Shown piece after piece: positions 1 to 64,000 of a DNA stretch of 64,000 nucleotides. A model generated the notes under the pieces. The model saw nothing but the letters and a program-made list of their open reading frames with translations, was not told the DNA's origin and did no database searches. Source of the stretch: Catenulisporales bacterium. Its GTDB lineage: Bacteria; Actinomycetota; Actinomycetes; Streptomycetales; Catenulisporaceae. Within the stretch, counting starts at the first letter, position 1; the number at the start of each line of letters is the position of its first letter. Where the stretch lies: the NCBI GenBank assembly GCA_019510485.1, contig JAEKKI010000175.1:1-64000 (forward strand). Reading direction: 5' to 3'. A program made the position numbers and the translations under genes.

Positions 1-3000
1 CGTCAATTCGTCTTCCGTACGAAGCATCGTGGCGGCCAGACCGCTGACCCGGTCCCAGATCCGGACCGTCTCGCCTTCGGTGGTGGCCAGCCAAGCGCCG
101 TCTGGGCTGATCGCTACCGAATTGGGCGCTCTGGGATGCCGGAGGGTGGCCGTCACAGTACCGTCGGCCACATTCCAGATCTGCGCCATGGGATCGCTCA
201 TGCTGGGGGTGATGGTCGCCAGCCACGTGCCGTCCCGACTGATCGCCACCGAGTCCACGGGGGAGTCGTGGCGCAGGGTGTTGATGACGGTGCCGCTGGC
301 TAGATCCCATATCGATACGGTGTCCCCGACGTACTCCGAAATACTGGTGAACTCCGATGCAGCGGTGACGGTCACCAGCCGGGCACCGTCCGGGCTGATG
401 ATTGCGGAACGCACCCGGCCGGGGTGTTCCAGGGCGGCGGTGACGGTACCGGAGTCCGGGGCCCAGATCCGCACCGTCCGCTCAACGCTGTCGGTGGTGG
501 CCAGCCAACTCCCGTCCGGGCTGATCGCCACCGACCCCAGCCGGCGGTCGTGGTGGAGACTGGCGGTGACGGTGCCGTCGGCCAGATCCCAGATGCGCGC
601 TGTCCCGCCGCCATCGTCGATGGTGGCCAGCCAGGTGCCGTCGGGACTGATCTCCACTGACGACATCAGCCCTACCTGTTCCAGGACCGCTGTGACGGTT
701 CCGCTGGCCCGGTCCCAGATCCGCACCCTCCCTACGTCGCCGTCCCCAGTGGTGGCCAGCCACGTGCCGTCCGGACCGATCGCCACCGACCACACCGATC
801 TGTTGTGTGCGGCGGTGGCGGCGATCGCGGTGTCGGCAGTCAGATCCCAGATCCGCATCTCCCCTCGATAGGCGCCGGTAGTGGCCAGCCAGGTACCGTC
901 CGGGCTGATGGCCATCGACAACACCGGTTCGCTGCAGTGGAGGATGCTAAGGGGAACGCGGCGAGCCACATCCCAGATGTGCACTGTCCCGTCGTAGATG
1001 CCGGAGACTGTGGTGGTCGTGGCCACCCACTTGCCGTCCGGGCTGATCGCCACCGAAAACGCCGTGCCGTGGTGGTAGAGGTTGGTGATCACCGTGCCGC
1101 TGATCGGGTCCCAGATGCGCACTGTCCCGTCGCCGCGGACCGTGGTCGCCAGTCTGCTGCCGTCGGGACTGATCGCCACCGACCGCACTGCATCGTCGTG
1201 GTGGAGGGTGGTGGTCAAGGTCCCGCCGGCCCGGTCCCAAATCCGCACTGTGCCATCGCTGTCGGAGCGGCCGGTAGTGGCCAGCCAGGTGCCGTCCGGG
1301 CCGATCGCCACGGAACCCGCCGAGTAGTCGTGGCCGATCGTGGCGATGAGGGCGCCGCCGGCCACATCCCAGATCTGTATCGAGCTGTCCGCGCCGACAT
1401 CGTCGTCAGGGTCGACCGTGGTGGCCAGCCAGGTGCCGTCCGGGCCGATCGCCACCGACCGCACTGGATCGTCGTGTTCGAAGGCGGCGGTCATGGTGCC
1501 GGCGGCCCGGTCCCAGATGCGCACCGTCTTGTCCCAGGCGCCGGTGGTGGCCAGCCAGGTGCCGTCCGGACTGATCGCGACTGAATTCGCTCCGCGGGAC
1601 GCGATCAGGACCCGGCGCATCGCCGGGTCGGGCAGGTCCGGCGGATCCCAAAGGTTGCGCAGCACCGGCAGGCAAGCCGGTGCTTGCCCGAGCCTGGCGA
1701 CCTGCTGCCGCCAGGCGGGAAGCGGCGCCAGACGGCTGTGCAGGATGGCGGTCAGGGCGTGGGCTGGGTCGGTCGGCGTCAGCAGGTGGGCGATACGCAT
1801 CAGGTCCCTGGCTCTGCCCGCGGCCGCCGACGTGCCGATTAGTTCCAGGTCCTTGATCGCGGCTGTCGGACCGCGCTGAAACAGCCGCGCTCCGATCCAC
1901 CGCAGGTCAGCGGCCAGCATCTCGGCCTGGTCGGCGTATCCGGCATCCAAGAGGTGCTCGATCCCGTGGTCCAGCACAAAACCCTCGTCGCTTTCCCACC
2001 AGGCCGGCATCGTCGAGCCTTCGGGATCCGCCGCAGCGGTGGGCAACCCTTCGGCCAAGCGGTCCACCAAGGCGGCGTTGGCCTCCTGAATGCGCTCGGC
2101 GCCCAGCTCGGCCCGTAGGTAGTCTCGGATGACGTCGTGCATGCCCAGCCGTCCGCCGTCAGCGGGATCCCACCTGATCAGCGACAGTTCGGCCAGCGCC
2201 AGACACAGATCCCCGGCGTGGCGGGCGGTCAGGCCTGCGGTGCCCGCCCAAAGGGCGGCGACCAGCGCGGCGGGCACGGCCTCGTCCGCGGCGAACACCC
2301 CCAGCTCGGCAAGGCGGACCCGGTCGTGGGAAGGGTCGGAGAGCAGGGTGACCGAGGCCTCGATCGTGGCCCGGACTGAAGCGGCCCGCTGCTTGCGGGC
2401 TCCGAAGTCCACCGCGAGGGCTGGGTCATCCACCGCCGCCGGACCGGCCTGGCGCAGCGCCTCCCATAGGCCGGAGGCCGCAACGTCGGGCGTGTCACCG
2501 CGGCGTATGGCTTTGGCGATGTACTGGTTGGCCAACCGCAGCAGCAGCGCCCACCCGCCTGTGGCTTCCAGCAACTCCGCCACGACCGGCGCAGGCAACG
2601 TCGGCAAGTCCCGGAGCAGCACCCTCCGAGCCTGCTGCGGAGACATCCGATCGACTTCGATCCGTTCGGCGTCGGCCGGCAGCACACCGGGGATACGCGT
2701 GGTGACCAGCCGCACACATCGTTCTCGGGCACCGATCAGGAACGGCGCCAACTGTTCGGCTTCCCATACGTCGTCCAATACGAGCAGCGTGCGTGGCCGC
2801 GCGGCCAGCAACCGGCCCAGATGTGCTCCGGCCATCTCCGGATCGTCGAACGCTGTCTCGTCGCCGGTGATGAACTTCGTCGCCTGAGCAACCTTCGCCG
2901 CGATCGCCGCCGACCCCCGCACGTCGCGGCCGATCGTCACCTCATAAACCCGCCCGCCGAACACTCGCCGCAGCCGGCGATCGGCCCGAACCAGATCGGC

Positions 3001-3477
3001 CACGGTGGTCTTCCCAAAGCCCCCGGCACCGTGCACCCCGGCGGTGATGCCCACAGGGCGCCCGCTGCGACCCCGAGCCAGCACGGCCGCGACCACCAAC
3101 CGGGCCTGCTCCCGGTCCACCACCCACTCCGGCACCACCGGCGCGTCCGGTGGCGGCGGATCCCCGGCCACCGCGGCGACGCGCTGCTGCAGGAACACCT
3201 GCGCCAGCGCCAGCACCGCGGCGAACACTGTGAACACCGCGAGGAACGGAAACGGTTGCTGCCGGATGGCATCCAGCGGCCACGGCCACCGGGACCGGTT
3301 CGTGGCCGGGTTGACCGCCAGCCCCAAGGCGGTGGCGTCCAGGACCACCGCCACGGCCAGGATGTACAGCGACATCCCGCGGAACCTCACCGCCACCGCG
3401 CCCCCAAGGCCTTCGCGACGTCCGACAGACCAGAACCAGAACCCTTCATTCAACCGCCCCGGCCCGGCGTCGCGCAC
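1..3477 (-). CDS. STAND NTPase (NB-ARC type) with C-terminal WD40 repeats, 3' end beyond window
   Basis: The minus-strand frame is open from about 3477 to the left edge. After a hydrophobic N-terminal stretch (MSLYILAVAVV and a second segment FPFLAVFTVFAAVLALA) comes a P-loop, GAGGFGKTT, then Walker B TLLVLDDVW and an NB-ARC/winged-helix region. From about 1600 downward at least twelve repeats of ~43 residues each carry S-P-D-G-T-W-L-A-T-T and R-I-W-D, which is typical WD40. STAND proteins of this build are signal-responsive NTPase switches; the ligand is unknown. GTG at 3477 is my start because the frame is open and plausible from there; GTG at 3390 is the alternative. The gene follows a YihY-family gene on the same strand, 27 bp away. 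The predicted membrane segments before the NTPase domain suggest anchoring. Confidence 0.88.
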   Translation of the reverse strand, partial: MRDAGPGRLNEGFWFWSVGRREGLGGAVAVRFRGMSLYILAVAVVLDATALGLAVNPATNRSRWPWPLDAIRQQPFPFLAVFTVFAAVLALAQVFLQQRVAAVAGDPPPPDAPVVPEWVVDREQARLVVAAVLARGRSGRPVGITAGVHGAGGFGKTTVADLVRADRRLRRVFGGRVYEVTIGRDVRGSAAIAAKVAQATKFITGDETAFDDPEMAGAHLGRLLAARPRTLLVLDDVWEAEQLAPFLIGARERCVRLVTTRIPGVLPADAERIEVDRMSPQQARRVLLRDLPTLPAPVVAELLEATGGWALLLRLANQYIAKAIRRGDTPDVAASGLWEALRQAGPAAVDDPALAVDFGARKQRAASVRATIEASVTLLSDPSHDRVRLAELGVFAADEAVPAALVAALWAGTAGLTARHAGDLCLALAELSLIRWDPADGGRLGMHDVIRDYLRAELGAERIQEANAALVDRLAEGLPTAAADPEGSTMPAWWESDEGFVLDHGIEHLLDAGYADQAEMLAADLRWIGARLFQRGPTAAIKDLELIGTSAAAGRARDLMRIAHLLTPTDPAHALTAILHSRLAPLPAWRQQVARLGQAPACLPVLRNLWDPPDLPDPAMRRVLIASRGANSVAISPDGTWLATTGAWDKTVRIWDRAAGTMTAAFEHDDPVRSVAIGPDGTWLATTVDPDDDVGADSSIQIWDVAGGALIATIGHDYSAGSVAIGPDGTWLATTGRSDSDGTVRIWDRAGGTLTTTLHHDDAVRSVAISPDGSRLATTVRGDGTVRIWDPISGTVITNLYHHGTAFSVAISPDGKWVATTTTVSGIYDGTVHIWDVARRVPLSILHCSEPVLSMAISPDGTWLATTGAYRGEMRIWDLTADTAIAATAAHNRSVWSVAIGPDGTWLATTGDGDVGRVRIWDRASGTVTAVLEQVGLMSSVEISPDGTWLATIDDGGGTARIWDLADGTVTASLHHDRRLGSVAISPDGSWLATTDSVERTVRIWAPDSGTVTAALEHPGRVRSAIISPDGARLVTVTAASEFTSISEYVGDTVSIWDLASGTVINTLRHDSPVDSVAISRDGTWLATITPSMSDPMAQIWNVADGTVTATLRHPRAPNSVAISPDGAWLATTEGETVRIWDRVSGLAATMLRTEDELT

Positions 3478-3504
3478 CGGTTCGCTGAGATGAGAGGCGC
3501 CGCC

Positions 3505-4446
3505 TCACTCCCCCGGATCCGCCGTCACCGGCGACCGCACGCCGGCGCGTCGGCTCTCCAACTGCGCGGCGAACGCGATCCCGTAGAACAGCGCGACAGC
3601 GCTCACGTTGGCCCAGATCAGGAACGCCAGCACCACGGTCAGCGGACCGTACGTAGCACTGAACGTCTGCGTGCCACTGGTGTACCAAGCCAGCAGCGCC
3701 GTCGCCGCCATCCACAGCACCAGCGCGACCGCCGCTCCGAACACCAGCCACGTCGCCGAAGGCTGGCGCCGGCGCGGTGCCTTGCGGAACAGCACTCCGG
3801 CGGAGACCAGCGCCAAGAGCAGGCCGACCGGCCAGCGAGCGATCTCCCAGGCGTGGCGCTGTTCCGGCGACCACTTGTAGACCTCGGCCAGGGCATAGCC
3901 GAACGACTTACCGAACACCGACAGCGCCAACCCCGCCGCGATGGGGATACCAGCGAGGATCGCACGCGCGAAAGCGCCGCCGTACTTGGCCGGGAACGGA
4001 CGGTCGCGTTGCAGCCCGTATATCCGGTTCGCGCCGCGTTCGATCTGCCCCATCGCGACAGTCAGCGACACCAGCGCCGCCGCCAGTCCCAGCCACAGCG
4101 CCACCCCTCCCCCCTCACCGGCGCCCTGGAGCGCGTCGTGGACGGCCGAACGACTGGCCGCCGGAGTCACGCGCTCAATCGTGAGCTGCACAGCCTGACC
4201 CCACTGCGCGTCATGCGCCGTCTGCGCCAGGCCCACCAGCGCGATCATCCCCGGGATCGCGGTGAGCGCCATCTGCAACGCCAACGCCCGGGCATGACTG
4301 AAGCCGTCGCCATAGCGCAGCCGCAGAAAAGCGTCCCGCAGCAGGGTCAGCGTGCCGGTGCTGCGCAGCGTGCGCCACGCGTCATCGGCCGACAGTTCGT
4401 CCCCGGACATGGTCCGCGTCTGCGGCACGCGGGTGGTGGTCGACAT
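3505..4446 (-). CDS. YihY/virulence factor BrkB family membrane protein
   Basis: A 313-residue polytopic membrane protein. The pattern fits the YihY/UPF0761 family: an amphipathic start, an early segment LALQMALTAIPGMIALVGLA, a middle with the conserved G-R-I/G-Y-G-L-Q region (ANRIYGLQ) and about six hydrophobic helices ending in FLIWANVSAVALFYG. The family is called ribonuclease BN-like in old annotations, but no nuclease function is supported and its true role is unknown. The ATG at 4446 is followed by a hydrophilic N-terminus. The gene is divergent from the lipid kinase at 4518 and lies upstream of the STAND gene on the same strand. A second, less similar family member is at 23130-24122. 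Confidence 0.9.
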   Translation of the reverse strand: MSTTTRVPQTRTMSGDELSADDAWRTLRSTGTLTLLRDAFLRLRYGDGFSHARALALQMALTAIPGMIALVGLAQTAHDAQWGQAVQLTIERVTPAASRSAVHDALQGAGEGGGVALWLGLAAALVSLTVAMGQIERGANRIYGLQRDRPFPAKYGGAFARAILAGIPIAAGLALSVFGKSFGYALAEVYKWSPEQRHAWEIARWPVGLLLALVSAGVLFRKAPRRRQPSATWLVFGAAVALVLWMAATALLAWYTSGTQTFSATYGPLTVVLAFLIWANVSAVALFYGIAFAAQLESRRAGVRSPVTADPGE

Positions 4447-4483
4447 CGTCCCCTGGTGACCGGGACACCGCAGATCATGCGCG

Positions 4484-4508
4484 GTTTGAACGGCTGCGGG
4501 ACGGCAAT
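4484..4508 (+). promoter_or_regulatory. SigB/SigF-type promoter, leaderless start
   Basis: GTTT (4484-4487), a 15-nt spacer and GGCAAT (4503-4508). The ATG of the lipid kinase follows nine bases later with no purine-rich ribosome binding site, so a leaderless transcript is likely. The -10 box is weaker than the GGGTAT consensus. Confidence 0.5.
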
Positions 4509-4517
4509 CAGGCCACG

Positions 4518-5390
4518 ATGGAACGCGTTGCCGTGGTGGTGCACGAGGAGAAGGTCGCGGCGATGGGCGCCGGCGACCCGTGCCAACTGCTGCGCGCGGC
4601 CGTCGAAGCCCGCGGATGGCCCGAGCCCGTGTTCTACCCGACCAGTTCCTCCGACGCCGGGGCCGAGGCCACGCGCACGGCCCTGGCCGAGGGCGCGGAG
4701 CTGGTCGTGGTGTGCGGCGGTGACGGGACGCTGAACGCCTGCGCGCAGGGGCTGATCGGCAGTGGCGTCCCGATGGCGGTGATCCCGGTCGGCACCGGGA
4801 ACCTGGTCGCCGGGAACCTGGGCGTTCCGCGGGAGCCGGCCACGGCCGTCGCGACCGCTGTCAGCGGTACCGATCGCGACCTGGACCTGGGGCAGACGCC
4901 CGAAGGGGTGGTCGTGGGCATGGCGGGCCTGGGCCTGGACGCGGCGATGGTCCAGGACGCCCCACGCTGGCTGAAGCGCCGGCTCGGGTGGCCCGCCTAC
5001 GCCGTGTCGCTGCTCCGGCATCTCGCGGATCGCGGGTTCACCGCGGTCGTCGAGGTGGACGGCGAGCGGGTCACCTATCGGCACGCGCGGACCGTGGTCA
5101 TCGGCAACGTCGGTGCCCTGCACGGCGGGCTGAGCCTGTTCCCGGACGCGCGAGCAGATGACGGAATCTTGGAGGTGGCGGTATTGGCTCCGCGCACCGT
5201 CCTCGGGTGGATTCCGACGGCCGCGCGCCTGTTGTCCAAGCGCAAGGGAAGCATTCCGGTACGGAAAGGCAAGCACATCGTCGTCACCGCCGACCGGACG
5301 CTGCGCCGCGAGACCGACGGGGAGGCGCTGCCGGACGGCCGGGTCATGGAGGTCAAGGTCGCGCCCGGGGCGTTACGGCTCCGGCTGTAG
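4518..5390 (+). CDS. Diacylglycerol kinase-family lipid kinase (YegS/DgkB-like)
   Basis: A 290-residue member of the DAGK catalytic superfamily, which phosphorylates lipid alcohols such as diacylglycerol with ATP. The signature nucleotide-binding motif VVCGGDGTLN lies near residue 70, followed by IPVGTGNLVAGNLG. The C-terminal beta-sandwich includes D-G-I-L-E-V and a final D-G-E-A-L-P-D. Length is normal for the family. No signal peptide or membrane helix is seen, so it should act at the inner face of the membrane. There is no clear ribosome binding site; a stress-type promoter puts the transcript start close to the ATG. Confidence 0.88.
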   Translation: MERVAVVVHEEKVAAMGAGDPCQLLRAAVEARGWPEPVFYPTSSSDAGAEATRTALAEGAELVVVCGGDGTLNACAQGLIGSGVPMAVIPVGTGNLVAGNLGVPREPATAVATAVSGTDRDLDLGQTPEGVVVGMAGLGLDAAMVQDAPRWLKRRLGWPAYAVSLLRHLADRGFTAVVEVDGERVTYRHARTVVIGNVGALHGGLSLFPDARADDGILEVAVLAPRTVLGWIPTAARLLSKRKGSIPVRKGKHIVVTADRTLRRETDGEALPDGRVMEVKVAPGALRLRL

Positions 5391-5402
5391 CAACCTGCTG
5401 AT

Positions 5403-5443
5403 AACGCCGGGGCCGGATCCATTACGGATCCGGCCCCGGCGTT
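5403..5443. terminator. Bidirectional intrinsic terminator hairpin
   Basis: A perfect 18-bp inverted repeat (5403-5420 and 5426-5443) with a 5-nt loop. It lies between the ends of the convergent genes at 4518-5390 and 5464-5853. The arms begin AACG and end CGTT. Confidence 0.85.
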
Positions 5444-5463
5444 GCCACACCCCGCGTGGACTG

Positions 5464-5853
5464 TCAGCTGTCGATCAGCAGATGGAACGCCTCCCGACAG
5501 CGCAGCAGCCGCTCCCGCTCCTGCTCCAACCCGCCGGCCGCCGCCCCGTCATCGAGGGGGTCGGCGGCCGCCGGCCGCTGGTCCTGGCGCCGCACGACAG
5601 GGGCGGTCACACCGCTGCGGATCGCGTCGATCCGGTCGATGACACTGTCCGCCAGTTTGTCGACCAGCTGCTCGGCGGCCTCGGCGGCGCGCCGGGGGTC
5701 GGCGACGAACCCGGTCTGGACCGAGTCCCACTCGGCGAGGAACGCCGCGCGCACCTCGTCGTCCAGCAGGGTGACGGCCCGGGGCCGGGCCGGCCTGCCG
5801 GGCCCGGCCGGTGCGGCGGCGTGGACGTCGAACTCGTTCGCCATCGAAGCCAC
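5464..5853 (-). CDS. Hypothetical protein with an FVxDP-type helical domain
   Basis: 129 residues, soluble, function unknown. The core reads W-D-S-V-Q-T-G-F-V-A-D-P-R-R-A-A-E-A-A-E-Q-L-V, then a helical stretch and R-C-R-E-A-F near the C-terminus. The same arrangement (aromatic/F, x-D-P, A-x-x-x-A helix, a C-terminal R/E helix) is in the proteins at 13234-13659 and 22831-23133, so these look like three copies of one small actinobacterial domain. The start is GTG at 5853 (GAGG upstream), with ATG 5844 as alternative. It starts six bases after the stop of the small membrane protein 5860-6033, so the two probably form an operon. Confidence 0.7.
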   Translation of the reverse strand: MASMANEFDVHAAAPAGPGRPARPRAVTLLDDEVRAAFLAEWDSVQTGFVADPRRAAEAAEQLVDKLADSVIDRIDAIRSGVTAPVVRRQDQRPAAADPLDDGAAAGGLEQERERLLRCREAFHLLIDS

Positions 5854-5859
5854 CGGGCC

Positions 5860-6033
5860 TCACCAGCGCCGGTACCAGCGCCGCCGGGTGCCGGCCAGCT
5901 CGCCGCCGGAGAACCCGAACCCGATGAGCCAGGCGACGAACACGACCAGCGCGATCCACCACAGCACGTGCGCGGCGAACCCCAGTCCGCCCAGGATCAG
6001 CGCGATAAGAAGTACACCGAGAATGACAGCCAT
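5860..6033 (-). CDS. Small hydrophobic membrane protein
   Basis: 57 residues: MAVILGVLLIALILGGLGF, a second helix ALVVFVAWLIGFGF and a basic C-terminal tail. It resembles the short 'hydrophobic protein' family common in actinomycetes near stress genes. I chose ATG 6033 because GGAAGGAGG sits eight bases upstream; a longer 77-residue reading from 6093 adds a hydrophilic N-terminus that does not belong to this family. It is followed closely by 5464-5853. Probable role in the membrane stress response; this is an inference from context. Confidence 0.7.
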   Translation of the reverse strand: MAVILGVLLIALILGGLGFAAHVLWWIALVVFVAWLIGFGFSGGELAGTRRRWYRRW

Positions 6034-6113
6034 GAGATGGCCTCCTTCCGTCGGGAGGAATCGGTGTCGCTTCGAACAGGTAACCGATTTCAAGAATCAC
6101 AAACCCCACGGAG

Positions 6114-6530
6114 CTACTCCGAACGCTCCGGAAGAACCGCGGTGCAGTAAGCGCATCTCCGCGCCTCGGCCGGTATCGAACTCAGGCACTCCGGGCACTC
6201 GCGGCGCGGCGGCGGAGGCGCGTCGTCCTTGCCGTGGAAGTGCGCGATCAGGCGGTTGACCGGCAGGACGACCAGGTAATACAGCATGATCGCGGTGAGT
6301 ATGAACGCCAGAAGCCCGTTGATGAAACCGCCATACGGGAAGTCCGTCTTGCCGATCCGCACAGTACGCGTGCTGAAATCCCCGACACTGCCGGTCGCCA
6401 GTCCGACCATCGGCGTCAGAAAGGCCTTGACGAAGTCGTTCACCACCGTGCTGAACGCGGCGCCGACGACGATTCCCACCGCCAGGTCGACGACATTTCC
6501 CCGCAGGATGAACTGCCGGAACCCACTCAC
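6114..6530 (-). CDS. mscL: Large-conductance mechanosensitive channel MscL with C-terminal zinc-ribbon-like tail
   Basis: 138 residues. The N-terminus F-R-Q-F-I-L-R-G-N-V-V-D-L-A-V-G and first helix G-I-V-V-G-A-A-F are diagnostic of MscL, the pressure-release channel opened by membrane tension. The second helix (AFILTAIMLYYLVVLPVNRL) and the linker are normal. The C-terminus is unusual: CPEC at about 112 and CAYC at about 128 form a Cys4 zinc-ribbon-like motif. GTG 6530 is the start because GGAGGAG precedes it; upstream reading to 6704 is spurious. A weak stress-type promoter (GTTT-N16-GGGGTC, 6677-6702) lies upstream. Confidence 0.88.
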   Translation of the reverse strand: MSGFRQFILRGNVVDLAVGIVVGAAFSTVVNDFVKAFLTPMVGLATGSVGDFSTRTVRIGKTDFPYGGFINGLLAFILTAIMLYYLVVLPVNRLIAHFHGKDDAPPPPRRECPECLSSIPAEARRCAYCTAVLPERSE

Positions 6531-6676
6531 GTTCGCACTCCTCCACCGGCGGCCGGCGCCGGGGCCGTCCGGCCCGGCGGCGCACCTGCGGATCTCCTGG
6601 CGCGAGGGCGATAAACGTGTGCCGGTCCGGCGGGTGTCACCCGGGCGCCGCAACGCGGGCCGCGCGAGCCACATCA

Positions 6677-6702
6677 GACCCCTGCGCCGCGATCGGACAA
6701 AC
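6677..6702 (-). promoter_or_regulatory. Possible SigB/SigF-type promoter upstream of mscL
   Basis: On the minus strand: GTTT (6702-6699), a 16-nt spacer and GGGGTC. It is about 150 bp from the mscL start and is one of the weaker matches. Confidence 0.3.
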
Positions 6703-6817
6703 ACGCTTGATTGTCCACGTATCGGTTGACACGCCCGGCGCGATACCGAAAGCTGATACCGCGCCGCCGACCCGGCCGGCGCTGCCGGTGAGGTGGATCG
6801 TCAGGGGGCGGGTCATC

Positions 6818-7159
6818 ATGGGCTTCTCCTGTACTGCGCGGCGCGCCGCCGAGCACGTGGTCCTCGCTGTCCGCGGTGACGTGGACCTCGCGACCCACGA
6901 GCGGCTCCAGACCGAGGTCGAACCCTGGCTGGTCTCCGGGGCGAGCGTGGTCGTGGACTGCTCCGGCGTGGAGTTCCTCGACTCGATGGGGCTGCGGGTG
7001 CTCGTGCTGGCCTGGCAGCGGTCGGCGAAGGACGGCTTCTCCTTCGCGCTGGCGGCTCCGTCCCCGGCGGTGGTCCGGGTGCTGGAACTCGCGGGCATCG
7101 CGAACCTGCTCCCGGTCCTGGACGCCGCTCCGGTTCCGGACCCGGATCCGGCCGCCTGA
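6818..7159 (+). CDS. STAS-domain anti-sigma factor antagonist
   Basis: 113 residues of a single STAS domain: R-G-D-V-D-L-A-T near the N-terminus, then VVVDCSGVEFLDSMGLRVL with the phospho-acceptor serine in D-S-M-G-L, as in SpoIIAA/RsbV. Such proteins bind RsbW-type kinases when unphosphorylated and thereby free a sigma factor. ATG 6818 has GGGGG upstream; GTG codons further up are possible. The likely partners are the RsbW-like proteins elsewhere in the window (30661, 32682, 57663). This partner assignment is inference. A second STAS protein precedes the sigma factor at 22318-22698. Confidence 0.87.
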   Translation: MGFSCTARRAAEHVVLAVRGDVDLATHERLQTEVEPWLVSGASVVVDCSGVEFLDSMGLRVLVLAWQRSAKDGFSFALAAPSPAVVRVLELAGIANLLPVLDAAPVPDPDPAA

Positions 7160-7188
7160 GCTCGCGGCCGGACCAGTACCGACGCCAC

Positions 7189-7213
7189 GTTTGTCGCCCC
7201 GCGAACGGGGCAG
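7189..7213 (+). promoter_or_regulatory. SigB/SigF-type promoter, leaderless start
   Basis: GTTT (7189-7192), 15-nt spacer and GGGCAG (7208-7213). The GTG of the DUF6328 gene follows nine bases after the -10 box with no ribosome binding site. Confidence 0.6.
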
Positions 7214-7222
7214 CCGGGGCGC

Positions 7223-7537
7223 GTGCCCGAGGAAGACCAGGAAGACCGCACGCGCGAGCAGACCGATCCGCTAGAGCAGACCATGCAGGAGCCGCGGATC
7301 GTGCAGACCGGTGTGCAGATCCTGCCCGCCTTCCCGCTCAGCCCGCCGTTCACGAACCGCTTCGCGAACGTGAGCGGCTTTCAGCAGGTGGTCCACCTCG
7401 TCGCGCTCGTGTCGGCGGCGGTGACCACCGCCATGGTGATCGCACCGGTCAGCTATCACCGGCGGCACCGGGGCGAGCAGGCGCACCTCTGGTACGCCCT
7501 GCCCGCCCGGCAGGGAAAGCACACCGGGCGGGATTAG
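7223..7537 (+). CDS. DUF6328-type membrane protein, C-terminally truncated
   Basis: 104 residues. The family core is clear: R-I-V-Q-T-G-V-Q-I-L, F-P-L-S-P-P-F-T-N-R-F, a helix V-V-H-L-V-A-L-V-S-A-A-V-T-T-A-M-V-I-A-P-V and the S-Y-H-R box. DUF6328 proteins usually continue with two more helices to about 150-170 residues; here the sequence ends in a charged non-family tail just after S-Y-H-R, so the second half is missing. Function of the family is unknown. Expression is likely from the leaderless stress-type promoter. The truncated form could still be a one- or two-helix protein. Confidence 0.7.
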   Translation: MPEEDQEDRTREQTDPLEQTMQEPRIVQTGVQILPAFPLSPPFTNRFANVSGFQQVVHLVALVSAAVTTAMVIAPVSYHRRHRGEQAHLWYALPARQGKHTGRD

Positions 7538-7558
7538 CACATGACCGTCTCCATCACG

Positions 7559-7933
7559 TCAATCGCTCTCGGAATGGCCGGGCCCCCAGCGCCGCAGCAC
7601 CGCGACGCCGGCGCCGGCCGCGGCGGCGACGGGCCATTCCACGACGCCGGCCACGGCCAGGGCGCCGACGCCGACGTAGGCCGGCAGGCCGTGCGCGGTG
7701 CGGACGGCCTCGCGGCCGGCGACGATCGGCAGCTTGGCGGCGGCGAGCGCGGTGGTGCGGAGTTCTTCCAGACCCTCGGCGCGGTCGTCGTGCTTGGCCT
7801 GCTGCTCGGCCTTCTTGGCGGCCCGAGCCCGCGCGGTCTTCTCAGTGGTCTCGGCACGCTCGTCGCGGTCCGCGTTCTGCGAACCCTTGGCCGAGCTCGA
7901 TGTCCTGCTGGTCTTGCGCGTAGTGGCAGCCAC
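7559..7933 (-). CDS. Hypothetical Lys/Ala/Thr-rich protein with C-terminal membrane segment
   Basis: 124 residues. The first half is highly charged (R-A-R-A-A-K-K-A-E-Q-Q-A-K) and probably helical; the second half has LPAYVGVGALAVAGVVEW and VAAAAGAGVAVL, which fit one membrane hairpin. GTG 7933 is preceded by GAAAGGGG. It is divergent from the P-type ATPase gene 8052-12806, so a shared control region between 7934 and 8051 is possible. I do not recognise the family; a small accessory subunit of the ATPase is speculation. Confidence 0.65.
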   Translation of the reverse strand: MAATTRKTSRTSSSAKGSQNADRDERAETTEKTARARAAKKAEQQAKHDDRAEGLEELRTTALAAAKLPIVAGREAVRTAHGLPAYVGVGALAVAGVVEWPVAAAAGAGVAVLRRWGPGHSESD

Positions 7934-8051
7934 AGCGCGCCCCTTTCTCGTAGGCGATGTGGATACGCCTCATGACCACTCCCGGCGACCTCAATCACCC
8001 GATTCATCTCAATTGGACGACAGCGACCGGATCTTCAGCAGGAGGCCCCCC

Positions 8052-11000
8052 GTGATCTCGTGGAACGACATGACCCGGCTGCCGGCGACCGGGCTGCGGA
8101 TGGCCGCGACCGCGGTGGGCGCGGTGACCGGCGCCGGGCCCCAGCAGCGGGAGCGCCGCGTCTGGTCCCGGCAGGGCCGGGCGCATGTCGAGGTCAAGGG
8201 GCTGACCGGGCACGGTGAGCGGCACCGGCGGCTGGCCGAGGAGGTGTCCGCGGCCCTGCGCACGCTGAAGGGCGTGCACTGGGCCGAGGTGAACGCGGCC
8301 ACCCGGCACGTGCTCGTGGACTTCGACGAGGGGGATGTGGACGTCGGGCGGCTCGTCGCGATCGTGGAGGACGTCGAACGCGAACACGGGGCCGGCGAGG
8401 AGGAGTTCCTGCGGGACAAGCCGGCCCACCCCTCGGCGCAGGCCCCGGTCACCGAGGCGGCGACGGCGCTGGCCGCCGACGCGCTGGGGCTGGCGGTCGC
8501 GCTGACCGGCCGGGTGCTGCGGGTCCCGGCGGCGCCGGCGGTGCTGCGGGTGCCGGTGCTGGTCGCCGAGAACACCCCGAAGGTCCGCGGGCTGCTGGAG
8601 GACCGGCTCGGGGCCGGCCGGGTGGAGCTGCTGCTCGGGCTGTCCAACGCCGGCCTCAACGCGCTGGCCCAGGGACCGGGACCGCTGCTGGTCGACGGCT
8701 CCCGGCACCTGCTGGCCTACGTCGAGGCCCGGGCCCGGCTGGCGGTGTGGCACCGGCGGGAGCCCGACCTGGTCGGGGACGGCGGCGGGCTGCCGCTGGA
8801 GGTCTCGCCGCGGGTCCCGCGCCCGGCGCCGTACCCGGACGGTCCCATAGAGGCGCTCGGCGACCGGGCGGCGCTGGCCTCGCTGACCGGCGCGCTCGGC
8901 ACGCTGGTGATGACCGGCGATCCGGGCCGGGCCGGCGACCTGCTGCTGGCGACGGTGCCCAAGGCCGCGCGGGCCGGGCGCGAGGCGTTCGCGGCGACGC
9001 TGGCCTGGGAGCTGACCCGGCGCGGCGTCGTGCCGATGGACGCCACGGTGCTGCGGCGCCTGGACCGGATCTCCACGCTGGTCGTGGATTCGGACGCGCT
9101 GTGCTCGGCGCGCAGCCGGGTGCTCTCCGTCGAGACGCTGGACCCCCGGTATCACGAAGCGGAGATCTGGGAGGCCGCCGCGGGCTTCGCGGCGGAGCCC
9201 GGACCGCGGGCCTCGGTGCGTGACATCTACCAGCACGGCGATCCCTCGCACCTGGTGGGCCGGGCCCGCATCGGCCGCGAGCCGGATCCGCTCGCCGACG
9301 CGCTGCTCACGGCGGCGCGGTCGGCGGGGGTCCGGGTCGTGCTGACCGAGCACGACAGCGTCGCGGACCTGACGGCCTGGGCCGATGAGGTGCTGCCGGC
9401 CGGCGCGGACCTCGCCGACGAGGTGCGCCGGCTCCAGGCCGGCGGCGCGGGCGTGTTGCTGGTGTCGCGAGGCCATGACGCGGCGCTGCACGCCGCCGAC
9501 GTCGGGATCGCGGCGGTGCATCGCAGCCCGGTGCCGTGGTCGGCGGACCTCATCTGCGGTCCCGGGCTCGGCGAGGTGTGGCGGGTGCTGAACGCGGTGC
9601 GCGTCGGGCGCGAGGTCAGCGAGCGCTCGGCCCGGCTGGCGCTGGGCGGGGCGTCGCTCGGGGCGCTGATCGCGCTGACCGGTCCGAGACGGCGCGGGCG
9701 GGCCGGGCTGCTGGCGCCGGTCAACGGGGCGGCTTTCACCGCGGTGGCGGCGGGGGCGGTCAGTGCTTTGCGGGTCGGGCGGTTGGATCTGCCTGAGAGT
9801 GTGGCGCGGGCTGACTGGCATGCGTTGACGCCGCAGGAGGCGTGGCGGCGGGTTCGGGAATCGCGGGAGAGCGTGGCCGAGTCTTCGGAGACGGTGGAGC
9901 CCCTGGCGTTTTGGGACGGCGCGGTCGAGACGGTGCATCGGGCGGCTGCCGGTGTGGCCGCGGTTCCCGGGGTTGCCGCGCTCGCCGCTCCGACGCGGTA
10001 TGCGGGCACGCTGGCCTCGGCGACGGCGCGGGAGCTGCGCGATCCGCTGACGCCGGTGCTGGCGCTCGGGGCGGCGGCCTCGGCGGTGGTGGGGTCGGCG
10101 TTCGATGCCGGGCTGGTCGGCGGGGTCATGGCGGGTAACGCGCTGGTCGGCGGGTTCCAGCGGCTGCATGCTGAGAGTGCTTTGCGGGGGTTGCTGCTTG
10201 GGGAGCAGGTAACGGCGCGGCGGGTTGTCAGGCCGCCGGAGTTGGGGGGTGGGGCTGACTCCGCGGCGGACAGTCGCGAAAGCGCGCCGGCCGGGTCCGC
10301 GACCGAGAAGACGTCGGCCGAAGCGCTGCCCCCGGATACGGATTCGGCGGGCTCGGCGGCTGGGACTGACTCCGCGACCGACACACTCGAAAACGCGCTG
10401 GCCGAGTTCGCGACCGAGAAGACACCCGCCGACACCCTGCGCCCGGGCAACGTGGTGCTGGTGCGAGCAGGCGACATCGTGCCCGCCGATCTCAGACTGC
10501 TGACGGCCGAGGACCTCGAACTCGACGAGTCCAGCCTGACCGGCGAGTCCGTACCGGTCGCCAAAGCGGTGCCGGCCACGCCGGGCGCCGAGCTCGACGC
10601 GCGTTCGTGCATGCTCTACGAGGGCTCGACCGTCCTGGGCGGGCACGGCTTCGGCCTGGTCGTCGCGGTCGGCCGGGCCACCGAGGCGGGCCGGGCCGCC
10701 CGGATCGCCGGGAACGCGGCGCCGGCGCCGGGCATCGGCGCGCGGCTGGCCGAGCTGAGCCGGATCACGTTGCCGGCGGCGGGCATCGGCGGGCTGGCGG
10801 TGACCGGGCTGTCGGCGCTGCGCGGCGTGCCGTGGCGGCAGGCGGCGGCCTCGGGTGTGGCCACGGCGATCGCGGCGATCCCGGAGGGGCTGCCGCTGGT
10901 GGCCACCGTGGCGCAGCTGGCCGGGGCCCGGCGGCTGTCGCGGCGCGGGATTCTGGTGCGGTCGTCGCGGAGCCTGGAGGCGCTCGGGCGGGTCGACACC

Positions 11001-12806
11001 GTGTGCTTCGACAAGACCGGGACGCTCACGCGCGGCCGGCTGAACGTCGCGGTGCTGGCCGATCTCGATGGTGAGCTGGCGCTGGACGACAGCGGCGGGC
11101 GCCGGCTACTGCGGGTGGCCGCGCGGGCTTGTCCGCACGAGGGGATCCGGGCGCACGCCACCGACCGGGTCGTGGCCGAGGCCGCGGCCGAGACGGTGGG
11201 AACCGACTCGCATTGGCATCCGGTGTCCGAGCTGCCGTTCGAGACGACGCGCGGTTATGCGGCGTGTCTGGGCACGAATGACACGCACGCGTTCCTGGCG
11301 GTGAAGGGGGCGCCGGAGACGGTGCTGGCGGCGTGTTCACGGATCCGGCAGCACGCGGGGAAGTCGCGGTCGCTGCCGGTGGACGCGGCGGTCCGGCGCG
11401 AGGCGCTGGCGGCGGTCGGACGGCTCGCGGGCCGGGGTCTGCGGGTGCTGGCGGTCGCGCAGCGGCGGCCGGATGTGGAGCCGCGCCCGGGGATCGAGGT
11501 GGCGCCGCTGGTGGACGATCTGGAGTTGCTGGGTTTCGTCGGGCTCTCCGACACGCCGCGCGACAGTGCCGCTGAGGCGGTGCAGCGGCTCGGGGAGCTG
11601 GGGGTTCGGGTCACCGTGATCACCGGCGACCATCCGGTGACCGCGACCGCCATCGCCGAGGAGGTCGGAGTTCCCGACGCGGATCGGGTGGTGACGGGCG
11701 CTGAACTGGATCGGCTGACGCCGGACGAGCGCGCGCGGCGGGTGACCGAGGCCCGGGTGTTCGCGCGGGTCTCGCCGGAGCAGAAGGTGCGGGTGGTGGA
11801 GGCGCTGCGGCGGGCCGGGAGGGTGGTCGCGATGACCGGGGACGGGGCCAATGACGCGGCCGCGATCCGGCTGGCGGATGTCGGGGTGGCGTTGGCGGGG
11901 CGCGGGTCGGCTGCCGCGCGGACGGCTGCGGATCTGGTGATCGCCGAGCCCGATCCGGCTCGGTTGGTGGACGCGTTGGCTGAGGGGCGTTCGTTGTGGG
12001 ATCGGGTGCGGGATGCCACGTCGATTCTGGTCGGGGGTAATGCCGGAGAGGTCGCGTTCACGTTGGCCGGCACGGCTGTCGGAGGGCGCGCACCGCTTTC
12101 GACGCGGCAGCTGCTGCTGGTGAACATGCTGACCGACATGTTGCCGGCGATGGCTGTGGCTTTGTCTCCTGGGAATGGCGATGGGGATGGGAATGGCAGC
12201 GGCGTCGGCGCGGGCAGCAGCGGCCTCGGCGAAGGCGCCGACGCCGGCGATCGCGGTGTCGGCGGCGGTGTCGGCGCCAAGGCAGATTCGCCGTCGTCGA
12301 ACCCTGCGGGCTCGCTGAGATCCCAGGAGGCGGTGGGTTCTGCGGCCCCATCGGTGCCCGCCACCTCGCTGTGGGGCCCGGAACTGGCCCGCTCGATCAC
12401 CGTCCGCGGCGGCGCCACCGCCATCGGGGCGTCCGCGGCCTGGTTCGCCGGACGGCTCACCGGCCGAGCCCGGCGCGCCGACACCATGGGACTGGCCGCC
12501 CTGGTCGGCACCCAACTCGGGCAGACACTGCTCGCCGCACGCCGCAGCCCCCTGGTAGCCACGACCGTGGCCGGATCGGCGCTGGCGCTGTTCGCCGTGG
12601 TCGAGACCCCGGGGGTCAGCCGGTTCTTCGGCTGCACGCCGCTCGGTCCGGTCGCGTGGTCGATCGTGATCGCGGCCTCCGCGGCGGGTACGGCTGTGGC
12701 GGCCGTGCCGGGGTGGGTGGATCGGCTGGAGCCGATTCAGGCCTGGCTGACACCGGTGTCCGAACGGCTGGCCACAGCCGGAAGACCGTGGTCCACAATG
12801 GTTTGA
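8052..12806 (+). CDS. Very large CtpI-like cation-transporting P-type ATPase
   Basis: 1584 residues. An N-terminal ferredoxin-like metal-associated domain (about 40-110) lacks the Cys-x-x-Cys pair. A long region of unknown role follows, then an ATPase core: actuator motif SLTGES near 828, I-P-E-G-L-P-L before the phosphorylation site DKTGTLT (Asp ~987), and the hinge GDGANDAA. IPEGLPL is typical of P2-type (Ca2+-like) pumps rather than heavy-metal P1B pumps, so the substrate is uncertain; mycobacterial CtpI has this size and build. Two Ala/Gly/Ser-rich inserts (about 10250-10440 and 12165-12370) interrupt the actuator region and a C-terminal membrane loop. GTG 8052 has AGGAGG upstream. Confidence 0.88.
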   Translation: MISWNDMTRLPATGLRMAATAVGAVTGAGPQQRERRVWSRQGRAHVEVKGLTGHGERHRRLAEEVSAALRTLKGVHWAEVNAATRHVLVDFDEGDVDVGRLVAIVEDVEREHGAGEEEFLRDKPAHPSAQAPVTEAATALAADALGLAVALTGRVLRVPAAPAVLRVPVLVAENTPKVRGLLEDRLGAGRVELLLGLSNAGLNALAQGPGPLLVDGSRHLLAYVEARARLAVWHRREPDLVGDGGGLPLEVSPRVPRPAPYPDGPIEALGDRAALASLTGALGTLVMTGDPGRAGDLLLATVPKAARAGREAFAATLAWELTRRGVVPMDATVLRRLDRISTLVVDSDALCSARSRVLSVETLDPRYHEAEIWEAAAGFAAEPGPRASVRDIYQHGDPSHLVGRARIGREPDPLADALLTAARSAGVRVVLTEHDSVADLTAWADEVLPAGADLADEVRRLQAGGAGVLLVSRGHDAALHAADVGIAAVHRSPVPWSADLICGPGLGEVWRVLNAVRVGREVSERSARLALGGASLGALIALTGPRRRGRAGLLAPVNGAAFTAVAAGAVSALRVGRLDLPESVARADWHALTPQEAWRRVRESRESVAESSETVEPLAFWDGAVETVHRAAAGVAAVPGVAALAAPTRYAGTLASATARELRDPLTPVLALGAAASAVVGSAFDAGLVGGVMAGNALVGGFQRLHAESALRGLLLGEQVTARRVVRPPELGGGADSAADSRESAPAGSATEKTSAEALPPDTDSAGSAAGTDSATDTLENALAEFATEKTPADTLRPGNVVLVRAGDIVPADLRLLTAEDLELDESSLTGESVPVAKAVPATPGAELDARSCMLYEGSTVLGGHGFGLVVAVGRATEAGRAARIAGNAAPAPGIGARLAELSRITLPAAGIGGLAVTGLSALRGVPWRQAAASGVATAIAAIPEGLPLVATVAQLAGARRLSRRGILVRSSRSLEALGRVDTVCFDKTGTLTRGRLNVAVLADLDGELALDDSGGRRLLRVAARACPHEGIRAHATDRVVAEAAAETVGTDSHWHPVSELPFETTRGYAACLGTNDTHAFLAVKGAPETVLAACSRIRQHAGKSRSLPVDAAVRREALAAVGRLAGRGLRVLAVAQRRPDVEPRPGIEVAPLVDDLELLGFVGLSDTPRDSAAEAVQRLGELGVRVTVITGDHPVTATAIAEEVGVPDADRVVTGAELDRLTPDERARRVTEARVFARVSPEQKVRVVEALRRAGRVVAMTGDGANDAAAIRLADVGVALAGRGSAAARTAADLVIAEPDPARLVDALAEGRSLWDRVRDATSILVGGNAGEVAFTLAGTAVGGRAPLSTRQLLLVNMLTDMLPAMAVALSPGNGDGDGNGSGVGAGSSGLGEGADAGDRGVGGGVGAKADSPSSNPAGSLRSQEAVGSAAPSVPATSLWGPELARSITVRGGATAIGASAAWFAGRLTGRARRADTMGLAALVGTQLGQTLLAARRSPLVATTVAGSALALFAVVETPGVSRFFGCTPLGPVAWSIVIAASAAGTAVAAVPGWVDRLEPIQAWLTPVSERLATAGRPWSTMV
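10248..10440 (+). repeat. Tandem low-complexity duplication inside the P-type ATPase
   Basis: Two imperfect in-frame copies of ~110 bp, each starting near GACTCCGCG and ending near GCGACCGAGAAGAC. They encode Ser/Ala/Glu/Thr-rich segments containing S-A-T-E-K-T and F-A-T-E-K-T. The block sits directly before L-R-P-G-N-V-V-L-V, where family members have only a short linker. Confidence 0.7.
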
Positions 12807-12836
12807 CCACCGGCGTTCCGGGTCATCCGCTCGTGC

Positions 12837-13194
12837 ATGAAAGCCGGCCCGCTCCGCCGGTTCTGGCGTCTGCTCGGGCCGGGACTGGTGACCGGCGCAT
12901 CCGACGACGCCCCGTCCGGAATAGCGACCTACGCCCAAGCCGGAGCCAAGTACGGATTCGGATTGCTGTGGACCGCGCTGATCACGTTCCCCTTGATGGC
13001 CGCCGTCCAAGAAACCTGCGACCGCAAGGGGTGGCCGCGGCGCCGTTCCTGGTGGTCGTGATGCTGATCTCGGGGAACAGAACCCTGATGGGCCGGTATC
13101 ACAACCACCGGCTGGCAACGGTGCCGGCTGGGCAACGGTCGCCCTGATGACGGCCACCGCCATCGCGATGCTGCTCATCCTGGTGCTGCCTTGA
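12837..13194 (+). pseudogene. NRAMP-family transporter remnant with large internal deletion
   Basis: The first 63 codons match the N-terminus of the intact paralog at 24119-25579 almost position by position (L-G-P-G-L-V-x-G-A-S-D-D-x-P-S-G, A-A-V-Q-E-T-C-D-R). Directly after C-D-R the sequence jumps, in another frame, to the paralog's C-terminus (G-V-A-A-A-P-F-L-V-V-V-M-L-I). A second frame change then leads to W-A-T-V-A-L-M-T-A-T-A-I-A-M-L-L-I, ending at a TGA at 13192-13194. About three quarters of the transporter, including all central helices, is gone. No transport function is possible. It may have been co-transcribed with the ATPase gene 30 bp upstream. Confidence 0.88.
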
Positions 13195-13233
13195 TACGTT
13201 CCGGCGCGCCGATCGCCGAGATCACCTCACCGG

Positions 13234-13659
13234 CTACCACGCGTGCGGCACGGCCCCGGTCAGCCGGGCGACAACCCGCTCATACCGCAGCAACTGCTGC
13301 CGCAGCTCCTCCGGCGACGCCGACTCCAAATCGGCCGGCTCCGCGAGCACCCCGCTGGCGTCCAGGCCGTGTGCGTTGAACACCGAGGCAACGGTCTTGT
13401 GCGCGACGTCCAGAGCCACTTCCGGATCCGCGGGGAAGATGCCCTCCACCCGCTTCCACGACTCCTCGATGTATTGCAGGTCCGCGTCGGTGATGTGCTC
13501 GCGGAGGCTAGGGCCAGTTATCTCTGGCTCCTCGGTGAGACCGGCACCGGTCGTGGTCGGAGCGGCCGGCCGCGCCTGCATCCGCGCCGCCTTCACCGCC
13601 AGGCCGATCAGCAGCACGGTGAGGCCGACCAGGAACATCACCATCAAGATGGTCACCAT
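13234..13659 (-). CDS. Membrane-anchored protein with FVxDP-type helical domain
   Basis: 141 residues. One N-terminal helix (ILMVMFLVGLTVLLIGLAV) and then a cytosolic domain: Y-I-E-E-S-W-K-R-V-E-G-I-F-P-A-D-P-E-V-A-L-D-V-A-H, ending in E-E-L-R-Q-Q-L-L-R-Y-E-R-V-V. This matches the small domain of 5464-5853 and 22831-23133. Function unknown. ATG 13659. It is transcribed with, and downstream of, the CBS protein 13726-14145 (66 bp gap). Confidence 0.75.
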   Translation of the reverse strand: MVTILMVMFLVGLTVLLIGLAVKAARMQARPAAPTTTGAGLTEEPEITGPSLREHITDADLQYIEESWKRVEGIFPADPEVALDVAHKTVASVFNAHGLDASGVLAEPADLESASPEELRQQLLRYERVVARLTGAVPHAW

Positions 13660-13725
13660 CGTCCGTCCCTCCCGGAGTCGGAGTCGTGGGTCGGGGCCGG
13701 TCCTCCAGGACCAGGAAGGCCGCTG

Positions 13726-14145
13726 TCAGTGCGTCGGCCGCGCCGAGCTGATCGCCCCCAGCACCGAGTCGGGGTCCCGGGTCTGCGCCAGGTCGCCCAG
13801 CGACACGATCCCGACCGCCTGCCCGTTCTGCACCACCGGAACACGCCGCACAGCGTGCGCCCGCATAGTCTCGATCGCCGCCTCCACCGGATCCTCCGGC
13901 CGCAGCGCCAGGGGCGCCGCGGTGGCCGCGACGCTGACCTCGGTCTCGGGGCCGCCGTCGTCGGCCAGGACGCGGACCACGATGTCGCGGTCGGTGACCA
14001 GGCCGGTAGTACCGGCGTTGTCGGTGACCAGCACCGCTCCGATGTCCTGCTCGCGCATCAGCTTCGCCACCTCGCCCACGGTCTGGTCGGGCCGGACCAT
14101 CACCGGAGAGGTGGTCATGACGTCTCGTACCAGCTGGCTGCTCAT
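13726..14145 (-). CDS. CBS-domain pair protein
   Basis: 139 residues forming a Bateman module: D-V-M-T-T-S-P at residue 8, G-L-V-T-D-R-D-I-V-V in the first domain, A-V-R-R-V-P-V-V and G-I-V-S-L-G-D-L-A in the second. Such stand-alone CBS proteins bind adenine nucleotides and are often induced by hypoxia or stress in actinobacteria. AAGGAGG precedes ATG 14145. Two paralogs are in the window (20838-21257, closest; 27037-27495). Confidence 0.88.
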   Translation of the reverse strand: MSSQLVRDVMTTSPVMVRPDQTVGEVAKLMREQDIGAVLVTDNAGTTGLVTDRDIVVRVLADDGGPETEVSVAATAAPLALRPEDPVEAAIETMRAHAVRRVPVVQNGQAVGIVSLGDLAQTRDPDSVLGAISSARPTH

Positions 14146-14304
14146 AGCGAGCGCCTCCTTCTGTCGCGACGTGTTCGACGGTCTCCCGCCGCCGAGGACT
14201 CGGCGTACCCGCCGCCGCGGGTTCCATGCGCGACCGCATGCTTCCGGCCGCGCAGGGTACCCGTGGCATCCGCTGAGAAGCACCGATCTGGGAGGGGCAG
14301 GCCC

Positions 14305-15468
14305 ATGTCGACCGTCGAATCCGTTGGTTCTGTTGGCTCCGACGGCACCGGCTCCGCCGGTCCCGTCCGGTCTTCCGAGTTCCCCGAGTTCCCCGAGTCC
14401 TCCGAGACCGCCGTCCCCGGCCCGGCCGGTATCCGCGTACCACCGCCGTCCTTCGCCCATCTGCTCCGCCTGACCGACGACACCGGCATCTTCGAACACG
14501 CCCGGGGCTCCATCCCCAAGCGCTGGCACGGCTACTGCGTCGACGACGTCTCCCGCGCCCTCATCGTCGTCTGCCGCGAGCCGCACCCGGATCCGACGCT
14601 GATCGCGGCCGCCGAGATCTACCTGGCGTTCCTGCTCCACGCGCAGGACGACGTGTCCGGCTTCCACAACCGCCTCGCGGTGAACCGGGTCTGGCAGGAC
14701 GAGCCCGCCACACTGGACTGGTGGGGCCGCGCGCTGTGGGCCCTCGGCACCGCGGCCGCGCACGCGCCGACCCCGGGTATGCGAGCCGTCGCCCTGGAGT
14801 GTTTCGAGACCGGCGCGAATCAAAGGTCTGTCGCCGTACGGGCGATGGTGTTCGCGGCGCTGGGCGCGGCCGAGGTGCTGACCGCCGACCCGGGACACAA
14901 GGCAGCCCACGAACTCCTCGCCGACGCCGCCGCGGTGATCGGCCGCCCGGCGTCCGATCCGGCCTGGGTCTGGCCGCAGGACAAGCTGGCCTACGCGAAC
15001 GCGGCCCTGGCCGAGGTGCTGATCGCGGCCGGGTACTTCGGCGGTGACGCCCGGACCCTGGAGGACGGCCTGCGCGCGCTGGCCTGGCTGCTGGCCGGCG
15101 AGACCGCCATCGCCGGCCACTTCGCCCCGACGCCGAACACCGGCTGGGTCCGCGGCGAGCCGCGCGGCGTGTTCGACCAGCAGCCGATCGAGGCGGCGGC
15201 GATGGCCGACGCGTGCACCCGCGCCCACGCCGTGACCGGCGACCCGGGGTGGATGGCCGGGGTCCGCCGGGCCACGTTCTGGTTCCTCGGCGACAACGAC
15301 CTGCGGCTGCCGCTGCTGGACTCCTCGACCGGGGGCTGCTGCGACGGGCTGGGACGGCGGGGCCGCAATCCCAACCAGGGTGCTGAATCCACCATCGCCC
15401 TCATCTCGACGCTGCAGCGCGCCCGCAGGTGGTGGGAGCAGGGCCGCCCGCAGAGCGAGACAGGCTGA
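14305..15468 (+). CDS. Six-hairpin glycosidase-like protein associated with glycosyltransferases
   Basis: 387 residues. After a low-complexity Ser/Glu/Pro start it reads H-L-L-R-L-T-D-D-T-G-I-F-E-H-A, H-G-Y-C-V-D-D-V-S-R-A-L, F-H-N-R-L, W-W-G-R-A-L-W-A-L-G and G-C-C-D-G-L with N-Q-G-A-E-S-T. These motifs belong to an alpha/alpha-toroid domain often found C-terminal to GT4 glycosyltransferases. Here it is encoded alone; a possible partner is the GT4 at 31312. The enzymatic activity is not known to me. ATG 14305 is preceded by GGGAGGGG. The patatin gene follows after six bases, suggesting co-transcription. Confidence 0.6.
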   Translation: MSTVESVGSVGSDGTGSAGPVRSSEFPEFPESSETAVPGPAGIRVPPPSFAHLLRLTDDTGIFEHARGSIPKRWHGYCVDDVSRALIVVCREPHPDPTLIAAAEIYLAFLLHAQDDVSGFHNRLAVNRVWQDEPATLDWWGRALWALGTAAAHAPTPGMRAVALECFETGANQRSVAVRAMVFAALGAAEVLTADPGHKAAHELLADAAAVIGRPASDPAWVWPQDKLAYANAALAEVLIAAGYFGGDARTLEDGLRALAWLLAGETAIAGHFAPTPNTGWVRGEPRGVFDQQPIEAAAMADACTRAHAVTGDPGWMAGVRRATFWFLGDNDLRLPLLDSSTGGCCDGLGRRGRNPNQGAESTIALISTLQRARRWWEQGRPQSETG

Positions 15469-15474
15469 GAACCC

Positions 15475-16542
15475 ATGACCGGAACGGTGGCGTTCGTCCT
15501 CGGCGGCGGCGGACCGCTGGGCGCCTACGAGGTCGGCATGCTCAAAGCCCTGATGGAGCGCGGGATCCGGCCGGACCTGGTGCTCGGTTCCTCGGTCGGG
15601 GCCCTCAACGGAGCCGCCGTCGCCGCCGATCCGCGCCCGGACGCCGTCGCCCGCCTGGAGCAGCTCTGGATCTCGCTGCGCGAGCGCGGCGTGTTCGCGG
15701 ACACGCTGTTCGCACAGATGGGCACCGCGCTGCGCAGCAAGACCCACCTGTTCTCCAACGCCGCCCTGCGGGGGCTGCTGGACCGCGAGTTCGGCGACCG
15801 GCTGATCGAGGACCTCCCGGTGCCGTTCGAATGCGTCGCCGCGTCGATCGAGCGCGCCACGGAGCACTGGTTCGGCAGCGGCCCGCTGGTGGAGGCGGTG
15901 CTGGCGTCCTCGGCGGTGCCGGGCCTGCTGCCGCCGGTCCCGATCGGCGGGGAGCACTTCCTGGACGGCGGCCTGGTGGACAGCGTCCCGGTCGGCAGGG
16001 CCCTGGCCTCGGGCGCCGGCACCGTCTACGTCCTGCACGTCGGCCGCATAGACCAGCCGCTGCAACCGCCGCGCACGCCGCGCGAGGTGGCCGTGGTCGC
16101 CTTCGAGATCGCGCGCCGGCACCGGTTCGTGCACGCCCGACCGGCGGCGCGAACGCCTCGGCGCTTCGGCCGCGCTACGGCCGCCGAGGGCTGGGACTCG
16201 TCCGGGAACGCATCGAACGGGCGCATCAGGCTTCGGCGGCGTATCTCGCGGAGAACGTGCCATGAGCAACGCCTTGGACAAGCCGGGCCCGGGCCCGCGC
16301 GGTCGGACGCCGCGCGCGATCGCCCGCCGTATCGTGGGCGTCTGCATACTGCTGCTCGTCGCTGGTTTGGTATACGTCACAGCGATCGGCGCCGCGCTCT
16401 ACACGATCCTCACCGCGCCGATGCGGTTACGGCTAGGGCGAGCGCGCCGGGTGCTGGCCATCGCGGTCGCCTACGCGACGATCGAGATCGTCGGGCTCGC
16501 GGTGGCGTCGTTGCGGTGGGTCCGCTTCTTCGTCGACCGTAA
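15475..16542 (+). CDS. Patatin-like phospholipase, C-terminus frameshifted
   Basis: The catalytic part is intact: oxyanion loop G-G-G-G-P-L-G-A-Y near residue 12, nucleophile elbow GSSVGAL near 42 and the D-G-G of the Ser-Asp dyad near 165, as in bacterial patatins that cleave acyl ester bonds. After E-I-A-R-R-H-R-F-V-H (about 16135) the frame leads into 130 unrelated Arg-rich residues that overlap the next gene. In the +1 frame the family-like end reads P-T-G-G-A-N-A-S-A-L-R-P-R-Y-G to L-A-E-N-V-P, stopping at 16265 in an ATGA overlap with the acyltransferase start. A segment of about 12-15 residues plus the frame was lost; a sequencing error is also possible. Confidence 0.75.
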   Translation: MTGTVAFVLGGGGPLGAYEVGMLKALMERGIRPDLVLGSSVGALNGAAVAADPRPDAVARLEQLWISLRERGVFADTLFAQMGTALRSKTHLFSNAALRGLLDREFGDRLIEDLPVPFECVAASIERATEHWFGSGPLVEAVLASSAVPGLLPPVPIGGEHFLDGGLVDSVPVGRALASGAGTVYVLHVGRIDQPLQPPRTPREVAVVAFEIARRHRFVHARPAARTPRRFGRATAAEGWDSSGNASNGRIRLRRRISRRTCHEQRLGQAGPGPARSDAARDRPPYRGRLHTAARRWFGIRHSDRRRALHDPHRADAVTARASAPGAGHRGRLRDDRDRRARGGVVAVGPLLRRP

Positions 16543-17323
16543 CGTCGACCGGGACCGGGAAGACCTGCTGCGGTCGCTGCGCCGCTCTCTTCGCGTGCTG
16601 CGAAAGGCCGCGCACCGGTTCGCAGGGCTCGAAGTCATCATGGTCGCCGGACCCGATGACCGGGCGGAAGCGGAACGGGAATTCCCCGCCGGCCCGCTGA
16701 TCGTGTGCAGCCGCCACGGCGGCCCCGGCGGGGCGTTCCTGCTCGCGCACCTCCTGCTGTCCGACTACGGCCGCGTCCCGCGCGTGGTCCTGAAGCACTC
16801 CCTCGCCTGGGATCCGCTGCTGGACGCGCTGCTCAGCAGGCTGCCGCACGCGTTCGTCGATCCCGATCCCGGCGACGGCGGCTCCACCGCCGCCCGGATC
16901 GGGTCGCTGGCGCACGGGATGGCCGCGGACGACGCCTTGCTGATCTTCCCGGAGGGCGGGAACTTCACGCCGCGCCGCCGCCTGCGCGCGATCACCCGCC
17001 TGCGCCGCCGCGGCCTGTTCACGCACGCCGCGCGCGCCGAGCGGCTGCGGCATGTTCTGCCGCCGCGGCCCGACGGCCTGTTCGCCGCGCTGGAGGCCGC
17101 GCCGGAGTCCGATGTGGTGTTCGTGGCGCACACCGGGCTGGATCATCTGCTGTCCGCCGGCGATGTGTGGCGGGCACTCCCGTTGGCCCGGCCGGTGGTG
17201 TTCACCTGGTGGTCGGTGCCGGCGGCGGAGGTGCCGCGGCAGGCGGAAACGCGGCTCGGCTGGCTGGAGGACAACTGGGCCCGGATCGACCGCTGGGTGG
17301 ACCGGAACCGGATTGCGTTGTGA
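16262..17323 (+). CDS. 1-acylglycerol-3-phosphate acyltransferase-like (PlsC-type) membrane protein
   Basis: 353 residues. An N-terminal membrane helix (IVGVCILLLVAGLVYVTAIG) and a second hydrophobic region precede an acyltransferase domain with S-R-H-G-G-P-G-G-A-F as the catalytic H-x4-D-like block and L-I-F-P-E-G-G-N-F-T-P as the FPEG substrate block. The Asp of the usual H-x4-D is not obvious, so the activity is less certain than the fold. The start overlaps the ancestral patatin stop (ATGA), so the pair would have formed a lipid-remodelling unit. Confidence 0.75.
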   Translation: MSNALDKPGPGPRGRTPRAIARRIVGVCILLLVAGLVYVTAIGAALYTILTAPMRLRLGRARRVLAIAVAYATIEIVGLAVASLRWVRFFVDRNVDRDREDLLRSLRRSLRVLRKAAHRFAGLEVIMVAGPDDRAEAEREFPAGPLIVCSRHGGPGGAFLLAHLLLSDYGRVPRVVLKHSLAWDPLLDALLSRLPHAFVDPDPGDGGSTAARIGSLAHGMAADDALLIFPEGGNFTPRRRLRAITRLRRRGLFTHAARAERLRHVLPPRPDGLFAALEAAPESDVVFVAHTGLDHLLSAGDVWRALPLARPVVFTWWSVPAAEVPRQAETRLGWLEDNWARIDRWVDRNRIAL

Positions 17324-17412
17324 GACATCGGACGACGATGCATGAATCGCGCCACGCCGGACAAGAAGGCGGACCGACTTTGCAGAACAGGACGAGACTG
17401 GGAGACCGCCCG

Positions 17413-18102
17413 ATGACCATCACCAGCGCGCCGGCTGCTGACCCGATCCCCGCCCCGACCACCGACCCGGTCCGCGCGATCCGTGCCCGCCCGATCACCG
17501 ACCACCCGGTGAACGGCCACCGGGTCAACGGCCACCCGGCGGGCGGCCGCGCGCTCGGCGCCCGCCCGCCGGCGCCGGCCCTCAAGCCCGGGCTCGTCCG
17601 GCTCAAGGTCAGCGTCGACGACGGCGCCCGGCGCGAGCTGAGCGAGCGGGAGATCGAGGTCCTGACGCTGATCGCGGCCGGCGGCACCAAAGGCGAGATC
17701 TCCCGGGAACTGGGCATCGCGCCGCGCACCGTGGCCAGCCACATGTCGCGGATCTACCGCGCCCTCGGGGCGCGCAACGCGGCGCACGCGGTAGCTCTGG
17801 CGCACGGCTCCGGGACGATCCAGCTCCCGGCCCGGCGGCCACCGGCGCCGGGCCCGGCGATGTCGCGCCGCGAACGCGAGGTGCTGGCCGGGCTGGCCCA
17901 CGGGCTGACCTCGGCGCAGGTGGCCTGGTGCCTGTCGCTGTCCAGCGAGACCGTCAAGACCCACCTGCGGCGCATCTACCGCAAGCTGGAGGTCAGCTGC
18001 CGGGCGAACGCCGTGGACGCGGCCATCCGCCGGCGGCTGCTCGCCGTGGTGCTGGAGCCGCGCGGCGGGCGCCAAGTCGGACCGACGCCCTTCGCCCGGT
18101 AG
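17413..18102 (+). CDS. LuxR-type regulator with two tandem HTH domains
   Basis: 229 residues. After a Pro/Arg/Asn-rich N-terminus, residues about 75-135 form one GerE/LuxR HTH (L-S-E-R-E-I-E-V-L-T-L-I-A-A-G-G-T-K) and 152-210 a second (M-S-R-R-E-R-E-V-L-A-G-L-A-H-G-L-T). Both have the T-V-x-x-H recognition-helix pattern (R-T-V-A-S-H-M; E-T-V-K-T-H-L). No receiver, GAF, PAS or AAA domain is present. Two DNA-binding heads on one chain and no sensor are unusual for this family. ATG 17413 with GGGAGAC upstream; a hairpin terminator follows. Confidence 0.82.
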   Translation: MTITSAPAADPIPAPTTDPVRAIRARPITDHPVNGHRVNGHPAGGRALGARPPAPALKPGLVRLKVSVDDGARRELSEREIEVLTLIAAGGTKGEISRELGIAPRTVASHMSRIYRALGARNAAHAVALAHGSGTIQLPARRPPAPGPAMSRREREVLAGLAHGLTSAQVAWCLSLSSETVKTHLRRIYRKLEVSCRANAVDAAIRRRLLAVVLEPRGGRQVGPTPFAR

Positions 18103-18161
18103 CCCGGTAAAGAGCGGTAACGGCGCCATTCACCCAGCGCGCCACAATCCCCCTGCCCGAA

Positions 18162-18198
18162 GACCGCATGCCCTGCCGCCAGACGGGCATGCGCGGTC
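18162..18198 (+). terminator. Hairpin terminator after the LuxR gene
   Basis: Arms 18162-18173 and 18185-18198 (GACCGCATGCCC and its near-complement with a 2-nt bulge). There is no T-run, which is common in high-GC actinomycetes. Confidence 0.5.
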
Positions 18199-18244
18199 GG
18201 CGGCCACCCGGGCCGCGCTTGGGGACCAGGTGAGGAGAACGGCG

Positions 18245-19360
18245 GTGCGCACGGCGCTTCAGCAGCTCACTGATCACGGACAGAGCCCTTGGATCCACTA
18301 TCTGACCCGCGACTGGATACAGGACGGCCAACGGGGCCTGCCCCGCCTGATCCGCTGCGGGATCACCGGCGCCGTGGCCAACCCCGCCTCGCTCGCCACC
18401 GCCCTGGCCCACACCTCCGCCTACGACGAGCAGATCCGTACCCTGATCCCGCTGCTCGACGACGCCGAGGACTTCCGCCGCCAGCTGGTGCGCGTCGATG
18501 CCCAGCAGGCGTGCGACCTGCTGCTGGAGGCGGCGGCCGGGGACGGGGCGCTGGACGGCTGGGTCGGCCTGGACCTGGACCCGCGCTCGGCCGACGACCC
18601 GGGCGCCACCGTCGCCCAGGCGCAGCGGCTGGCCACCGCGGTCGGCCGCCCGAACCTGCTGATCGGCATCTCCGCCGCCGAGGCCGGGCTGAGCGCGATC
18701 GAAGAGGCCACGGCGCGGGGGCTGTCCGTGATGGCGACGTCGGTGTACTCCCCCGGCCGCTTCCGCGAGACGGCGATCGCCTACCGGCGCGGGCTGGCCC
18801 GGCTGCTGGAGGCCGGCGGCGATCCGGGCTCGGTGAGCTCGGTGGCCGCCGTCCCGCTGTCGGCGCTGGATGAGAAGGCTGATCTACGCCTGCGCTCGAT
18901 GGGCGGCCACCCCGAGCTGATCGGGACTCTGGGCATTGCGACCGCCAAGCTGATCCGCGCCGAATGCCTGTCCGTCTTCTCCGGCGACACCTGGATCCGG
19001 CTGGCCGCGCACGGCGCGACGCCGCAGCACTGCCTGTGGTCGTCCCTGACCGTGACCGACGGCAGGCAACGCGACGTGCGCTACGTGGAGGAGCTGATCG
19101 GCCCGGACACCGTCGCGCTGCTGAGCCCCTACACCGCCGAGGCGTTCCTGGCCGGCGGCCGCGTCGAGGCCACACTGGACGACCAGATCCTGTCCGCGCG
19201 CCGCACCGTCGCGGCACACGTCAAAGCCGGCATCAGCCCCAAGCTGATCGCCGCCGCGCTGGAGCGCGAGAGCGTGCGGCGCGGCGCGGAGGCGTTCGGC
19301 GACGTGCGGAGCGTGATCGACGACAAGCGGGCGCTGCTGGCGCCGGCGGGGCGGTGGTAG
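18245..19360 (+). CDS. Transaldolase-like protein lacking the Schiff-base lysine
   Basis: 371 residues with the transaldolase layout: G-I-T-G-A-V-A-N-P-A-S-L near the N-terminus, N-L-L-I-G-I-S-A-A-E-A-G in the middle and L-S-V-M-A-T-S-V-Y-S after it. In active transaldolases the middle motif is N-L-x-x-K-I-P-x-T and the lysine forms the Schiff base with the sugar. Here that position is Gly (~141), and the early Asp of the active site also appears replaced (S-P-W-I-H-Y-L). Normal catalysis looks impossible. The frame is otherwise intact and full length. GTG 18245 has GAGGAGA upstream; GTG 18230 is possible but overlaps that site. Confidence 0.8.
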   Translation: MRTALQQLTDHGQSPWIHYLTRDWIQDGQRGLPRLIRCGITGAVANPASLATALAHTSAYDEQIRTLIPLLDDAEDFRRQLVRVDAQQACDLLLEAAAGDGALDGWVGLDLDPRSADDPGATVAQAQRLATAVGRPNLLIGISAAEAGLSAIEEATARGLSVMATSVYSPGRFRETAIAYRRGLARLLEAGGDPGSVSSVAAVPLSALDEKADLRLRSMGGHPELIGTLGIATAKLIRAECLSVFSGDTWIRLAAHGATPQHCLWSSLTVTDGRQRDVRYVEELIGPDTVALLSPYTAEAFLAGGRVEATLDDQILSARRTVAAHVKAGISPKLIAAALERESVRRGAEAFGDVRSVIDDKRALLAPAGRW

Positions 19361-19446
19361 GCCGGCCGGCGCTTCTCAGTGAGCGGTCCGGTGTCGGCGT
19401 ACTCGATGCAGTGCATAGCCAGGTACGCGTGAACGTGCACAGAGAC

Positions 19447-19463
19447 CTTGCCGATACGGCAAG
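19447..19463. terminator. Short hairpin between convergent genes
   Basis: CTTGCCG-ATA-CGGCAAG, a perfect 7-bp stem, lies 87 bp after the transaldolase-like gene and 13 bp before the SRPBCC gene end. A weak terminator is the simplest reading. Confidence 0.35.
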
Positions 19464-19475
19464 CAGTGCCCTCAA

Positions 19476-19958
19476 TCAGTCTTTCGGGCGCAACGCGGTA
19501 TCCGGCCGCAGGTTCCCGTGCTCGTCGAGATCCTCGAGCACCTTCGGCAGTCCCCGGTCCAGCATCTTGCGTCGCACCCGGCCGAGCAGCCGGGACATGA
19601 CGGCGCCCTCGATGCCGTGGAACCCGGTGTGCTCCCACGTCAGCCTCGTGCCCCCGCCGGGCAGTTCCCGGAGTCTGTTCGTGACGACCGTGGGTTCGTC
19701 CGTCCCCTTGTTGCGCCAGGTGTAGCGGAACAACTCGGGCTCGTCGGCCGCGAGTACCTCGCAATGGACGATGCCGTCCCAACCGGGGAACGGCTTGGCG
19801 ACGTACCGGAACTTCGTGCCGACCTCGGTGGTGAGGCCCTCGGGGCGGCCGCCCTGCCCGGTCGAGGTCCACAAGGCCACCAGCGCGGGGTCGGTCAGCG
19901 CCTTCCAGACCACGGCCGGCGCCTGCCGATACTCACGCACGATGTTCATCTCGCCCAT
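19476..19958 (-). CDS. SRPBCC/AHSA1-like protein controlled by the adjacent TetR
   Basis: 160 residues of the START-like SRPBCC fold: V-W-K-A-L-T-D-P near the N-terminus, W-D-G-I-V-H-C-E-V-L, the central T-R-L-T-W-E-H-T-G-F and a C-terminal helix L-P-K-V-L-E-D-L. Such proteins bind hydrophobic ligands. It lies downstream of a TetR gene (78 bp) on the same strand, and a 17-nt palindrome is in the gap, so it is probably the TetR target. ATG 19958. Confidence 0.82.
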   Translation of the reverse strand: MGEMNIVREYRQAPAVVWKALTDPALVALWTSTGQGGRPEGLTTEVGTKFRYVAKPFPGWDGIVHCEVLAADEPELFRYTWRNKGTDEPTVVTNRLRELPGGGTRLTWEHTGFHGIEGAVMSRLLGRVRRKMLDRGLPKVLEDLDEHGNLRPDTALRPKD

Positions 19959-19996
19959 GCCGGGGACACCCTCTCGAAAAGCTCAGCCACAGTAGA

Positions 19997-20013
19997 TTTA
20001 TAGTTACTGTAAA
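19997..20013 (-). promoter_or_regulatory. TetR-type operator palindrome
   Basis: TTTATAGT-T-ACTGTAAA, an AT-rich near-perfect palindrome with one mismatch, lies 38 nt upstream of the SRPBCC start in otherwise GC-rich DNA. An A/T-rich -10-like TATAAA on the minus strand overlaps it. Confidence 0.6.
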
Positions 20014-20036
20014 CTCTTCCCCGCGACCGCACAAGC

Positions 20037-20705
20037 TCAGCTTCGCAGGCCGGCTCCGACCACCCGGGCGGCACGCGCGACGTCGGCCGCGACCTTGTCC
20101 CGGAGCCCGTCGTCGACCGACACGCCGTCGGCGGTGTAGCGGCGGAGGGCGGCGAACTGGATCCGCCACAGGCCCAGGATCATCTCGGCGGCGATCTGCA
20201 CTTCAGGCTCATCAGGGTCCCGCCCGCCCCGCTGCGCCATGGCGTCGGCGGCGGTCCGGACCAGCCGGGCGTCCATTTCCCGCTGTGCCGCACGCAGCGA
20301 CGGCGTGGACTGGAGCAGTTCGATGAACCGGCTCAGCGCTTCGCCCCCCTGGCGCCCCGGCGGCAGCGCGGCGAGGATGCCGTCCAGCTGGGCGGCGAGC
20401 ACCTCCAGCGCGGCGTCGACCGGAGGACGTGTCCCCGCCGGCCCGAAAGCCTCCCGGATCGACTCGGCGATCTGCTCTTCCCGGTCCAGGAGCAGCGACT
20501 CCTTGGTCGGGAAGTAGTTGTAGACCGTCTTCTCGGCGACATCGCACTCACGGGCGATGTCGGCCACCTTGACCGCGTCGAAGCCGCGGGCCAGGAACAT
20601 CCGGGTCGCTGTGTTCGAGATCAACTCGCGGGTCTGGCGCTTCTTGCGCTCACGGAGACCCTCGCCGCGAGAAGGCTTCTCTGAGTCATGCGCATCACGA
20701 ACCAT
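20037..20705 (-). CDS. TetR-family transcriptional regulator
   Basis: 222 residues. The N-terminal HTH reads T-R-E-L-I-S-N-T-A-T-R-M-F-L-A-R-G-F-D and V-A-D-I-A-R-E-C-D-V-A-E-K-T-V-Y-N-Y-F, the classical TetR recognition helix. The C-terminal ligand domain is helical and not otherwise recognisable. It precedes the SRPBCC gene; the operator at 19997-20013 is the likely binding site. ATG 20705; the first 20 residues are charged. Confidence 0.92.
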   Translation of the reverse strand: MVRDAHDSEKPSRGEGLRERKKRQTRELISNTATRMFLARGFDAVKVADIARECDVAEKTVYNYFPTKESLLLDREEQIAESIREAFGPAGTRPPVDAALEVLAAQLDGILAALPPGRQGGEALSRFIELLQSTPSLRAAQREMDARLVRTAADAMAQRGGRDPDEPEVQIAAEMILGLWRIQFAALRRYTADGVSVDDGLRDKVAADVARAARVVGAGLRS

Positions 20706-20837
20706 GCGGACGAGGTTAGCTCTCGGTGACTGCGAACTCGCCGCGGCTGCCGGGCCCCTCCCGGCCGCGCATCCGAAACGAAGGGAATGCCATCACCCGA
20801 ATCGGGTAGCTCAGGACAATCACGATGGAGGTGAACC

Positions 20838-21257
20838 ATGACTCGGAAGATCCGCGAAGTCATGACCGGCTCTCCGGTGCGCGTCCGGCCGGACACCACG
20901 GTCGGGGACGCCGCCAAGCTGATGCGGGAGCAGGGCATCGGGACCGTGCTGGTGGCCGACGGGGATCGGCTGGTCGGCGTGGTGACGGACCGCGATCTGG
21001 TGGTCCGGGTGCTCGCCGAGGAGCACGGCGCGGACGCCAAGGTCGTCGGCGCCTACAGTTCCGAGCCGGTGTGTGTGAGTCCAGAGGACGATGTCGTGGT
21101 CGCGTTGGACCTGATGCGCACCAAGGCGATCCGGCGGCTGCCGGTGGTGGAGGACGACGGCCGGCCGATAGGGATCGTGTCCCTCGGTGACCTGGCGCTG
21201 GTGGCCGACACCGGGCGGGTGCTGAACGAGATCAGCACCGCTGAGCCGGACTGGTAA
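20838..21257 (+). CDS. CBS-domain pair protein
   Basis: 139 residues, closely similar to 13726-14145: E-V-M-T-G-S-P, K-L-M-R-E-Q-G-I-G-T-V-L-V, V-V-T-D-R-D-L-V-V-R-V-L-A-E and I-R-R-L-P-V-V-E with G-I-V-S-L-G-D-L-A-L-V. A ligand-binding Bateman module, probably for adenine nucleotides. GGAGG sits seven bases before ATG 20838. It is divergent from the TetR gene (132 bp) and convergent with the sigma factor gene. Confidence 0.9.
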   Translation: MTRKIREVMTGSPVRVRPDTTVGDAAKLMREQGIGTVLVADGDRLVGVVTDRDLVVRVLAEEHGADAKVVGAYSSEPVCVSPEDDVVVALDLMRTKAIRRLPVVEDDGRPIGIVSLGDLALVADTGRVLNEISTAEPDW

Positions 21258-21307
21258 GAGCTACTGGGAAACGGAGGCGGAACGCCGGACGGCGCCGCAT
21301 CACCGGA

Positions 21308-22288
21308 TCACCGAGCGACGCCGAGCCGGCTGCGCAGGTTCGCGAGGATCTGCGACAGCAGCCTGGACACCTGCATCTGCGACACCCCGAGCTCGCTGCC
21401 GATCTCGGACTGCGTCATGTTCCGGAAGAACCGCATCAGCAATATGCGCTTCTCGCGGTCGGTGAGCCGTTTCAGCGCCTCCTTGAGCGCCTCCCGGTCC
21501 ACCACCATGTCGATGGCCGGATCCTCGGCGCCGATCAGGTCGCCCAGCACGATGCCGTCACCGTCGGCGGCGGCGACCGGCACGTCCAGCGACGCCGTGG
21601 AGTAGGCGCGGGTCGCCTCGAAGGCGTTCACGACGTCCTCGACGCTGGCGTCCAGATGCGCCGCCAGCTCGTCGACCGTCGGTGAGCGGCCCAGCTCCTG
21701 CGCCAGCTCGCCCGAGATCACCCGCAGCTGTCCGGACAGCTCCTGCATGCGGCGCGGCACGTGGACGTCCCAGGTGGTGTCCCGGAAGTGCCGCTTCATC
21801 TCGCCGGTGATCATCGGCGTGGCGTAGGTGAGGAAGGTGGTGTCGAAGGCGGGGTCGTAGTTGTCGACCGCTTTGACCAGGCCGACATAAGCGGCCTGCA
21901 CCAGGTCCCGGGCGGCGTCGCCGTGCAGGCAGTAGCGGCCGGCCAGGAAGCGGGCGTAGGACATGTACTCCGAGATCACTTCTTCCCGCAGCCGGGCCCG
22001 CCGCGGCTCCGCGTGGTCCATCCGGCACAGCTGGTGCAACTTCGCGAGCGTCCGCGCCCGCTGTTCCTCGGTCGCGTCGGCCTCGGGTTTCTGGTCGGGT
22101 TTCTGGTCGCGTTTCTGGTCGGGCTCGGGCTCGGTCATGGACAACGCTGGGGAACGGAATTCGGTAGCAGTAGGCAAACCCATTTCTGAAGTCCCTGCGT
22201 GAAAGTCCGCCGCCACACTCTGCGGCGGGGACACCCGCTCGCTTGTGACCCTTTCCGGAGGGGTGAAACGGTGTAAGGGATAAGACAT
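21308..22288 (-). CDS. RNA polymerase sigma factor, SigB/SigF/WhiG-type general-stress family
   Basis: 326 residues. Region 2 (D-L-V-Q-A-A-Y-V-G-L-V-K-A-V, T-Y-A-T-P-M-I-T-G-E-M-K-R-H-F-R-D), region 3 (L-G-R-S-P-T-V-D-E-L-A-A-H-L) and region 4 (M-T-Q-S-E-I-G-S-E-L-G-V-S-Q-M-Q-V-S-R) are all present, typical of SigB/SigF group-3 sigma factors. The family recognises GTTT-N14-16-GGGTA-like promoters, and such sites are common in this window. The N-terminus carries a short D-Q-K repeat. ATG 22288 is the chosen start; 22183 (AGGGA upstream) and the ATGATG overlapping the STAS stop are alternatives. It is downstream of, and probably coupled with, the STAS gene. Confidence 0.9.
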   Translation of the reverse strand: MSYPLHRFTPPERVTSERVSPPQSVAADFHAGTSEMGLPTATEFRSPALSMTEPEPDQKRDQKPDQKPEADATEEQRARTLAKLHQLCRMDHAEPRRARLREEVISEYMSYARFLAGRYCLHGDAARDLVQAAYVGLVKAVDNYDPAFDTTFLTYATPMITGEMKRHFRDTTWDVHVPRRMQELSGQLRVISGELAQELGRSPTVDELAAHLDASVEDVVNAFEATRAYSTASLDVPVAAADGDGIVLGDLIGAEDPAIDMVVDREALKEALKRLTDREKRILLMRFFRNMTQSEIGSELGVSQMQVSRLLSQILANLRSRLGVAR

Positions 22289-22317
22289 GGCCAGGACTTC
22301 CCGGGCATCGCCGGGCA

Positions 22318-22698
22318 TCATCGGGCCCTGGCTGTCGCCGCGTTCCCGACCGCCGGCGTGACTTGCAGGACGGGGAGCATCCCGGTGCGTGCCAGCAGCC
22401 GGAGCAGGGAATCCCCAGGCGCGGCCACGACGAACGACGTGCGCAGAGCGTGCGCCAGCTGGTCGGCCCGGAGCAGAGTACGCAGTCCCGCGCTGTCCAT
22501 GAACTCCACGCCGGAGGCGTCCAGCACCACCGGGCGCCGGTCCTTCAGCGGTGTTTCCAGCGCCGACCACAGGGCGTCGCAGCTCGCGATGTCCACGTCC
22601 CCGGCCGCCCGGATCACGGTGACCGCCGACGGCTCGAGAACCGATCCGGCGTACGGCTCGGCCACCGTCACGGCGAGGTGGCGCGGCGGAGTCTTCAA
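22318..22698 (-). CDS. STAS-domain anti-sigma factor antagonist, in operon with the sigma factor
   Basis: 126 residues: A-A-G-D-V-D-I-A-S, then V-V-L-D-A-S-G-V-E-F-M-D-S-A-G-L-R-T with the serine of D-S-A-G-L as likely phosphorylation site. It should bind an RsbW-type kinase and release the sigma factor encoded 30 bp downstream. TTG 22698 is preferred because GAAGGGGG lies seven bases upstream; GTG 22728 gives ten more residues. Transcription should start at the stress-type promoter 22764-22788, implying autoregulation. Confidence 0.85.
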   Translation of the reverse strand: MKTPPRHLAVTVAEPYAGSVLEPSAVTVIRAAGDVDIASCDALWSALETPLKDRRPVVLDASGVEFMDSAGLRTLLRADQLAHALRTSFVVAAPGDSLLRLLARTGMLPVLQVTPAVGNAATARAR

Positions 22699-22763
22699 GG
22701 GTCTGCCCCCTTCGTGGTGCCCCGCCACGCGCCGCTCGTCCGGCCCGCGGCGGGTCCTGAACG

Positions 22764-22788
22764 ATGCCCCGCCGTACGGGAGTGAAAC
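22764..22788 (-). promoter_or_regulatory. SigB/SigF-type promoter of the STAS-sigma operon
   Basis: Minus strand: GTTT (22788-22785), exactly 15 nt, GGGCAT (22769-22764). It is 66 bp upstream of the STAS start, so the sigma factor probably drives its own operon. Confidence 0.65.
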
Positions 22789-22830
22789 GGTGGCGGCGGG
22801 CCGTCGGCCGCCAAAACGCCGCCGGGCCCG

Positions 22831-23133
22831 TCATCCGCCGTCGGCCACGATCCGGCCGATCGCCGCGGCCAGTCCTTCGAGCATCAGCCTCAGTTCATCG
22901 GCGTCGGCGGCCGGCCGGGGTTCGAAGGGGTGCAGCAGGGCGTCGGCGTCGAAGCCGCGGCGGGTCAGGACGCCGGCCGCCATGGTGCGGGCCACATCCA
23001 GACCGGTCGCCGGGTCGTCGACGAAGACGCCGGAGGCGTGCCGCAGGGCGCCGTCCAGGTAGACGGCGTCCTCGGGCGTGAGGCGGCGCGGGCCGGGCGT
23101 GGTCGCGGGGTCGTCGCGGAACCAGGCTGTCAT
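22831..23133 (-). CDS. Small FVxDP-domain protein
   Basis: 100 residues, soluble: D-A-V-Y-L-D-G-A-L-R-H-A-S-G-V-F-V-D-D-P-A-T-G-L-D-V-A-R and a C-terminal helix with E-L-R-L-M-L-E-G-L. Same domain as 5464-5853 and 13234-13659. Its ATG overlaps the stop of the YihY gene (ATGA), making it the fourth member of the Hsp20-NRAMP-YihY operon. Function unknown. Confidence 0.72.
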   Translation of the reverse strand: MTAWFRDDPATTPGPRRLTPEDAVYLDGALRHASGVFVDDPATGLDVARTMAAGVLTRRGFDADALLHPFEPRPAADADELRLMLEGLAAAIGRIVADGG

Positions 23134-24122
23134 CGCTTCTCCGGCTTCTCCGGCTCCTCCGGCTCCTCCGTCTTCTCCTCAGTCGGCGCGCGATCCTGTG
23201 CGGCCATCATCGAGCGCCAGGTCTCCCGGTCGCTGGGCGTCGTCGGCGGCGGGAACATGCTGCGCGGCCACAGCCGGCGGGAACGGACGACGTCGACCTC
23301 GACCGCGTACAACGTCACCCGGGCCTGGAGGTACAGCCAGGCGATCAGGCCGAGCACCAGCCCGAAGGTCCCATACAGCGAAGAGGAGTTTCGCAGCTGG
23401 TGGGTGATGTAGTACCCGCCGATCATCTGCAGGACCTGCCAGCCCACCGCGCCGAGGACCGCCCCGGTCCACAGATCGCGGCCGCGCACCTGGGCCGCGA
23501 TGGCCAGGCGCAGCGCGAGCCAGTACGTCAGGGTGCCGATCACCAGGGCCAGCAGGATCGCCGCCACCCGCACGCCGACCGCCAGCGGTCCGCTGCCCAG
23601 GCCGGCGCCCAGATCGGTGGCGGTGGTCGTGGCCGCCATGCCGACGCCGACCACCCCGATGAACCCGTAGCTGCGCAGCCACGACGACGGGAAGCCGGGG
23701 CGCCGGTTGTAGGGCACGGCCCACAGGCGGTTGAGGACGTCCTGGGCGGCGTTGGCCAGTCCGCGTGCGCCGAGCAGGGCGCCGACGAGCCCGATCACCA
23801 GCCCGGCCGAGCTGCGGCCGATGGCGTGGATGTTTCCGCGCAGCTGGTCGCCGATCACCGGGAAGTCGACGAGGGCTGATTTCAGGACCCACTGTTGCAG
23901 GGCCTGGTCGTGGCGCAGCGCGATGCCCAGGATGGTCACCACCAGCAGCAACAGCGGGAACAGGGAGACGAAGGCGTAGAAGGTGAGCAGCGCCGCCAGG
24001 TTGCCGACCTGGTCGTCGTTCAACTTGCGCCACACCGCCAGCGGGAAGGCGAGCCAGCGGTGCCGCTGCTGGTAGTCGTCGAAGCGCCGGGTCAGGGCTT
24101 TGATCCTGCTGCCGATGCTCAT
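23130..24122 (-). CDS. YihY/BrkB-family membrane protein
   Basis: 330 residues, about six helices: L-A-A-L-L-T-F-Y-A-F-V-S-L-F-P-L-L-L-L-V-V, G-L-V-I-G-L-V-G-A-L-L-G-A-R-G-L-A-N-A, and Y-G-T-F-G-L-V-L-G-L-I-A-W-L-Y, which are the most conserved YihY motifs. The C-terminus is a Glu/Pro/Lys tail. ATG 24122 overlaps the NRAMP stop (ATGA). Role unknown; the operon suggests membrane or metal stress. Confidence 0.9.
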   Translation of the reverse strand: MSIGSRIKALTRRFDDYQQRHRWLAFPLAVWRKLNDDQVGNLAALLTFYAFVSLFPLLLLVVTILGIALRHDQALQQWVLKSALVDFPVIGDQLRGNIHAIGRSSAGLVIGLVGALLGARGLANAAQDVLNRLWAVPYNRRPGFPSSWLRSYGFIGVVGVGMAATTTATDLGAGLGSGPLAVGVRVAAILLALVIGTLTYWLALRLAIAAQVRGRDLWTGAVLGAVGWQVLQMIGGYYITHQLRNSSSLYGTFGLVLGLIAWLYLQARVTLYAVEVDVVRSRRLWPRSMFPPPTTPSDRETWRSMMAAQDRAPTEEKTEEPEEPEKPEKR

Positions 24123-25579
24123 GGCCCGACACCTCCGCCCCCGGTCGCCACGATGACCAGCATGGCCACGGCGGCGCCCGCCATCAGCACGGCGGCGGCC
24201 CAGCCCAGCACCGCGGCCAGCGCCCCGTTCCGGTACCGGCCCACCAGGCCGGCGTCGCGGGCGATGAGCATCACCACGACCAGGAACGGGGCGCAGGCCA
24301 CGCCGTTGACGATCGCGGCGAACACCAGCAGCCGCACCGGGTCGACGGGCAGGACGGTCAGCGCGGTACCGCCGAGCGTGGCCACGGCGATGAGCGCGTA
24401 GAACAACGGAGCCTCCCGCAGGCTGCGGGTCAGGCCCCACGGCTTGTCGGCGAGCCCGGTCAGCCCGGCGGAGCCGGCGGCGGCCAGCACCGGGACGGCG
24501 AGCATGCCCGAGCCGATGAATCCGAGCGCGAACAACACAGTCGCTCCACTTCCGGCCACCGGACGCAGCGCCTCGGCGGCCTGGCCGGCGGTGGTGATCT
24601 CGGTGGCGCCGTGGCCGGTCGCCGAGCCGGTGGCGCCGGCGGTGGAGACGATGACGGAGAACATCACCGTGTTCGTCAGCAGCACTCCGGTGAAGACGTC
24701 GATCCGGCTGGCCCGCTGCTTCCCGGCGGCGCGCCGGGGGCGGCGGGTGAGCAGCGGAACCGGTCGGCCGTCGGCTCGCTCGTGCTTCATCTCCTCCGCA
24801 CGGTTGGCGGACTGCCAGAAGAACAGGTACGGCGAGATGGTCGTGCCCAGCACCGCGACCAGCAGCGAGAGCTCTTCGCGCGAGGTCGGGACGCCGGGGA
24901 CGAGCAGGTGCCGCAGCGCCGACCCCCACGGGACGGCCACGGCGAACAGGACCAGCGGATAGGCGAGCAGCAGCAGGCTCAGGAGCTTGAAGAGCGTCTG
25001 CGCCGCGCCGAAGCCGCCGAACAGCGGCAGCGCGGTGGCGACCGCCCCGGCCACCAGCGCCCACACCCACACCGGGCCGAGGTGCAGCAGCGAGGCCCCG
25101 CTGCCGACCGCTACCAGGTCGGCGGCGATCCCGATGGTGTTCGCCCCGATCAGCGCCGCGGTGAGCACCCCGACGACCAGCCGGGCGCGCCGCCCGAAGC
25201 GCGCACGGACGGCGTCGCCGAGGGATCCGCCGGTGGCCAGCGCGATGCGATCGCAGGTCTCTTGGACGGCCGCCATGAGCGGCAGCGTGAACAGCGCGGT
25301 CCACAGCATGCCGAAGCCGAACCGGGCCCCGGCCTGCGCGTAGGTCGCGACGCCGGAGGGGTCGTCGTCGGAGGCCCCGGCCACCAGGCCGGGGCCGAGC
25401 GCGCGCCAGACCCGGACAGGCCAGGAGCGGCCCGGGGCGGCTTCGCCGGTCTCGGACTCGCCGTCGGCCCCGGTCCCGGTCTGGGGCCCGGCGCCGACCG
25501 AACCCCTGGCGATCGGGACCTCCCAGGCCTCACCGGCCCCGGTGGCCCGCTCGGTCCGGTCGGCGCCGCGCCGGCTCAC
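24119..25579 (-). CDS. NRAMP-family divalent cation transporter with altered metal site
   Basis: 486 residues, about eleven helices. The first helix carries G-A-S-D-D-D-P-S-G-V-A-T-Y instead of the canonical D-P-G-N, and the sixth reads T-I-S-P-Y-L-F-F-W-Q instead of M-P-H. The metal-ligating Met is therefore replaced, so Mn2+/Fe2+ selectivity is doubtful; related NRAMP-like proteins lacking these residues transport other ions. GTG 25579 overlaps the Hsp20 stop (GTGA) and starts a hydrophilic 60-residue N-terminus. The pseudogene 12837-13194 is a decayed paralog. Confidence 0.87.
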   Translation of the reverse strand: MSRRGADRTERATGAGEAWEVPIARGSVGAGPQTGTGADGESETGEAAPGRSWPVRVWRALGPGLVAGASDDDPSGVATYAQAGARFGFGMLWTALFTLPLMAAVQETCDRIALATGGSLGDAVRARFGRRARLVVGVLTAALIGANTIGIAADLVAVGSGASLLHLGPVWVWALVAGAVATALPLFGGFGAAQTLFKLLSLLLLAYPLVLFAVAVPWGSALRHLLVPGVPTSREELSLLVAVLGTTISPYLFFWQSANRAEEMKHERADGRPVPLLTRRPRRAAGKQRASRIDVFTGVLLTNTVMFSVIVSTAGATGSATGHGATEITTAGQAAEALRPVAGSGATVLFALGFIGSGMLAVPVLAAAGSAGLTGLADKPWGLTRSLREAPLFYALIAVATLGGTALTVLPVDPVRLLVFAAIVNGVACAPFLVVVMLIARDAGLVGRYRNGALAAVLGWAAAVLMAGAAVAMLVIVATGGGGVGP

Positions 25580-26106
25580 GACTGGGCCGTCGTCTCCGTC
25601 GGCCCAGTGGTCTCCCCTGCGATGGTCTCGTGCTCGGTCGTGCCGCTGATGGGCACCGTGCGGCGTCCGGCCTGGCCCGAGCGCGGGACGTTCACGGTCA
25701 GGACGCCGTCGGTGAGGTCGGCCTGGACCTGGTCCGGATCGGCGTCGGCCGGCAGCGAGGTGCGGTACAGGAAGCTGCCGGCCCGGTGCGTCAGGTAGCT
25801 GCCCCGCTCGGTCTCCTCGTCGAGGTCGCCGCGGACGCACAGCTGGCCGGACTCGACCTCGACCGTGACCCGGTCGCGAGGGACGCCCGGCAGTTCGACG
25901 CGGACGCGGTAGGAGTCGGCGGTCTCGTCCTCCTCGGCGACGGGCATCCAGCGGGAGCCCTGGGCGCCGGCGCCGGGGAGCCAGCCGGTCCAGCGGCCGA
26001 GGCGGTCGAAGAGATCGTCCAGGTCCCCGAACGGCTCCCAGGGCAGGCCCCAGGCCGAGCCCGGGCGGTCCAGACCGCCCCGGCGGCGGGCGGGAGTGGT
26101 GTTCAT
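25576..26106 (-). CDS. Hsp20 small heat-shock chaperone
   Basis: 176 residues. An alpha-crystallin domain runs from about 55 to 145: Y-R-V-R-V-E-L-P-G-V-P-R-D-R-V-T-V-E-V, G-S-F-L-Y-R-T-S-L-P and G-V-L-T-V-N-V-P, with a flexible Thr/Glu tail. ATP-independent holdase for unfolding proteins. GAAGGAGG is seven bases before ATG 26106. It heads a four-gene operon with overlapping stop/start codons (Hsp20, NRAMP, YihY, FVxDP protein). Confidence 0.92.
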   Translation of the reverse strand: MNTTPARRRGGLDRPGSAWGLPWEPFGDLDDLFDRLGRWTGWLPGAGAQGSRWMPVAEEDETADSYRVRVELPGVPRDRVTVEVESGQLCVRGDLDEETERGSYLTHRAGSFLYRTSLPADADPDQVQADLTDGVLTVNVPRSGQAGRRTVPISGTTEHETIAGETTGPTETTAQS

Positions 26107-26149
26107 GGCGATTCCTCCTTCGCGGGATGGGTCTCGCTAGGTCCTCGCT

Positions 26150-26175
26150 ATGTCCGCCGCCGACGGCGACCAAAC
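26150..26175 (-). promoter_or_regulatory. Possible SigB/SigF-type promoter of the Hsp20 operon
   Basis: Minus strand: GTTT (26175-26172), 16-nt spacer, GGACAT (26155-26150). It is 44 bp before the Hsp20 ATG. The -10 is one of the weaker ones. I saw no CIRCE or HAIR element. Confidence 0.4.
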
Positions 26176-26212
26176 GGCGGGAACAACGCCGGAACAACTC
26201 GCCAAGAGGGGC

Positions 26213-26236
26213 GTTTGGGATCCCGGATCCGGGACA
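26213..26236 (+). promoter_or_regulatory. SigB/SigF-type promoter of the hemerythrin gene
   Basis: GTTT (26213-26216), 14-nt spacer and GGGACA (26231-26236), 52 bp before ATG 26289. The spacer contains the palindrome GGGATCCCGGATCC. Confidence 0.45.
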
Positions 26237-26288
26237 AACCCGAGCTTCCTAAGCGCCCGGGGGACGACAAGAGGACGGGAGGGCGACG

Positions 26289-26783
26289 ATGCGGGAGGCA
26301 GGGCACGGTGACGTGGTCACCGAGCTCATCCGGGACCATCGGGGCATCCAGGGCATGCTCGCCGAGCTGGAGCAGTCGGCGGGACGCCTGCCGGAGCGGC
26401 GCGCCGATCTGGTCAGCCGGACCATTCTGGAGCTGGTGCGGCACTCGGTGGCCGAGGAGCTCGTGCTGTATCCGGCCCTGCGCCGGCGGGTCCCGGACGG
26501 CGGAGCGCTGGTGGACCGGTGCGTGGCCCGGCACGCCGAGGCCGACCGGCTCATGCGCGACCTGGCGCCGCGCAGCGCGGGCGAGCCAGGGTTCGAAGAC
26601 CTGCTCGCGGACCTGGCGGCGGCGACCGAGCGCCACATATACGAACAGGAGCACGAGGTGTTCCCCACGCTCGCCGCGGTGTGCAGCCCGCAGGAGCTGA
26701 CCGAGCTGGGCGGCCGGGTGGCGGCGATCAAGCGCGTGGCGCCGGCCGATTCCCGCCCCGACGCGCCCTCGGTGCCGATCTGA
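26289..26783 (+). CDS. Hemerythrin HHE-domain protein
   Basis: 164 residues. Helix 1 has I-R-D-H-R-G-I-Q-G-M, helix 2 L-V-R-H-S-V-A-E-E-L-V-L-Y-P, helix 3 V-A-R-H-A-E-A-D and helix 4 R-H-I-Y-E-Q-E-H-E-V-F. These provide the His/Glu ligands of a di-iron site, used for O2/NO sensing or redox buffering. GGGAGG is six bases upstream of ATG 26289. Closely similar to 52102-52677. Confidence 0.9.
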   Translation: MREAGHGDVVTELIRDHRGIQGMLAELEQSAGRLPERRADLVSRTILELVRHSVAEELVLYPALRRRVPDGGALVDRCVARHAEADRLMRDLAPRSAGEPGFEDLLADLAAATERHIYEQEHEVFPTLAAVCSPQELTELGGRVAAIKRVAPADSRPDAPSVPI

Positions 26784-26832
26784 CCTCCGAAGCCGGCCGG
26801 CGGGGCCTCGTGGGGTGGTCTGCGCCGGTCAT

Positions 26833-26877
26833 GGCGGGGGACGGGTGAACTGCCACTCCCGTCCCCCGCCTTTCTCT
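26833..26877 (+). terminator. Intrinsic terminator after the hemerythrin gene
   Basis: Perfect 13-bp stem (26833-26845 with 26858-26870), 12-nt loop, then TTTCTCTT. Confidence 0.85.
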
Positions 26878-26936
26878 TGACGAGCCGCCACGACAGTGGC
26901 GGACAGACGGACGGGGACGGGCAGGGACACGACAGA

Positions 26937-26985
26937 GCCCCGGGGACGGATCCGGCTGCCGGACAAGGCATTCCGTCCCCGGGGC
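26937..26985 (-). terminator. Hairpin terminator after the CBS gene
   Basis: Perfect 14-bp stem (26937-26950 with 26972-26985). It lies 52 bp downstream of the CBS gene stop on the minus strand. The loop itself contains a small TCCGG/CCGGA hairpin. Confidence 0.65.
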
Positions 26986-27036
26986 CGTTCCGGGGCCGCC
27001 GGCCGCGGGTCGCGTCGCCGGCGGTTCACAGGCTCC

Positions 27037-27495
27037 TTACATCTGCGTCTGCGGTGTCTGCTCCTGAGCCTGACCCGGCGGCGTCTCCATTGAGACGTCG
27101 TGCACCACCTGCCCGGCCCGGTCCGGCATCGCCCGCGCGATGTCCGCCTGCGTCACCATGCCCACCAGCTGATCGCCCTCGACCACCGGCAGCCGGCGGA
27201 TCTGGTGCTCGGCCATGCGCGCGGCCGCCTCCTCCACGTCGCTGTTCGCGTCGACGCAGATCGGCTCGGTCTCCACCAGCGCGCGCACGGTACACACGTT
27301 CGGGTCCAGGTCGGCCGCGACCGCCTTGACCACGATGTCGCGATCCGTGACGATCCCGGCCAGCCGGTTGTCCGGCCCGCGCACCGGCAGCGCGCCGACG
27401 TCCATGTCGCGCATCCGGCGCGCGGCCACGGCCAGCGACTCGCCGGCGTCGACGAACTCCACCGTTCCGGTCATGATGCTCGCCACTGTCGTCAT
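27037..27495 (-). CDS. CBS-domain pair protein
   Basis: 152 residues: I-M-T-G-T-V-E-F-V-D, R-M-R-D-M-D-V-G-A-L-P-V-R, G-I-V-T-D-R-D-I-V-V-K-A and Q-I-R-R-L-P-V-V-E-G with Q-A-D-I-A-R. Resembles the hypoxia/stress-induced CBS proteins of mycobacteria (Hrp1-like). Met/Gln-rich C-terminal tail. GAGGAGG precedes ATG 27495. Downstream of the SRPBCC gene 27563-28048 (67 bp) and probably co-transcribed. Confidence 0.88.
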   Translation of the reverse strand: MTTVASIMTGTVEFVDAGESLAVAARRMRDMDVGALPVRGPDNRLAGIVTDRDIVVKAVAADLDPNVCTVRALVETEPICVDANSDVEEAAARMAEHQIRRLPVVEGDQLVGMVTQADIARAMPDRAGQVVHDVSMETPPGQAQEQTPQTQM

Positions 27496-27562
27496 CTGTG
27501 CTGTCCTCCTCGTCCTCGATTCCTGCGCTGGTCTCACGTTCGGCTCGCCGACGACCGACGCG

Positions 27563-28048
27563 TCACCGCCGCTGGACCGCGTATCCCGACGCGTGCCGAC
27601 GCGCGTACTCGCGGATCGCCGCAGCACGCAACGGCTCGGTCTCCACCAGTTCCTTGAACCGGTGCAGATCCGAGCGCAGCTGCCGGCGGTCCAGGCCGAG
27701 CGAGTGGCAGGCGTGCTCCAGCACGCCGAACGGCTCCCACTCCACGCGCACCGCGACCCGCGTCGCGTCCGCGGCGAGCCGCTCGAACCGGACCGTGCCC
27801 TGATGGCCGACCTCGCCGTCGGACGTCTCCCACTGCAGGTACTCGTTCGGGATCCAGCCGACCAGCGCGGCGTCGAAGGCCCGGCGCACGCCGCCGATCG
27901 AGACCACCCAGTGCGTGCGGCCGGGATCGATCCGCTCCACCGCGTCCACTCCGGCCAGGAACGTCGGGAAGGCCTCGAAGCAGGACCAGCAGTCGAAGAC
28001 GGTCTCGACCGGGGCCCGCACATCCACCTGTTCGGCCACAGTGCTCAT
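27563..28048 (-). CDS. SRPBCC-family (polyketide cyclase/COQ10-like) protein
   Basis: 161 residues: A-P-V-E-T-V-F-D-C-W-S-C-F-E-A-F-P-T-F, W-V-V-S-I-G-G and E-V-G-H-Q-G-T-V-R-F-E-R-L with a C-terminal helix. A START-like ligand-binding fold; ligand unknown. GGAGCG precedes ATG 28048. Driven by the promoter 28097-28121. Confidence 0.85.
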   Translation of the reverse strand: MSTVAEQVDVRAPVETVFDCWSCFEAFPTFLAGVDAVERIDPGRTHWVVSIGGVRRAFDAALVGWIPNEYLQWETSDGEVGHQGTVRFERLAADATRVAVRVEWEPFGVLEHACHSLGLDRRQLRSDLHRFKELVETEPLRAAAIREYARRHASGYAVQRR

Positions 28049-28096
28049 CGGCGCTCCTTCGCCACTGCTCACAACAGTTCACGACTGACCGCGCTG

Positions 28097-28121
28097 CTGC
28101 CCGCTGCGGGCGCGGGCAAAC
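28097..28121 (-). promoter_or_regulatory. SigB/SigF-type promoter of the SRPBCC-CBS unit
   Basis: Minus strand: GTTT (28121-28118), 15-nt spacer, GGGCAG (28102-28097). It is 49 bp before the start codon. Confidence 0.6.
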
Positions 28122-28261
28122 GGTGTTCCGCGACCGTTTGGGACTCCAGGGCCCGGGTACGCACGCGATCTCGCCAGCGCCGAGCCCTGCCGACGACTGT
28201 GACGAGCCGGCGACGCGTGGGCCGGCGCGGCCCGTGACGCGATACCGAGGAGATGGTGACG

Positions 28262-28840
28262 ATGACTGAGCGACTGACCGGAAAGCGGATCGCCTTCCTG
28301 TTCACCACCGGAGTGGAACAGGTCGAACTCACCACGCCGCGCAAGGCATTGGAGGACGCGGGTGCCACCGTGGACATGGTCTCCATCCAGAGCGGCCCGG
28401 TCCTGATGTTCGACGGAGTAGAGCATGGCGACACCGTCAACGCCGAACTCTCCGTCGACTCCGTCGACGCCGCGGAATACGACGCCCTCGTCCTGCCCGG
28501 CGGCGTGGTCAACGCCGACAAGCTGCGCACCGACCGGCGCAGCGTCGAGTTCGTCCGCACCTTCGCCGACCGCGGCTCGCCGATCGGCGCGATCTGCCAC
28601 GCGCCCTGGGTGCTGATCGAAGCCGGCGTGGTGGCCGACCGGCCGATGACCTCCTGGCCGAGCCTGCGCACCGACCTGCAGAACGCCGGCGCCCGCTGGC
28701 GGGACGAGTCGGTGGTCGTCGACCGGGGCCTGGTGACCTCGCGCGGGCCGAAGGACCTGGACGCCTTCTGCGCCAAGCTGATCGAGGAGGCCGCCGAGGG
28801 CAAGCACGAGCCGGCGACCTCGGGGCCGCCGCTGAGCTGA
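28262..28840 (+). CDS. DJ-1/PfpI-family protein (class I glutamine amidotransferase-like)
   Basis: 192 residues: I-A-F-L-F-T-T-G-V-E-Q-V-E-L, Y-D-A-L-V-L-P-G-G-V-V-N-A and the nucleophile elbow A-I-C-H-A-P-W-V-L with the conserved Cys. Members act as stress proteases, deglycases or chaperones (PfpI/YhbO type). ATG 28262 is preferred over ATG 28253 because GAGGAG ends ten bases before it. The catalase-like gene follows in the same direction. Confidence 0.9.
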   Translation: MTERLTGKRIAFLFTTGVEQVELTTPRKALEDAGATVDMVSIQSGPVLMFDGVEHGDTVNAELSVDSVDAAEYDALVLPGGVVNADKLRTDRRSVEFVRTFADRGSPIGAICHAPWVLIEAGVVADRPMTSWPSLRTDLQNAGARWRDESVVVDRGLVTSRGPKDLDAFCAKLIEEAAEGKHEPATSGPPLS

Positions 28841-28880
28841 GCCCGGCCGACGGAATCGAACGCATAAGCGAGGGCATCCC

Positions 28881-28905
28881 GGGTAGAGCCCGGCGCGCTC
28901 TACCC
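28881..28905 (+). other. Hairpin ahead of the catalase-like gene
   Basis: GGGTAGAGC and GCTCTACCC form a perfect 9-bp stem with a 7-nt loop, 23 nt before the GTG. It could be a terminator of the DJ-1 gene or a leader structure. Confidence 0.5.
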
Positions 28906-28927
28906 GGAGGATGTGAGGAGTTCCGTC

Positions 28928-30610
28928 GTGGTGACCGAGGATCCCGGACCCCAGCCGCCGGCGCCGTCCCCGACCGGCGGCGGGGTCCACGCTCGGGGCG
29001 CCGGTGCGCACGGATACTTCGAGCCCTATGAGCCCCTGGCCAAATACACCTGCGCGGACTTCCTGCAGGAGCCGGGGCGTCGGGTCCCGGTGTTCGCCTG
29101 GTTCTCCACCGGCGCCGGACCACGACCGCGGGGCTCGGCGGACACGGTGCGGGACGTGCGCGGCTTCGCCGTGAGGTTCCACACCCGCGAAGGCGACTTC
29201 GACCTGGTGGGCAGCAACATCCCCGTTTCCTTCAGCCGAGGCGGGTCGCACGACGAGATCCCCACCCGCGCCTCGGCGCATGACACGTTCTGGGACTTCT
29301 GCTCGTCGCGGACCGAGACCACGCACATGCTGATGTGGCTGATGTCGGACCGGGCGATCCCGCGCAGCTACCGCATGATGCCGGGATTCGGCGTGCGCAC
29401 CTTCCGGTTCGTGGCCGCCGACGGCTCTGCGACCCTGGTGAAGTTCCACTGGCGTCCCGAACGCGGCACCTCCTGCCTGGTGTGGGAGGAGGCGCGGGCC
29501 ATCGCGGAGCAGGATCCTTGGTTCCACCGCCGCGACCTGTGGGCGGCGATCGAGGCCGGCGACCACCCGGCCTGGGAGCTGGGCGTGCAGCTGATCCGCC
29601 CCGAGGACGAGGACGCGTTCGGCTACGACCTGCTGGATCCCACGAAGCTGGTGCCGGAGGAGACGGTGCCGGTCCGGCCGATCGGCCGCATGGTGCTGGA
29701 CCGCAACCCCGAGGACTTCCTCACCGAGACCTCGCGAGTCGCCTTCCAGACGGCGAATCTCGTACCCGGCGTCGATTCGGCGACCGCGACGCGCCGCCGC
29801 GAGGAGACGTTCAGCGACCACTTCGGTCAGGCCTCGATGTTCTGGGACAGCATGACGGACTGGGAACGGCGGCATATCGCCGACGCCTTCGGGTTCGAGC
29901 TGGCACGCGTGCACGACGTCGCCGTCCGGGAGCGGATGGCCGGCAACCTGGCCCGGGTCGCGCCGGATCTGGCCGCGGCGGTGGCGGACCGGCTGGGGCT
30001 GCCCGCACCGGAGCCGCCGCCGCCGACGTGGTGCCCGCCGCCGTCACCGGCGCTGAGCCTGGCCGCCCTCGGCGGCGGCGACCCGGCCACCCGCACGGTG
30101 GCGCTGCTGGCCGCCGACGGCGTCGACACCGAACGGGCGCTGGCCTTGCGGGGCGTCTTCGAGCAGGCGCGGGTGCGTGTGGACGTCGTCGCCCCGCGCG
30201 TCGGCGTGCTGGCCGGGCGCGAGCCGGATACCGCGCTGGCCGTCGACCACGCGCTGGCCACCACTTCCTCAGTGCTCTACGACGCCGTCCTGGTGCCCGG
30301 CGGCGAGGAGTCCGCGGCCGCTCTGGGGCGCCAGGAGCGGGCCCGCCGGTTCGTCCGCGAGGCGTTCGAGCACGGCAAGCCGATCGGCGTACTGGACTCC
30401 GGCGGCGGCCTGCTGCCCGACGGCGCGGTGCGGCGCTACCTGATGCCGGTGGCGCACACGACGCCGGACGACCCGGCCGAGGTGCTCTCGCGCGACGGCA
30501 TCGTGGCGACGGTGACCGGCGGCGACCGGCTGGACGGCTTCGCCGAGGCGTTCGCGGCCGCGCTGACCGCGCACCGGTTCCCGGACCGGCCGCCGCCGGG
30601 CGGGCGTTGA
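28928..30610 (+). CDS. Large-subunit catalase-like protein lacking the proximal heme-ligand segment
   Basis: 560 residues; clade-II catalases are ~690-750. The N-terminal part has the distal His in G-V-H-A-R-G-A-G-A-H-G-Y-F-E and the distal Asn in G-S-N-I-P-V. Then the usual F-x-Q-D-x6-D block is missing and the chain goes straight to S-H-D-E-I-P. After N-L-V-P-G-V-D (about 280) the sequence jumps to R-R-R-E-E-T-F-S-D-H-F, so the R-x-F-S-Y-x-D-T-Q motif carrying the heme-ligating Tyr is absent. The C-terminal DJ-1-like domain (390-550) is intact. The frame is open throughout. GTG 28928 follows GAGGAG by seven bases. Heme catalysis is unlikely. Confidence 0.85.
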   Translation: MVTEDPGPQPPAPSPTGGGVHARGAGAHGYFEPYEPLAKYTCADFLQEPGRRVPVFAWFSTGAGPRPRGSADTVRDVRGFAVRFHTREGDFDLVGSNIPVSFSRGGSHDEIPTRASAHDTFWDFCSSRTETTHMLMWLMSDRAIPRSYRMMPGFGVRTFRFVAADGSATLVKFHWRPERGTSCLVWEEARAIAEQDPWFHRRDLWAAIEAGDHPAWELGVQLIRPEDEDAFGYDLLDPTKLVPEETVPVRPIGRMVLDRNPEDFLTETSRVAFQTANLVPGVDSATATRRREETFSDHFGQASMFWDSMTDWERRHIADAFGFELARVHDVAVRERMAGNLARVAPDLAAAVADRLGLPAPEPPPPTWCPPPSPALSLAALGGGDPATRTVALLAADGVDTERALALRGVFEQARVRVDVVAPRVGVLAGREPDTALAVDHALATTSSVLYDAVLVPGGEESAAALGRQERARRFVREAFEHGKPIGVLDSGGGLLPDGAVRRYLMPVAHTTPDDPAEVLSRDGIVATVTGGDRLDGFAEAFAAALTAHRFPDRPPPGGR

Positions 30611-30660
30611 TCGCGGTCCGAGCCGGATGGCGGGTGAGGAAGTCGACAGGAGAGGAAACG

Positions 30661-31155
30661 ATGCCAGAGGAGCAGCTGCCGCACAGCGCTGTGACCGTGC
30701 CGACGACTGTGCCGCCACGGGCCGCACCGGAGACCGAACCGGTGCGGCTCGCCATTCCCGCCGACAAGGATTTCGTGATCCTGGCCCGGTCCGTCGCGGC
30801 GCATCTGGGGGCGCGGCTGGGGATGTCGGTGGAGGAAATCGATGATCTGCGTCTCGCGGTCGACGAGGCGTGCTGCCTGTTCTTGGGTCGTTCGGCCGGC
30901 GTCGCGGCCGGCCCGGTCGACGGCCCCTGCTCCACCCGCGGCCTGATGTGCGAGTTCGCCGAGGCGGGGGGCACCGTGGCGGTCAGCGTCTCGGCCCCGG
31001 CCCGCGACGACTTCGGCCGGCAGGTGGGGACATTCGGCTGGTGCCTGCTGGAGTCCCTGGTGGACGGCCTGTGGTGGCGGACGAGGGACGGACGTACCGA
31101 GGTGCGCCTGGTCAAGCTGAGCCCGAGCGCCGGCCTGGCGCTGTTCCGGCGTTGA
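30661..31155 (+). CDS. RsbW-like ATP-binding anti-sigma regulatory protein, degenerate ATPase motifs
   Basis: 164 residues with a low-complexity Pro/Thr start. The HATPase helix reads I-D-D-L-R-L-A-V-D-E-A-C-C-L-F; the usual N-box Asn is missing and no D-x-G-x-G box follows. This variant is common in actinobacteria, where it may bind partners without ATP turnover. Related to 57663-58208. GGAGAGG precedes ATG 30661. Confidence 0.72.
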   Translation: MPEEQLPHSAVTVPTTVPPRAAPETEPVRLAIPADKDFVILARSVAAHLGARLGMSVEEIDDLRLAVDEACCLFLGRSAGVAAGPVDGPCSTRGLMCEFAEAGGTVAVSVSAPARDDFGRQVGTFGWCLLESLVDGLWWRTRDGRTEVRLVKLSPSAGLALFRR

Positions 31156-31210
31156 CGCCCCGGTGACCCGCGGTGATCGCAGGCCACTGACACAGTGTGC
31201 CGCTTTCGGC

Positions 31211-31234
31211 GTTTACGGGGCGAATCATGGGACA
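31211..31234 (+). promoter_or_regulatory. SigB/SigF-type promoter of the GT4 gene
   Basis: GTTT (31211-31214), 14-nt spacer, GGGACA (31229-31234), 77 bp before the GTG at 31312. Confidence 0.5.
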
Positions 31235-31311
31235 TGCCCTGCTACGGTCGCGGCCGGGCGCGCCGAATCCGGCGGCGGCGGCCGGCGACCTCTTCGCAGA
31301 GAGGCACGCCC

Positions 31312-32556
31312 GTGATCACGTATGGAGTACTCAGCACGTATCCCCCCACGCAATGCGGCCTGGCGACGTTCAGCGCCGCGCTTCTCCGTCACCTCAACCG
31401 CCCCGGCGCCCGGCGGATCGCCGGCGTCGTGCGGATGGCCTCCGCCGAACCGCTGCGGCCGCTGCCGCCGGAGGTGGTGGCCGACCTGCGGACCAGCGAT
31501 CCGGGGGCCGCTGCCGCCGCGGCGACGGTGCTGAACCGCTACGACGTGGCGATCGTGCAGCACGAGTACGGGATCTACGGCGGGCCGGAGGGCGAACAGG
31601 TCCTGGACGTGCTGGCGCGGGTGCGGGTGCCGGTCATCGGGGTCCTGCACACCGTGCTGGGCGCTCCCTCCGAACGGCGGCGCGAGGTCCTGAAACGCGT
31701 CTGCGAGCGGTGCGACACGGTCGTGGTGCTGTCCCAGACCGCCGCGAGCCGATTGCCGGAGATCTACGGCGTCGCCCCGGACCGGATCGCCGTGGTGCCG
31801 CACGGCGCCGAGACCGCGATGGAGGACGATCCGGGACTGCTGCCCGCCGCCGGCCACCACGACGGCACGCGCTCGCGTCCGCTGCTGCTGACCTGGGGCC
31901 TGATCGGCCCCGGCAAGGGCATCGAGTGGGCGATCGACGCACTGGCCGAGGTCGACGACCTGCCGGCGGCGCCGCGCTACGTGGTGGCCGGGCAGACGCA
32001 CCCCAACGTGCTGCGAACCCAGGGCGAGGCCTACCGCGAGGCGCTGCGGGCACGCGCGGCGGCGGCCGGGGTGGGGCCGCTCGTGGAGTTCGACGCGAGG
32101 TTCCGGGGCCGGCACGACCTGGCGGCGCTGGTGGCGTCGGCGGACATCGTGATCCTGCCGTATGAATCCGGGGAGCAGGTCGCCTCCGGGGTGCTCATCG
32201 AGGCCGTGGCGGCGCGGCGGCCGATCATCGCGACCAGCTTCCCGCACGCCGCCGAGCTGCTGGCCGACGGCGCGGGACTGCTGGTGCCGCGACGCGATCC
32301 GCACGCCATCGCCCAGGCGATCCGCAGGATCCTGACCGAGCCGGGCCTGGCCGACGCGCTGAGCCGGCGGGCCGGCCAGCTCGCCCCGGCCATGGACTGG
32401 GAGGCGGTCGCCGACCGGTATCGGGTGCTGGCGGCGCGGCTGACGGCACGGCGGGACGGGCGGGCCGGGCTGGAACGCAGCCGGGTGGCGCGACGGGAGG
32501 CGGTGGCGGGGGGTGGGAGCGGAGCGGCCGTGTTGGGGCGGCAGGCGGCCGGCTGA
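31312..32556 (+). CDS. GT4-family glycosyltransferase
   Basis: 414 residues of the GT-B fold: N-terminal Y-P-P-T-Q-C-G-L-A-T-F, V-Q-H-E-Y-G-I-Y-G-G, and a C-terminal donor-binding domain with T-W-G-L-I-G-P-G-K-G-I-E and L-P-Y-E-S-G-E-Q-V-A-S-G-V-L-I-E-A-V-A. The G-L-A-T-F start resembles family members acting on trehalose- or mannose-type acceptors; the substrate is unknown. The tail is low-complexity. GTG 31312 has AGAGAGG ten bases upstream. The six-hairpin protein at 14305 could be its separated partner domain. Confidence 0.85.
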   Translation: MITYGVLSTYPPTQCGLATFSAALLRHLNRPGARRIAGVVRMASAEPLRPLPPEVVADLRTSDPGAAAAAATVLNRYDVAIVQHEYGIYGGPEGEQVLDVLARVRVPVIGVLHTVLGAPSERRREVLKRVCERCDTVVVLSQTAASRLPEIYGVAPDRIAVVPHGAETAMEDDPGLLPAAGHHDGTRSRPLLLTWGLIGPGKGIEWAIDALAEVDDLPAAPRYVVAGQTHPNVLRTQGEAYREALRARAAAAGVGPLVEFDARFRGRHDLAALVASADIVILPYESGEQVASGVLIEAVAARRPIIATSFPHAAELLADGAGLLVPRRDPHAIAQAIRRILTEPGLADALSRRAGQLAPAMDWEAVADRYRVLAARLTARRDGRAGLERSRVARREAVAGGGSGAAVLGRQAAG

Positions 32557-32604
32557 GCCGGCGAGGAATACCGAGGAGCCTGCGATCAGGTTCCGGTCGC
32601 GGGC

Positions 32605-32650
32605 AAAGCCCGGCGGCTGCTGGAGCTCCGTCCAGCAGCCGCCGGGCTTT
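32605..32650. terminator. Strong bidirectional terminator
   Basis: Perfect 20-bp stem (32605-32624 with 32631-32650), 6-nt loop, A-rich 5' and T-rich 3' ends. It separates the convergent genes 31312-32556 and 32682-33263. Confidence 0.9.
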
Positions 32651-32681
32651 CCGGTGTGCTGAACGCTTCCGCGCCCGAGCC

Positions 32682-33263
32682 TCAGCCGGCCGTCGGCCCC
32701 GGCCGCTCCCGCCCGCCGGTCCGGTGGCCGACCACGAACGAGACGGTCTTGCCGATCCCGTCGGCGACCACGCGCAGCCGGTCCACGGTCGCGCGGACCA
32801 GATCCAGACCGCGGCCGCCCACATCGTCCGGAGCGGCGTGCCGGGCTGTCGGGACGTCCGGGGAGCTGTCGGCGATCGCGCAGCGGGCGCCGGTGGCGTC
32901 GATGTGCGCCGCCACCGACACCGGGCCGGTGCCGTGCACCACCGCGTTGGTCGCCACCTCGCTGTAGGCGAGCAGCAGGCGGTCGGTGTCCTCGCCCTCA
33001 CCCCACATCTCGGTCACGGCGGCCGCCAGCCAGCGCCGGGAGTACGACACATCGGCGGGCGTTCCGGGGAAGCGCCAGGTCAGGGAACTGTTATCGGGCG
33101 CGCCGGTCGGCGGGTGGTCGGCGTGCTCGGAACGCTCCGGGCGCTCAGGACGCTCGGGTCTGCGCTCCCGGCGCGCGCCGGGCGCGCCGGCCGACTCAGG
33201 TGCGGACCGCCGGCGGCCGGCCGGCCGCCGGGCGGCCGATCCGGTGGGAGGGGACTGCTTCAT
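32682..33263 (-). CDS. RsbW-type anti-sigma factor / histidine-kinase-like ATPase
   Basis: 193 residues. A Pro/Arg/Glu-rich N-terminus precedes the HATPase domain: L-L-A-Y-S-E-V-A-T-N-A-V-V-H-G is a proper N-box, I-A-D-S-S-P-D the G1 region and G-G-R-G-L-D-L-V the G2 region. Of the three RsbW-like proteins in the window this is the only one with intact ATP-binding motifs, so it is the best candidate kinase for the STAS proteins. GAGG precedes ATG 33263. Confidence 0.82.
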   Translation of the reverse strand: MKQSPPTGSAARRPAGRRRSAPESAGAPGARRERRPERPERPERSEHADHPPTGAPDNSSLTWRFPGTPADVSYSRRWLAAAVTEMWGEGEDTDRLLLAYSEVATNAVVHGTGPVSVAAHIDATGARCAIADSSPDVPTARHAAPDDVGGRGLDLVRATVDRLRVVADGIGKTVSFVVGHRTGGRERPGPTAG

Positions 33264-33351
33264 GATGCGGCCTCGCAAGCTCGATCCATCGGCGGCCCCG
33301 CCGCGCGAACCGTTCGCGCAGTTCGGAACAGCCGCCGTCATCATCGCGACA

Positions 33352-33375
33352 TGTCCCGGATTCCGGGTCCTAAAC
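33352..33375 (-). promoter_or_regulatory. SigB/SigF-type promoter of the RsbW-like gene
   Basis: Minus strand: GTTT (33375-33372), 14-nt spacer, GGGACA (33357-33352), 89 bp before ATG 33263. Confidence 0.45.
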
Positions 33376-33422
33376 GGGCACAAAGCGCTTATGCCGCTGA
33401 CTCGTGACCGGAAAAGCAGGAA

Positions 33423-33456
33423 CCCGGCGGCTGCCGGGTCTCCAGCAGCCGCCGGG
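33423..33456 (-). terminator. Hairpin terminator after the small membrane protein gene
   Basis: CCCGGCGGCTG and CAGCCGCCGGG, an 11-bp stem, 29 bp downstream of the stop at 33485. The stem sequence resembles that of 32605-32650. Confidence 0.65.
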
Positions 33457-33484
33457 CCTTCCTCTTCCACCGGCACCCGGCTGA

Positions 33485-33934
33485 TCAGTAATCCCCGGGC
33501 ACCCTGGGCAGCCTCACCCGCTCGGCCTTCATTCCGGCCACCACGCACAGGATGGACCCGGCCAGGCCGATCCACACCCCTATCTCAACGTTGTGATACG
33601 GCGAGCGCTCCACCTGGATGATGAACAGCACCACGCCGACGATCCCCAGCGAGCCGGCGATCCGCGTCAGCATGCCGCTGGCGTCGGCCAGCCCGGCCAC
33701 GGCGAGCAGCCCGAGCGCGATCGCCGCGGCGCCGAGCGTCCGCATGGCGTTGTCGGGCGGGTTGATCGTGTCCTGCGACAGGCCGCCCCAGGGCAGCTCG
33801 GTGCCGTCCAGGTGGCGCGTCCAGTGCTGGAAGGCGCCGAAGATCAGGCCGGCGGCGCCGAGTGCCGTATAGAACAGCCGCACCCCCACCGCGACCGGGG
33901 CCGTCGTCGGAGGCTGCGATCCGGGTATTGCCAT
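33485..33934 (-). CDS. Four-helix membrane protein of unknown function
   Basis: 149 residues. Predicted helices: F-Y-T-A-L-G-A-A-G-L-I-F-G-A-F, A-A-I-A-L-G-L-L-A-V-A-G-L-A, I-V-G-V-V-L-F-I-I-Q-V and G-V-W-I-G-L-A-G-S-I-L-C-V-V-A-G. A conserved-looking L-P-W-G-G-L lies in the first loop. GGAGGTGATT before ATG 33934 fixes the start; the longer reading to 33979 is spurious. Stress-type promoter at 34023-34047. Confidence 0.8.
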   Translation of the reverse strand: MAIPGSQPPTTAPVAVGVRLFYTALGAAGLIFGAFQHWTRHLDGTELPWGGLSQDTINPPDNAMRTLGAAAIALGLLAVAGLADASGMLTRIAGSLGIVGVVLFIIQVERSPYHNVEIGVWIGLAGSILCVVAGMKAERVRLPRVPGDY

Positions 33935-34022
33935 GTCAATCACCTCCATTCGGCGCCGGATCACCGGCAGGGAGATCAATGGAGATCATCGGTGGCAGCG
34001 TGATCCGGCTCGGGCTGCGCCT

Positions 34023-34047
34023 TTGCCCGCCGCTGACCGGTTCAAAC
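34023..34047 (-). promoter_or_regulatory. SigB/SigF-type promoter of the membrane protein gene
   Basis: Minus strand: GTTT (34047-34044), 15-nt spacer, GGGCAA (34028-34023), 89 bp before the start codon. Confidence 0.55.
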
Positions 34048-34071
34048 GGCGTCAGCGCGCCGCCGGACCCC

Positions 34072-35055
34072 TCATCCGGCCCCTGATCCGGCCATCGCCG
34101 CCGCCCCGGCCCGCGGCAGGATCCGGTCGGCGTAGAACTCGAAGAAGTCCTCGTAGCGCGGGCCCACCGAGCCGATGTAGATCTCGTCGAAGCCGGCCTT
34201 CTCATAGGCGTCGATCGCCTCCAGGTGGACTCCCGGATCGTCGCCGCAGGGGAACTCCTTGGCCACCGCCTCGTCGCCGACCAGCGTCGAGGCCTGTTCG
34301 AAGTGCGACATGCTGGGCAGGACCCGGCCCAGCTCCCCCGGCAGCACTTCGCTGGCCCACAGCCGGCGCACCGTCTCCACCGCCCGCTGCCGGTCGGAGT
34401 CGACGCACGCCTTCAAACCGCCGATGACCGGCTTGCCGACTCCGCCGGCGCCCCGGAAGACGTCGATCGTCTGCCGGTTGGGCTTCATGGTGATCAGCCC
34501 GTCGCCGATCCGCCCGGCCAGTTCCGCGGCCTTGGGCCCGAACGCCGACACGTAGACCGGCGGCGGCTGGAGCGGCAGGGTGTAGAGCTTGGCGTCGCGC
34601 ACCGTGTAGTGCTTGCCCTCGTGGAAGACCGCACGGCCGCTGAACAGCTGCCGCATGACCCGCACGGCCTCGTCGAGCATCTCGGCGCGGATCCGGAAGT
34701 CCGGCCAGACGTCGCCGAGGATGTGCTCGTTGAGCGCCTCGCCGGTGCCGACACCGAGCCGGAAGCGGCCGTGGGTCAGCACGGCGGAGGTGGCGGCGGC
34801 CTGCGCGATGATCGCCGGGTTGACGCGCACGGTCGGGCAGGTGACCAAGGTGGTCACCGGCAGGTCGGTGGCCTCGGACAGCGCACCGATCATGGACCAG
34901 ACGAACGGGCTGCTGCCCTGCGCGTCGGTCCACGGGTGGTAGTGGTCGGAGATCGCCAGCCGGGTGAAGCCGGCCTGCTCGGCCATCCGGGCCTGGCGCA
35001 GCAGGTCGGCGGGCTGGTATTCCTCGCAGGACAGGAAGAATCCGTATTCGGGCAC
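34072..35055 (-). CDS. F420-dependent luciferase-like oxidoreductase (FGD-type)
   Basis: 327 residues of the LLM TIM barrel: F-F-L-S-C-E-E-Y near the N-terminus, S-D-H-Y-H-P-W-T, G-T-G-E-A-L-N-E and F-G-P-K-A-A-E-L-A-G-R-I-G-D-G. These resemble F420-dependent glucose-6-phosphate dehydrogenase relatives. GTG 35055 has AAGGGAG upstream. The gene has a stress-type promoter and, between it and the start, copy 1 of the leader repeat. Confidence 0.87.
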   Translation of the reverse strand: MPEYGFFLSCEEYQPADLLRQARMAEQAGFTRLAISDHYHPWTDAQGSSPFVWSMIGALSEATDLPVTTLVTCPTVRVNPAIIAQAAATSAVLTHGRFRLGVGTGEALNEHILGDVWPDFRIRAEMLDEAVRVMRQLFSGRAVFHEGKHYTVRDAKLYTLPLQPPPVYVSAFGPKAAELAGRIGDGLITMKPNRQTIDVFRGAGGVGKPVIGGLKACVDSDRQRAVETVRRLWASEVLPGELGRVLPSMSHFEQASTLVGDEAVAKEFPCGDDPGVHLEAIDAYEKAGFDEIYIGSVGPRYEDFFEFYADRILPRAGAAAMAGSGAG

Positions 35056-35072
35056 GGTGTGCTCCCTTCTCA

Positions 35073-35112
35073 TGACGAATGTCGGCTCCGCCGACGGCTC
35101 GGATCGGCTGAG
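35073..35112 (-). repeat. Leader repeat, copy 1
   Basis: In gene sense it reads CTCAGCCGATCCGAG, then C-GTCGGC-GGA-GCCGAC and ATTCGTCA. Two overlapping stems are possible. It lies 17 nt before the start codon of the F420-type oxidoreductase and just after the predicted transcription start. Confidence 0.8.
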
Positions 35113-35127
35113 GCACAACGCAATGCG

Positions 35128-35152
35128 CTGCCCCGATGGGCCCACGCCAAAC
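35128..35152 (-). promoter_or_regulatory. SigB/SigF-type promoter of the F420-type oxidoreductase
   Basis: Minus strand: GTTT (35152-35149), 15-nt spacer, GGGCAG (35133-35128). It ends 16 nt before leader repeat copy 1. Confidence 0.6.
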
Positions 35153-35157
35153 GGCCT

Positions 35158-35913
35158 TCAGGGCCACGACACCTCGGTCCGCGGGATCACCACGACCTCG
35201 GGCACCAGGCTCTCGGCCGGCACCGAGAGCACGAACCGCACCACATCGGCGACGTTCGCCGGATCCTGCAGCAGCGCGGGATCGGTGTCCGGGAACCGGT
35301 CCATGATGAAGGGGGTGCGCATCCCGCCGGCGATGACGCCGGTGATCCCCACCGCCGGGCAGTCCCGCCGCGCCTCCTGGAACAGCACGTGCGTGAACGC
35401 GCGCAGCCCGGTCTTGGCGGCGCTGTACAGACCCGCTTCGGTCCAGGTGCTGACCGCGGCGGTCGACAGGATGTTGATGATGTGTCCGCTGCCGGCCGCC
35501 ACCATGCGCCGATAGGCGGCCAGGCACAGGTACACCGGCCCGAGCAGGTCGGTACCGACCACCTTGTCCGCGTCCTCGGGTGTGAGATCGGTCACCGGCA
35601 GCGTGACGTCGACCGCCGCGTTGTTCACCAGCACGTCCAGCGATCCGGACTCGGCGTGGATCCGGTCCACCGCCGCGGCGGCCTGGCCGGCGTCGCGCAC
35701 GTCGAGCACCAGGGGCAACACGGTGCCGGTGTGCGAGGCCAGCCCGTCGAGCAGCCGGTCCAGCGCGTCGCCCCGCACGTCGGCGGCCCACACGGTGGCA
35801 CCGGCGGCGGCCAGCCGCTCGGTGACCGCTGAGCCCAGCCCGCCGCCCGCGCCGGTCACCAGCGCGATCCGGTCGGTGAGCATCTTGTCGTTGTCGGCGT
35901 ACCCGGCGTTCAT
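35158..35913 (-). CDS. Short-chain dehydrogenase/reductase
   Basis: 251 residues: T-G-A-G-G-G-L-G as the cofactor loop, N-N-A-A-V-D, I-N-I-L-S-T-A-A-V and the catalytic Y-S-A-A-K with the upstream Ser. Active-site residues are complete. Substrate unknown. GGGAGG precedes ATG 35913. Leader repeat copy 2 and a stress-type promoter lie upstream; the F420-type oxidoreductase gene follows on the same strand but has its own promoter. Confidence 0.9.
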   Translation of the reverse strand: MNAGYADNDKMLTDRIALVTGAGGGLGSAVTERLAAAGATVWAADVRGDALDRLLDGLASHTGTVLPLVLDVRDAGQAAAAVDRIHAESGSLDVLVNNAAVDVTLPVTDLTPEDADKVVGTDLLGPVYLCLAAYRRMVAAGSGHIINILSTAAVSTWTEAGLYSAAKTGLRAFTHVLFQEARRDCPAVGITGVIAGGMRTPFIMDRFPDTDPALLQDPANVADVVRFVLSVPAESLVPEVVVIPRTEVSWP

Positions 35914-35931
35914 CAGACCTCCCTGATTTCG

Positions 35932-35967
35932 TGACGAATGTCGGCTCCGCCGACGGCTCAGATCGGC
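35932..35967 (-). repeat. Leader repeat, copy 2
   Basis: Identical to copy 1 except one base over 36 nt (GATCTGAG for GATCCGAG), with GTCGGC-GGA-GCCGAC. It lies 18 nt before the SDR start codon. Confidence 0.8.
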
Positions 35968-36003
35968 GACGCGGCGCTCCCGCGCCGTAGCCGCGCCCGC
36001 CCT

Positions 36004-36028
36004 GTCACCGCGTTGAGCTGGTTCAAAC
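36004..36028 (-). promoter_or_regulatory. Possible SigB/SigF-type promoter of the SDR gene
   Basis: Minus strand: GTTT (36028-36025), 15-nt spacer, GGTGAC (36009-36004). The -10 deviates from GGGNAN. Leader repeat copy 2 follows downstream. Confidence 0.4.
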
Positions 36029-36050
36029 CCCGGCGGCTTCGGCGCGAACC

Positions 36051-36076
36051 GTTTCAGTGGCGATCCAGTGGGGTAG
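36051..36076 (+). promoter_or_regulatory. SigB/SigF-type promoter of the sugar epimerase gene
   Basis: GTTT (36051-36054) and GGGGTAG (36070-36076), spacer 15-16 nt; the best match to GTTT-N15-GGGTA in the window. 58 bp before ATG 36134. Confidence 0.65.
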
Positions 36077-36133
36077 AGCCGGGCCTCCCCGCCGCGGACG
36101 CACGCGGCGCCCAACGGCAGGAAGGCGGACCGA

Positions 36134-37129
36134 ATGGCTACGCGGCGGACGTTCGACCGGGCCGTGGTGACCGGCGGCGCGGGTTTCCTGGGCTCGCACC
36201 TGTGCCGGGCGCTGGCCGCCTCCGGTACCGAGGTGATCTGCGTCGACAGCTTCTTGACCAGCCCGAAGGACCTCGACGGCGGCGGGCTCGACGACCCCAA
36301 CGTGGTGGTCGTGCGCCGCGACGTCAGCGAGCCGTTCCCGATCCCGGGCCCGGTGGACCTGGTGCTGCACTTCGCCTCCCCGGCCTCGCCCGCGGACTAC
36401 CAGCGCTATCCGATCGACACCATGCGCGCCGGCAGCCTGGGCACCCTGCACGCCCTGGACCTGGCCCGGGACAAGGGCGCCAGATTCGTCCTGGCCTCCA
36501 CCTCCGAGGTCTACGGCGACCCGCTCGTCCACCCGCAGCCGGAGGACTACTGGGGCAACGTCAACCCGGTCGGGCCGCGCGCGGTCTACGACGAGGCCAA
36601 GCGCTTCGCCGAGGCCCTGACCACCGCCTACCGGACCCGGCACGGCGCGGACACCGCGATCGCGCGGATCTTCAACACCTACGGCCCCGGCATGCGGGCC
36701 GACGACGGCCGCGCGGTGCCGACGTTCATCGCGCAGGCCCTGGCCGCCGAACCGCTCACGGTGACCGGCGACGGGCGGCAGACCCGCTCGATCTGCTACG
36801 TGAGCGACACCGTCGCCGGGATCCTCGCGCTGGCCGCCTCGGGCGTGCCGGGACCGGTGAACATCGGCAACCCGGAGGAGATGAGCATCCGCGCCCTGGC
36901 CTCGCGGATCGCCGGCCTGGTGGCCGAGCTGACCGGGGTGGAGGCGCAGCCGCTGCGGTTCGTGGACCGGCCGGTCGACGATCCCGGCGTGCGCCGCCCC
37001 GACATCTCGCGGGCCGCCGCCGAACTCGGCTGGCAGCCGCGGGTCGGGTGGCGCGACGGGCTGGCGCGGACCGTGGCCTGGTTCACCGAACACCGCGCCC
37101 GGCTCACCGACGCCGTCGGCGCCGGTTGA
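36134..37129 (+). CDS. NAD-dependent nucleotide-sugar epimerase/decarboxylase (UDP-glucuronate decarboxylase-like)
   Basis: 331 residues, extended [32 protein letters not shown] and the catalytic Y-D-E-A-K, then [10 protein letters not shown]. The A-S-P-A-S-P and E-V-Y-G-D-P signatures point to UXS-type UDP-glucuronate decarboxylases. No HldD-type epimerase is seen in the heptose locus; this enzyme could supply another sugar to the same glycan. GGAAGG precedes ATG 36134. Confidence 0.85.
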
Positions 37130-37140
37130 CGCATCCGAGC

Positions 37141-37165
37141 CGCCGCCGGCCCGGAGCCGGCGGCG
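37141..37165 (+). terminator. Hairpin after the epimerase gene
   Basis: CGCCGCCGGC-CCGGA-GCCGGCGGCG, a perfect 10-bp stem 12 bp past the stop. A second small hairpin (GGCTCCGC/GCGGAGCC) follows near 37183-37200, before the carbamoyltransferase start. Confidence 0.55.
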
Positions 37166-37228
37166 CGCACATTCACCACCGGCTCCGCCCGGCGGAGCCC
37201 CCACACGGACACGAAGGATGGACACCAC

Positions 37229-38866
37229 ATGCGGGTGCTGGGTTTGAACGCCGTCTTCCACGATCCGGCCGCGGCCCTCGTGATCGACGGGACCGTCGTC
37301 GCCGCCGCGGAAGAGGAGCGGTTCAGCCGCCGCAAGCATGGCAAGCGCCCCGTGCCGTTCTCCGCCTGGGAACTCCCGGAGCAGGCCGCGGCGTGGTGCC
37401 TGGCCGAGGCCGGGCTGACGCCGGCCGACATCGACATCGTCACCTACTCCTACGCGCCGCATCTGTGCCGGCCCGCTGAGGAGATGGGCATCCACGATCC
37501 CTGGGACCACTTACGGCAGATGTATGTGAACCACGCTCCGTCGTTCATCACGACCATGCTGCCCGGCCTGGACCCCCGGGCGGTCCAGTTCGTTCCGCAC
37601 CATGTGGCGCACGCCGCGTCGGCCGGCCTGGCCACCCCCTACGGCGACAACAGCGTCCTGGTCTGCGACGGCCGCGGCGAGGCCACGTCCTATCTGGCCG
37701 GCCGCTACCGCGACGGCGAACTGGAGATCCTCGCCTCGCAACGGCTGCCGCACTCGCTGGGACTGTTCTACGAGAACGCCACCGAACATCTGGGATTCCT
37801 GCGATCCAGCGACGAGTACAAGGTCATGGCCCTGGCTTCCTACGGCACCCCGGAGTTCGCCGGGGAGCTGCGCAAGGCGGTCCGGGCGACCGGCGACGGC
37901 GGCTTCGTGACCGAGGCGGTCGACTTCGCCGCGCTCACCCCGGCACGCTCACCGGAGGAGGGCTGGACCCGGCAGCACGCCGACTTGGCCGCGAGCGTCC
38001 AGCTGGTGCTGGAGGAGACGCTGCTGGAGCTGGCGCTGTGGCTGCACGACCAGACCGGGGACCGGGTGCTGACCATGGCCGGCGGCGTGGCGCTGAACTG
38101 CGTCGCGAACTCCCGGCTGGCCGCGGAGGGGCCGTTCGAGAAGCTCTGGGTCCAGCCGGCGGCCGGCGACGCCGGCACCGCGCTGGGCGGGGCGCTGCAC
38201 GCCGCGCACGGCGTCGGCGATCTCACGCAGCCGATGCCCGGCGCGGACCTGGGACGCGGCTGGGACGACGCGGCACTGGAGAGCGCGCTGCGCGCCGCGC
38301 GGCTGCCGTACACCCGCCCCGACGACATCGCCGAGGAGGCCGCCGCCGCGCTGGCCCGCGACGAGATCGTGGCCTGGTTCCAGGGCCGCAGCGAATTCGG
38401 GCCGCGGGCGCTGGGCCGCCGCTCGCTGCTGGCACACCCCGGCAACGCGGCGAACCTGGAGCGGCTCAACGCGGTCAAGGGACGGGAGACCTTCCGGCCG
38501 GTGGCGCCGATGGTGCGGCTGGACCGCGCCACTGAGATCTTCGACGGCCCGGTTCCGAGCCCTTACATGCTCTTCGTGCACGACGTCGCCCCGCAGTGGC
38601 GGACCCGGATCCCGGCGGTGGTCCACGTCGACGGCACGGCCCGGATCCAGACCGTCGACCCGGCCCGCGAACGGCTGCTCACCGGTCTGCTGGCGGCTTT
38701 CGAAAGACGCACCGGCTTGCCGGTGGTGGTGAACACCAGCCTGAACACGGCGGGCCGGCCGATGGTCGACTCCCCGCGCGACGTGCTGGAGTGCTTCGGC
38801 TCGGCGCCGATCGACCTGCTGGCCATCGGACCGTTCGCCGTGCGGCGCACGGAGGTCGGGCGATGA
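37229..38866 (+). CDS. NodU/CmcH-family carbamoyltransferase
   Basis: 545 residues. The N-terminal Kae1-like part starts V-L-G-L-N-A-V-F-H-D-P-A-A-A-L and has V-P-H-H-V-A-H-A-A-S-A with the metal-binding H-x3-H. The C-terminal domain has G-R-S-E-F-G-P-R-A-L-G-R-R-S-L-L and N-T-S-L-N. These enzymes transfer carbamoyl from carbamoyl phosphate to sugar hydroxyls. It starts the heptose/glycan operon; the next gene overlaps its stop (ATGA). AAGGA is ten bases before ATG 37229. Confidence 0.92.
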   Translation: MRVLGLNAVFHDPAAALVIDGTVVAAAEEERFSRRKHGKRPVPFSAWELPEQAAAWCLAEAGLTPADIDIVTYSYAPHLCRPAEEMGIHDPWDHLRQMYVNHAPSFITTMLPGLDPRAVQFVPHHVAHAASAGLATPYGDNSVLVCDGRGEATSYLAGRYRDGELEILASQRLPHSLGLFYENATEHLGFLRSSDEYKVMALASYGTPEFAGELRKAVRATGDGGFVTEAVDFAALTPARSPEEGWTRQHADLAASVQLVLEETLLELALWLHDQTGDRVLTMAGGVALNCVANSRLAAEGPFEKLWVQPAAGDAGTALGGALHAAHGVGDLTQPMPGADLGRGWDDAALESALRAARLPYTRPDDIAEEAAAALARDEIVAWFQGRSEFGPRALGRRSLLAHPGNAANLERLNAVKGRETFRPVAPMVRLDRATEIFDGPVPSPYMLFVHDVAPQWRTRIPAVVHVDGTARIQTVDPARERLLTGLLAAFERRTGLPVVVNTSLNTAGRPMVDSPRDVLECFGSAPIDLLAIGPFAVRRTEVGR

Positions 38867-40743
38867 ACGGCGGTAACGCGAGCGCTGCCGACTACGCCGT
38901 AGTGGTCCCCACCGTCGGCCGAACCAGCCTGCAACGCTGCGTCGACGCCGTGGCCTCGGCCGCCGGACCGCCGCCGCGGATGGTGGTGATCGCCGACGAC
39001 CGGCCGCCCGGGGCCGATCCGCTGCCGCTGACCGCGCCCGCGCTGCTGGCCGACCGGCTGCATGTGGTGTCCAGCGGCGGTCGCGGGCCGGCCGCCGCGC
39101 GCAACGCCGGCTGGCGGCTGACACCGCCGGAGTGTGCGTGGATCGTGTTCCTCGACGATGACGTCGAAGTGGCGCGGAATCCGCCGTGGCGGCGCCGGCT
39201 GGCCCACGACTTGGATCAGGACCCGTCAGTCGGCGGGGTACAGGGCTTGGTCGACGTCCCGTTGCCGGAACGCCGCTCCCCCACCGACTGGGAGCGGAAC
39301 ACCGCGGCCCTGGCCGACGCCCGGTGGATCACCGCCGATATGGCCTACCGCCGCGCGGCGCTGGTCGACGTCGGCGGCTTCGACGAACGCTTCCGGCACG
39401 CCTACCGCGAGGACACCGATCTCGCGCTGCGGGTGCAGGAGGCGGGCTGGCGGCTGGAGTACGGCACCCGGCGGACCTCCCATCCGGTGCGGCCGAACCC
39501 GGGGTGGTGGGCCAGCGTCCGGGCGCAGCGCGGTAATGCCGACGACGCTTTGATGCGGCGTCTGCACAGTGCCGACTGGCATCTGATCGCGGGTGTCCCG
39601 ATCGGCCGGCGTCCGGTGCACGCGCTGGTCACGGCGACCGGTCTGGCCGCCGCCGGGGCGTTCTCCCGCGGCCGCCGCGCGGCCGGTGCCGCGGCCGCGG
39701 TGCTGTGGGCGGCCGGCACCGCCGAGTTCGCCATGACCCGGATCCGGCGCGGGCCGCACGCACCCGCCGAGATCGCGGCGATGGTCGCGACGAGTGTTCT
39801 GATTCCCCCCGCGGCAGTGTCCTGGTATCTGGCCGGGGTGTGGCGGTACCGCACGGCGGCGCCTTGGCCCCGGAGGCCGGCGGCTGTGTTGTTCGATCGG
39901 GACGGGACACTGGTGCGCGATGTGCCGTTCAACACTGATCCGGCGTTGGTGGAGCCGATGCCTGGTGCGGTCGAGGCGGTGCGGCGGCTGCGTGGTGCCG
40001 GGATCCGGGTCGGTGTGGTGACGAACCAGTCCGGGATCGCGCGGGGGCTGATCAGTCCGGCGCAGTTGGAGCAGGTGAACGAGCGCGTCGAGGAGTTGTT
40101 CGGGCCCTTCGACGCCTGGGCGGTGTGTCCGCATGTGGATGCGGACCGTTGTGACTGCCGCAAGCCGGCACCGGGGTTGGTGACGCGGGCTGCTGAGCGG
40201 CTGGGTGTGGAGACCGCCGACTGTGTGGTCGTCGGCGATATCGAGGCCGATATCGGGGCGGCTCGGGCTGCTGGGGCGCGGGCGATTCTGGTGCCGGTCG
40301 CGACTGCTTCGGGCGAGGCGGGGGTGCCGGAGATGTTGGCGCCGCCTGGTGTGCCGGTGGCGGTCGCGCGCGATCTGCCCGAGGCTGTGGATCGGATTCT
40401 GGCTGGCGCGGTCAGCGCCGCCGACGAGTCCGATGACGATGCGGCCGGCGGGTTCGCTCGCAAGTTCGGCGCTCGCAGGCGCGGCGATCTGGGCCGCCTG
40501 AGCGAGGCGATCGGCACGTTCGAGGACGTGATCAGCAGCGGCTACCGGGCGGCCGGCGGCTCGGGTGCCGGCGGCTCCGGCGCGGGCGAGCCCGGTGGCT
40601 CAGGTGCGCGCGGCTCTGGCAGCTCGGATGCGGGCAAGCCCGGCACGAACGGTTCTCGCGGCTCCGGCGCGAGCGGCTCGGGTGGCTCCGGCGCGAGCAG
40701 GCCCGGCGGCTCCGGCGGCTCCGGCACGAGGAGAGCCCGATGA
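38863..40743 (+). CDS. Fusion: GT2 glycosyltransferase + GmhB-type heptose bisphosphate phosphatase
   Basis: 626 residues. Residues 1-240 are a GT2 (GT-A) domain: V-V-V-P-T-V-G-R, A-R-N-A-G-W and F-L-D-D-D-V-E-V, Y-R-E-D-T-D-L-A-L-R. Two or three hydrophobic helices follow (about 245-325). From ~340 a HAD domain: L-F-D-R-D-G-T-L-V with nucleophile Asp, V-T-N-Q-S-G-I-A-R-G and the zinc-type C-P-H-V-D-A-D-R-C-D-C-R-K-P typical of GmhB, which dephosphorylates heptose 1,7-bisphosphate. The last ~110 residues are acidic and then Gly/Ser/Ala repeats. ATG overlaps the previous stop. Confidence 0.88.
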   Translation: MNGGNASAADYAVVVPTVGRTSLQRCVDAVASAAGPPPRMVVIADDRPPGADPLPLTAPALLADRLHVVSSGGRGPAAARNAGWRLTPPECAWIVFLDDDVEVARNPPWRRRLAHDLDQDPSVGGVQGLVDVPLPERRSPTDWERNTAALADARWITADMAYRRAALVDVGGFDERFRHAYREDTDLALRVQEAGWRLEYGTRRTSHPVRPNPGWWASVRAQRGNADDALMRRLHSADWHLIAGVPIGRRPVHALVTATGLAAAGAFSRGRRAAGAAAAVLWAAGTAEFAMTRIRRGPHAPAEIAAMVATSVLIPPAAVSWYLAGVWRYRTAAPWPRRPAAVLFDRDGTLVRDVPFNTDPALVEPMPGAVEAVRRLRGAGIRVGVVTNQSGIARGLISPAQLEQVNERVEELFGPFDAWAVCPHVDADRCDCRKPAPGLVTRAAERLGVETADCVVVGDIEADIGAARAAGARAILVPVATASGEAGVPEMLAPPGVPVAVARDLPEAVDRILAGAVSAADESDDDAAGGFARKFGARRRGDLGRLSEAIGTFEDVISSGYRAAGGSGAGGSGAGEPGGSGARGSGSSDAGKPGTNGSRGSGASGSGGSGASRPGGSGGSGTRRAR

Positions 40744-41679
40744 GCGGCGTGCTCGCGGTGCGGCTGGACGGCATGGGCGACGTCCTGCTGGCCGGTCCCG
40801 CGATCCGCGCCCTGGCGGCGGGTGGCGAGCCGGTGACGATGCTCGTCGGCCCGGCCGGTGCAGCGGCGGCCGAGCTGCTGCCGGGAGTCGGCGAAGTCCT
40901 GGCCTTCGACGCGCCGTGGGTCGCCGCCGATCCGGTGCCGTACAACGCGCAGCAGGCCGAAGCCCTGATTCACGACGTCGGTCGAGTCGGGCCCGATCAC
41001 GCCGTGATCTTCACTTCCTTCCACCAGTCATCGCTGCCCACCGCACTGCTGTTACGGATGGCCGGAGTGCGGACTGTCTCTGGCGCGTGCCGCCGGTTTC
41101 CCGCTACCGGACGGCGACGACGGCGCTCTGGCCGTACGGTCACCGCTGCCTGCCCCAGGCCTGCTCGACCACCTCGCCGACTACGTCGTCGTGCACCCGG
41201 GCTGCACGGCCCCGGCCCGCACATGGCCCGCCGAGCGGTGGGCCCTGGCGGTGGCCGCGTTGAGCGAGGCCGGATACCAGGTCGTCGTCACCGGCGGGCG
41301 CGCCGAATGTCAGCTCACCGCGGCCGTGAGCCGTGGCGCGCCCGATGCCATGGACCTCGGCGGCCGCACCACGCTTCCCGAACTGGCCTCAGTACTCGCC
41401 GGCGCCCGAGTCGTGGTGGCTCCCAACACCGGTCCGGCCCACCTCGCCGCCGCCGTCGGCACGCCGGTGGTCAGTCTATTCTCCCCGGTGGTGCCCGCCG
41501 TGCGCTGGGCGCCTTACCGAGTGCCGTCAGTACTGCTCGGCGATCAAGAAGCCGCGTGCGCCGGATCACGCGCCCGGGAGTGCCCGATCCCGGGCCACCC
41601 CTGTCTCAACGGCGTCTGGCCGGAAGACGTGGCGGCGGCGGTCGCCAAGCTCATGCCGGCGGCGGGTGCTGCCGCATGA
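40740..41679 (+). pseudogene. GT9 heptosyltransferase-like gene with internal deletion and frameshift
   Basis: The first 110 codons are a GT9 N-terminus (V-L-A-V-R-L-D-G-M-G-D-V-L-L-A-G-P). At about 41075 the frame changes: frame +1 continues L-A-R-A-A-G-F-P-L-P, Y-V-V-V-H-P-G-C, P-N-T-G-P-A-H-L-A-A-A and ends at 41679. Around 30-40 residues of the linker (usually P-G-S-L-L-D-V-R-H-R) are lost at the junction. The original frame stays open to 42662 and reads into the next glycosyltransferase, so a 640-residue chimera could be translated. The heptosyltransferase itself should not be made intact. ATG 40740 overlaps the previous stop. Confidence 0.8.
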
Positions 41680-42662
41680 GGATCCTGATGTGGCACGTCC
41701 ACGGTTCCTGGACCACCTCGTTCCTCCAGGGCCCGCACACCTGCCTGCTGCCCGTGACCGCCGACCGCGGACCGGACGGCCGGGGCCGGGCCCGTACCTG
41801 GGACTGGCCCGCGACGGCCGTCGAGATCCCCTTCGACGCCCTCATCGAGCAGGACTTCGACGTGGCGCTGTTGCAGCGTCCTGAGGAGTTCGACTTGGTC
41901 CGGGCGCTGACCGGCCGGGTTCCGGGCGTCGACGTGCCCGCGGTGTACGTCGAGCACAACACGCCGGACGGACCCGCGGCGACCAGCCGGCATCCGATGG
42001 CGGACCGGCCGGGGCTGCGGATCGTGCACGTGACGCCGTTCAACGATCTGATGTGGGACTGCGGCTCCACCCCGACCACCGTCGTGGAGCACGGGATCGT
42101 CGATCCCGGATACCGCTACACCGGCTCGGTCCCCCGCTGCGCGGTCGCCGTCAACGACCCGGTCCGCCGGGGACGGGTGACCGGCACCGACCTGATCCCG
42201 GGCTTCGCCGGCACCGCCGGGCTGGACGTGTTCGGCATGCGGGCGTCAGAGCTGGAAACGGCGACGGCCGATGTCCGGTTGTTCGAAGACCTGCCGCAGC
42301 ACGAGCTGCACCAGGAGATGGCCGAGCGGCGCCTGTATCTGCACCTGTCGCGCTGGACCTCCCTCGGGCTCTCGCTGCTGGAGGCGATGCATCTGGGGCT
42401 GCCGGTCGTCGCCGTCGGGACCACCGAGGCGTACGCGGCCGTGCCGCCGTCGGCCGGAACGGTCTCGACCAGCGTCGCGGACCTGCGCACCGCCGTCCGG
42501 AGGCTGATCGCCGATCCGGCACTGGCCCGCGAACAGGGCGCCGCCGCCCGGCAAACGGCGCTGGAGCGCTACGGGATCAAGAGATTCGTCGCGGACTGGA
42601 ACCGACTACTTGAGGGGCTCAGCCGATCTGAGCCGTCAGCGAAGCCGATGTCTGCAAATTAA
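41676..42662 (+). CDS. Glycosyltransferase, GT4-like
   Basis: 328 residues: M-R-I-L-M-W-H-V-H-G-S-W, V-Y-V-E-H-N-T-P, V-V-E-H-G-I-V-D-P and a C-terminal L-S-R-W-T-S-L-G-L-S-L-L-E-A-M-H-L-G-L-P-V-V-A, the E-x7-E donor-binding motif of GT4. ATG 41676 overlaps the GT9 stop (ATGA). The last dozen codons are encoded by copy 3 of the leader repeat, so the natural C-terminus has probably been extended. Same frame as the N-terminal part of the damaged GT9 gene. Confidence 0.82.
   Translation: MRILMWHVHGSWTTSFLQGPHTCLLPVTADRGPDGRGRARTWDWPATAVEIPFDALIEQDFDVALLQRPEEFDLVRALTGRVPGVDVPAVYVEHNTPDGPAATSRHPMADRPGLRIVHVTPFNDLMWDCGSTPTTVVEHGIVDPGYRYTGSVPRCAVAVNDPVRRGRVTGTDLIPGFAGTAGLDVFGMRASELETATADVRLFEDLPQHELHQEMAERRLYLHLSRWTSLGLSLLEAMHLGLPVVAVGTTEAYAAVPPSAGTVSTSVADLRTAVRRLIADPALAREQGAAARQTALERYGIKRFVADWNRLLEGLSRSEPSAKPMSAN
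42618..42655 (+). repeat. Leader repeat, copy 3 (inside coding end)
   Basis: CTCAGCCGATCTGAG then CGTCAGC-GAA-GCCGATG. It is divergent from the other copies at the stem (one mismatch and one G-U pair). It forms the last codons of the glycosyltransferase and stands nine bases before copy 4. Confidence 0.8.
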
Positions 42663-42664
42663 AG

Positions 42665-42702
42665 CTCAGCCGATCTGAGCCGTCGGCGAAGCCGACGTCT
42701 GC
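42665..42702 (+). repeat. Leader repeat, copy 4
   Basis: CTCAGCCGATCTGAG then CGTCGGC-GAA-GCCGACG; perfect 7-bp stem. It ends 22 nt before ATG 42725, the same placement as copies 1 and 2. Confidence 0.8.
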
Positions 42703-42724
42703 TATGAAAATAGGAGTCTGTCTC

Positions 42725-43942
42725 ATGAGGATCGCCCTCGTCTCCGAGCACGCGAGCCCGCTGACCCAGCCCGGCGGCGTGGACGCCGGCGGCCAGAACG
42801 TGCACGTGGCCGCCTTGGCCGCGAGCCTGGCCGGGCAGGGGAACCAGGTGTCGGTGTTCACCCGCCGCGACGGTTCCGGCCATCCGGACCGGGTCCGTAC
42901 GCCGGCCGGCTACGACGTCGTCCACCTGCGCTGCGGCCCGGCCGAAGACCTCCCCAAGGACGATTTGCTGCCGCACATCCCCCAGTTCGCCGAGGATCTG
43001 GCGCGGGCCTGGTCGGCGGACCCGCCGGAGGTGGTGCACGCCCACTTCTGGATGTCCGGCCTGGCCGCGCTGACGGCGGCGGCCGACCTCGGGATCCCGG
43101 TCGTGCAGACCTACCACGCGCTCGGCTCGGTCAAGCAGCGGTATCAAGGCACTGCTGACACCAGTCCGGAGCACCGGATCGAGAGCGAACGGGACATCGG
43201 TCTGGGCTGTGCCCGGGTGATCGCCACCAGCCGCGACGAGGTCGGGGAGCTGGCGGCGCTGGGCGTGGATCCGGCCAAGGTGACGGTGATCCCCTGCGGC
43301 GTGGACGTGGATCGCTTCTCGGCGCACGGGCCACGCTCCCCCCGCACCCCGCGGAACCGTTTGGTGGCCGTCGGGCGGCTGGTGCCGCGCAAGGGTTTCG
43401 ACACCGCGATCCAGGCGCTGGAGCAGCTGCCGGACGCCGAGCTGGTGATCGCCGGCGGTCCCGATTCCCAGGACCTGCGCGATGATCCGGAGGCGATCCG
43501 GCTGATGATCGAGGCCCGCAAGGCGAAGGTCCAGGGCCGGGTGCGGCTGCTGGGCCGGGTGTCGCGGGCACTGATGCCGGCGCTGCTGCGATCGGCCGAC
43601 GTGGTGGTGAGCACGCCGTGGTACGAGCCGTTCGGGATCGTGCCGCTGGAGGCGATGGCCTGCGGCCGGCCGGTGGTCGCCACCGCGGTCGGCGGACAGT
43701 TGGACACGGTGCGGGACGGCGTGACCGGGCACCTGGTGCCGCCGCGCGATCCGGACGCGCTCGCCGCGGCGCTGCGTCCGCTGCTGGCGGACCGGTCGCT
43801 GCGCGAGGCGTTCGGCGCGGCGGGAAACCGCAGGGTCCTGCGGCACTACACGTGGCCGCTGATCGCCCGGCGCAGCACCGAGATCTATCGCCGGGCCATC
43901 GCGACGGCGGAGCGGGGCCTGCCGCTGGCGGTCGGATCGTGA
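42725..43942 (+). CDS. GT4-family glycosyltransferase
   Basis: 405 residues: V-S-E-H-A-S-P-L, G-G-Q-N-V-H-V-A-A-L-A, V-V-H-A-H-F-W-M-S-G, V-V-A-V-G-R-L-V-P-R-K-G-F-D and the donor motif S-T-P-W-Y-E-P-F-G-I-V-P-L-E-A-M-A-C-G. Resembles sucrose-phosphate-synthase-like/MshA-like enzymes. TAGGAG is eight bases before ATG 42725; the upstream ATG 42704 lacks a site. It opens the second part of the glycan operon, with GmhA and HldE translationally coupled downstream. Confidence 0.9.
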   Translation: MRIALVSEHASPLTQPGGVDAGGQNVHVAALAASLAGQGNQVSVFTRRDGSGHPDRVRTPAGYDVVHLRCGPAEDLPKDDLLPHIPQFAEDLARAWSADPPEVVHAHFWMSGLAALTAAADLGIPVVQTYHALGSVKQRYQGTADTSPEHRIESERDIGLGCARVIATSRDEVGELAALGVDPAKVTVIPCGVDVDRFSAHGPRSPRTPRNRLVAVGRLVPRKGFDTAIQALEQLPDAELVIAGGPDSQDLRDDPEAIRLMIEARKAKVQGRVRLLGRVSRALMPALLRSADVVVSTPWYEPFGIVPLEAMACGRPVVATAVGGQLDTVRDGVTGHLVPPRDPDALAAALRPLLADRSLREAFGAAGNRRVLRHYTWPLIARRSTEIYRRAIATAERGLPLAVGS

Positions 43943-44622
43943 GCGGCCCCTGGCTGCCCGACCAGCTGCGCGATCCGCTGCGGACCCGGTTGAAGCAGAC
44001 CGCGACGTTTCTGACGGACGCGGACGCGCTGGTGCACGACTGCGCGCTCTGGGGTGCGCGGCTGGCGTCGAGCCTGGGCGGCGGCGGGCGGCTGCTGGCG
44101 GCCGGCAACGGCGGGAGCGCGGCCCAGGCCCAGCACCTGACCGCCGAGCTGGTGGGCCGCTTCCACGCCGAGCGCCGTCCGCTGTCGGCGTTCCCGCTGC
44201 ACGCCGACACCTCCTCGACCACCGCGATCGGCAACGACTACGGCTTCGCCGAGGTGTATGCGCGACAGGTGCAGGCACACGGCCGGCCGGGCGACGTCCT
44301 GATCCTGATGTCGACCTCCGGCCGCAGCCGGAACCTGCTGAACGCCGGCGAGCGCGCCGCGCGGATCGGGATGCGGGTGTGGGCGATGACCGGCCCCCGG
44401 CCGAACCCGTTGGCGGATCTGGCCGACGAGGTGCTGGCCGTGGCGGCGGACAGTACGGCGACGGTGCAGGAGGTGCATTTGGTCGCGGTGCATTTGATGT
44501 GCGAGGCGGTTGATCTGGCGTTGGCCGCCATGGACGGCGCCGCTGATGGCGGCAAGAAGTCTTCGGCCACCTCTTCGTCTTCGGACCGACGGGGTGCTTC
44601 CGGCTTGCGGGAGGCAGTGTGA
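43939..44622 (+). CDS. gmhA: Sedoheptulose-7-phosphate isomerase
   Basis: 227 residues with a SIS fold: A-A-G-N-G-G-S-A-A-Q-A-Q-H-L-T-A-E-L-V-G-R-F, D-T-S-S-T-T-A-I-G-N-D-Y-G-F and S-T-S-G-R-S-R-N. These are the GmhA signatures; the enzyme converts sedoheptulose 7-phosphate to D-glycero-D-manno-heptose 7-phosphate. Low-complexity Ser/Arg C-terminus. GTG overlaps the GT4 stop (GTGA). HldE follows with the same overlap. Confidence 0.92.
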   Translation: MSGPWLPDQLRDPLRTRLKQTATFLTDADALVHDCALWGARLASSLGGGGRLLAAGNGGSAAQAQHLTAELVGRFHAERRPLSAFPLHADTSSTTAIGNDYGFAEVYARQVQAHGRPGDVLILMSTSGRSRNLLNAGERAARIGMRVWAMTGPRPNPLADLADEVLAVAADSTATVQEVHLVAVHLMCEAVDLALAAMDGAADGGKKSSATSSSSDRRGASGLREAV

Positions 44623-46349
44623 GGACGGCGACAGGACCCCTGGTGGTGGTCGGCGACGCGTTGCTGGACCGCGATCTGGACGGGACGGCGAGCCGGTTGG
44701 TGCCGGACAGCGCGGCGCCGGTGCTGCCGGACCCGGCCGAGCGTGTGCGTCCGGGCGGGGCGGCGCTGACGGCGCTGCTCGCGGCGCGGTCTGGGGTGGA
44801 CACGATCCTTGTCGCGCCGCTGGGTCGGGGTCCTGCTGCCGACGAACTGCGCGAACTGCTCACACCGCTGGTCCGCGTGGTCGAAATGCCGTGGACCGGC
44901 CGGGTCCCCGAGAAGATTCGCATCCGGGCCGACGGCCGCGTGCTGGTGCGCCTGGATCATGATGGCGACCGGTACAGCGGGCCGCTGGGGCCTGAGGCGG
45001 TCGCCGCCCTGGCTTCCGCGGGCGCGATTCTGGTCAGTGACTATGGTCGCGGGGTGACGGCGGTCGCCGAACTCAGGAGGCTGCTTACCGCGCGTGCCAA
45101 ACGGGTGCCGCTGGTGTGGGATCCGCATCCGGCTGGGATGCCGCCGGTGGCGGGGACGCGGTTGGTGACGCCTAATCTCGCGGAGGCGATCGCGGTCGCG
45201 GGGGGTGAGGAGGCGGAGGAATCGCAGGGATCGTCGAACGGGTCTGCGGGTGTGGGTAACGGTGGCGGTGGTTCGGTCTCGGCCGGATATCGCGACGGCG
45301 CCAGGCAATCGGCTCTGATCGACGGCTCCGGCGCGGGCAGTTCGGCCGCCGCCGTACGCCGCGCCAAGGGGGTCCGGTCAACCGCGACCGGCGTCGCTGA
45401 CGCAGACGGTTCGGCCTCGCTGAACGGCGCTCACACAAGCGGATCAGCTCCGGCCGGCGATACCGAACCGCCGGGCCGACCCGAAAAGCTCGGCGGATCC
45501 GGCACCGGCAGCCGCGCCGGTCACCAGGCAGGCCGCCTCAACCCCCGCCCGCCGCGCCGCCAGACCTACCAAGTAGCCGTCGAGGCCGCACGCCGTCTGG
45601 TGCAACGCTGGTCGGTGAGCCACGTCTGCGTCACGCTCGGCGGAAGCGGCGCGTTGCTCGTCGGCGATCGGGAGCGGATTCTCGTGCCGGCGCCGGCAGT
45701 CACGGTCATGGACCCCTGCGGCGCCGGGGACCGGTTCGCAGCAGCAGCCGCGGCGGCTTTGCGGCGGGGAGCGCTGGTGTCAGAGGCCGTGGACTCTGCG
45801 GTGCATGCGGCTGCGCAGTTCCTGGCCGAAGGCGGAGTCGGTGGGCTGAGCGACACAGGGCGCACCGGTCGGCCGGCGCTACCGGCCGGCTCGGCCGATG
45901 CGTGGGAGCTGGCGCAAGCCGTCCACGCCACCGGCGGGACCGTCGTGGCGACCGGCGGCTGTTTCGACCTTCTGCACGCCGGCCACGTCCGCTGCCTGAG
46001 CGCGGCGCGCGCCGCCGGCGACTGCCTGATCGTGTGCCTGAACTCCGACGACTCGGTCCGCGCTCTCAAGGGCCCCGGCCGGCCGGTCGTCCCGGCGGCG
46101 GACCGGCGGGCGATGCTGGAGGCGCTGGAGTGCGTCGACGCCGTGATCGTCTTCGACGAGCCGACCCCGGCCGCCGTCCTGTCCCGACTGCGCCCGGACG
46201 TGTGGGTCAAGGGCGGCGACTACGACGCGGCCGACCTGCCGGAAGCCGAGTTGCTCCGCTCCTGGGGCGGCCAGGCGCTGACCGTCCCGTACCTGGACGG
46301 CCGCTCCACCACCACCCTGCTGCGGGCCGCGACCGGGACCCGCCGGTGA
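44619..46349 (+). CDS. hldE: Bifunctional heptose kinase / heptose-1-phosphate nucleotidyltransferase
   Basis: 576 residues, order as in HldE/RfaE. The N-terminal PfkB kinase part has G-D-A-L-L-D-R-D, V-S-D-Y-G-R-G-V and the catalytic D-P-C-G-A-G-D-R-F. The C-terminal nucleotidyltransferase has G-G-C-F-D-L-L-H-A-G-H-V-R and V-K-G-G-D-Y. An insert of ~110 residues (about 190-305), rich in Gly/Ser/Ala/Arg, splits the kinase domain after N-L-A-E-A-I-A-V-A-G-G. Together with GmhA and GmhB it should make the nucleotide-activated heptose. GTG overlaps the GmhA stop. Confidence 0.9.
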   Translation: MRTATGPLVVVGDALLDRDLDGTASRLVPDSAAPVLPDPAERVRPGGAALTALLAARSGVDTILVAPLGRGPAADELRELLTPLVRVVEMPWTGRVPEKIRIRADGRVLVRLDHDGDRYSGPLGPEAVAALASAGAILVSDYGRGVTAVAELRRLLTARAKRVPLVWDPHPAGMPPVAGTRLVTPNLAEAIAVAGGEEAEESQGSSNGSAGVGNGGGGSVSAGYRDGARQSALIDGSGAGSSAAAVRRAKGVRSTATGVADADGSASLNGAHTSGSAPAGDTEPPGRPEKLGGSGTGSRAGHQAGRLNPRPPRRQTYQVAVEAARRLVQRWSVSHVCVTLGGSGALLVGDRERILVPAPAVTVMDPCGAGDRFAAAAAAALRRGALVSEAVDSAVHAAAQFLAEGGVGGLSDTGRTGRPALPAGSADAWELAQAVHATGGTVVATGGCFDLLHAGHVRCLSAARAAGDCLIVCLNSDDSVRALKGPGRPVVPAADRRAMLEALECVDAVIVFDEPTPAAVLSRLRPDVWVKGGDYDAADLPEAELLRSWGGQALTVPYLDGRSTTTLLRAATGTRR

Positions 46350-47308
46350 GGCCGAGGATCCTGCTGCTGCGTGCCTTGGGCCTCGGCGATTTCCTGACCG
46401 GCGTCCCGGCCTATCGAGCCGTCCGCCGCGCCTTCCCCGACCACGAACTCATCCTCGCCGCCCCGGGCGAGTTGGCCGGACTCGCCGCGCTCGACGGCAG
46501 CCTGGATCGCCTACTGCCCACACCGGGCCTGGGACCCATCGCCTGGCGGCACCAGCCGCCTGAGGTCGCCGTCAACCTGCACGGCACCGGAGCCGACAGC
46601 CACCTCATCCTGGAACGCCTCAACCCCGGTCGCCTGATCACCTACCACAGCGACCCGCTGCCGGACTGGTCCGAGGACCACGAACGCCGCCGTTGGTGCC
46701 GATTACTGGAGCACGCGGGCATCCCCGCCGATCCCGACGACTTCGAACTCACGGCCCCGCCGCGGCCGCAGCTCCCTTACACGATCGTCCACCCCGGCGC
46801 TGCTTTTCCCGCCCGCCGCTGGCCCGCCGAACGCTTCGCCGCCGTGGCCCGTTGGCTCCACCATCACGGCCACCGCCTACGGATCACCGGCACCGGAGCT
46901 GAGACCGCACTCGCCCGACAAGTCGCCGAACGCGCCGGACTACCGCGAGAAGCGTCCATCGCCGGCCGCACCGCACTGACCGACCTGGCCGGCATCATCG
47001 CCACCGCCCGCCTGGTGATCAGCGGCGACACCGGCATCGCGCACCTCGCGACGGCCTACCGCCGCCCTTCGGTCGTCTTGTTCGGTCCGATCCCGCCGGC
47101 GCAATGGGGGCCTCCCTACCGTCCGTACCACGCAGCCCTCTGGCCCGCCGACCTCGACTACCGCGGCAACCCGCACGGCATGTCCGTAGATCCCGCGCTG
47201 GAACGCATCACGATCAGTGACGTCCTGGGGGCGATCGAGCTGGTCTTGTCCAACCAGCCCAGCGGCAGCGCTCAAAACACTCCGCCGGGCGCGAAACAGG
47301 CCGTTTAG
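46346..47308 (+). CDS. GT9-family heptosyltransferase-like glycosyltransferase
   Basis: 320 residues: L-L-L-R-A-L-G-L-G-D-F-L-T-G-V-P, V-N-L-H-G-T-G, I-V-H-P-G-A-A-F-P-A-R-R-W-P and S-G-D-T-G-I-A-H-L-A-T-A-Y. These are the motifs of ADP-heptose:LPS heptosyltransferases. As the organism is Gram-positive the acceptor is not LPS but presumably a cell-surface glycan. GTG overlaps the HldE stop. It closes the operon. Confidence 0.88.
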   Translation: MRPRILLLRALGLGDFLTGVPAYRAVRRAFPDHELILAAPGELAGLAALDGSLDRLLPTPGLGPIAWRHQPPEVAVNLHGTGADSHLILERLNPGRLITYHSDPLPDWSEDHERRRWCRLLEHAGIPADPDDFELTAPPRPQLPYTIVHPGAAFPARRWPAERFAAVARWLHHHGHRLRITGTGAETALARQVAERAGLPREASIAGRTALTDLAGIIATARLVISGDTGIAHLATAYRRPSVVLFGPIPPAQWGPPYRPYHAALWPADLDYRGNPHGMSVDPALERITISDVLGAIELVLSNQPSGSAQNTPPGAKQAV

Positions 47309-47371
47309 GCCCACCGGCAAACCACTAGACCGCCCTCCCGACCACCACAGCAACCCCACAACAGATCGAAC

Positions 47372-48280
47372 TCAACCCACATAACGCCGCGCCGCCGACC
47401 GCCGCTGCGGCTCCTCCAGCAACCGCAAACCCGCCTCGACCTCCGGCGGCACCACCCGCCGCTCGGCGAGCACCCACGGGAGCCCGCGCACCGCGTCGCA
47501 GAAAGCGAGTGCCGACCACCTGTCGCGCGGCACCGACCAGGCCATACGCCAAGTACGCCGGAGAGCACTCGGCCACGGCCGCCGCAGCCACGCGAACCAC
47601 AACGTGTTACGAATCCCCAAGCGCCGCCGGGCTGTGGAGTCCCTGGCCTTCGAAGGCTGATGATGCACGACCACATCCGGCGCATAACAGAGCCACCAAC
47701 CACGCGCCGCGAGATCCACGGACAGCAGTTCCTCCTCCCCGCCGAGCCACAACCGCGGCGAGAAACCGCCCACCGCCCGGAACGGCTCGACCCGCACCGC
47801 CGAAGCCCCGGCCAGGATCGAGCCGAGCAGCGGCCCGGGCAACCCCTTGGGGGTGCCAAGCGGAGAGTCCCGCAGCTCAGCCACGATCGGATCCTCCCGG
47901 CCGCCGGGCTCGACCAGGATGCGTCCGGTCACGGCGGCCAGCCGCCGATGCCGGTCCAGATGGTCCGCCGCCCGGCTCAGCGCCCCCGGCTCCCACCAGA
48001 TGTCGTCATCGCAGAAGGCGATGTACGGCGTCCGCGCAGAAGCGGCGGCATGGTTCCGAGCGGCGGCGCCGAGATTGTCGTGCGAGACCGATAGTCGAAC
48101 CTGCGGATAGCGTTCGCGCACGGCCTCGGCGGTGCCGTCCGTGGAGCCGTTGTCGACCATGATCACCTCGGGACGCTCCGGCAGCGCGGTCAGCCGCTCC
48201 AGGGTCCGCAGCAGTTCGGACTTGCGGTTCCTGGTGATCACAGCGACGGAGATCCGCGGATCGAACCCCATAGCGCTCAC
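47372..48280 (-). CDS. GT2-family glycosyltransferase
   Basis: 302 residues: V-A-V-I-T-R-N-R, V-D-N-G-S-T-D-G-T, N-L-G-A-A-A-R-N-H, F-C-D-D-D-I-W-W and G-G-E-E-E-L-L-S-V-D. All GT-A motifs are present. GTG 48280 overlaps the stop of 48277-49188 (GTGA). No membrane helix. Paralog of its neighbour. Confidence 0.9.
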   Translation of the reverse strand: MSAMGFDPRISVAVITRNRKSELLRTLERLTALPERPEVIMVDNGSTDGTAEAVRERYPQVRLSVSHDNLGAAARNHAAASARTPYIAFCDDDIWWEPGALSRAADHLDRHRRLAAVTGRILVEPGGREDPIVAELRDSPLGTPKGLPGPLLGSILAGASAVRVEPFRAVGGFSPRLWLGGEEELLSVDLAARGWWLCYAPDVVVHHQPSKARDSTARRRLGIRNTLWFAWLRRPWPSALRRTWRMAWSVPRDRWSALAFCDAVRGLPWVLAERRVVPPEVEAGLRLLEEPQRRSAARRYVG

Positions 48281-49188
48281 CGGCCCACAGCCACAGCCAC
48301 CCGGGGCGCTACACCAGAGGGCTGAGAATCAGCCGCCTCCAGCCTCCTGATATCCGCCTCCACGGCCGCCGGCATTCTCCGCCGACGCCGCACGACCGCA
48401 GGCGTCGCGAGCAGCGCGTGCACCAGCACCCACCGCGCCTGCCGATCGGCCAAAGCCGCCCGCGCCAACGCCGCCACCCGCGCGGCCACCACCCGCGGCG
48501 GCCGGCGCATGGCGTCGATCAGCAGATCATTGCGCTGGGCGACCAGACGGCGCGCATCACGGTCCCGCTCGGCGGGAAGGTGTTTCGCCACAGCCTGGTC
48601 GGCATAGGTCAAGACCCAGCCGGCAGTGGCCAGATCGTAGGCGAGCAGCCGTTCCTCCGAACCGATGCCGAACAGTTCGTCGAACCCGCCGACCGCGAGG
48701 AACGCCTCGCGGCGCACCACCGAGGAACACGCCATGAACCCCAGAATCGACGGAGTCGGGACGTCGGGCGGCTGTGCCAGCGGGCTGTGCGCCATCAGGA
48801 CGCTGATCGGATCGACCCGCTCGGCCGGTCCGACCACCGTGCGCCCCGCCACCAGACCCACCCGCGGATACCGGTCGAGCAGATCGGCGGCCTCGGTCAG
48901 CGCGCCGGGCGCCCACCAGGAGTCGTCGTCACTGAACGCCACATAGGGAGTGGCCGCGAGCCGCACGCCGTGGTTGCGGCCGGCGGCGCCGCGATTGCGG
49001 GGCAAGCGCACCAGCGTCACCGGAGGGCCGTACCGGGCGACCACGGCCCCGGTGCCGTCCCGGGAGCCGTTGTCGACCACGATCACCCGCGGCTGCTCGG
49101 GGAGTCGAGTCAGCGCGCCGAGGGTGCGGTCCAGAGCCTGCGCGCGGTCGCGGGTGACGATCACCACCGTGACACGGCGGTCGGTCAT
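48277..49188 (-). CDS. GT2-family glycosyltransferase
   Basis: 303 residues: V-V-I-V-T-R-D-R, V-D-N-G-S-R-D-G-T, N-R-G-A-A-G-R-N-H-G, F-S-D-D-D-S-W-W and G-S-E-E-R-L-L. Very similar to 47372-48280, so a tandem duplication is likely. Its ATG overlaps the WhiB stop (TGATG), so it is coupled to the regulator gene. Confidence 0.9.
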   Translation of the reverse strand: MTDRRVTVVIVTRDRAQALDRTLGALTRLPEQPRVIVVDNGSRDGTGAVVARYGPPVTLVRLPRNRGAAGRNHGVRLAATPYVAFSDDDSWWAPGALTEAADLLDRYPRVGLVAGRTVVGPAERVDPISVLMAHSPLAQPPDVPTPSILGFMACSSVVRREAFLAVGGFDELFGIGSEERLLAYDLATAGWVLTYADQAVAKHLPAERDRDARRLVAQRNDLLIDAMRRPPRVVAARVAALARAALADRQARWVLVHALLATPAVVRRRRRMPAAVEADIRRLEAADSQPSGVAPRVAVAVGR

Positions 49189-49532
49189 CACCGCTCGCTT
49201 CCCGTACTCACCAAAGGTACCGATGCCACCGCCGGTTCCTGCGTCGACGAAGCCGCGATCCGCCGACGCCGCCGCCTGATGGCCCGCTCCCGCCGCGTCG
49301 TACCGCCCCAGACCCCGAACTGCTCGGGGCCGGACATCGCGAACCGCAGGCACTCCACCCGCACCGGGCAGGACGCGCACACCTTCTTCGCGGCGTCCTC
49401 CCGGCGGGCGCGGACGACGCGCAGCTCGTTGTCCCGTTCGAAGAACAAGTCGCTCCCGAATCCCCGGCACGCCGCGCGCTCCTGCCACTGGTGGCGCCGC
49501 AGCGGATCCTCATCGTGCAGAAAAAGTCTCAT
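49188..49532 (-). CDS. WhiB-family iron-sulfur regulator
   Basis: 114 residues. Cys22, Cys52, Cys55 and Cys61 (A-A-C-R-G; V-C-A-S-C-P-V-R-V-E-C-L) coordinate the [4Fe-4S] cluster. The G-V-W-G-G turn is followed by a basic R-R-R-E-R-A-I-R-R-R tail for DNA/sigma contact. It leads an operon with two GT2 genes whose starts overlap (TGATG, GTGA). Control of surface glycan synthesis is an inference from the operon. Confidence 0.93.
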   Translation of the reverse strand: MRLFLHDEDPLRRHQWQERAACRGFGSDLFFERDNELRVVRARREDAAKKVCASCPVRVECLRFAMSGPEQFGVWGGTTRRERAIRRRRRRIAASSTQEPAVASVPLVSTGSER

Positions 49533-49621
49533 GATCGCCTCCCGCCATCTCTCGATCGGAAGCCCCGCCTACCCCGCTCACGATCAGCGAATCAGCCGAT
49601 TCACCAGTGCTGACCCCTAAT

Positions 49622-49957
49622 TCACCCAGTCCGCAGTAGCGCACCGATGCCTTGACGCGGCACGTCCGCCGGCCCGGCGGGCAAGATCCGCACATCGCCG
49701 CCGGTCAGGACGGTCGCGCGGACCAGCACGTCCGAGAGCGGTCCGCTGCGCACGTCCTTCTGATCACGCGCCTCGGACCGGTGTTCGGCGACGTCGGTCG
49801 CGTCCGGGCCGAACCATGCGACCCGGCTGGCCTCCCCGGCAGCCGGCAACAGGGTGTCCACCTCTCCGACTTGATCAGCGAGATCGGCCCCGTCCACGTC
49901 GATGCGCACGGCCTCGCCATCGACGCCGACGAAGAGCGCGGCCGGACTCAGGTTCAC
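49622..49957 (-). CDS. Stand-alone release-factor-like C-terminal domain
   Basis: 111 residues. The second half, V-A-W-F-G-P-D-A-T-D-V-A-E-H-R to D-V-R-I-L-P-A-G, matches the C-terminus of the protein at 61175-62326 (A-W-F-G-P-Q-P-T-D-I-S-E-H-R, D-I-R-I-L-P-E-G) and its end Q-G-I-G-A-L-L-R. The catalytic part of the long protein is absent. GTG 49957 has GAGGAG seven bases upstream, so it looks like a deliberately expressed short gene. A remnant is the alternative. Confidence 0.68.
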   Translation of the reverse strand: MNLSPAALFVGVDGEAVRIDVDGADLADQVGEVDTLLPAAGEASRVAWFGPDATDVAEHRSEARDQKDVRSGPLSDVLVRATVLTGGDVRILPAGPADVPRQGIGALLRTG

Positions 49958-50093
49958 GAAGGGCTCCTCGAAAGGGTTTTCGCAGTAGGGTGCGACGTCG
50001 CCGATGCCGCGGCGTAACCGGCCCGGCGCGCGCTGTACACCGTGGAGAGCACCTCTCACATCAAGACCGTTCTATAACCGCCACGGCTCGCGC

Positions 50094-50099
50094 TATATT
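50094..50099 (+). promoter_or_regulatory. -10 element, leaderless start of the first winged-helix gene
   Basis: TATATT six bases before ATG 50106, with no clean ribosome binding site spacing (GGAGA touches the ATG). A vegetative-type -10 in a GC-rich background. Confidence 0.45.
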
Positions 50100-50105
50100 C
50101 GGAGA

Positions 50106-50450
50106 ATGCAGGGAGATGGGCGCCGATCCTGGTCGTTGCTCACCCACCACGGCCACGTCCTGGTGGAGATCGCCCGCAACCCGCGGGCGCGGGTCCGTGA
50201 CATCAGCGCGATCATCGGCCTGACCGAGCGCGCCGTCCACGCGATCATCGCGGACCTGGAGCGGGCGGGCTACGTCGAGCGGACCCGCATCGGCCGTCGT
50301 ACACACTACGTTCTGCACACCGACAACCCGTTCCGGCACTCGGCACAGGACGGCTTGCGAGTGGGTCCGTTCCTGGAGCTGTTGACCAGCACGCCGCGGC
50401 TGGATCAGGACAGCCGCGATCGCGATGGCGCCGAAAAGTCGACCGTTTGA
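50106..50450 (+). CDS. Winged-helix transcriptional regulator, first of a tandem pair
   Basis: 114 residues: L-L-T-H-H-G-H-V-L-V-E-I-A-R-N-P-R-A-R-V-R-D-I-S-A-I-I-G-L-T-E-R-A-V, then D-L-E-R-A-G-Y-V and R-I-G-R-R-T-H-Y with the wing. A compact MarR/ArsR-like wHTH. Basic, no ligand domain. About 60% identical by eye to 50733-51080, 280 bp downstream. Confidence 0.87.
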   Translation: MQGDGRRSWSLLTHHGHVLVEIARNPRARVRDISAIIGLTERAVHAIIADLERAGYVERTRIGRRTHYVLHTDNPFRHSAQDGLRVGPFLELLTSTPRLDQDSRDRDGAEKSTV

Positions 50451-50468
50451 AAGCCCCGAGGCGGGTCA
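50445..50468 (+). promoter_or_regulatory. SigB/SigF-type promoter without an obvious gene
   Basis: GTTT (50445-50448), 14-nt spacer, GGGTCA (50463-50468). The next gene begins 265 bp later, but a hairpin ends at 50607; a small RNA of about 130 nt would fit. Confidence 0.45.
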
Positions 50469-50474
50469 GGACCC

Positions 50475-50607
50475 AGCGCGGCCCGCGTTTCGATCCCCTT
50501 TAGCGTGGGCCCGCCGCCTCCGCTGGGCATGGGCGGACGCGGCAGACCGGGGAGGGACCCCGCGGCGTCACAGGGGTTTTGGGGTGCGGCGCCGCGCCGG
50601 TCCCTCC
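50475..50607 (+). ncRNA. Candidate stress-induced small RNA
   Basis: The stretch between the stress-type promoter 50445-50468 and the hairpin 50551-50607 has no convincing coding frame. Exact ends are guesses. No similarity to a known RNA was noticed. Confidence 0.25.
50551..50607 (+). terminator. Long imperfect hairpin between the wHTH genes
   Basis: GGAGGGACC and GGTCCCTCC plus inner CGCGGCG/CGCCGCG pair over about 16 bp. The loop holds CAGGGGTTTTGGGG. Confidence 0.55.
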
Positions 50608-50688
50608 TCGCCGGGATCGATCGCCATCGGTCGTCGCCATCGGCCGTCGCCATCGGCCGCGGCGGCAAAGACCTGTCACCGAATACAT

Positions 50689-50707
50689 GAATCATCTGTC
50701 ATGATTC
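50689..50707 (+). promoter_or_regulatory. Operator palindrome and promoter of the second winged-helix gene
   Basis: GAATCAT-CTGTC-ATGATTC, a perfect 7-bp inverted repeat. It overlaps the likely -35; the -10 TATCAT is at 50721-50726 and ATG 50733 follows six bases later, so the start looks leaderless and autoregulated. Confidence 0.6.
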
Positions 50708-50732
50708 GGGCTCGCAGCGCTATCATCACAAG

Positions 50733-51080
50733 ATGACTGAGGGGAATAGGCGCGACTCCTGGACCCTCCTCACGTCGCACGGACACGTCCTGGTGGAGAT
50801 CGTCCGCAACCCGGAGGCGCGGATCAGGGAGCTGAGCGCCGCCGCCGGCATCACGGAGCGCGCGACGGCCGCGATCATCGCGGACTTGGAGGCGGCGGGC
50901 TACGTGACGCGCACGCGGGTCGGCCGTCGCAACCATTACAACGTCCACCTCGACCTGCCGTTCCGGCATTCCGCACAGCGGGATCTGACCGTGGGACCGT
51001 TCCTGGAGATGTTGGTCCGGAATCCCCTGACCTCGCTGGACGGGCAAGAAGGGGACCAGGAGTCCAGAACCAACGTGTAA
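50733..51080 (+). CDS. Winged-helix transcriptional regulator, second of a tandem pair
   Basis: 115 residues: L-L-T-S-H-G-H-V-L-V-E-I-V-R-N-P-E-A-R-I-R-E-L-S-A-A-A-G-I-T-E-R, D-L-E-A-A-G-Y-V-T-R and R-V-G-R-R-N-H-Y, then F-R-H-S-A-Q. Paralog of 50106-50450. The palindrome 50689-50707 in its promoter is the likely operator for itself or its twin. Confidence 0.87.
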   Translation: MTEGNRRDSWTLLTSHGHVLVEIVRNPEARIRELSAAAGITERATAAIIADLEAAGYVTRTRVGRRNHYNVHLDLPFRHSAQRDLTVGPFLEMLVRNPLTSLDGQEGDQESRTNV

Positions 51081-51108
51081 ACCCCCGAATCGGGGATATC
51101 GGGGCCCG

Positions 51109-52086
51109 GTGACGCTTACCGCTGGGAGCCAGACCGTCCTCGGGGGCCGCTATCGACTGGGAGGACGCCTCGCCGTCGGCGGGGCGTCCGAGATCTACGA
51201 AGCCGTCGACGTCCGGCTGGCGCGGCCGGTCGCCGTCAAGGTGCTGGTGCCGTCCGCGCCCGGGGCCGAGCAGGCCGGCCGGTTCGCCGAGGAGGCGCGG
51301 CTGCTGGCCGCGGTCGGCCACCGGCACCTGATCCCGTTGCTGGACGCCGGTGTCGACGAGGGCTGCCGGTACCTCGTCATGCGCCTGGTGCGCGGCACCG
51401 ATCTGGCCGGCGTCCTCAGACGCGGGCCGCTGCCACCGACGGAGGTGGCCCGGATCGGCACGGCGATGGCCGCCGCGCTGGCCCACATCCATGCGCGCGG
51501 CATCGTCCACCGCGATCTGAAGCCCGCCAACATCCTGATCGAACCACGCGGCGGGATCTTCTTGGCCGACTTCGGGATAGCCCACTCCTGGGACGGCCCG
51601 AACCACACCGCCACCGGCTGCATCGTCGGGACCGCCGGGTACCTCGCGCCGGAGCAGGCCCGGGGGCTGGGCGCGAGCCCGGCCTCGGATGTCTTCTCGC
51701 TGGGATTGGTCCTGTTGGAAGCGCTCACCGGACGCCAGGAATACACGGGCCCGGCGATGGAGCGGCTCGCCGGCGTGGTCAACCGGCCGCCGCGCATCCC
51801 GGAGGGCCTGAGCCCGCAGTGGCGCGCCCTGCTGGCCGCGATGCTGCTGCGCGAACCGGATCGCCGGCCGCCGGCCCGGAACGTGGTGGGGCTGATCTGC
51901 CAGGACGGCGACCCGCTGGGGCCGCCGGTGCGACAGCCGGTTCCAGCGGTCGCACCGATGCGCGGGACGGTACCGGACCCGAGCGTTGCGGAAGCGTGCG
52001 ATCGGGACGTTTACCACCGGCGAGGGCGGACACCCGGAGGGCGCCGCCGCCGTCCCGCACGGGCCGGTGCGCACGGAGCGATCTGA
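51109..52086 (+). CDS. Soluble Ser/Thr protein kinase
   Basis: 325 residues, Hanks-type: V-A-V-K-V-L with the ATP lysine, H-R-D-L-K-P-A-N-I-L as catalytic loop, D-F-G-I-A and a G-T-A-G-Y-L-A-P-E-Q activation segment. The glycine loop is G-R-L-A-V-G-G-A-S-E-I. No membrane helix or sensor domain; the Pro/Arg-rich C-terminus looks disordered. GTG 51109 lies 28 bp after the wHTH stop. It may phosphorylate regulators nearby; this is conjecture. Confidence 0.9.
   Translation: MTLTAGSQTVLGGRYRLGGRLAVGGASEIYEAVDVRLARPVAVKVLVPSAPGAEQAGRFAEEARLLAAVGHRHLIPLLDAGVDEGCRYLVMRLVRGTDLAGVLRRGPLPPTEVARIGTAMAAALAHIHARGIVHRDLKPANILIEPRGGIFLADFGIAHSWDGPNHTATGCIVGTAGYLAPEQARGLGASPASDVFSLGLVLLEALTGRQEYTGPAMERLAGVVNRPPRIPEGLSPQWRALLAAMLLREPDRRPPARNVVGLICQDGDPLGPPVRQPVPAVAPMRGTVPDPSVAEACDRDVYHRRGRTPGGRRRRPARAGAHGAI
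52009..52033 (+). promoter_or_regulatory. Possible SigB/SigF-type promoter of the second hemerythrin gene
   Basis: GTTT (52009-52012), 15-nt spacer, GGACAC (52028-52033), inside the end of the kinase gene and 68 bp before GTG 52102. Confidence 0.4.
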
Positions 52087-52101
52087 AGGGAGCGGCTTCC
52101 C

Positions 52102-52677
52102 GTGAACGAGCACGCTCATGGCGACGTGATCACCGTCCTCACCCATGATCATCGGGAAGTGCAGGGGTTCTTCGCCGAGCTGCAGAAGACCCACGACGGC
52201 AGCGATTCGAAGCTGCGCAAGGACCTGGTCGACGAGGTGACCATCGAGCTCGTCCGGCACTCCGTCGCCGAGGAGCTGTTCCTCTACCCGGCGGTGCGCC
52301 AGCACGTGCCCGGCGGCGCCGAGCTCGCCGACCGGGAGATCCGCGAGCACGCGCAGATGGAACGGACGCTGAAGGCTCTGGAGGGGCTGCAACCCACCGA
52401 CGCGCCCTTCGAGACCACCGTGAGCCGGCTGATCGAGGAGGTCAACGCGCACATCACCGAGGAGGAGCAGACGCTCTTCCCGCGGTTGCAGCAGTCGTGC
52501 GGCGCCGACGAGCTCGCGGACCTGGGCAAGAAGGTGACGGCGGTGAAGAAGATCGCGCCGACGCGCCCGCACCCCGACGCTCCCGACACTCCCCCCGGCA
52601 ACATGGTGCTCGATCCCGGCATCGGGCTGATCGACCGGGTTCGGGACGCGCTGAGCGGGCGCGGAGACGAGAAATGA
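52102..52677 (+). CDS. Hemerythrin HHE-domain protein
   Basis: 191 residues: L-T-H-D-H-R-E-V-Q-G-F-F, L-V-R-H-S-V-A-E-E-L-F-L-Y-P, E-H-A-Q-M-E-R-T and H-I-T-E-E-E-Q-T-L-F-P. Same di-iron ligand set as 26289-26783, with a longer C-terminal tail. GTG 52102 after GAAGGGAG. Followed by a tetraloop terminator. Confidence 0.9.
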   Translation: MNEHAHGDVITVLTHDHREVQGFFAELQKTHDGSDSKLRKDLVDEVTIELVRHSVAEELFLYPAVRQHVPGGAELADREIREHAQMERTLKALEGLQPTDAPFETTVSRLIEEVNAHITEEEQTLFPRLQQSCGADELADLGKKVTAVKKIAPTRPHPDAPDTPPGNMVLDPGIGLIDRVRDALSGRGDEK

Positions 52678-52758
52678 CGAGCTGAAGCCCGGACACCTAG
52701 ACTCCGGGCGCCGCGGATCCGTCCGTTCCCCCATCCGTCCACGGCGCTCGGTCCACGT

Positions 52759-52788
52759 CCCGGCCGCTCGCTTCGGCGAGCGGCCGGG
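52759..52788. terminator. UUCG-tetraloop terminator
   Basis: Perfect 13-bp stem (52759-52771 with 52776-52788) closed by TTCG, between the convergent hemerythrin and transketolase genes; CGTTTCGTT follows. Confidence 0.9.
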
Positions 52789-52822
52789 GCCGTTTCGTTC
52801 GGCTCGGTTCCCCAGGATCCGC

Positions 52823-54730
52823 TCAACGCCCCGAAGCCAGCTGACGAGCCAAGGTCACGATGTGCGCGGCCGAGATCCCGGCCGCTTCGAGCTGTTCGCC
52901 GGCAGCCCGCGAATCAGGCATCGAACGCACCGCGAGGTGTCCGAACTCCGGCGCCACACCGCACTCGGCGAGCGCGCTCAGCACGGCTTCGCCCAGGCCG
53001 CCCTCGGGATGGTGGTCCTCGACGACGACGATCCGGCCGGTGTCGGCAGCAGCCCGCGCGACCGCTTCGGCGTCCAACGGCTTGACCGAGTAGAGGTCGA
53101 GAATCCGCGCGCCGATGCCCTCGGCAGCCAGGATCTCGCGGGCCTTCAGGCATTCGTGGACCGTGACGCCGGCGGCGAGCAGCGCCACCTGGTCGCCGTC
53201 GTTCGCGTGCAGCGTTCGGGAACCGCCGATCGGGAACCGCTCGCCGGGGTCGTAGAGCACCGGGTAGGCCCCGCGGGTCGCCCGCAGATAGCTGATACCC
53301 GGCAGCCCGGCCATGGTGACCGTCAGGGCGGCGGCGCTGGTGGCGTCGCTGGGATACAGCACGGTCGAGCCGTGGACCGCGCGCATCATCGCCAGGTCCT
53401 CCAAGCCCATCTGGGACGGGCCGTCCTCGCCGATCTCCACGCCGCAGTGGGTCCCGCACAACGCGAGATCCGCGCCGGTGATCGCGGCCATCCGCACGAA
53501 GTCGTACGCGCGGGAGAAGAAGGCGGCGAACGTCGCGGCGAACGGCTTGAATCCGGAGACCGACAGTCCGACCGCGGTCGCGACCATCTGCTGCTCGGCG
53601 ATGAACGACTCGAAGAACCGCTCCGGGCAGGCCTTGGCGAAGGCGTCGGTGTAGGTGGAGTTGCCGACCTCGGCATCCACGACCACCACCTCGGGCCGGA
53701 CCTGGAGCGCCAGCAGAGCCTCACCGAACGCCTTGCGGACCGCGACCTCGTCGCCGCGGGCGAACTCGGGGACCCGCACGTCCGCGCGGCCGATCGGGAG
53801 CGTGGACTTCCCGTCCTGGCGCGGGCCGGCCGGTTCGAGCCCTGAGACGCGGACGTCCGCGGGTGCGCCGAGCTCGGTGACGGCGCGCTCGGCGAGGTCG
53901 TCCGGGAGCGCCTTGCCGTGCCATCCCGGGAGGTCCTCGATCTCGGCGACGCCCCGGCCCTTGCGGGTGCGGGCCAGGACGACCGTCGGGCGTCCGCCGC
54001 GGCGCGCGGTGTCCAGGGCGGTGTCGAGTTCGGCGAGATCGTGGCCGTCGACCGGGATCGCGGTGCAGCCGAAGGCCTCGACGCGCTTGACGTAGGCGTG
54101 CAGGTCCCACTGCAGCGCGGTGGGGCCGCGCTGGCCGAGGCGGTTCACGTCGACGATGACCGTCAGCTCGCCGAGGTCGTAGCGGCCGGCGGTGTCCAGG
54201 GCCTCCCAGACCGAGCCCTCGGCCATCTCGCTGTCCCCGCACAGGATCCAGACCTGCGGGCGGGCGTGGTTCCGGTGCCGGAGGCGGCCGGCGAGGGCGA
54301 TGCCGACGCCGATGCCGATCCCCTGGCCGAGCGCGCCGGTCGCGGCGTCGACCCAGGGCAGGACGGGGGTCGGGTGGCCCTGGAGCCGGCTGCCGGGGCG
54401 GCGGTAGGTGTGGACGAGTTCGTCGTCGGAGATCACGCCGGCTGCTTTGAACATCGCGTAGAGGAGGGGCGAGGCGTGGCCCTTGGAAAAGATGAGGTGG
54501 TCGTTGCCGGGGGCGTCCGGGTCGCGCCAGTCGTAGCGGAGGTGGCGGGTCATCAGGACGGCCATGATGTCGGCGGCCGACATACCAGAGGTCGGATGGC
54601 CCGAACCGGCGGTCGTGGAGCAGCGGATGGCGTCGGTGCGCAGGCGTTGGGCCAGGTCGTGGACGTCGGCCAGGCCGCTGCGGGGGTCGACGAGGAGGGC
54701 TCTGGCCGGGGCGGTGTCGGTGCCGTGCAT
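52823..54730 (-). CDS. Transketolase
   Basis: 635 residues in one chain. N-terminal ThDP domain: S-G-H-P-T-S-G-M-S-A-A-D, F-S-K-G-H-A-S-P, G-D-S-E-M-A-E-G-S-V-W-E-A as the Mg/ThDP motif. Middle Pyr domain with G-E-D-G-P-S-Q-M-G. C-terminal domain D-L-Y-S-V-K-P. Produces and consumes sedoheptulose 7-phosphate, the precursor of the heptose locus. CAGGAG precedes ATG 54730. A possible stress-type promoter drives it, unlike a housekeeping copy. Confidence 0.92.
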   Translation of the reverse strand: MHGTDTAPARALLVDPRSGLADVHDLAQRLRTDAIRCSTTAGSGHPTSGMSAADIMAVLMTRHLRYDWRDPDAPGNDHLIFSKGHASPLLYAMFKAAGVISDDELVHTYRRPGSRLQGHPTPVLPWVDAATGALGQGIGIGVGIALAGRLRHRNHARPQVWILCGDSEMAEGSVWEALDTAGRYDLGELTVIVDVNRLGQRGPTALQWDLHAYVKRVEAFGCTAIPVDGHDLAELDTALDTARRGGRPTVVLARTRKGRGVAEIEDLPGWHGKALPDDLAERAVTELGAPADVRVSGLEPAGPRQDGKSTLPIGRADVRVPEFARGDEVAVRKAFGEALLALQVRPEVVVVDAEVGNSTYTDAFAKACPERFFESFIAEQQMVATAVGLSVSGFKPFAATFAAFFSRAYDFVRMAAITGADLALCGTHCGVEIGEDGPSQMGLEDLAMMRAVHGSTVLYPSDATSAAALTVTMAGLPGISYLRATRGAYPVLYDPGERFPIGGSRTLHANDGDQVALLAAGVTVHECLKAREILAAEGIGARILDLYSVKPLDAEAVARAAADTGRIVVVEDHHPEGGLGEAVLSALAECGVAPEFGHLAVRSMPDSRAAGEQLEAAGISAAHIVTLARQLASGR

Positions 54731-54773
54731 ACAGGACTCCTGTTCGCGTTCGGATGCCGGACGGTCCGCTCGG

Positions 54774-54798
54774 CTACCCCGAACTTCCGGGTCGAACC
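54774..54798 (-). promoter_or_regulatory. Possible SigB/SigF-type promoter of the transketolase gene
   Basis: Minus strand: GGTT (54798-54795), 15-nt spacer, GGGTAG (54779-54774), 44 bp before the start. The -35 differs by one base; it overlaps the divergent promoter region. Confidence 0.45.
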
Positions 54799-54799
54799 G

Positions 54800-54824
54800 G
54801 TTTGACCTCATCGCGGGCGGGATA
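54800..54824 (+). promoter_or_regulatory. SigB/SigF-type promoter of the PRC-barrel gene
   Basis: GTTT (54800-54803), 15-nt spacer, GGGATA (54819-54824), 33 bp before ATG 54857. Confidence 0.65.
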
Positions 54825-54856
54825 CCGGGAGGCCCCAGCCGTGAGGAGTGACCGAT

Positions 54857-55117
54857 ATGACGGAAAGCATGGCTATGGCCATCGGTTCGGCGGTCGCGGG
54901 CGATGAGGGTTTCGCCGGCGAGGTCGAGCGGATCGATCTGGATCCCAGTGGAAGCTTCGCGGTGCGGGTGGCTGTCCGGCCACGGCATGAGGGCGGGGCG
55001 GCGCGGCTGGTGCCGGCGCGGATGTTGGAGCCCTCTGATTCCGGCGGCCTGCGAATGTCCTGCACCCTGGAGGAGTTCGAGACGCTGCCGCCTGCGGACA
55101 CGAACGGACCGCGCTGA
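54857..55117 (+). CDS. Small PRC-barrel-like protein
   Basis: 86 residues: G-E-V-E-R-I-D-L-D-P-S-G-S-F, R-L-V-P-A-R-M-L and M-S-C-T-L-E-E-F-E-T-L. Matches the small beta-barrel PRC-like proteins of actinomycetes whose last strand carries C-T-x-x-E-F. ATG 54857 is eight bases after GAGGAG. Overlaps the PAP2 start by one base. Confidence 0.72.
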   Translation: MTESMAMAIGSAVAGDEGFAGEVERIDLDPSGSFAVRVAVRPRHEGGAARLVPARMLEPSDSGGLRMSCTLEEFETLPPADTNGPR

Positions 55118-55914
55118 TGAACGCGCCCAGCACTGTGCGAACGGTGCGGCGGTCGTTGCGGCGCCGGGTGCACGAACGTTTCGGGGCCCGGCTGGGGCTG
55201 ACCTTGTTCGTGGCGGTTCCGGCCGCGGCGCTGGTCGGGCTGATCGCGATCCTGGTGGAGAGCACGTGGGATCCGTTCCGCGCGACGGACGAGCGGACCG
55301 CCTCCTGGCTTCACGAGCATGCGCTGGGCCATCCCACCGTCATCAACGCTCTGCTGAAGGTCTCCTCGATCGGCGGTCCGACCACGTTCCGCGTCTTGAT
55401 CGCGCTGCTGGCCGTCGGGTTGTGGCTGCGCGGCGCGCACCGTCTGGCGCTGTGGGCGGCTTCGACGATGATCGCCGGGGCGGTGCTCGATCTCGGGCTG
55501 AAGGCGCTGGTCGACCGGACCCGGCCGCACTTGCCGGACCCGTTCGCTCATGCGCCGGGAGCGTCCTTTCCTTCCGGGCATGCGCTGACGTCGGCACTGG
55601 GCTGCGGCATCATCATCCTGATCTTGCTGCCGCTGCTGAACACCGCCGGCAAGGCGATCGTGTGGACCCTCGGAGCGCTGATCGTGTTCGCGGTCGGATA
55701 CAGCCGGGTGGCACTGGGGGTGCACTGGGTGACCGATGTCGCGGGTGCGTGGCTGTTGGCCGTGGCGCTGCTGGCCGCGTCGGTTTCGGCGTTCCAGACG
55801 TGGCGGGTCGAGCACGGGCTGCGTCCGGCTCGCCCGGTGACGGAGGGCGTGGAGCCCGAGGAGCCGGCGGTGGTGTTGCCGATCTTGCCCATCAAACAGG
55901 GGAAACAGATGTGA
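55117..55914 (+). CDS. PAP2-family membrane phosphatase
   Basis: 265 residues, six helices. Motifs: K-A-L-V-D-R-T-R-P (KxxxxxxRP), P-S-G-H-A-L-T and S-R-V-A-L-G-V-H-W-V-T-D (SRxxxxxHxxxD), all complete. Hydrolyses lipid phosphates such as phosphatidate or undecaprenyl pyrophosphate at the outer face. ATG 55117 overlaps the previous stop; the next PAP2 gene starts at its stop. Confidence 0.92.
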   Translation: MNAPSTVRTVRRSLRRRVHERFGARLGLTLFVAVPAAALVGLIAILVESTWDPFRATDERTASWLHEHALGHPTVINALLKVSSIGGPTTFRVLIALLAVGLWLRGAHRLALWAASTMIAGAVLDLGLKALVDRTRPHLPDPFAHAPGASFPSGHALTSALGCGIIILILLPLLNTAGKAIVWTLGALIVFAVGYSRVALGVHWVTDVAGAWLLAVALLAASVSAFQTWRVEHGLRPARPVTEGVEPEEPAVVLPILPIKQGKQM

Positions 55915-56684
55915 TGGCGTCAGCGAGCACCGCTCGGCGGCCGCGGACGCGCCGGTTCGGGATCGAAGTCGTGCTCAGTGTGGCCGCGGTGTTCGCTGTG
56001 CTGGTGGTGATGGGGTGGCTGGTCACCGGACCGTTGGCGCATACCTGGCCGATCAGCGCCGAGGATGCGGTGAACCGAGGGCTGGCCGCGCATCGGAACC
56101 AGAGGCTGAACAACGTGTCGGGGTTCTTCTCAACGCTGGCTGATACGCCCTCCGCGATCGCGTTGAGCGGCGTGGCGTTCCTCGTCATCAGGCTGCTGAC
56201 GCACCGGTGGCGGCCGGCCGTGTTCGTCGCTGCCGCGCTGATCTGCGAGGTGGGTGTCTTCCTGCTGACCACGCTCGTCATCGACCGCGGCCGGCCGGCG
56301 GTGGTGCGTCTGGACGCCGCTCCCCCGACGTCCAGCTTCCCGTCCGGGCACGTCGCTGCCGCTGTCGCGTTGTATGGGGCGATAGCGCTGGTGGCTCGGC
56401 GATCCGGCGCGCCGTGGGCGGTATGGCTGGTGCTGCTCATACCGTGCGCGGTCGGCTTCGCCCGGCTCTACCGGGGCATGCACCACCCCAGCGACGTCGT
56501 CGCCGGAGCGGTGCTCGGTGCGCTGTGTCTTGTGCTCGCACACCACTTCGTCTTGCGGAAACCGGAGACGGTGCCCACCGGGCGCCGGCTCAATCCGGCT
56601 CCGTCTCGGCGAAGCCGGACATCGAGGCGCCCCGAATCCCGGCCGCCCGCGCGGCCTCGGCGAGCCGCTCCCGGTCGGCGATAG
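55914..56684 (+). CDS. Second PAP2-family membrane phosphatase
   Basis: 256 residues. I-D-R-G-R-P, P-S-G-H-V-A-A-A-V and R-L-Y-R-G-M-H-H-P-S-D are the three PAP2 motifs. The first motif is T-L-V-I-D-R-G-R-P. The C-terminal ~35 residues are Arg/Pro/Ser-rich and overlap the opposing gene 56590-56925 by 95 bp. ATG 55914 (GTG 55911 possible). In the first PAP2 gene's operon. Confidence 0.87.
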   Translation: MASASTARRPRTRRFGIEVVLSVAAVFAVLVVMGWLVTGPLAHTWPISAEDAVNRGLAAHRNQRLNNVSGFFSTLADTPSAIALSGVAFLVIRLLTHRWRPAVFVAAALICEVGVFLLTTLVIDRGRPAVVRLDAAPPTSSFPSGHVAAAVALYGAIALVARRSGAPWAVWLVLLIPCAVGFARLYRGMHHPSDVVAGAVLGALCLVLAHHFVLRKPETVPTGRRLNPAPSRRSRTSRRPESRPPARPRRAAPGRR

Positions 56685-56925
56685 CGCCGAGCGCCCGGAT
56701 CTTCGCCGCCGAGGCCCACGCCTCCCGCTCCCGGCAGACGAACTCGGTCACCCCACCGCTGCTGGGCGGGACCAGGCCGACCGTCTGGCCCGCGGCCTCC
56801 AGGAGCCCCGTCATCCAGGCGGCTCCCACGACCTCCTCGGCCTCCCGTACGACTTCGTTGTCAGCCACTTCGGCGAGCAGCCGCCGGTACGCCGCCCGCT
56901 TGCTGCCGAACTTGGGGAATCTCAT
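56590..56925 (-). CDS. Hypothetical helical protein overlapping the PAP2 gene end
   Basis: 111 residues: R-F-P-K-F-G-S-K-R-A-A-Y-R-R-L-L-A-E-V-A, E-V-V-G-A-A-W-M-T-G-L-L-E-A-A-G and R-E-R-E-A-W-A-S-A-A-K-I-R-A-L-G. GGGAGCG before ATG 56925. Composition is unlike a shadow frame, but no family was recognised. Confidence 0.6.
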   Translation of the reverse strand: MRFPKFGSKRAAYRRLLAEVADNEVVREAEEVVGAAWMTGLLEAAGQTVGLVPPSSGGVTEFVCREREAWASAAKIRALGAIADRERLAEAARAAGIRGASMSGFAETEPD

Positions 56926-57018
56926 CGTCGCTCCCTGACAGTCTCGGGTGTACGGGCCGGTACCCCGGGATCGGCGGGGCTAACGCCGCGTGATGGCGGG
57001 GGGCTACCGAATTCGAAC

Positions 57019-57043
57019 GTTTGCCCCGCGCCGGGGCGGGCAG
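57019..57043 (+). promoter_or_regulatory. SigB/SigF-type promoter of the 57094 operon
   Basis: GTTT (57019-57022), 15-nt spacer, GGGCAG (57038-57043), 50 bp before ATG 57094. The spacer and -10 resemble those of 28097-28121. Confidence 0.55.
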
Positions 57044-57093
57044 CAGGGCGCCTCCGATGGGCACGATAAGAAGCAGCCACAAGGAGCGATGAA

Positions 57094-57249
57094 ATGACCC
57101 ACCTCGTGGAGGGGATCCGGCACCACGGTGACGCGCCGCCGGATCGGCGGACGCGGGTCGCGGGGGCGGTGGCGTCCGCGGCCGGGGCGGCGGCCGCCCT
57201 CGTCGTCAGCAGGCTGGTCCGGCGTCGGCTTCAGGCGCACGGGAAGTGA
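57094..57249 (+). CDS. Very small protein with one membrane helix
   Basis: 51 residues: a charged start (T-H-L-V-E-G-I-R-H-H), the helix V-A-G-A-V-A-S-A-A-G-A-A-A-A-L-V-V and a basic tail. AAGGAG is seven bases before ATG 57094. First gene of a row with 57256 and 57663. Function unknown. Confidence 0.65.
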   Translation: MTHLVEGIRHHGDAPPDRRTRVAGAVASAAGAAAALVVSRLVRRRLQAHGK

Positions 57250-57255
57250 CCGCAC

Positions 57256-57666
57256 GTGGATGCGTGGGATGTCAGTAGGCATCAACAGCAGAAGTCGGAT
57301 CGTCACGACGCGCACGACTGCGCGCGGCGCGCTGCCGTGCGCAGCGCCGAGCAGACCGTGGCCGACGCCTGGATCGGACAGCTGTTGCTGGCCGAGAACG
57401 AGGCGGAGGTCGCCGTCGGCGCCTGCACCCGGGTCCGGAACCGGGCGGCGGAACAGGTGCGTGCCGCGCAGCGGTCCGGGGATCTGGCCGCCCTCGTGCG
57501 GTCGCAATGCGCTCTGGAACGCGCGGATCGGGCTTGCTCTCGGGCGTTGGAGGAGTACATCCAGGCCCGCGGCCGGCTGTCCGACCAGCTCAGCGAGTGG
57601 GCCTGCGCCACGCAGCGCCGGATCCGGCAGGCGCAAACCGATCGCTCGGGCAGCGGTCGACGGTGA
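57256..57666 (+). CDS. Hypothetical helical protein
   Basis: 136 residues, all helical in character, many Arg/Glu/Ala (A-E-N-E-A-E-V-A-V-G-A, A-L-E-R-A-D-R-A-C-S-R-A-L-E-E-Y). Probably a coiled coil. GTG 57256 starts six bases after the previous stop. Its stop overlaps the GTG of the RsbW-like gene (GTGA). Not recognised. Confidence 0.6.
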   Translation: MDAWDVSRHQQQKSDRHDAHDCARRAAVRSAEQTVADAWIGQLLLAENEAEVAVGACTRVRNRAAEQVRAAQRSGDLAALVRSQCALERADRACSRALEEYIQARGRLSDQLSEWACATQRRIRQAQTDRSGSGRR

Positions 57667-58208
57667 CGCCGACCCCTCGGCGACGCCAGCCGGCGGCGCC
57701 GGCGCCCGCGCCGAAACCACCACCGCCGACACCGCCGCCGCCACCCATCGGATCCGCCGACATGGACCACGAAATGCAGCTGTCCCGACCGGACGGTGTG
57801 GAGGCCGGGGAGTCGGTCGTCGTCGCGATCCGCATCCCACCCGATCCGGAGTACGTCCCCATCCTGCGCGCGGCCGGCGCCCAGCTGGCGACCAAGCTCG
57901 ACTGCACGCTGGCCGAGGTCGCCGACCTGCGGCTGGCCGTCGACGAGGCGTGCGGGCTCCTGCTGCGCAACAGCATCACCCTGCATCGCGGTAGCGGCGG
58001 GGAGGGCGAGGGCTTGTCAGCCGTCTTCGTCGTGCGCGGCCCCGTCCTGCGCATCACGTTCAGCCTGGCCGCCGACGCCGTCGCCACGCCCGAGACCGGG
58101 GAGTTCGGCTGGACGATCCTGACCGCCCTGGTCGACGACTTCACGTGGCGGGTCGAGGGCTCGGAGGTCCGGGTGGAGCTCACCAAACGGCGCGCGCGCC
58201 AACGGTAG
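57663..58208 (+). CDS. RsbW-like anti-sigma regulatory protein, degenerate ATPase motifs
   Basis: 181 residues. A Pro-rich stretch (K-P-P-P-P-T-P-P-P-P-P) is followed by the HATPase-like domain: V-A-D-L-R-L-A-V-D-E-A-C-G-L-L-L, F-G-W-T-I-L-T-A-L-V-D-D-F-T-W and a C-terminal R-V-E-L-T-K-R. Clear paralog of 30661-31155. The N-box Asn is missing. GTG 57663 is coupled to the previous stop; ATG 57762 is an alternative without the Pro-rich part. Confidence 0.72.
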   Translation: MTPTPRRRQPAAPAPAPKPPPPTPPPPPIGSADMDHEMQLSRPDGVEAGESVVVAIRIPPDPEYVPILRAAGAQLATKLDCTLAEVADLRLAVDEACGLLLRNSITLHRGSGGEGEGLSAVFVVRGPVLRITFSLAADAVATPETGEFGWTILTALVDDFTWRVEGSEVRVELTKRRARQR

Positions 58209-58222
58209 CGGGCAGCCGGCTG

Positions 58223-58247
58223 GTTTCAGAGCGGGGTCGCGGGGTCA
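58223..58247 (+). promoter_or_regulatory. SigB/SigF-type promoter, leaderless start of the DUF5709 gene
   Basis: GTTT (58223-58226), 15-nt spacer, GGGTCA (58242-58247). ATG 58258 follows ten bases later without a ribosome binding site. Confidence 0.55.
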
Positions 58248-58257
58248 CACGGCACCC

Positions 58258-58689
58258 ATGAGCGATCAAGACATCGACCCCGAGGAGTACGGCGCCGCCG
58301 AGGAGCTGGACCAGCTGGAGGCCCAGGATTCCCAGACCGGCGGAGAAGACCCGCTGGAGACCGGCTACTCCCCGCCGGAGCGGCCGCTCGGCATGCGCGA
58401 GGAGCTCACGCTCGACGAGCGCCTGGGCGAGGAGGTCCCCGACGACCAGTACGACCCGGCCTGGGACGCGGTCGGCGACCTCCCCGGCGGCACCGGTGAG
58501 CCCCTGGACGACGAGGTCGGCGACGACCGCTCCGGCCGGCTCGTGGCCCCGGACGAGGGCGCCCACCCCGACGAGGAGACCGATCTGGTGGCCCGGGACG
58601 TCGGCATCGACGGCGGGGCGGCCTCGGCCGAGGAGGCGGCCGTCCACGTGGTCGACGAGGAGAACGGGTCCGACGCGCAGGGTTCCTGA
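58258..58689 (+). CDS. Acidic DUF5709 protein
   Basis: 143 residues, strongly acidic and probably disordered. Y-S-P-P-E-R-P, T-L-D-E-R-L-G-E-E and D-P-A-W-D are the family marks. DUF5709 proteins are widespread in stress regions of actinomycetes; their role is unknown. Leaderless stress-type promoter. Confidence 0.82.
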   Translation: MSDQDIDPEEYGAAEELDQLEAQDSQTGGEDPLETGYSPPERPLGMREELTLDERLGEEVPDDQYDPAWDAVGDLPGGTGEPLDDEVGDDRSGRLVAPDEGAHPDEETDLVARDVGIDGGAASAEEAAVHVVDEENGSDAQGS

Positions 58690-58706
58690 GAGCGCCGGCG
58701 CGCGCC

Positions 58707-58731
58707 GTTTGAAACCACCGGGGGCGGTCAC
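58707..58731 (+). promoter_or_regulatory. SigB/SigF-type promoter, leaderless start of the FAD/Rieske gene
   Basis: GTTT (58707-58710), 15-nt spacer, GGTCAC (58726-58731). ATG 58742 follows ten bases later. Confidence 0.5.
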
Positions 58732-58741
58732 ACGGCCGGGC

Positions 58742-60259
58742 ATGGGTGACGAGTCCTATTGGATGCAGACCGCGGAACAGCTGGACTATCCGGTCTTGAC
58801 CGAGGATCGGCAGGTGGACGTCGCCGTCATCGGCGGGGGTATGGCCGGTCTGTGCGCGGCCTGGGAGGTCGCCCGCACCGGACGCACGGTCGCGGTCCTG
58901 GAGGCCGACCGGATCGGGGCGGCCACCAGCGGCCACACCACCGCCAAGCTGACGGCTCTGCACACGCTGATCTACGCCGAGCTGGCCAAGCAGCGGGGAG
59001 CACAGACCGCCAAGCACTATGCCGAAGCGCAGTCCGAGGCCCTGGAGCACGTCGAGTGGATCGTCGAGGAGCTCGGGCTGGACTGCGAGTTCGAGCGACG
59101 ACCGGCGTACACCTACACCAGCGACGTCCGCCAGGCCGCCAAGTACCGGGACGAGACCCAGGCGGCGGCCGACGCGGGGCTGGCCGCGGATTTCGTGACC
59201 CCGGAAGGGCTCCCCTTCCCGACGGTGGCCGCCGTCCGCCTCCAGGAGCAGGCCCAGTTCCACCCTCGCCGCTTCCTGATGGGACTGGCCGCCGACCTCA
59301 CCGCGCGCGACGGGCTGATCTTCGAGAAGAGCCGGGTGGTCGCGGCCGAGAGCGGGCCGCCGTGCCGGCTGATCACGGACGAGGGCGTCGGCCTCACCGC
59401 CGACGCGGTCGTGGTCACCACCGGCTGGCCGATCTTCGACCGGCCCGAGCTGCTGTTGCGGCTGAAGCCCCGGCGGGAGCTGGTGATCGCCGGGCCCATC
59501 GACGCCGATGCCGATCCCGGGGGCATGTTCATCAGTCCCGACGGCGGCACCCGCTCGGTGCGCACCGCGCCGTTCGGCGACGGCCGGCGGCTGCTCATCG
59601 TCACCGGCGAGCAGCACCAGGGCGGCTCCGGCGGGGTCGAGCAGCGGTATCGGGTGCTGTCGCGCTGGGCCGACCAGTTCGGCCTCACGGATGTGGTCTA
59701 CCGCTGGTCCGCGCAGGACTATTCGACCTCTGACGGCGTCCCCTTCATCGGCCGTTACCCGGGCCGCGACCGGTTCTGGCTGGCCACCGGCTTCGGCGGC
59801 TGGGGCATGACGAACTCGGTGGCGGCGGGTCTGCTGCTGGCCGCGGAGGTGACCGACGGCAAGCGGCCGGAGTGGGGCGCGGCGTTCGAGCCGAACCGGT
59901 TCCACCCCACCAGCGAGGTCCGCTCGATCGGCGGGATCGTGGGCAGCACGGCTCGCAGCTTCCTGACTCACCCCGAGGGCGCGCCCACGGCCGGCTCGCC
60001 CGGCGAACTGCGCGCCGGACAGGCCGCGGTGCTGCGGATCGGCGGCGAGGACTGCGCGGTGTATCGCGACGAGCAGGGCGAGTTGCACGCGGTCGCGGCC
60101 AGGTGCTCGCACCGGGGCTGCCATGTCGGGTTCAACGATGTGGAGCTCGCCTGGGAGTGCCCCTGCCACGGGTCCCGGTTCGACATCTTCGGTGGCGTCC
60201 TCCAGGGCCCGGCTCTGCGGCCGCTGGCGCGCAAGAACGTCGCCGACGATTCGTCGTGA
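58742..60259 (+). CDS. FAD-dependent oxidoreductase with C-terminal Rieske domain
   Basis: 505 residues. D-V-A-V-I-G-G-G-M-A-G-L near residue 30 is the FAD-binding Rossmann motif; the DAO-type fold continues to G-F-G-G-W-G-M-T-N-S. At about 465-500 comes a Rieske [2Fe-2S] site: C-S-H-R-G-C-H-V and W-E-C-P-C-H-G-S-R-F. Both clusters of ligands (C-x-H, C-x2-H) are complete. Substrate unknown; related proteins are called glycine/D-amino-acid oxidases. Leaderless promoter as above. Confidence 0.9.
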   Translation: MGDESYWMQTAEQLDYPVLTEDRQVDVAVIGGGMAGLCAAWEVARTGRTVAVLEADRIGAATSGHTTAKLTALHTLIYAELAKQRGAQTAKHYAEAQSEALEHVEWIVEELGLDCEFERRPAYTYTSDVRQAAKYRDETQAAADAGLAADFVTPEGLPFPTVAAVRLQEQAQFHPRRFLMGLAADLTARDGLIFEKSRVVAAESGPPCRLITDEGVGLTADAVVVTTGWPIFDRPELLLRLKPRRELVIAGPIDADADPGGMFISPDGGTRSVRTAPFGDGRRLLIVTGEQHQGGSGGVEQRYRVLSRWADQFGLTDVVYRWSAQDYSTSDGVPFIGRYPGRDRFWLATGFGGWGMTNSVAAGLLLAAEVTDGKRPEWGAAFEPNRFHPTSEVRSIGGIVGSTARSFLTHPEGAPTAGSPGELRAGQAAVLRIGGEDCAVYRDEQGELHAVAARCSHRGCHVGFNDVELAWECPCHGSRFDIFGGVLQGPALRPLARKNVADDSS

Positions 60260-60306
60260 CGTCTTGCTACGGCGCGCCGCACCGTACAGATAGAGAGCGA
60301 CTTGCG

Positions 60307-61197
60307 ATGAGACTGGGTTTGAGTTGTACGAGCTTCACCTGGCCCGGCGGCAGCGCTGCGATCAGCGAGGGCTATGCCCGCGCCGCACGCGCCGCCGAGG
60401 AGCGGGGCCTGTACAGCTTCTGGGTGATGGACCACTTCTGGCAGATCAACGGGCTCGGTCCACCCGAGGAGCCGATGCTGGAGTCGTACAGCGCGCTGGC
60501 CTATGCCGCGGCCCTGACGAACCGGGTGACGCTCGGGGCGCTGGTCACCGGTGCGCCCTACCGGCCGCCGGGGCTGCTGATCAAAGAGGTCACCACCCTG
60601 GACGTGCTCTCCGGCGGCCGGGCTGTATTGGGTATCGGAGCGGGCTGGAACCAGGACGAGGCTCGCGGCCTCGGGCTGCCGTTCGCGCCGCTGAGTGAGC
60701 GCTACGAGATGCTCGAGGAGACGTTGCAGATCGCGCACCAGATGTGGACCGGCGACCAGGTCCCCTTCCAGGGCAAGCACTTCCGCCTGCGGCGTCCCCT
60801 GAACTCCCCCGAGCCGATCAGCCGGCCGCATCCGCCGATCCTGGTCGGCGGCAACGGCGAGAAGAAGACGCTGCGGCTGGTCGCCCGGTACGCCGACGCC
60901 TGCGACCTGTTCGAGGGCGTCGACGTCCGGCACAAGCTCAACGTGCTGCGACAGCACTGCCAGGACGCCGGCCGCGACTACTACGCCATCGAGAAGACGC
61001 TGCACTTTCGCATCAAGGAGGAGGACGACGTGGACCGGACCGTCGAGCGCTGCACAGCGTGGGCCGCGGACGGGATCCAGCACGCGATCGCCGGCGTCCC
61101 GGACGCCGCGGCGCGGCGCTGGCAAGACCATCTCGGCGAGGTCGCCGAACGGATCGAGAAGGTGGTGAGCGCCGATGACGGCGGCGATGATCACTGA
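60307..61197 (+). CDS. F420-dependent luciferase-like oxidoreductase
   Basis: 296 residues, LLM TIM barrel: L-S-C-T-S-F-T-W-P-G, W-V-M-D-H-F-W-Q-I, T-L-D-V-L-S-G-G-R-A-V-L-G-I-G-A-G-W and I-L-V-G-G-N-G-E-K-K-T-L-R-L-V-A-R-Y-A-D. ATG 60307 with GAGAGCG upstream. Its end overlaps the 61175 gene by 23 bp, suggesting coupled expression. Confidence 0.9.
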   Translation: MRLGLSCTSFTWPGGSAAISEGYARAARAAEERGLYSFWVMDHFWQINGLGPPEEPMLESYSALAYAAALTNRVTLGALVTGAPYRPPGLLIKEVTTLDVLSGGRAVLGIGAGWNQDEARGLGLPFAPLSERYEMLEETLQIAHQMWTGDQVPFQGKHFRLRRPLNSPEPISRPHPPILVGGNGEKKTLRLVARYADACDLFEGVDVRHKLNVLRQHCQDAGRDYYAIEKTLHFRIKEEDDVDRTVERCTAWAADGIQHAIAGVPDAAARRWQDHLGEVAERIEKVVSADDGGDDH

Positions 61198-62326
61198 CAA
61201 CCCGGTGGTCCGGGCTCTGTACGAACTGCCGGCCCCGGTGGTGACGGCCTATTTGCGCGCGCCCGACGTGGGCGCTCCGGACGACAGGGAGCTGCGGCTG
61301 CGGGCGATGCTGGACCGGCTGCACCCGAGGGACGCGACGCCGGAGTCGTTGCGGGCGCTGGCGAGCGTGCTGGGCGCGGTGACCGAGAACCGGCCGGTAG
61401 ACACCGGGCGGCCCACGGCGGCGGCGTTCGTCGGCGCCGACGGCCAGACCCGGCTGTTCGAACTGCCCGAGGCCCACGTCGAGGACCAGCTGCACGTCTC
61501 GGCGGTGCCGCACGTGCTGCCGATGTTGGAGTGGCGTCAGGGCCGTCCGGCGTATGTCCTGGTGCTGCTGGACCGGACCGGCGCCGAGCTGGTCGTCCAG
61601 CCGGCCGGCGCGGCGCCGGCGGCGCGCACCGAGGTCGAGGGGCCCGACGACGAGATCGAGCGCAACGCCCCCGGCGGCTGGTCCCAGCCGCGCTACCAGA
61701 ACCGGGCCGAGGACTCCTGGCAGCACAACGCCGGGCGGGCCGCCGAGGCGGTGGCCGACGCGCTGTCCTCGGTGCAGGCGGACCTGCTGATCGTCAGCGG
61801 CGACGTGCGGGCCGAGCAGTACTTCCGCGACCAGCTGCCGACCTGGATCCATTCCAAGGTCACGATCAAGGAGATCACCGGCAGCCGCAGCCCCGACGGC
61901 TCCGAGGAGCACCGCCGCGACCGGATCGCGGCGGCGGTGCAGGAGTACGTGGACCAGGACAGCGTTCAGGCACTGGCCCGGATCCGCGAGCACGCGGGTC
62001 CCGGCGGGCTGGGCGCGCAGGGACCGGCCGCGGCCATCCACGCGCTGGCCCGGGGCCAGGTGCACCTGCTGGTGCTGGCGGCCGACGAGCCGGGTGCCGA
62101 GCCGGTCGAGCCGACGACCGCTTGGTTCGGGCCGCAGCCGACGGACATCTCCGAGCATCGCAGCGGCGTGCTGGTGCCGGGCGGGAAGCCGAGTCACGGC
62201 CCGCTCAAGGAGGTGCTGGCGCGGTCGGCGATTCTCACCGATGCGGATATCAGGATCCTGCCCGAGGGGTGGCCGGATCCGCCGGCGCAGGGGGTCGGGG
62301 CGCTTTGCCGGTTCACGGTGCCGTGA
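61175..62326 (+). CDS. Rv2629/Vms1-like peptidyl-tRNA release-factor family protein
   Basis: 383 residues, eRF1-like layout. N-terminal Y-L-R-A-P-D; middle Y-Q-N-R-A-E-D-S-W-Q-H-N and D-L-L-I-V-S-G-D-V-R-A; C-terminal A-W-F-G-P-Q-P and D-I-R-I-L-P-E-G-W. This fits the bacterial archaeo-eukaryotic release-factor (baeRF) proteins such as Rv2629, linked to ribosome quality control or hypoxia. ATG 61175 overlaps the previous gene; ATG 61187 possible. Its C-terminus is repeated alone at 49622-49957. Confidence 0.8.
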   Translation: MTAAMITDNPVVRALYELPAPVVTAYLRAPDVGAPDDRELRLRAMLDRLHPRDATPESLRALASVLGAVTENRPVDTGRPTAAAFVGADGQTRLFELPEAHVEDQLHVSAVPHVLPMLEWRQGRPAYVLVLLDRTGAELVVQPAGAAPAARTEVEGPDDEIERNAPGGWSQPRYQNRAEDSWQHNAGRAAEAVADALSSVQADLLIVSGDVRAEQYFRDQLPTWIHSKVTIKEITGSRSPDGSEEHRRDRIAAAVQEYVDQDSVQALARIREHAGPGGLGAQGPAAAIHALARGQVHLLVLAADEPGAEPVEPTTAWFGPQPTDISEHRSGVLVPGGKPSHGPLKEVLARSAILTDADIRILPEGWPDPPAQGVGALCRFTVP

Positions 62327-62413
62327 TGGGACGGCGCGCTGGATTTCCCGGGCCGCCGGGGCCGTGACGGCCTTCGGCGGTCCGGCGTCGTCGCCGATGC
62401 GAGGAGGCTTGTC

Positions 62414-62563
62414 ATGTCGACGACCCAGATCATCGTCGCCCTGATCCCGGTGGCCTTGGTGACCATCGCCATCGCGGTGGCGGCGCTGTTGGAACCGTGG
62501 CGGGCCCGGCGGGCGCCGGGGAACTCACGCCGGGGTTCGCGCAACCGGCACGGGCACGCTTGA
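62414..62563 (+). CDS. Very small single-pass membrane protein
   Basis: 49 residues: M-S-T-T-Q-I-I-V-A-L-I-P-V-A-L-V-T-I-A-I-A-V-A-A-L-L and a basic tail. GAGGAGG lies six bases before ATG 62414. Function unknown. Confidence 0.65.
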   Translation: MSTTQIIVALIPVALVTIAIAVAALLEPWRARRAPGNSRRGSRNRHGHA

Positions 62564-62578
62564 TTCAGGTGCCGAGGG

Positions 62579-62662
62579 TCAGACTTTGCGGACGCGGGTC
62601 GCGCGGAAGCGGAAGCTGTCCTGCTGGGCTGCTTCGTACTCGAACTCGATGTGATCCCCGCT
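62579..62662 (-). pseudogene. Remnant of a cold-shock-like protein C-terminus
   Basis: The minus strand reads G-D-H-I-E-F-E-Y-E-A-A-Q-Q-D-S-F-R-F-R-A-T-R-V-R-K-V and a stop, which resembles the end of a cold-shock-domain protein. A TAA at 62665-62663 directly precedes it in frame and no start remains. Only the last 27 codons survive. Confidence 0.5.
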
Positions 62663-62769
62663 TTACGGTGCCATGCGCCATGGCGGCAGCATGGCAGAGG
62701 GCTACTGATGGGTGGCATCTGAGTCGGGTGATGTGATCGCTTGTCAGCGGCGGGATCTAAGCTCCGGTC

Positions 62770-63612
62770 ATGTCTCCTGATGTTGCTGGTGAGGACGCGA
62801 TAGCCGCGCTGCTCAAGGACCCGGCGGACGGCTTGTCGGGGTTGGCGCTTCCGGCCGGTGAGGTCGTAACAGATCTGGCTGGGGCGCCGTGGTTCTGGCT
62901 GAGCGCGACGGCTCCCGAGGCCGGGCTCGTGGAACGGCTGCGTGCGGCTCATCGCCGGACCGGGTTGTGGCCGGTGCTGGTGGGCGATGATCCGTTCGGG
63001 ACGGCCGATGACCTTCATCCCTGCCTGAGTGGGCATCTCGGCGGTCCGACGGACGGCATGCCGGCTGTAGCCGACCTGGACGGTTGGATCGTGGCGGAAT
63101 GGACCGAGATCATCGCGGACAACGAGGACGACGAGGAATGGGAGCCCGAGGAGCGCGTCTCGGCCCTGGCTCCGGCAGGAGCGTTGTGGCCGGGGCCAGC
63201 TCCTGCCGGAGTGCCGATCGCGGAGCCGTCGGCGGTGGCCGACGCCGCCATCATGAACATGCTCGACAACAATTGGCTGGGCGAGCCGCGCCTAGCGCTG
63301 GTGCCCTGCCGCTCGAGCAGTGAGGCACTGCTCCGGCTGGGCTGGACGCCGTCGGAGGTCGGCGACATCGCTCCGTTCGCGGCGATGGTCCACGGCTGGG
63401 AGGACCGTTTCGGCGCCAGGGTGGTGGCACTCAAGCCGTCCACCCTCTATGTGAGCGTGGCCGCGCCGCCGATGACCATGGAGCACGCCCTGCATGTGGC
63501 TGCCGAGCACCTGGTGTTCTGCCCGGACGCCGTGTTCCAGTGCAGCGAGTCCTTCCAGGACCACGCGGAGTCCCTGGTCGGTGCGACCCACTGGGGCTTC
63601 TGGTGGGACTGA
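62770..63612 (+). CDS. DUF4253-domain protein
   Basis: 280 residues, soluble. L-W-P-V-L-V-G in the middle, A-L-V-P-C-R-S-S-S-E-A-L-L-R-L-G-W and V-A-A-E-H-L-V-F-C-P-D-A-V to H-W-G-F-W-W-D at the end match DUF4253 proteins, which are common in actinomycetes near toxin-immunity or regulatory genes. No function can be given. ATG 62770; no clear ribosome binding site. Confidence 0.82.
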   Translation: MSPDVAGEDAIAALLKDPADGLSGLALPAGEVVTDLAGAPWFWLSATAPEAGLVERLRAAHRRTGLWPVLVGDDPFGTADDLHPCLSGHLGGPTDGMPAVADLDGWIVAEWTEIIADNEDDEEWEPEERVSALAPAGALWPGPAPAGVPIAEPSAVADAAIMNMLDNNWLGEPRLALVPCRSSSEALLRLGWTPSEVGDIAPFAAMVHGWEDRFGARVVALKPSTLYVSVAAPPMTMEHALHVAAEHLVFCPDAVFQCSESFQDHAESLVGATHWGFWWD

Positions 63613-63799
63613 GAAGATAAGGGCTCTCATGTCGCCCAACCCACCGCGCTGCCGAGGGCGGGCATGCCGCGTGCGTTGTCCGCGGTCGGCGGTGAGAGCC
63701 AGATATCGATCATCATGGCAGGACGAGGCGACAGGGTCGGCGGTGAACCGGCTCTGTCCTTCCCGCGGTCATCGGGCCATGCCGAACATCCGCTCCTCC

Positions 63800-64000
63800 T
63801 CAGCCCTCCCCGAGATCACCGCCGCGCCGTCCGTCGTGGGAGTCGGACCCGCGTCCGGTCAGCTTCTCCGTCAGCTCAGCAGCCTTCTGCGCCACTCCCC
63901 GCCGCATGACGTCACCCCGCTCCGGATCGTGCACCAACGCCTTGGCCGTATCCGAGATCTGCTCCCACGTCGCGTGCGGCGGGATCGGCGCGATCCCGGG
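63800..64000 (-). CDS. Partial gene, 5' part beyond the window
   Basis: The minus strand is open from the right edge to a TGA at 63800-63802: 66 residues P-P-H-A-T-W-E-Q-I-S-D-T-A-K-A-L-V, M-R-R-G-V-A-Q-K-A-A-E-L-T-E-K-L and a Gly/Asp/Arg-rich tail. Helical and charged; family not recognised. Real coding is likely because the composition is regular. The intervening 63613-63799 shows nothing I can name. Confidence 0.55.
   Translation of the reverse strand, partial: PGIAPIPPHATWEQISDTAKALVHDPERGDVMRRGVAQKAAELTEKLTGRGSDSHDGRRGGDLGEG

Follow-up and report, generated by a model that had tools for sequence, protein, structure and literature searches.

A conserved transaldolase-fold protein without the catalytic residues, probably non-catalytic, next to a LuxR-type regulator gene in Catenulispora

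The stretch of DNA analyzed here (the window) comprises 64,000 nucleotides from a Catenulisporales bacterium. It contains a transaldolase-like open frame of 376 amino acids (18230–19360, forward strand, from ORF calling), for which we prefer the GTG start at 18245. This codon lies 7 bases 3′ of a GAGGAG and aligns with the ATG or GTG starts of three orthologs, and all residue numbers below are counted from it. Directly upstream is a gene for a LuxR-type regulator with two GerE helix-turn-helix domains, in which Pfam recognized no sensor domain. An acyltransferase gene precedes the regulator, and a gene for a SigB-type sigma factor converges on the transaldolase-like gene from the other side (Table 1). 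STAS, Hsp20, hemerythrin, catalase, and CBS genes lie nearby; the label "stress locus" that we use is taken from the names of these neighbors. Toward the ends of the window are a large NB-ARC and WD40 protein of STAND-type architecture (3–3477, reverse strand) and a protein of the bacterial archaeo-eukaryotic release factor (baeRF) group (61175–62326, forward strand).

Table 1. Coordinates of the transaldolase-like gene, its altered codons, and the neighboring features in the window
Feature	Position	Strand	Basis
Acyltransferase gene ahead of the regulator gene; order shared with G003 and G005	16262..17323	+	Pfam PF01553, synteny
Regulator gene leader, conserved in orthologous loci including G009	17340..17412	+	Sequence comparison
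LuxR-type regulator, two GerE (HTH) domains, directly upstream of the transaldolase-like gene	17413..18102	+	Pfam, tblastn synteny
Intergenic gap from the regulator gene to the transaldolase-like gene; inverted repeat 18166-18192; GAGGAG 18232-18237	18103..18244	+	Sequence, genome pattern search
Transaldolase-fold protein without catalytic residues, 371 aa	18245..19360	+	ORF, Pfam TAL_FSA, AlphaFold2, PDB matches with Z about 50
His18 codon, place of the catalytic Asp	18296..18298	+	Alignments
Gly141 codon, place of the Schiff-base lysine	18665..18667	+	Alignments
Met163 codon, place of the strand-5 Asn (TalB N154)	18731..18733	+	Alignments
Ala207 codon, place of the phosphate-binding Arg (TalB R181)	18863..18865	+	Alignments
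ORF of a SigB-type sigma factor; converges on the transaldolase-like gene in the window and in G003	21308..22834	-	Pfam sigma-70 r2/r3/r4, residues 288-501

The Pfam family TAL_FSA (PF00923) covers residues 39–358 of the 376-residue frame (1.3e-31), and its score of 110.5 bits lies well above the cut-off of 27. Solved Neisseria and Corynebacterium transaldolases match the protein at 1e-39 to 1e-36 in sequence comparison. An AlphaFold2 model, built from a 27-row alignment, has a pLDDT of 93.8 and a pTM of 0.91, and it superposes on the Neisseria transaldolase 7bbw with Z 50.8 and rmsd 1.4 over 350 residues. Its best structural matches are, as a group, the Neisseria and Corynebacterium enzymes, with Z 50–51 and rmsd 1.4–1.7 over 350–356 residues; the next group reaches Z 32. 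As modeled, the chain would form the complete (β/α)8 fold of subfamily III transaldolases, and the superposition on an active enzyme bears out the original prediction that the fold is full length. The scores against two NCBIfam families fall short of the curated cut-offs in all four orthologs: 246–268 bits versus 367 for NF002881 and 129–149 bits versus 233.75 for TIGR00876. The intact controls, two paralogs from the window's genome and one from G004, score 408–543 and 249–428 bits, respectively. By fold and superfamily, the window protein counts among the transaldolases, yet it lacks the catalytic features that define the enzyme and scores below the curated cut-offs.

The original prediction started from a Gly, residue 141, where the Schiff-base lysine would be expected, and from the apparent loss of an early active-site Asp. 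Alignments agree on both points, with NLLIGIS in place of NxxIKIP and His18 at the Asp position, and add further losses: the strand-5 Asn and the strand-6 motif Phe and Arg (N154, F178, and R181 in E. coli TalB numbering) are replaced by Met163, Pro204, and Ala207, and the basic residue (a conserved Lys) after strand 7 is Thr271. In all four orthologs, residue 141 is Gly, residue 18 is His, and residue 204 is Pro, with Ala or Gly as residue 207 and Met or Leu as residue 163; the Lys after strand 7 is Thr, Ser, Val, or Pro among them. In place of the Asp-Glu-Lys triad, the window protein carries His18, Asp110 (Glu in one ortholog), and Gly141. The Arg that is missing at 207 is the residue that binds the phosphoryl group in transaldolase (PMC3962226). 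The full ten-residue catalytic and binding set is present in 73 of 85 aligned transaldolase rows. These rows are not a random sample; they are the top-scoring matches and include a few loci twice. The 12 rows that lack the full set are the four orthologs, in all of which the catalytic set is lost, seven rows from five other loci that are divergent or damaged (L042, L043, L044, L068, and L074), and one partly aligned row from L045.

Altogether, 19 or more of 20 active rows agree at 25 positions that are different in all four orthologs, and 48 other family-conserved positions are retained. Many of the changed positions lie at or just after barrel strands (18, 44, 108, 141, 163, 203, 204, 207, 268, 271, and 291–294). 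On balance, two Lys, one Arg, and one Asp have disappeared, and the residues gained are Gly, Ala, Pro, Leu, and Val and a single His. Fourteen of the 25 formerly conserved positions are conserved in their new state (counted by eye), about the same fraction as the 191 of 371 across the whole protein, so conservation does not mark the pocket as the part that carries the function. A lysine elsewhere in the active site would have undone the original prediction. The protein has only five lysines (K211, K235, K327, K333, and K361), and in the model each of them lies in a helix rather than a barrel strand. Along the sequence, the one closest to the end of a strand is K211, which belongs to the helix that follows strand 6. 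None of them appears to take over for the missing Schiff-base lysine. The NOS redox switch between Lys8 and Cys38, described for the N. gonorrhoeae transaldolase (PMC8964421), was likewise set aside; when the alignment with the solved transaldolases is inspected by eye, both positions differ in the window protein, and its own C38 is not the aligned residue.

Orthologs 69–70% identical to the window protein occur in three further Catenulispora genomes (G003, G004, and G009; the window's own genome is G000), and G141 and H18 are common to them. Because G004, a single complete contig of 10.47 Mb, carries both changes, they are no assembly error, and neither sequencing error nor chance accounts for the residue losses. 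An ortholog profile scored above 700 bits in 4 of 14 family genomes, equal to 4 of 10 in the genus, with the next best score at 260. The same four genomes were the positives among 391 of the order, and the window's own was the single positive among 394 of the class; both sets were drawn samples with at most five candidates scored per genome. No ortholog was found outside Catenulispora among the genomes searched in the family, order, and class surveys, and each of the 66 plasmid records that matched did so at below 60% identity. An intact transaldolase is encoded elsewhere in all ten genus genomes, with two in the window's own, so the transaldolase-like gene is not needed for that reaction, and its absence from six of the ten indicates that it is dispensable.

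The ortholog tree joins G004 with G009, in line with the tree of the active transaldolase, in which G000, G003, and G005 are unresolved near the genus base and G009 is joined with G007. Unless it was transferred, the gene was probably already present in the ancestor of the genus, which on parsimony implies a minimum of three losses. The closest intact relative is a second transaldolase next to an aconitase gene in the window's genome (G000:C103), which is 40–41% identical to the window protein; it retains all ten catalytic and binding residues and passes the cut-offs, whereas the window protein does neither. In full trees, the clade is a tentative sister of this aconitase-adjacent paralog (SH-aLRT 84–87, not significant). 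Removing the paralog from the tree places the clade with two long Streptomyces rows instead, and this placement may possibly reflect long-branch attraction; L042 and L043 are represented in the tree by slices of one frame each.

Other transaldolase-like frames with altered active sites came to light in these searches. The aconitase-adjacent transaldolase that is intact in the window's genome is changed at several catalytic positions in G003:C490 (L044:270–2270) and lacks the middle part, including the lysine, in G005:C843 (L043:19–678). G004 carries a third divergent frame, in which Thr takes the place of the lysine and a repetitive acidic stretch is inserted (L042:1120–3180). At the order level, L074:1480–2865 (G112) and L068:1447–2616 (G196) are paralogs with altered active sites that adjoin class-II DAHP synthase genes; the strand-5 Asn is His in both, and the Lys is Arg in L074, which also adjoins an anthranilate-synthase-like gene. 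These two settings are possibly aromatic biosynthetic clusters.

The orthologs are under purifying selection. By codon maximum likelihood (GY94), ω (dN/dS) is 0.02–0.16 in all six pairs, rough values since dS is saturated in several of them, and ω = 1 is rejected for each pair (2ΔlnL of 122–236). An intact paralog in three of these genomes gives ω of 0.08–0.13, and the pseudo-copy is the more diverged of the two (66–72% versus 85–89% identity). Reading frames and ribosome-binding sites are intact in all four orthologs. The low dN/dS indicates that the residue loss is old and that the gene is selected rather than decaying; loss of the catalytic residues in every member is thus coupled with purifying selection after the loss, as in a pseudoenzyme. 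The trees give the clade a stem of 1.8–2.3 changes per column and slow evolution afterward, the pattern to be expected if the function changed and constraint then set in.

The transaldolase-like gene directly follows the regulator gene at three of the four loci (G000, G003, and G004). The order acyltransferase, regulator, transaldolase-like gene, and convergent sigma factor gene is common to the window and G003, where the sigma factor is 87% identical; the window has three additional genes ahead of the sigma factor, and in G004 a CsbD-like gene lies just upstream. Regulator orthologs (at least 62% identity) occur in 6 of the 10 genus genomes. In G005 and G007, the regulator has no transaldolase-like gene next to it, and in G009 it lies on another contig (C23), with only its leader and first codons retained at the transaldolase-like locus, so the two genes are not an obligate pair. 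The GC-rich inverted repeat in the gap between them has no second occurrence in the genome when up to 2 mismatches are allowed. Its hairpin folds no better than shuffled sequences, and no terminator- or promoter-like site was found in the gap. We also searched four genomes for the leader motif GCATGA-N11-15-GGACATGA and saw no regulon: there were three sites at these loci and two elsewhere, which lie in two genomes and have one different sequence in common, with none in G000, whose own leader copy differs.

The original prediction raised the possibility of a sugar-phosphate-binding regulatory or scaffold role, citing a transketolase and a heptose locus in the window that both use sedoheptulose 7-phosphate (S7P). 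Both loci exist, but at about 33 kb (transketolase, 52823–54988, reverse strand) and about 25 kb (HldE-like and heptosyltransferase genes, 44619–47308, forward strand) from the transaldolase-like gene. Linkage to the transketolase is not conserved in relatives: the matching gene lies about 1.76 Mb from the ortholog in G004 and on another contig in G009 and G003. For the heptose genes, no match was found in the roughly 8–10 kb that flank the G004 and G009 orthologs on each side. Because the phosphate-binding Arg is gone, sugar-phosphate binding by the protein seems unlikely from its sequence. The non-catalytic half of the proposal fares better, with the catalytic residues lost, the fold kept, and the gene under purifying selection. 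The transketolase has a 73% identical second copy in G000:C133, besides the copy that adjoins the intact transaldolase.

Taken together, these results lead us to favor, as the likely explanation, a conserved pseudo-transaldolase: a catalytically dead subfamily III paralog serving as a non-catalytic binding protein of the stress locus. In a common ancestor of these Catenulispora species, a subfamily III paralog would have been stripped of its Asp, Lys, and strand-5 Asn as well as of its phosphate-binding residues, and it would have stayed under purifying selection thereafter. The window protein would then not catalyze the transaldolase reaction and would instead bind a ligand or partner, most likely through the remodeled, less charged mouth of the barrel, the protein surface, or both. 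It may be made together with, or alongside, the regulator. Only four orthologs are known. A more specific version, in which the dead barrel is the ligand-sensing partner of the double-HTH regulator, is attractive because that regulator has no recognized sensor domain; we assign it a low probability because the two genes are not always together. If true, a fold of central metabolism would have been turned into a stress sensor, with the less charged pocket reading a new metabolite.

A neofunctionalized enzyme, using His18, the acidic residue 110, and Thr165 for other chemistry instead of a Schiff-base lysine, would also fit the long stem and the slow evolution after it. His18 does not vary among the four orthologs, position 110 is occupied by Asp or Glu throughout, and Thr165 is present in all of them. 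We nevertheless consider it unlikely: no known enzyme with such a residue set was found, the charged and polar residues at the changed positions mostly gave way to apolar ones, and the neighborhood offers no clue to a substrate. Decay of a duplicate on its way to loss is improbable. The patchy presence of the gene and the decayed look of the related aconitase-adjacent transaldolase in G003 and G005 are in its favor, but ω is far below 1 in every pair, frames and ribosome-binding sites are intact throughout, and the replacements H18, G141, and P204 are common to all. The shared fold and the intact paralogs in the same cell would suit a regulatory subunit of the active transaldolase in mixed oligomers. 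However, linkage to the active gene is not conserved, six of ten genomes with the active enzyme do without the protein, and the C. glutamicum enzyme of subfamily III, the nearest well-studied class, is reported as monomeric (PMC7092467), which makes this reading very doubtful.

The pseudo-transaldolase offers a clean case of a full fold in which the catalytic set is replaced, the losses are common to species, selection is strong, and the cell has intact paralogs as well. Pseudoenzymes are a well-known class, and our literature search found no paper on a conserved dead transaldolase. The case warns against annotating such genes as transaldolase and supplies a tractable protein for asking to what reuse an abandoned sugar-phosphate barrel is put. 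The nearest known systems are the subfamily III transaldolases of C. glutamicum (3r5e) and N. gonorrhoeae (3clm and 7bbw), which the window protein resembles in its full-length fold at about 30% identity; unlike them, it has neither the catalytic Lys and Asp nor the phosphate-binding Arg and scores under the NCBIfam cut-offs. A likewise naturally inactive transaldolase gene is the truncated one of Bacillus methanolicus MGA3. The MGA3 gene is reported to be an N-terminal truncation in one strain and to belong to subfamily IV (PMC7092467), whereas the window gene is full length, point-substituted, and conserved across species.

Follow-up and report, generated by a model that had tools for sequence, protein, structure and literature searches.

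A Palindromic Repeat of About 45 nt in Gene Leaders and Protein Genes of a Catenulisporales Genome: a Probable Miniature Insertion Sequence

INTRODUCTION

The textbook example of selfish DNA within proteins is provided by the Rickettsia palindromic elements (RPEs). Described from Rickettsia, these elements measure 105-146 bp, form long stem-loops, and occur both between genes and in frame inside conserved protein genes; what moves them is unknown (PMC2229807). Bacterial MITEs (Correia/NEMIS, ERIC, and RUP) are mostly 100-200 bp long and carry terminal inverted repeats and a target site duplication (PMC2229807). REPs lie mainly downstream of genes, are marked by an unpaired GTAG or CGTC tag, and are intragenic in some cases; their dimers are arranged head-to-head or tail-to-tail, head-to-tail order being rare in most genomes (PMC3733652). 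The GTAG type goes with the Y1 transposase RAYT; the CGTC type, with its unpaired CGTC at one end and a stem of 8-9 bp, has no dedicated transposase (PMC3733652).

We describe here a repeat of about 45 nt that is very probably a non-autonomous miniature palindromic insertion sequence, recently spread in one lineage of its genus. It has two features expected of palindromic mobile repeats in the broad sense, namely lineage-specific dispersed copies and empty orthologous sites. In behavior its nearest parallel is the RPEs, with which it shares a palindromic make-up, dispersal, intergenic and in-frame intragenic copies, and an open frame. We do not file it as an RPE because length and structure differ: it consists of only about 45 nt in two short abutting hairpins, and its host is an actinomycete, with no sequence kinship shown. 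Like REPs it is a short stem-loop repeat with some intragenic copies, and REPs of the CGTC type are likewise without a transposase of their own; unlike REPs it lies mainly upstream of starts, forms head-to-tail tandems, and is found in a genus in which ten genomes hold no RAYT. Compared with the CGTC type in particular, the GTC of its CGTC string is paired in hairpin 2, and its stems are shorter. With MITEs it shares small size, non-autonomy, and a place beside genes (some MITEs also fuse in frame), but its consensus has no terminal inverted repeat. Finally, it recalls attenuator or riboswitch leaders in lying just upstream of start codons and in having two competing folds on paper, but it is not conserved at orthologous leaders, its alternative fold lacks covariation, and it is also intragenic and antisense. 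Within the papers covered, a search for RPE-like elements in actinobacteria or for repeats in Catenulispora returned nothing relevant. The element is an RPE-like case in a free-living (soil) actinomycete genus, and it combines an empty site of exactly 45 nt with tandem growth and the absence of RAYT.

GENOMES AND SEARCHES

The window is the whole 64,000-nt stretch of contig JAEKKI010000175.1. Its own genome (G000; 5.53 Mb in 326 contigs, 77% complete, 0.57% contaminated), the one genome of this species compared, belongs to a genus that we take to be Catenulispora, and nine congeners formed the comparison set. The census rests on searches across the genome contigs and on retrieved stretches. 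A mixed bin was rejected as the source of the copies, given the low contamination and the close orthologs that element-bearing genes have in congeners.

THE ELEMENT AND ITS COPIES IN THE WINDOW

The four copies proposed by the sequence-only reading are all present, at 35078-35105 (-), 35937-35964 (-), 42625-42652 (+), and 42672-42699 (+), where chance would give none (100 shuffles); Table 1 lists the full units and the adjoining genes. The gaps of 17, 18, and 22 nt to the start codons of the oxidoreductase, SDR, and GT4 genes are exact for an element of 38 nt. The conserved hairpin unit stands, but the proposed size of about 38 nt does not: the unit really covers about 45 nt, as two hairpins and a tail. 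Likewise, the copy placed at 42618 exists but is no simple leader copy, since it forms the in-frame 3' end of an ORF (41688-42662) whose last residues, ..LLEGLSRSEPSAKPMSAN and the stop, it encodes. The promoters predicted upstream of the first two copies were not recovered, a sigma-70-type consensus scan of 34900-43000 giving no site, though scans of this kind may miss promoters of actinomycetes. The window contains no Rfam match.

Table 1. Copies of the element in the window and the genes next to them.
Feature	Position	Strand	Covariance-model score
Element copy, 45-nt unit, leader of F420-dependent LLM-class oxidoreductase (GTG start 35055)	35071..35115	-	63 bits
Element copy whose hairpin 1 has a degenerate 5' arm, leader of SDR-family gene (ATG start 35913)	35930..35974	-	56 bits
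Tandem pair, copy 1, in frame at 3' end of glycosyltransferase-like ORF 41688-42662 (..GLSRSEPSAKPMSAN, stop)	42615..42659	+	61 bits
Tandem pair, copy 2, leader of GT4-family glycosyltransferase (ATG 42725)	42662..42706	+	67 bits
F420-dependent LLM-class oxidoreductase (TIGR03557), downstream of a copy	34072..35055	-	
SDR-family oxidoreductase, downstream of a copy	35158..35913	-	
GT4-family glycosyltransferase, downstream of the tandem pair	42725..43942	+	
Glycosyltransferase-like ORF, last codons supplied by element copy 1	41688..42662	+	

The consensus unit, (GG)GCTCAG-CCGAT-CTGAGC-C-GTCGGC-GNA-GCCGAC-ATTTGTMATA, comprises two abutting hairpins with stems of 6-7 bp and a semi-conserved tail (ATTTGTMATA), followed by purines. 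Hairpin 1 is a DNA palindrome (GCTCAG-CCGAT-CTGAGC) of nearly invariant sequence. The two-hairpin fold of the consensus (-21.6 kcal/mol) has almost the energy of one long hairpin (-21.3 kcal/mol), formed when GTCGGC takes the first AGCCGA as its partner, at a mean pair probability of about 0.34. The two exclusive pairings that the sequence-only reading had likened to attenuators are therefore thermodynamically possible, but the alternative helix is without covariation: among variants, double changes are absent from it and just 82% of its cells are paired. A first alignment of 35 copies was too alike to carry a covariation signal. Across ten variants, the family from other genomes included, 95% of the cells are paired in the two-hairpin fold, and hairpin 1 shows double changes that keep pairing (2 pairs, 4 cells); these are suggestive of kept pairing, at a level not beyond that of shuffles (45/500 and 173/500).

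CENSUS AND PLACEMENT IN THE GENOME

A genome-wide search and a covariance model had both been proposed with the first reading, and both were carried through: the model finds 38 near-identical copies of at least 30 bits in G000, at about 29 sites, mostly before genes. At several sites the copies follow one another head to tail in twos, threes, or fours, repeating every 47-53 nt. A pattern search of 60 relatives gave matches only in the own genome and in G003. Covariance-model matches near 25 bits in G004, G006, and G001 were taken as chance; they lie within shared ABC-transporter coding sequence. An exact-pattern match to half an element was seen in a Dactylosporangium MAG (contig JABDRL010000111, near 2687-2710, minus strand), where it runs antisense to the final part of a polyphosphate-kinase-like gene; it could be due to chance, to transfer, or to mis-binning of the contig.

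By our reading of the gene calls, which come from a small codon-usage caller and may be off for individual starts, 15 of the 29 sites are in sense between co-directional genes and four are antisense in the same setting (C80, two on C120, and one on C193); three are intragenic and in sense, and the other seven separate divergent genes (six sites) or convergent genes (one site). The informative sites are thus 18 in sense against 4 in antisense (p=0.004), a bias toward leaders and sense that is real but moderate. At 14 of 19 sense sites the hairpin ends 22-37 nt ahead of the start codon. Among the genes that follow a copy are pgk, ruvB, ino1, and transketolase (tkt), and, by translation, pyrD, ispG, moaA, and a GGDEF protein; no common pathway links them. 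The pgk leader carries four tandem copies, preceded by a terminator-like hairpin that belongs to the neighboring gene upstream. The copies are clearly dispersed by insertion, as a REP-like repeat would be, but their placement is not random with respect to starts, as leaders and sense orientation predominate.

EMPTY SITES IN RELATED GENOMES

The element is absent from the orthologous leaders of all congeners examined for pgk (eight), pyrD (nine), ino1 (nine), and an alanine-racemase-like gene (six). At pyrD the junction in G000 reads CTGA[GGGGCTCAG..ATTTGTCATA]GAGAGGTGCC, or, with the insert written otherwise, CTGA[GGGGCTCAG..GCCGACATTTGTCATA]GAGAGGTGCC, against the same empty site, CTGAGAGAGGTGCC, in G002 and G008. 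In a tree built from Hpt plus FtsH, G000 falls between G003/G005 and the seven other congeners. Since G000 is nested among element-free relatives, these copies are gains in its lineage; together with the empty orthologous leaders, this makes them lineage-specific insertions and not a conserved riboregulator.

G003 and G005 carry two tandem copies of a variant, CAGCTCAG-CCGAT-CTGAGCTG-C-GTCGGC-AGC-GCCGAC-ATnGTTC, between hpt and ftsH, directly after the hpt stop codon and about 150 nt from ftsH. The leader is otherwise conserved, and the site is cleanly empty in G000 and seven congeners. In G005, one copy gives the stop codon to one gene (..AQPI, stop) and sits in the leader of the next. A copy stands in front of ruvB in both G000 and G001 with different flanks, and these may be two separate events.

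Some further features of these leaders were noted in passing. The ten members of the genus share a strongly conserved stretch of about 160 nt ahead of ftsH (GGAATGACACTCC..CGCGCGGGAACGCAGTGACCGCGTACGGTCGTTAGGCA), which could itself be a regulatory leader or promoter region. A stretch upstream of ino1, conserved in all congeners (CCCGTTTCCCCCGGGCGCGG..ATGAAGGAGAAACCG), may reflect a leader peptide or the true start of ino1. In G006 a different tandem hairpin repeat (CCTCGGCGCCGAGGTATCTCG..) fills the pyrD leader, so that other small palindromic repeats may have spread in the genus.

COPIES INSIDE PROTEIN GENES

Three conserved genes, for RibF, a helicase, and an alpha/beta hydrolase, each contain one copy, and these inserts are missing in four to seven congeners per gene. 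The helicase insert is exactly 45 nt, GGGCTCGGCC..ACACTTGGGAAG, between CCCGGG and AAGTGG, and is absent from five congeners. Relative to congeners, the inserts in ribF and the hydrolase gene measure 54 and 51 nt, not 45, so the ends are less exact there; exact ends were obtained only in the helicase, and nearly exact ones in pyrD. No clear target duplication is present at these two resolved junctions, a further difference from MITEs. In RibF and the hydrolase the element peptide falls in linkers, and the congener linkers are without it; for a RibF of known structure that lacks the peptide, PDB residues 140 and 161 flank the site and correspond to our residues 140 and 184. Although four frames are open in the unit, the three intragenic copies, like the window copy at 42615, are all read in a single one of them, with the peptide GLSRSEPSAEPTxVI (..SRSEPSAEP..).

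MOBILITY, TARGET PREFERENCE, AND OTHER EXPLANATIONS

A REP-like mobile palindrome was one of three possibilities raised from the window alone, and it is the one supported by the empty sites in relatives, the unrelated genes, and the intragenic and antisense copies. We infer that an enzyme acting in trans moves the element, probably by recognizing single-strand hairpins, and that insertion would occur in purine-rich sites (about GAR before and ARA after the element), for instance the Shine-Dalgarno tract on the sense strand. Gene-breaking insertions would be lost, leaving survivors mainly just upstream of starts and in sense, others persisting in protein linkers that tolerate about 15 extra residues; tandem copies would arise by local duplication after insertion. 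Regulatory side effects of the copies are possible, and effects on expression or mRNA stability would be a by-product unless shown otherwise. No mobilizing enzyme was identified: PF01797 (Y1/RAYT) is absent from the own genome and nine congeners, five control genomes being positive, and REP-RAYT mobility was accordingly set aside for these ten genomes. A phage or plasmid origin was rejected as well, with no match in viral contigs, plasmids, or phages, and so was a longer parent transposon with half-element ends, a left-half search returning almost only full copies and a few matches with 2-3 mismatches. Carriers and non-carriers in the genus offer a test of both the mover and the target rule.

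Such a target preference would fit the copies that face no start codon, where the first 8 nt of the right flank are 85% purines, a figure from nine sites, which are few, and from a tract that may partly be the element's own 3' end. In the 40 nt before starts, runs of eight purines number 14.5 per kb on the sense strand but 2.9 per kb on the opposite strand; other intergenic DNA has 3.0 per kb and coding sequence 1.3-1.7. With such a preference and the loss of gene-breaking insertions, survivors would be expected in leaders and in sense, so that purine-rich targets explain the bias at least as well as regulation does. In this sense, a hairpin recurring before many starts need not be a riboregulator, as a preference for purine-rich targets can by itself bring a mobile repeat there, in sense.

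The leader and sense bias may nonetheless reflect a selected function. The palindrome may have entered by transposition and then been domesticated, being kept in sense leaders where its RNA hairpins stabilize the mRNA or tune translation. Besides the sense bias, the peak in start-codon distances, the array before pgk behind its neighbor's terminator-like hairpin, and the pairing-keeping changes in hairpin 1 would agree with this; but the strand bias of purine runs matches the sense bias, the double changes stay within shuffles, the target genes have no common pathway, and the ftsH-leader copies of G003 and G005 hug the hpt stop, about 150 nt from ftsH. Domestication is on balance unlikely. A bolder version, in which the mover targets Shine-Dalgarno tracts and thereby wires pgk, pyrD, tkt, ino1, and ruvB into a common post-transcriptional response, strikes us as very unlikely; were it true, each insertion would bring a two-state RNA hairpin to a new gene within one lineage.

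An attenuator-type cis-regulatory leader RNA, whose GTCGGC would pair with either the upstream AGCCGA or the downstream GCCGAC and so switch the downstream gene, draws on the near-equal fold energies and the sizeable probability of the alternative pairing. It is extremely improbable in view of the element-free leaders of orthologous genes in congeners, the poorly paired alternative helix devoid of double changes, the copies inside genes, in antisense, and between convergent genes, and the missing Rfam match; moreover, a palindrome built on the repeated motif AGCCGAY yields the alternative pairing for free. Just as hard to credit is a dispersed DNA site for a protein (a transcription factor or nucleoid protein) that was never an inserted repeat: the nearly invariant palindrome of hairpin 1 would suit it, but about 45 nt are conserved as one block, spacer and tail included, and the block entered in one piece, relatives having empty sites, and occurs in tandem arrays and within coding genes.

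CLUSTERING OF SITES

Sites of this putative insertion sequence are clumped, for example on contigs C64, C120, C162, C168, C193, and C292. Nine pairs of neighboring sites fall within 10 kb, whereas 20,000 random placements gave 1.4 such pairs on average and never more than 7; this suggests that the element spreads locally or prefers certain regions. The C-terminal part of a CobA-like methyltransferase is encoded twice in near-identical form, at G000:C168:411-590 and G000:C120:23927-24124, and the copy on C120 has an element directly behind it; the pair may reflect either a duplicated gene or an assembly effect.
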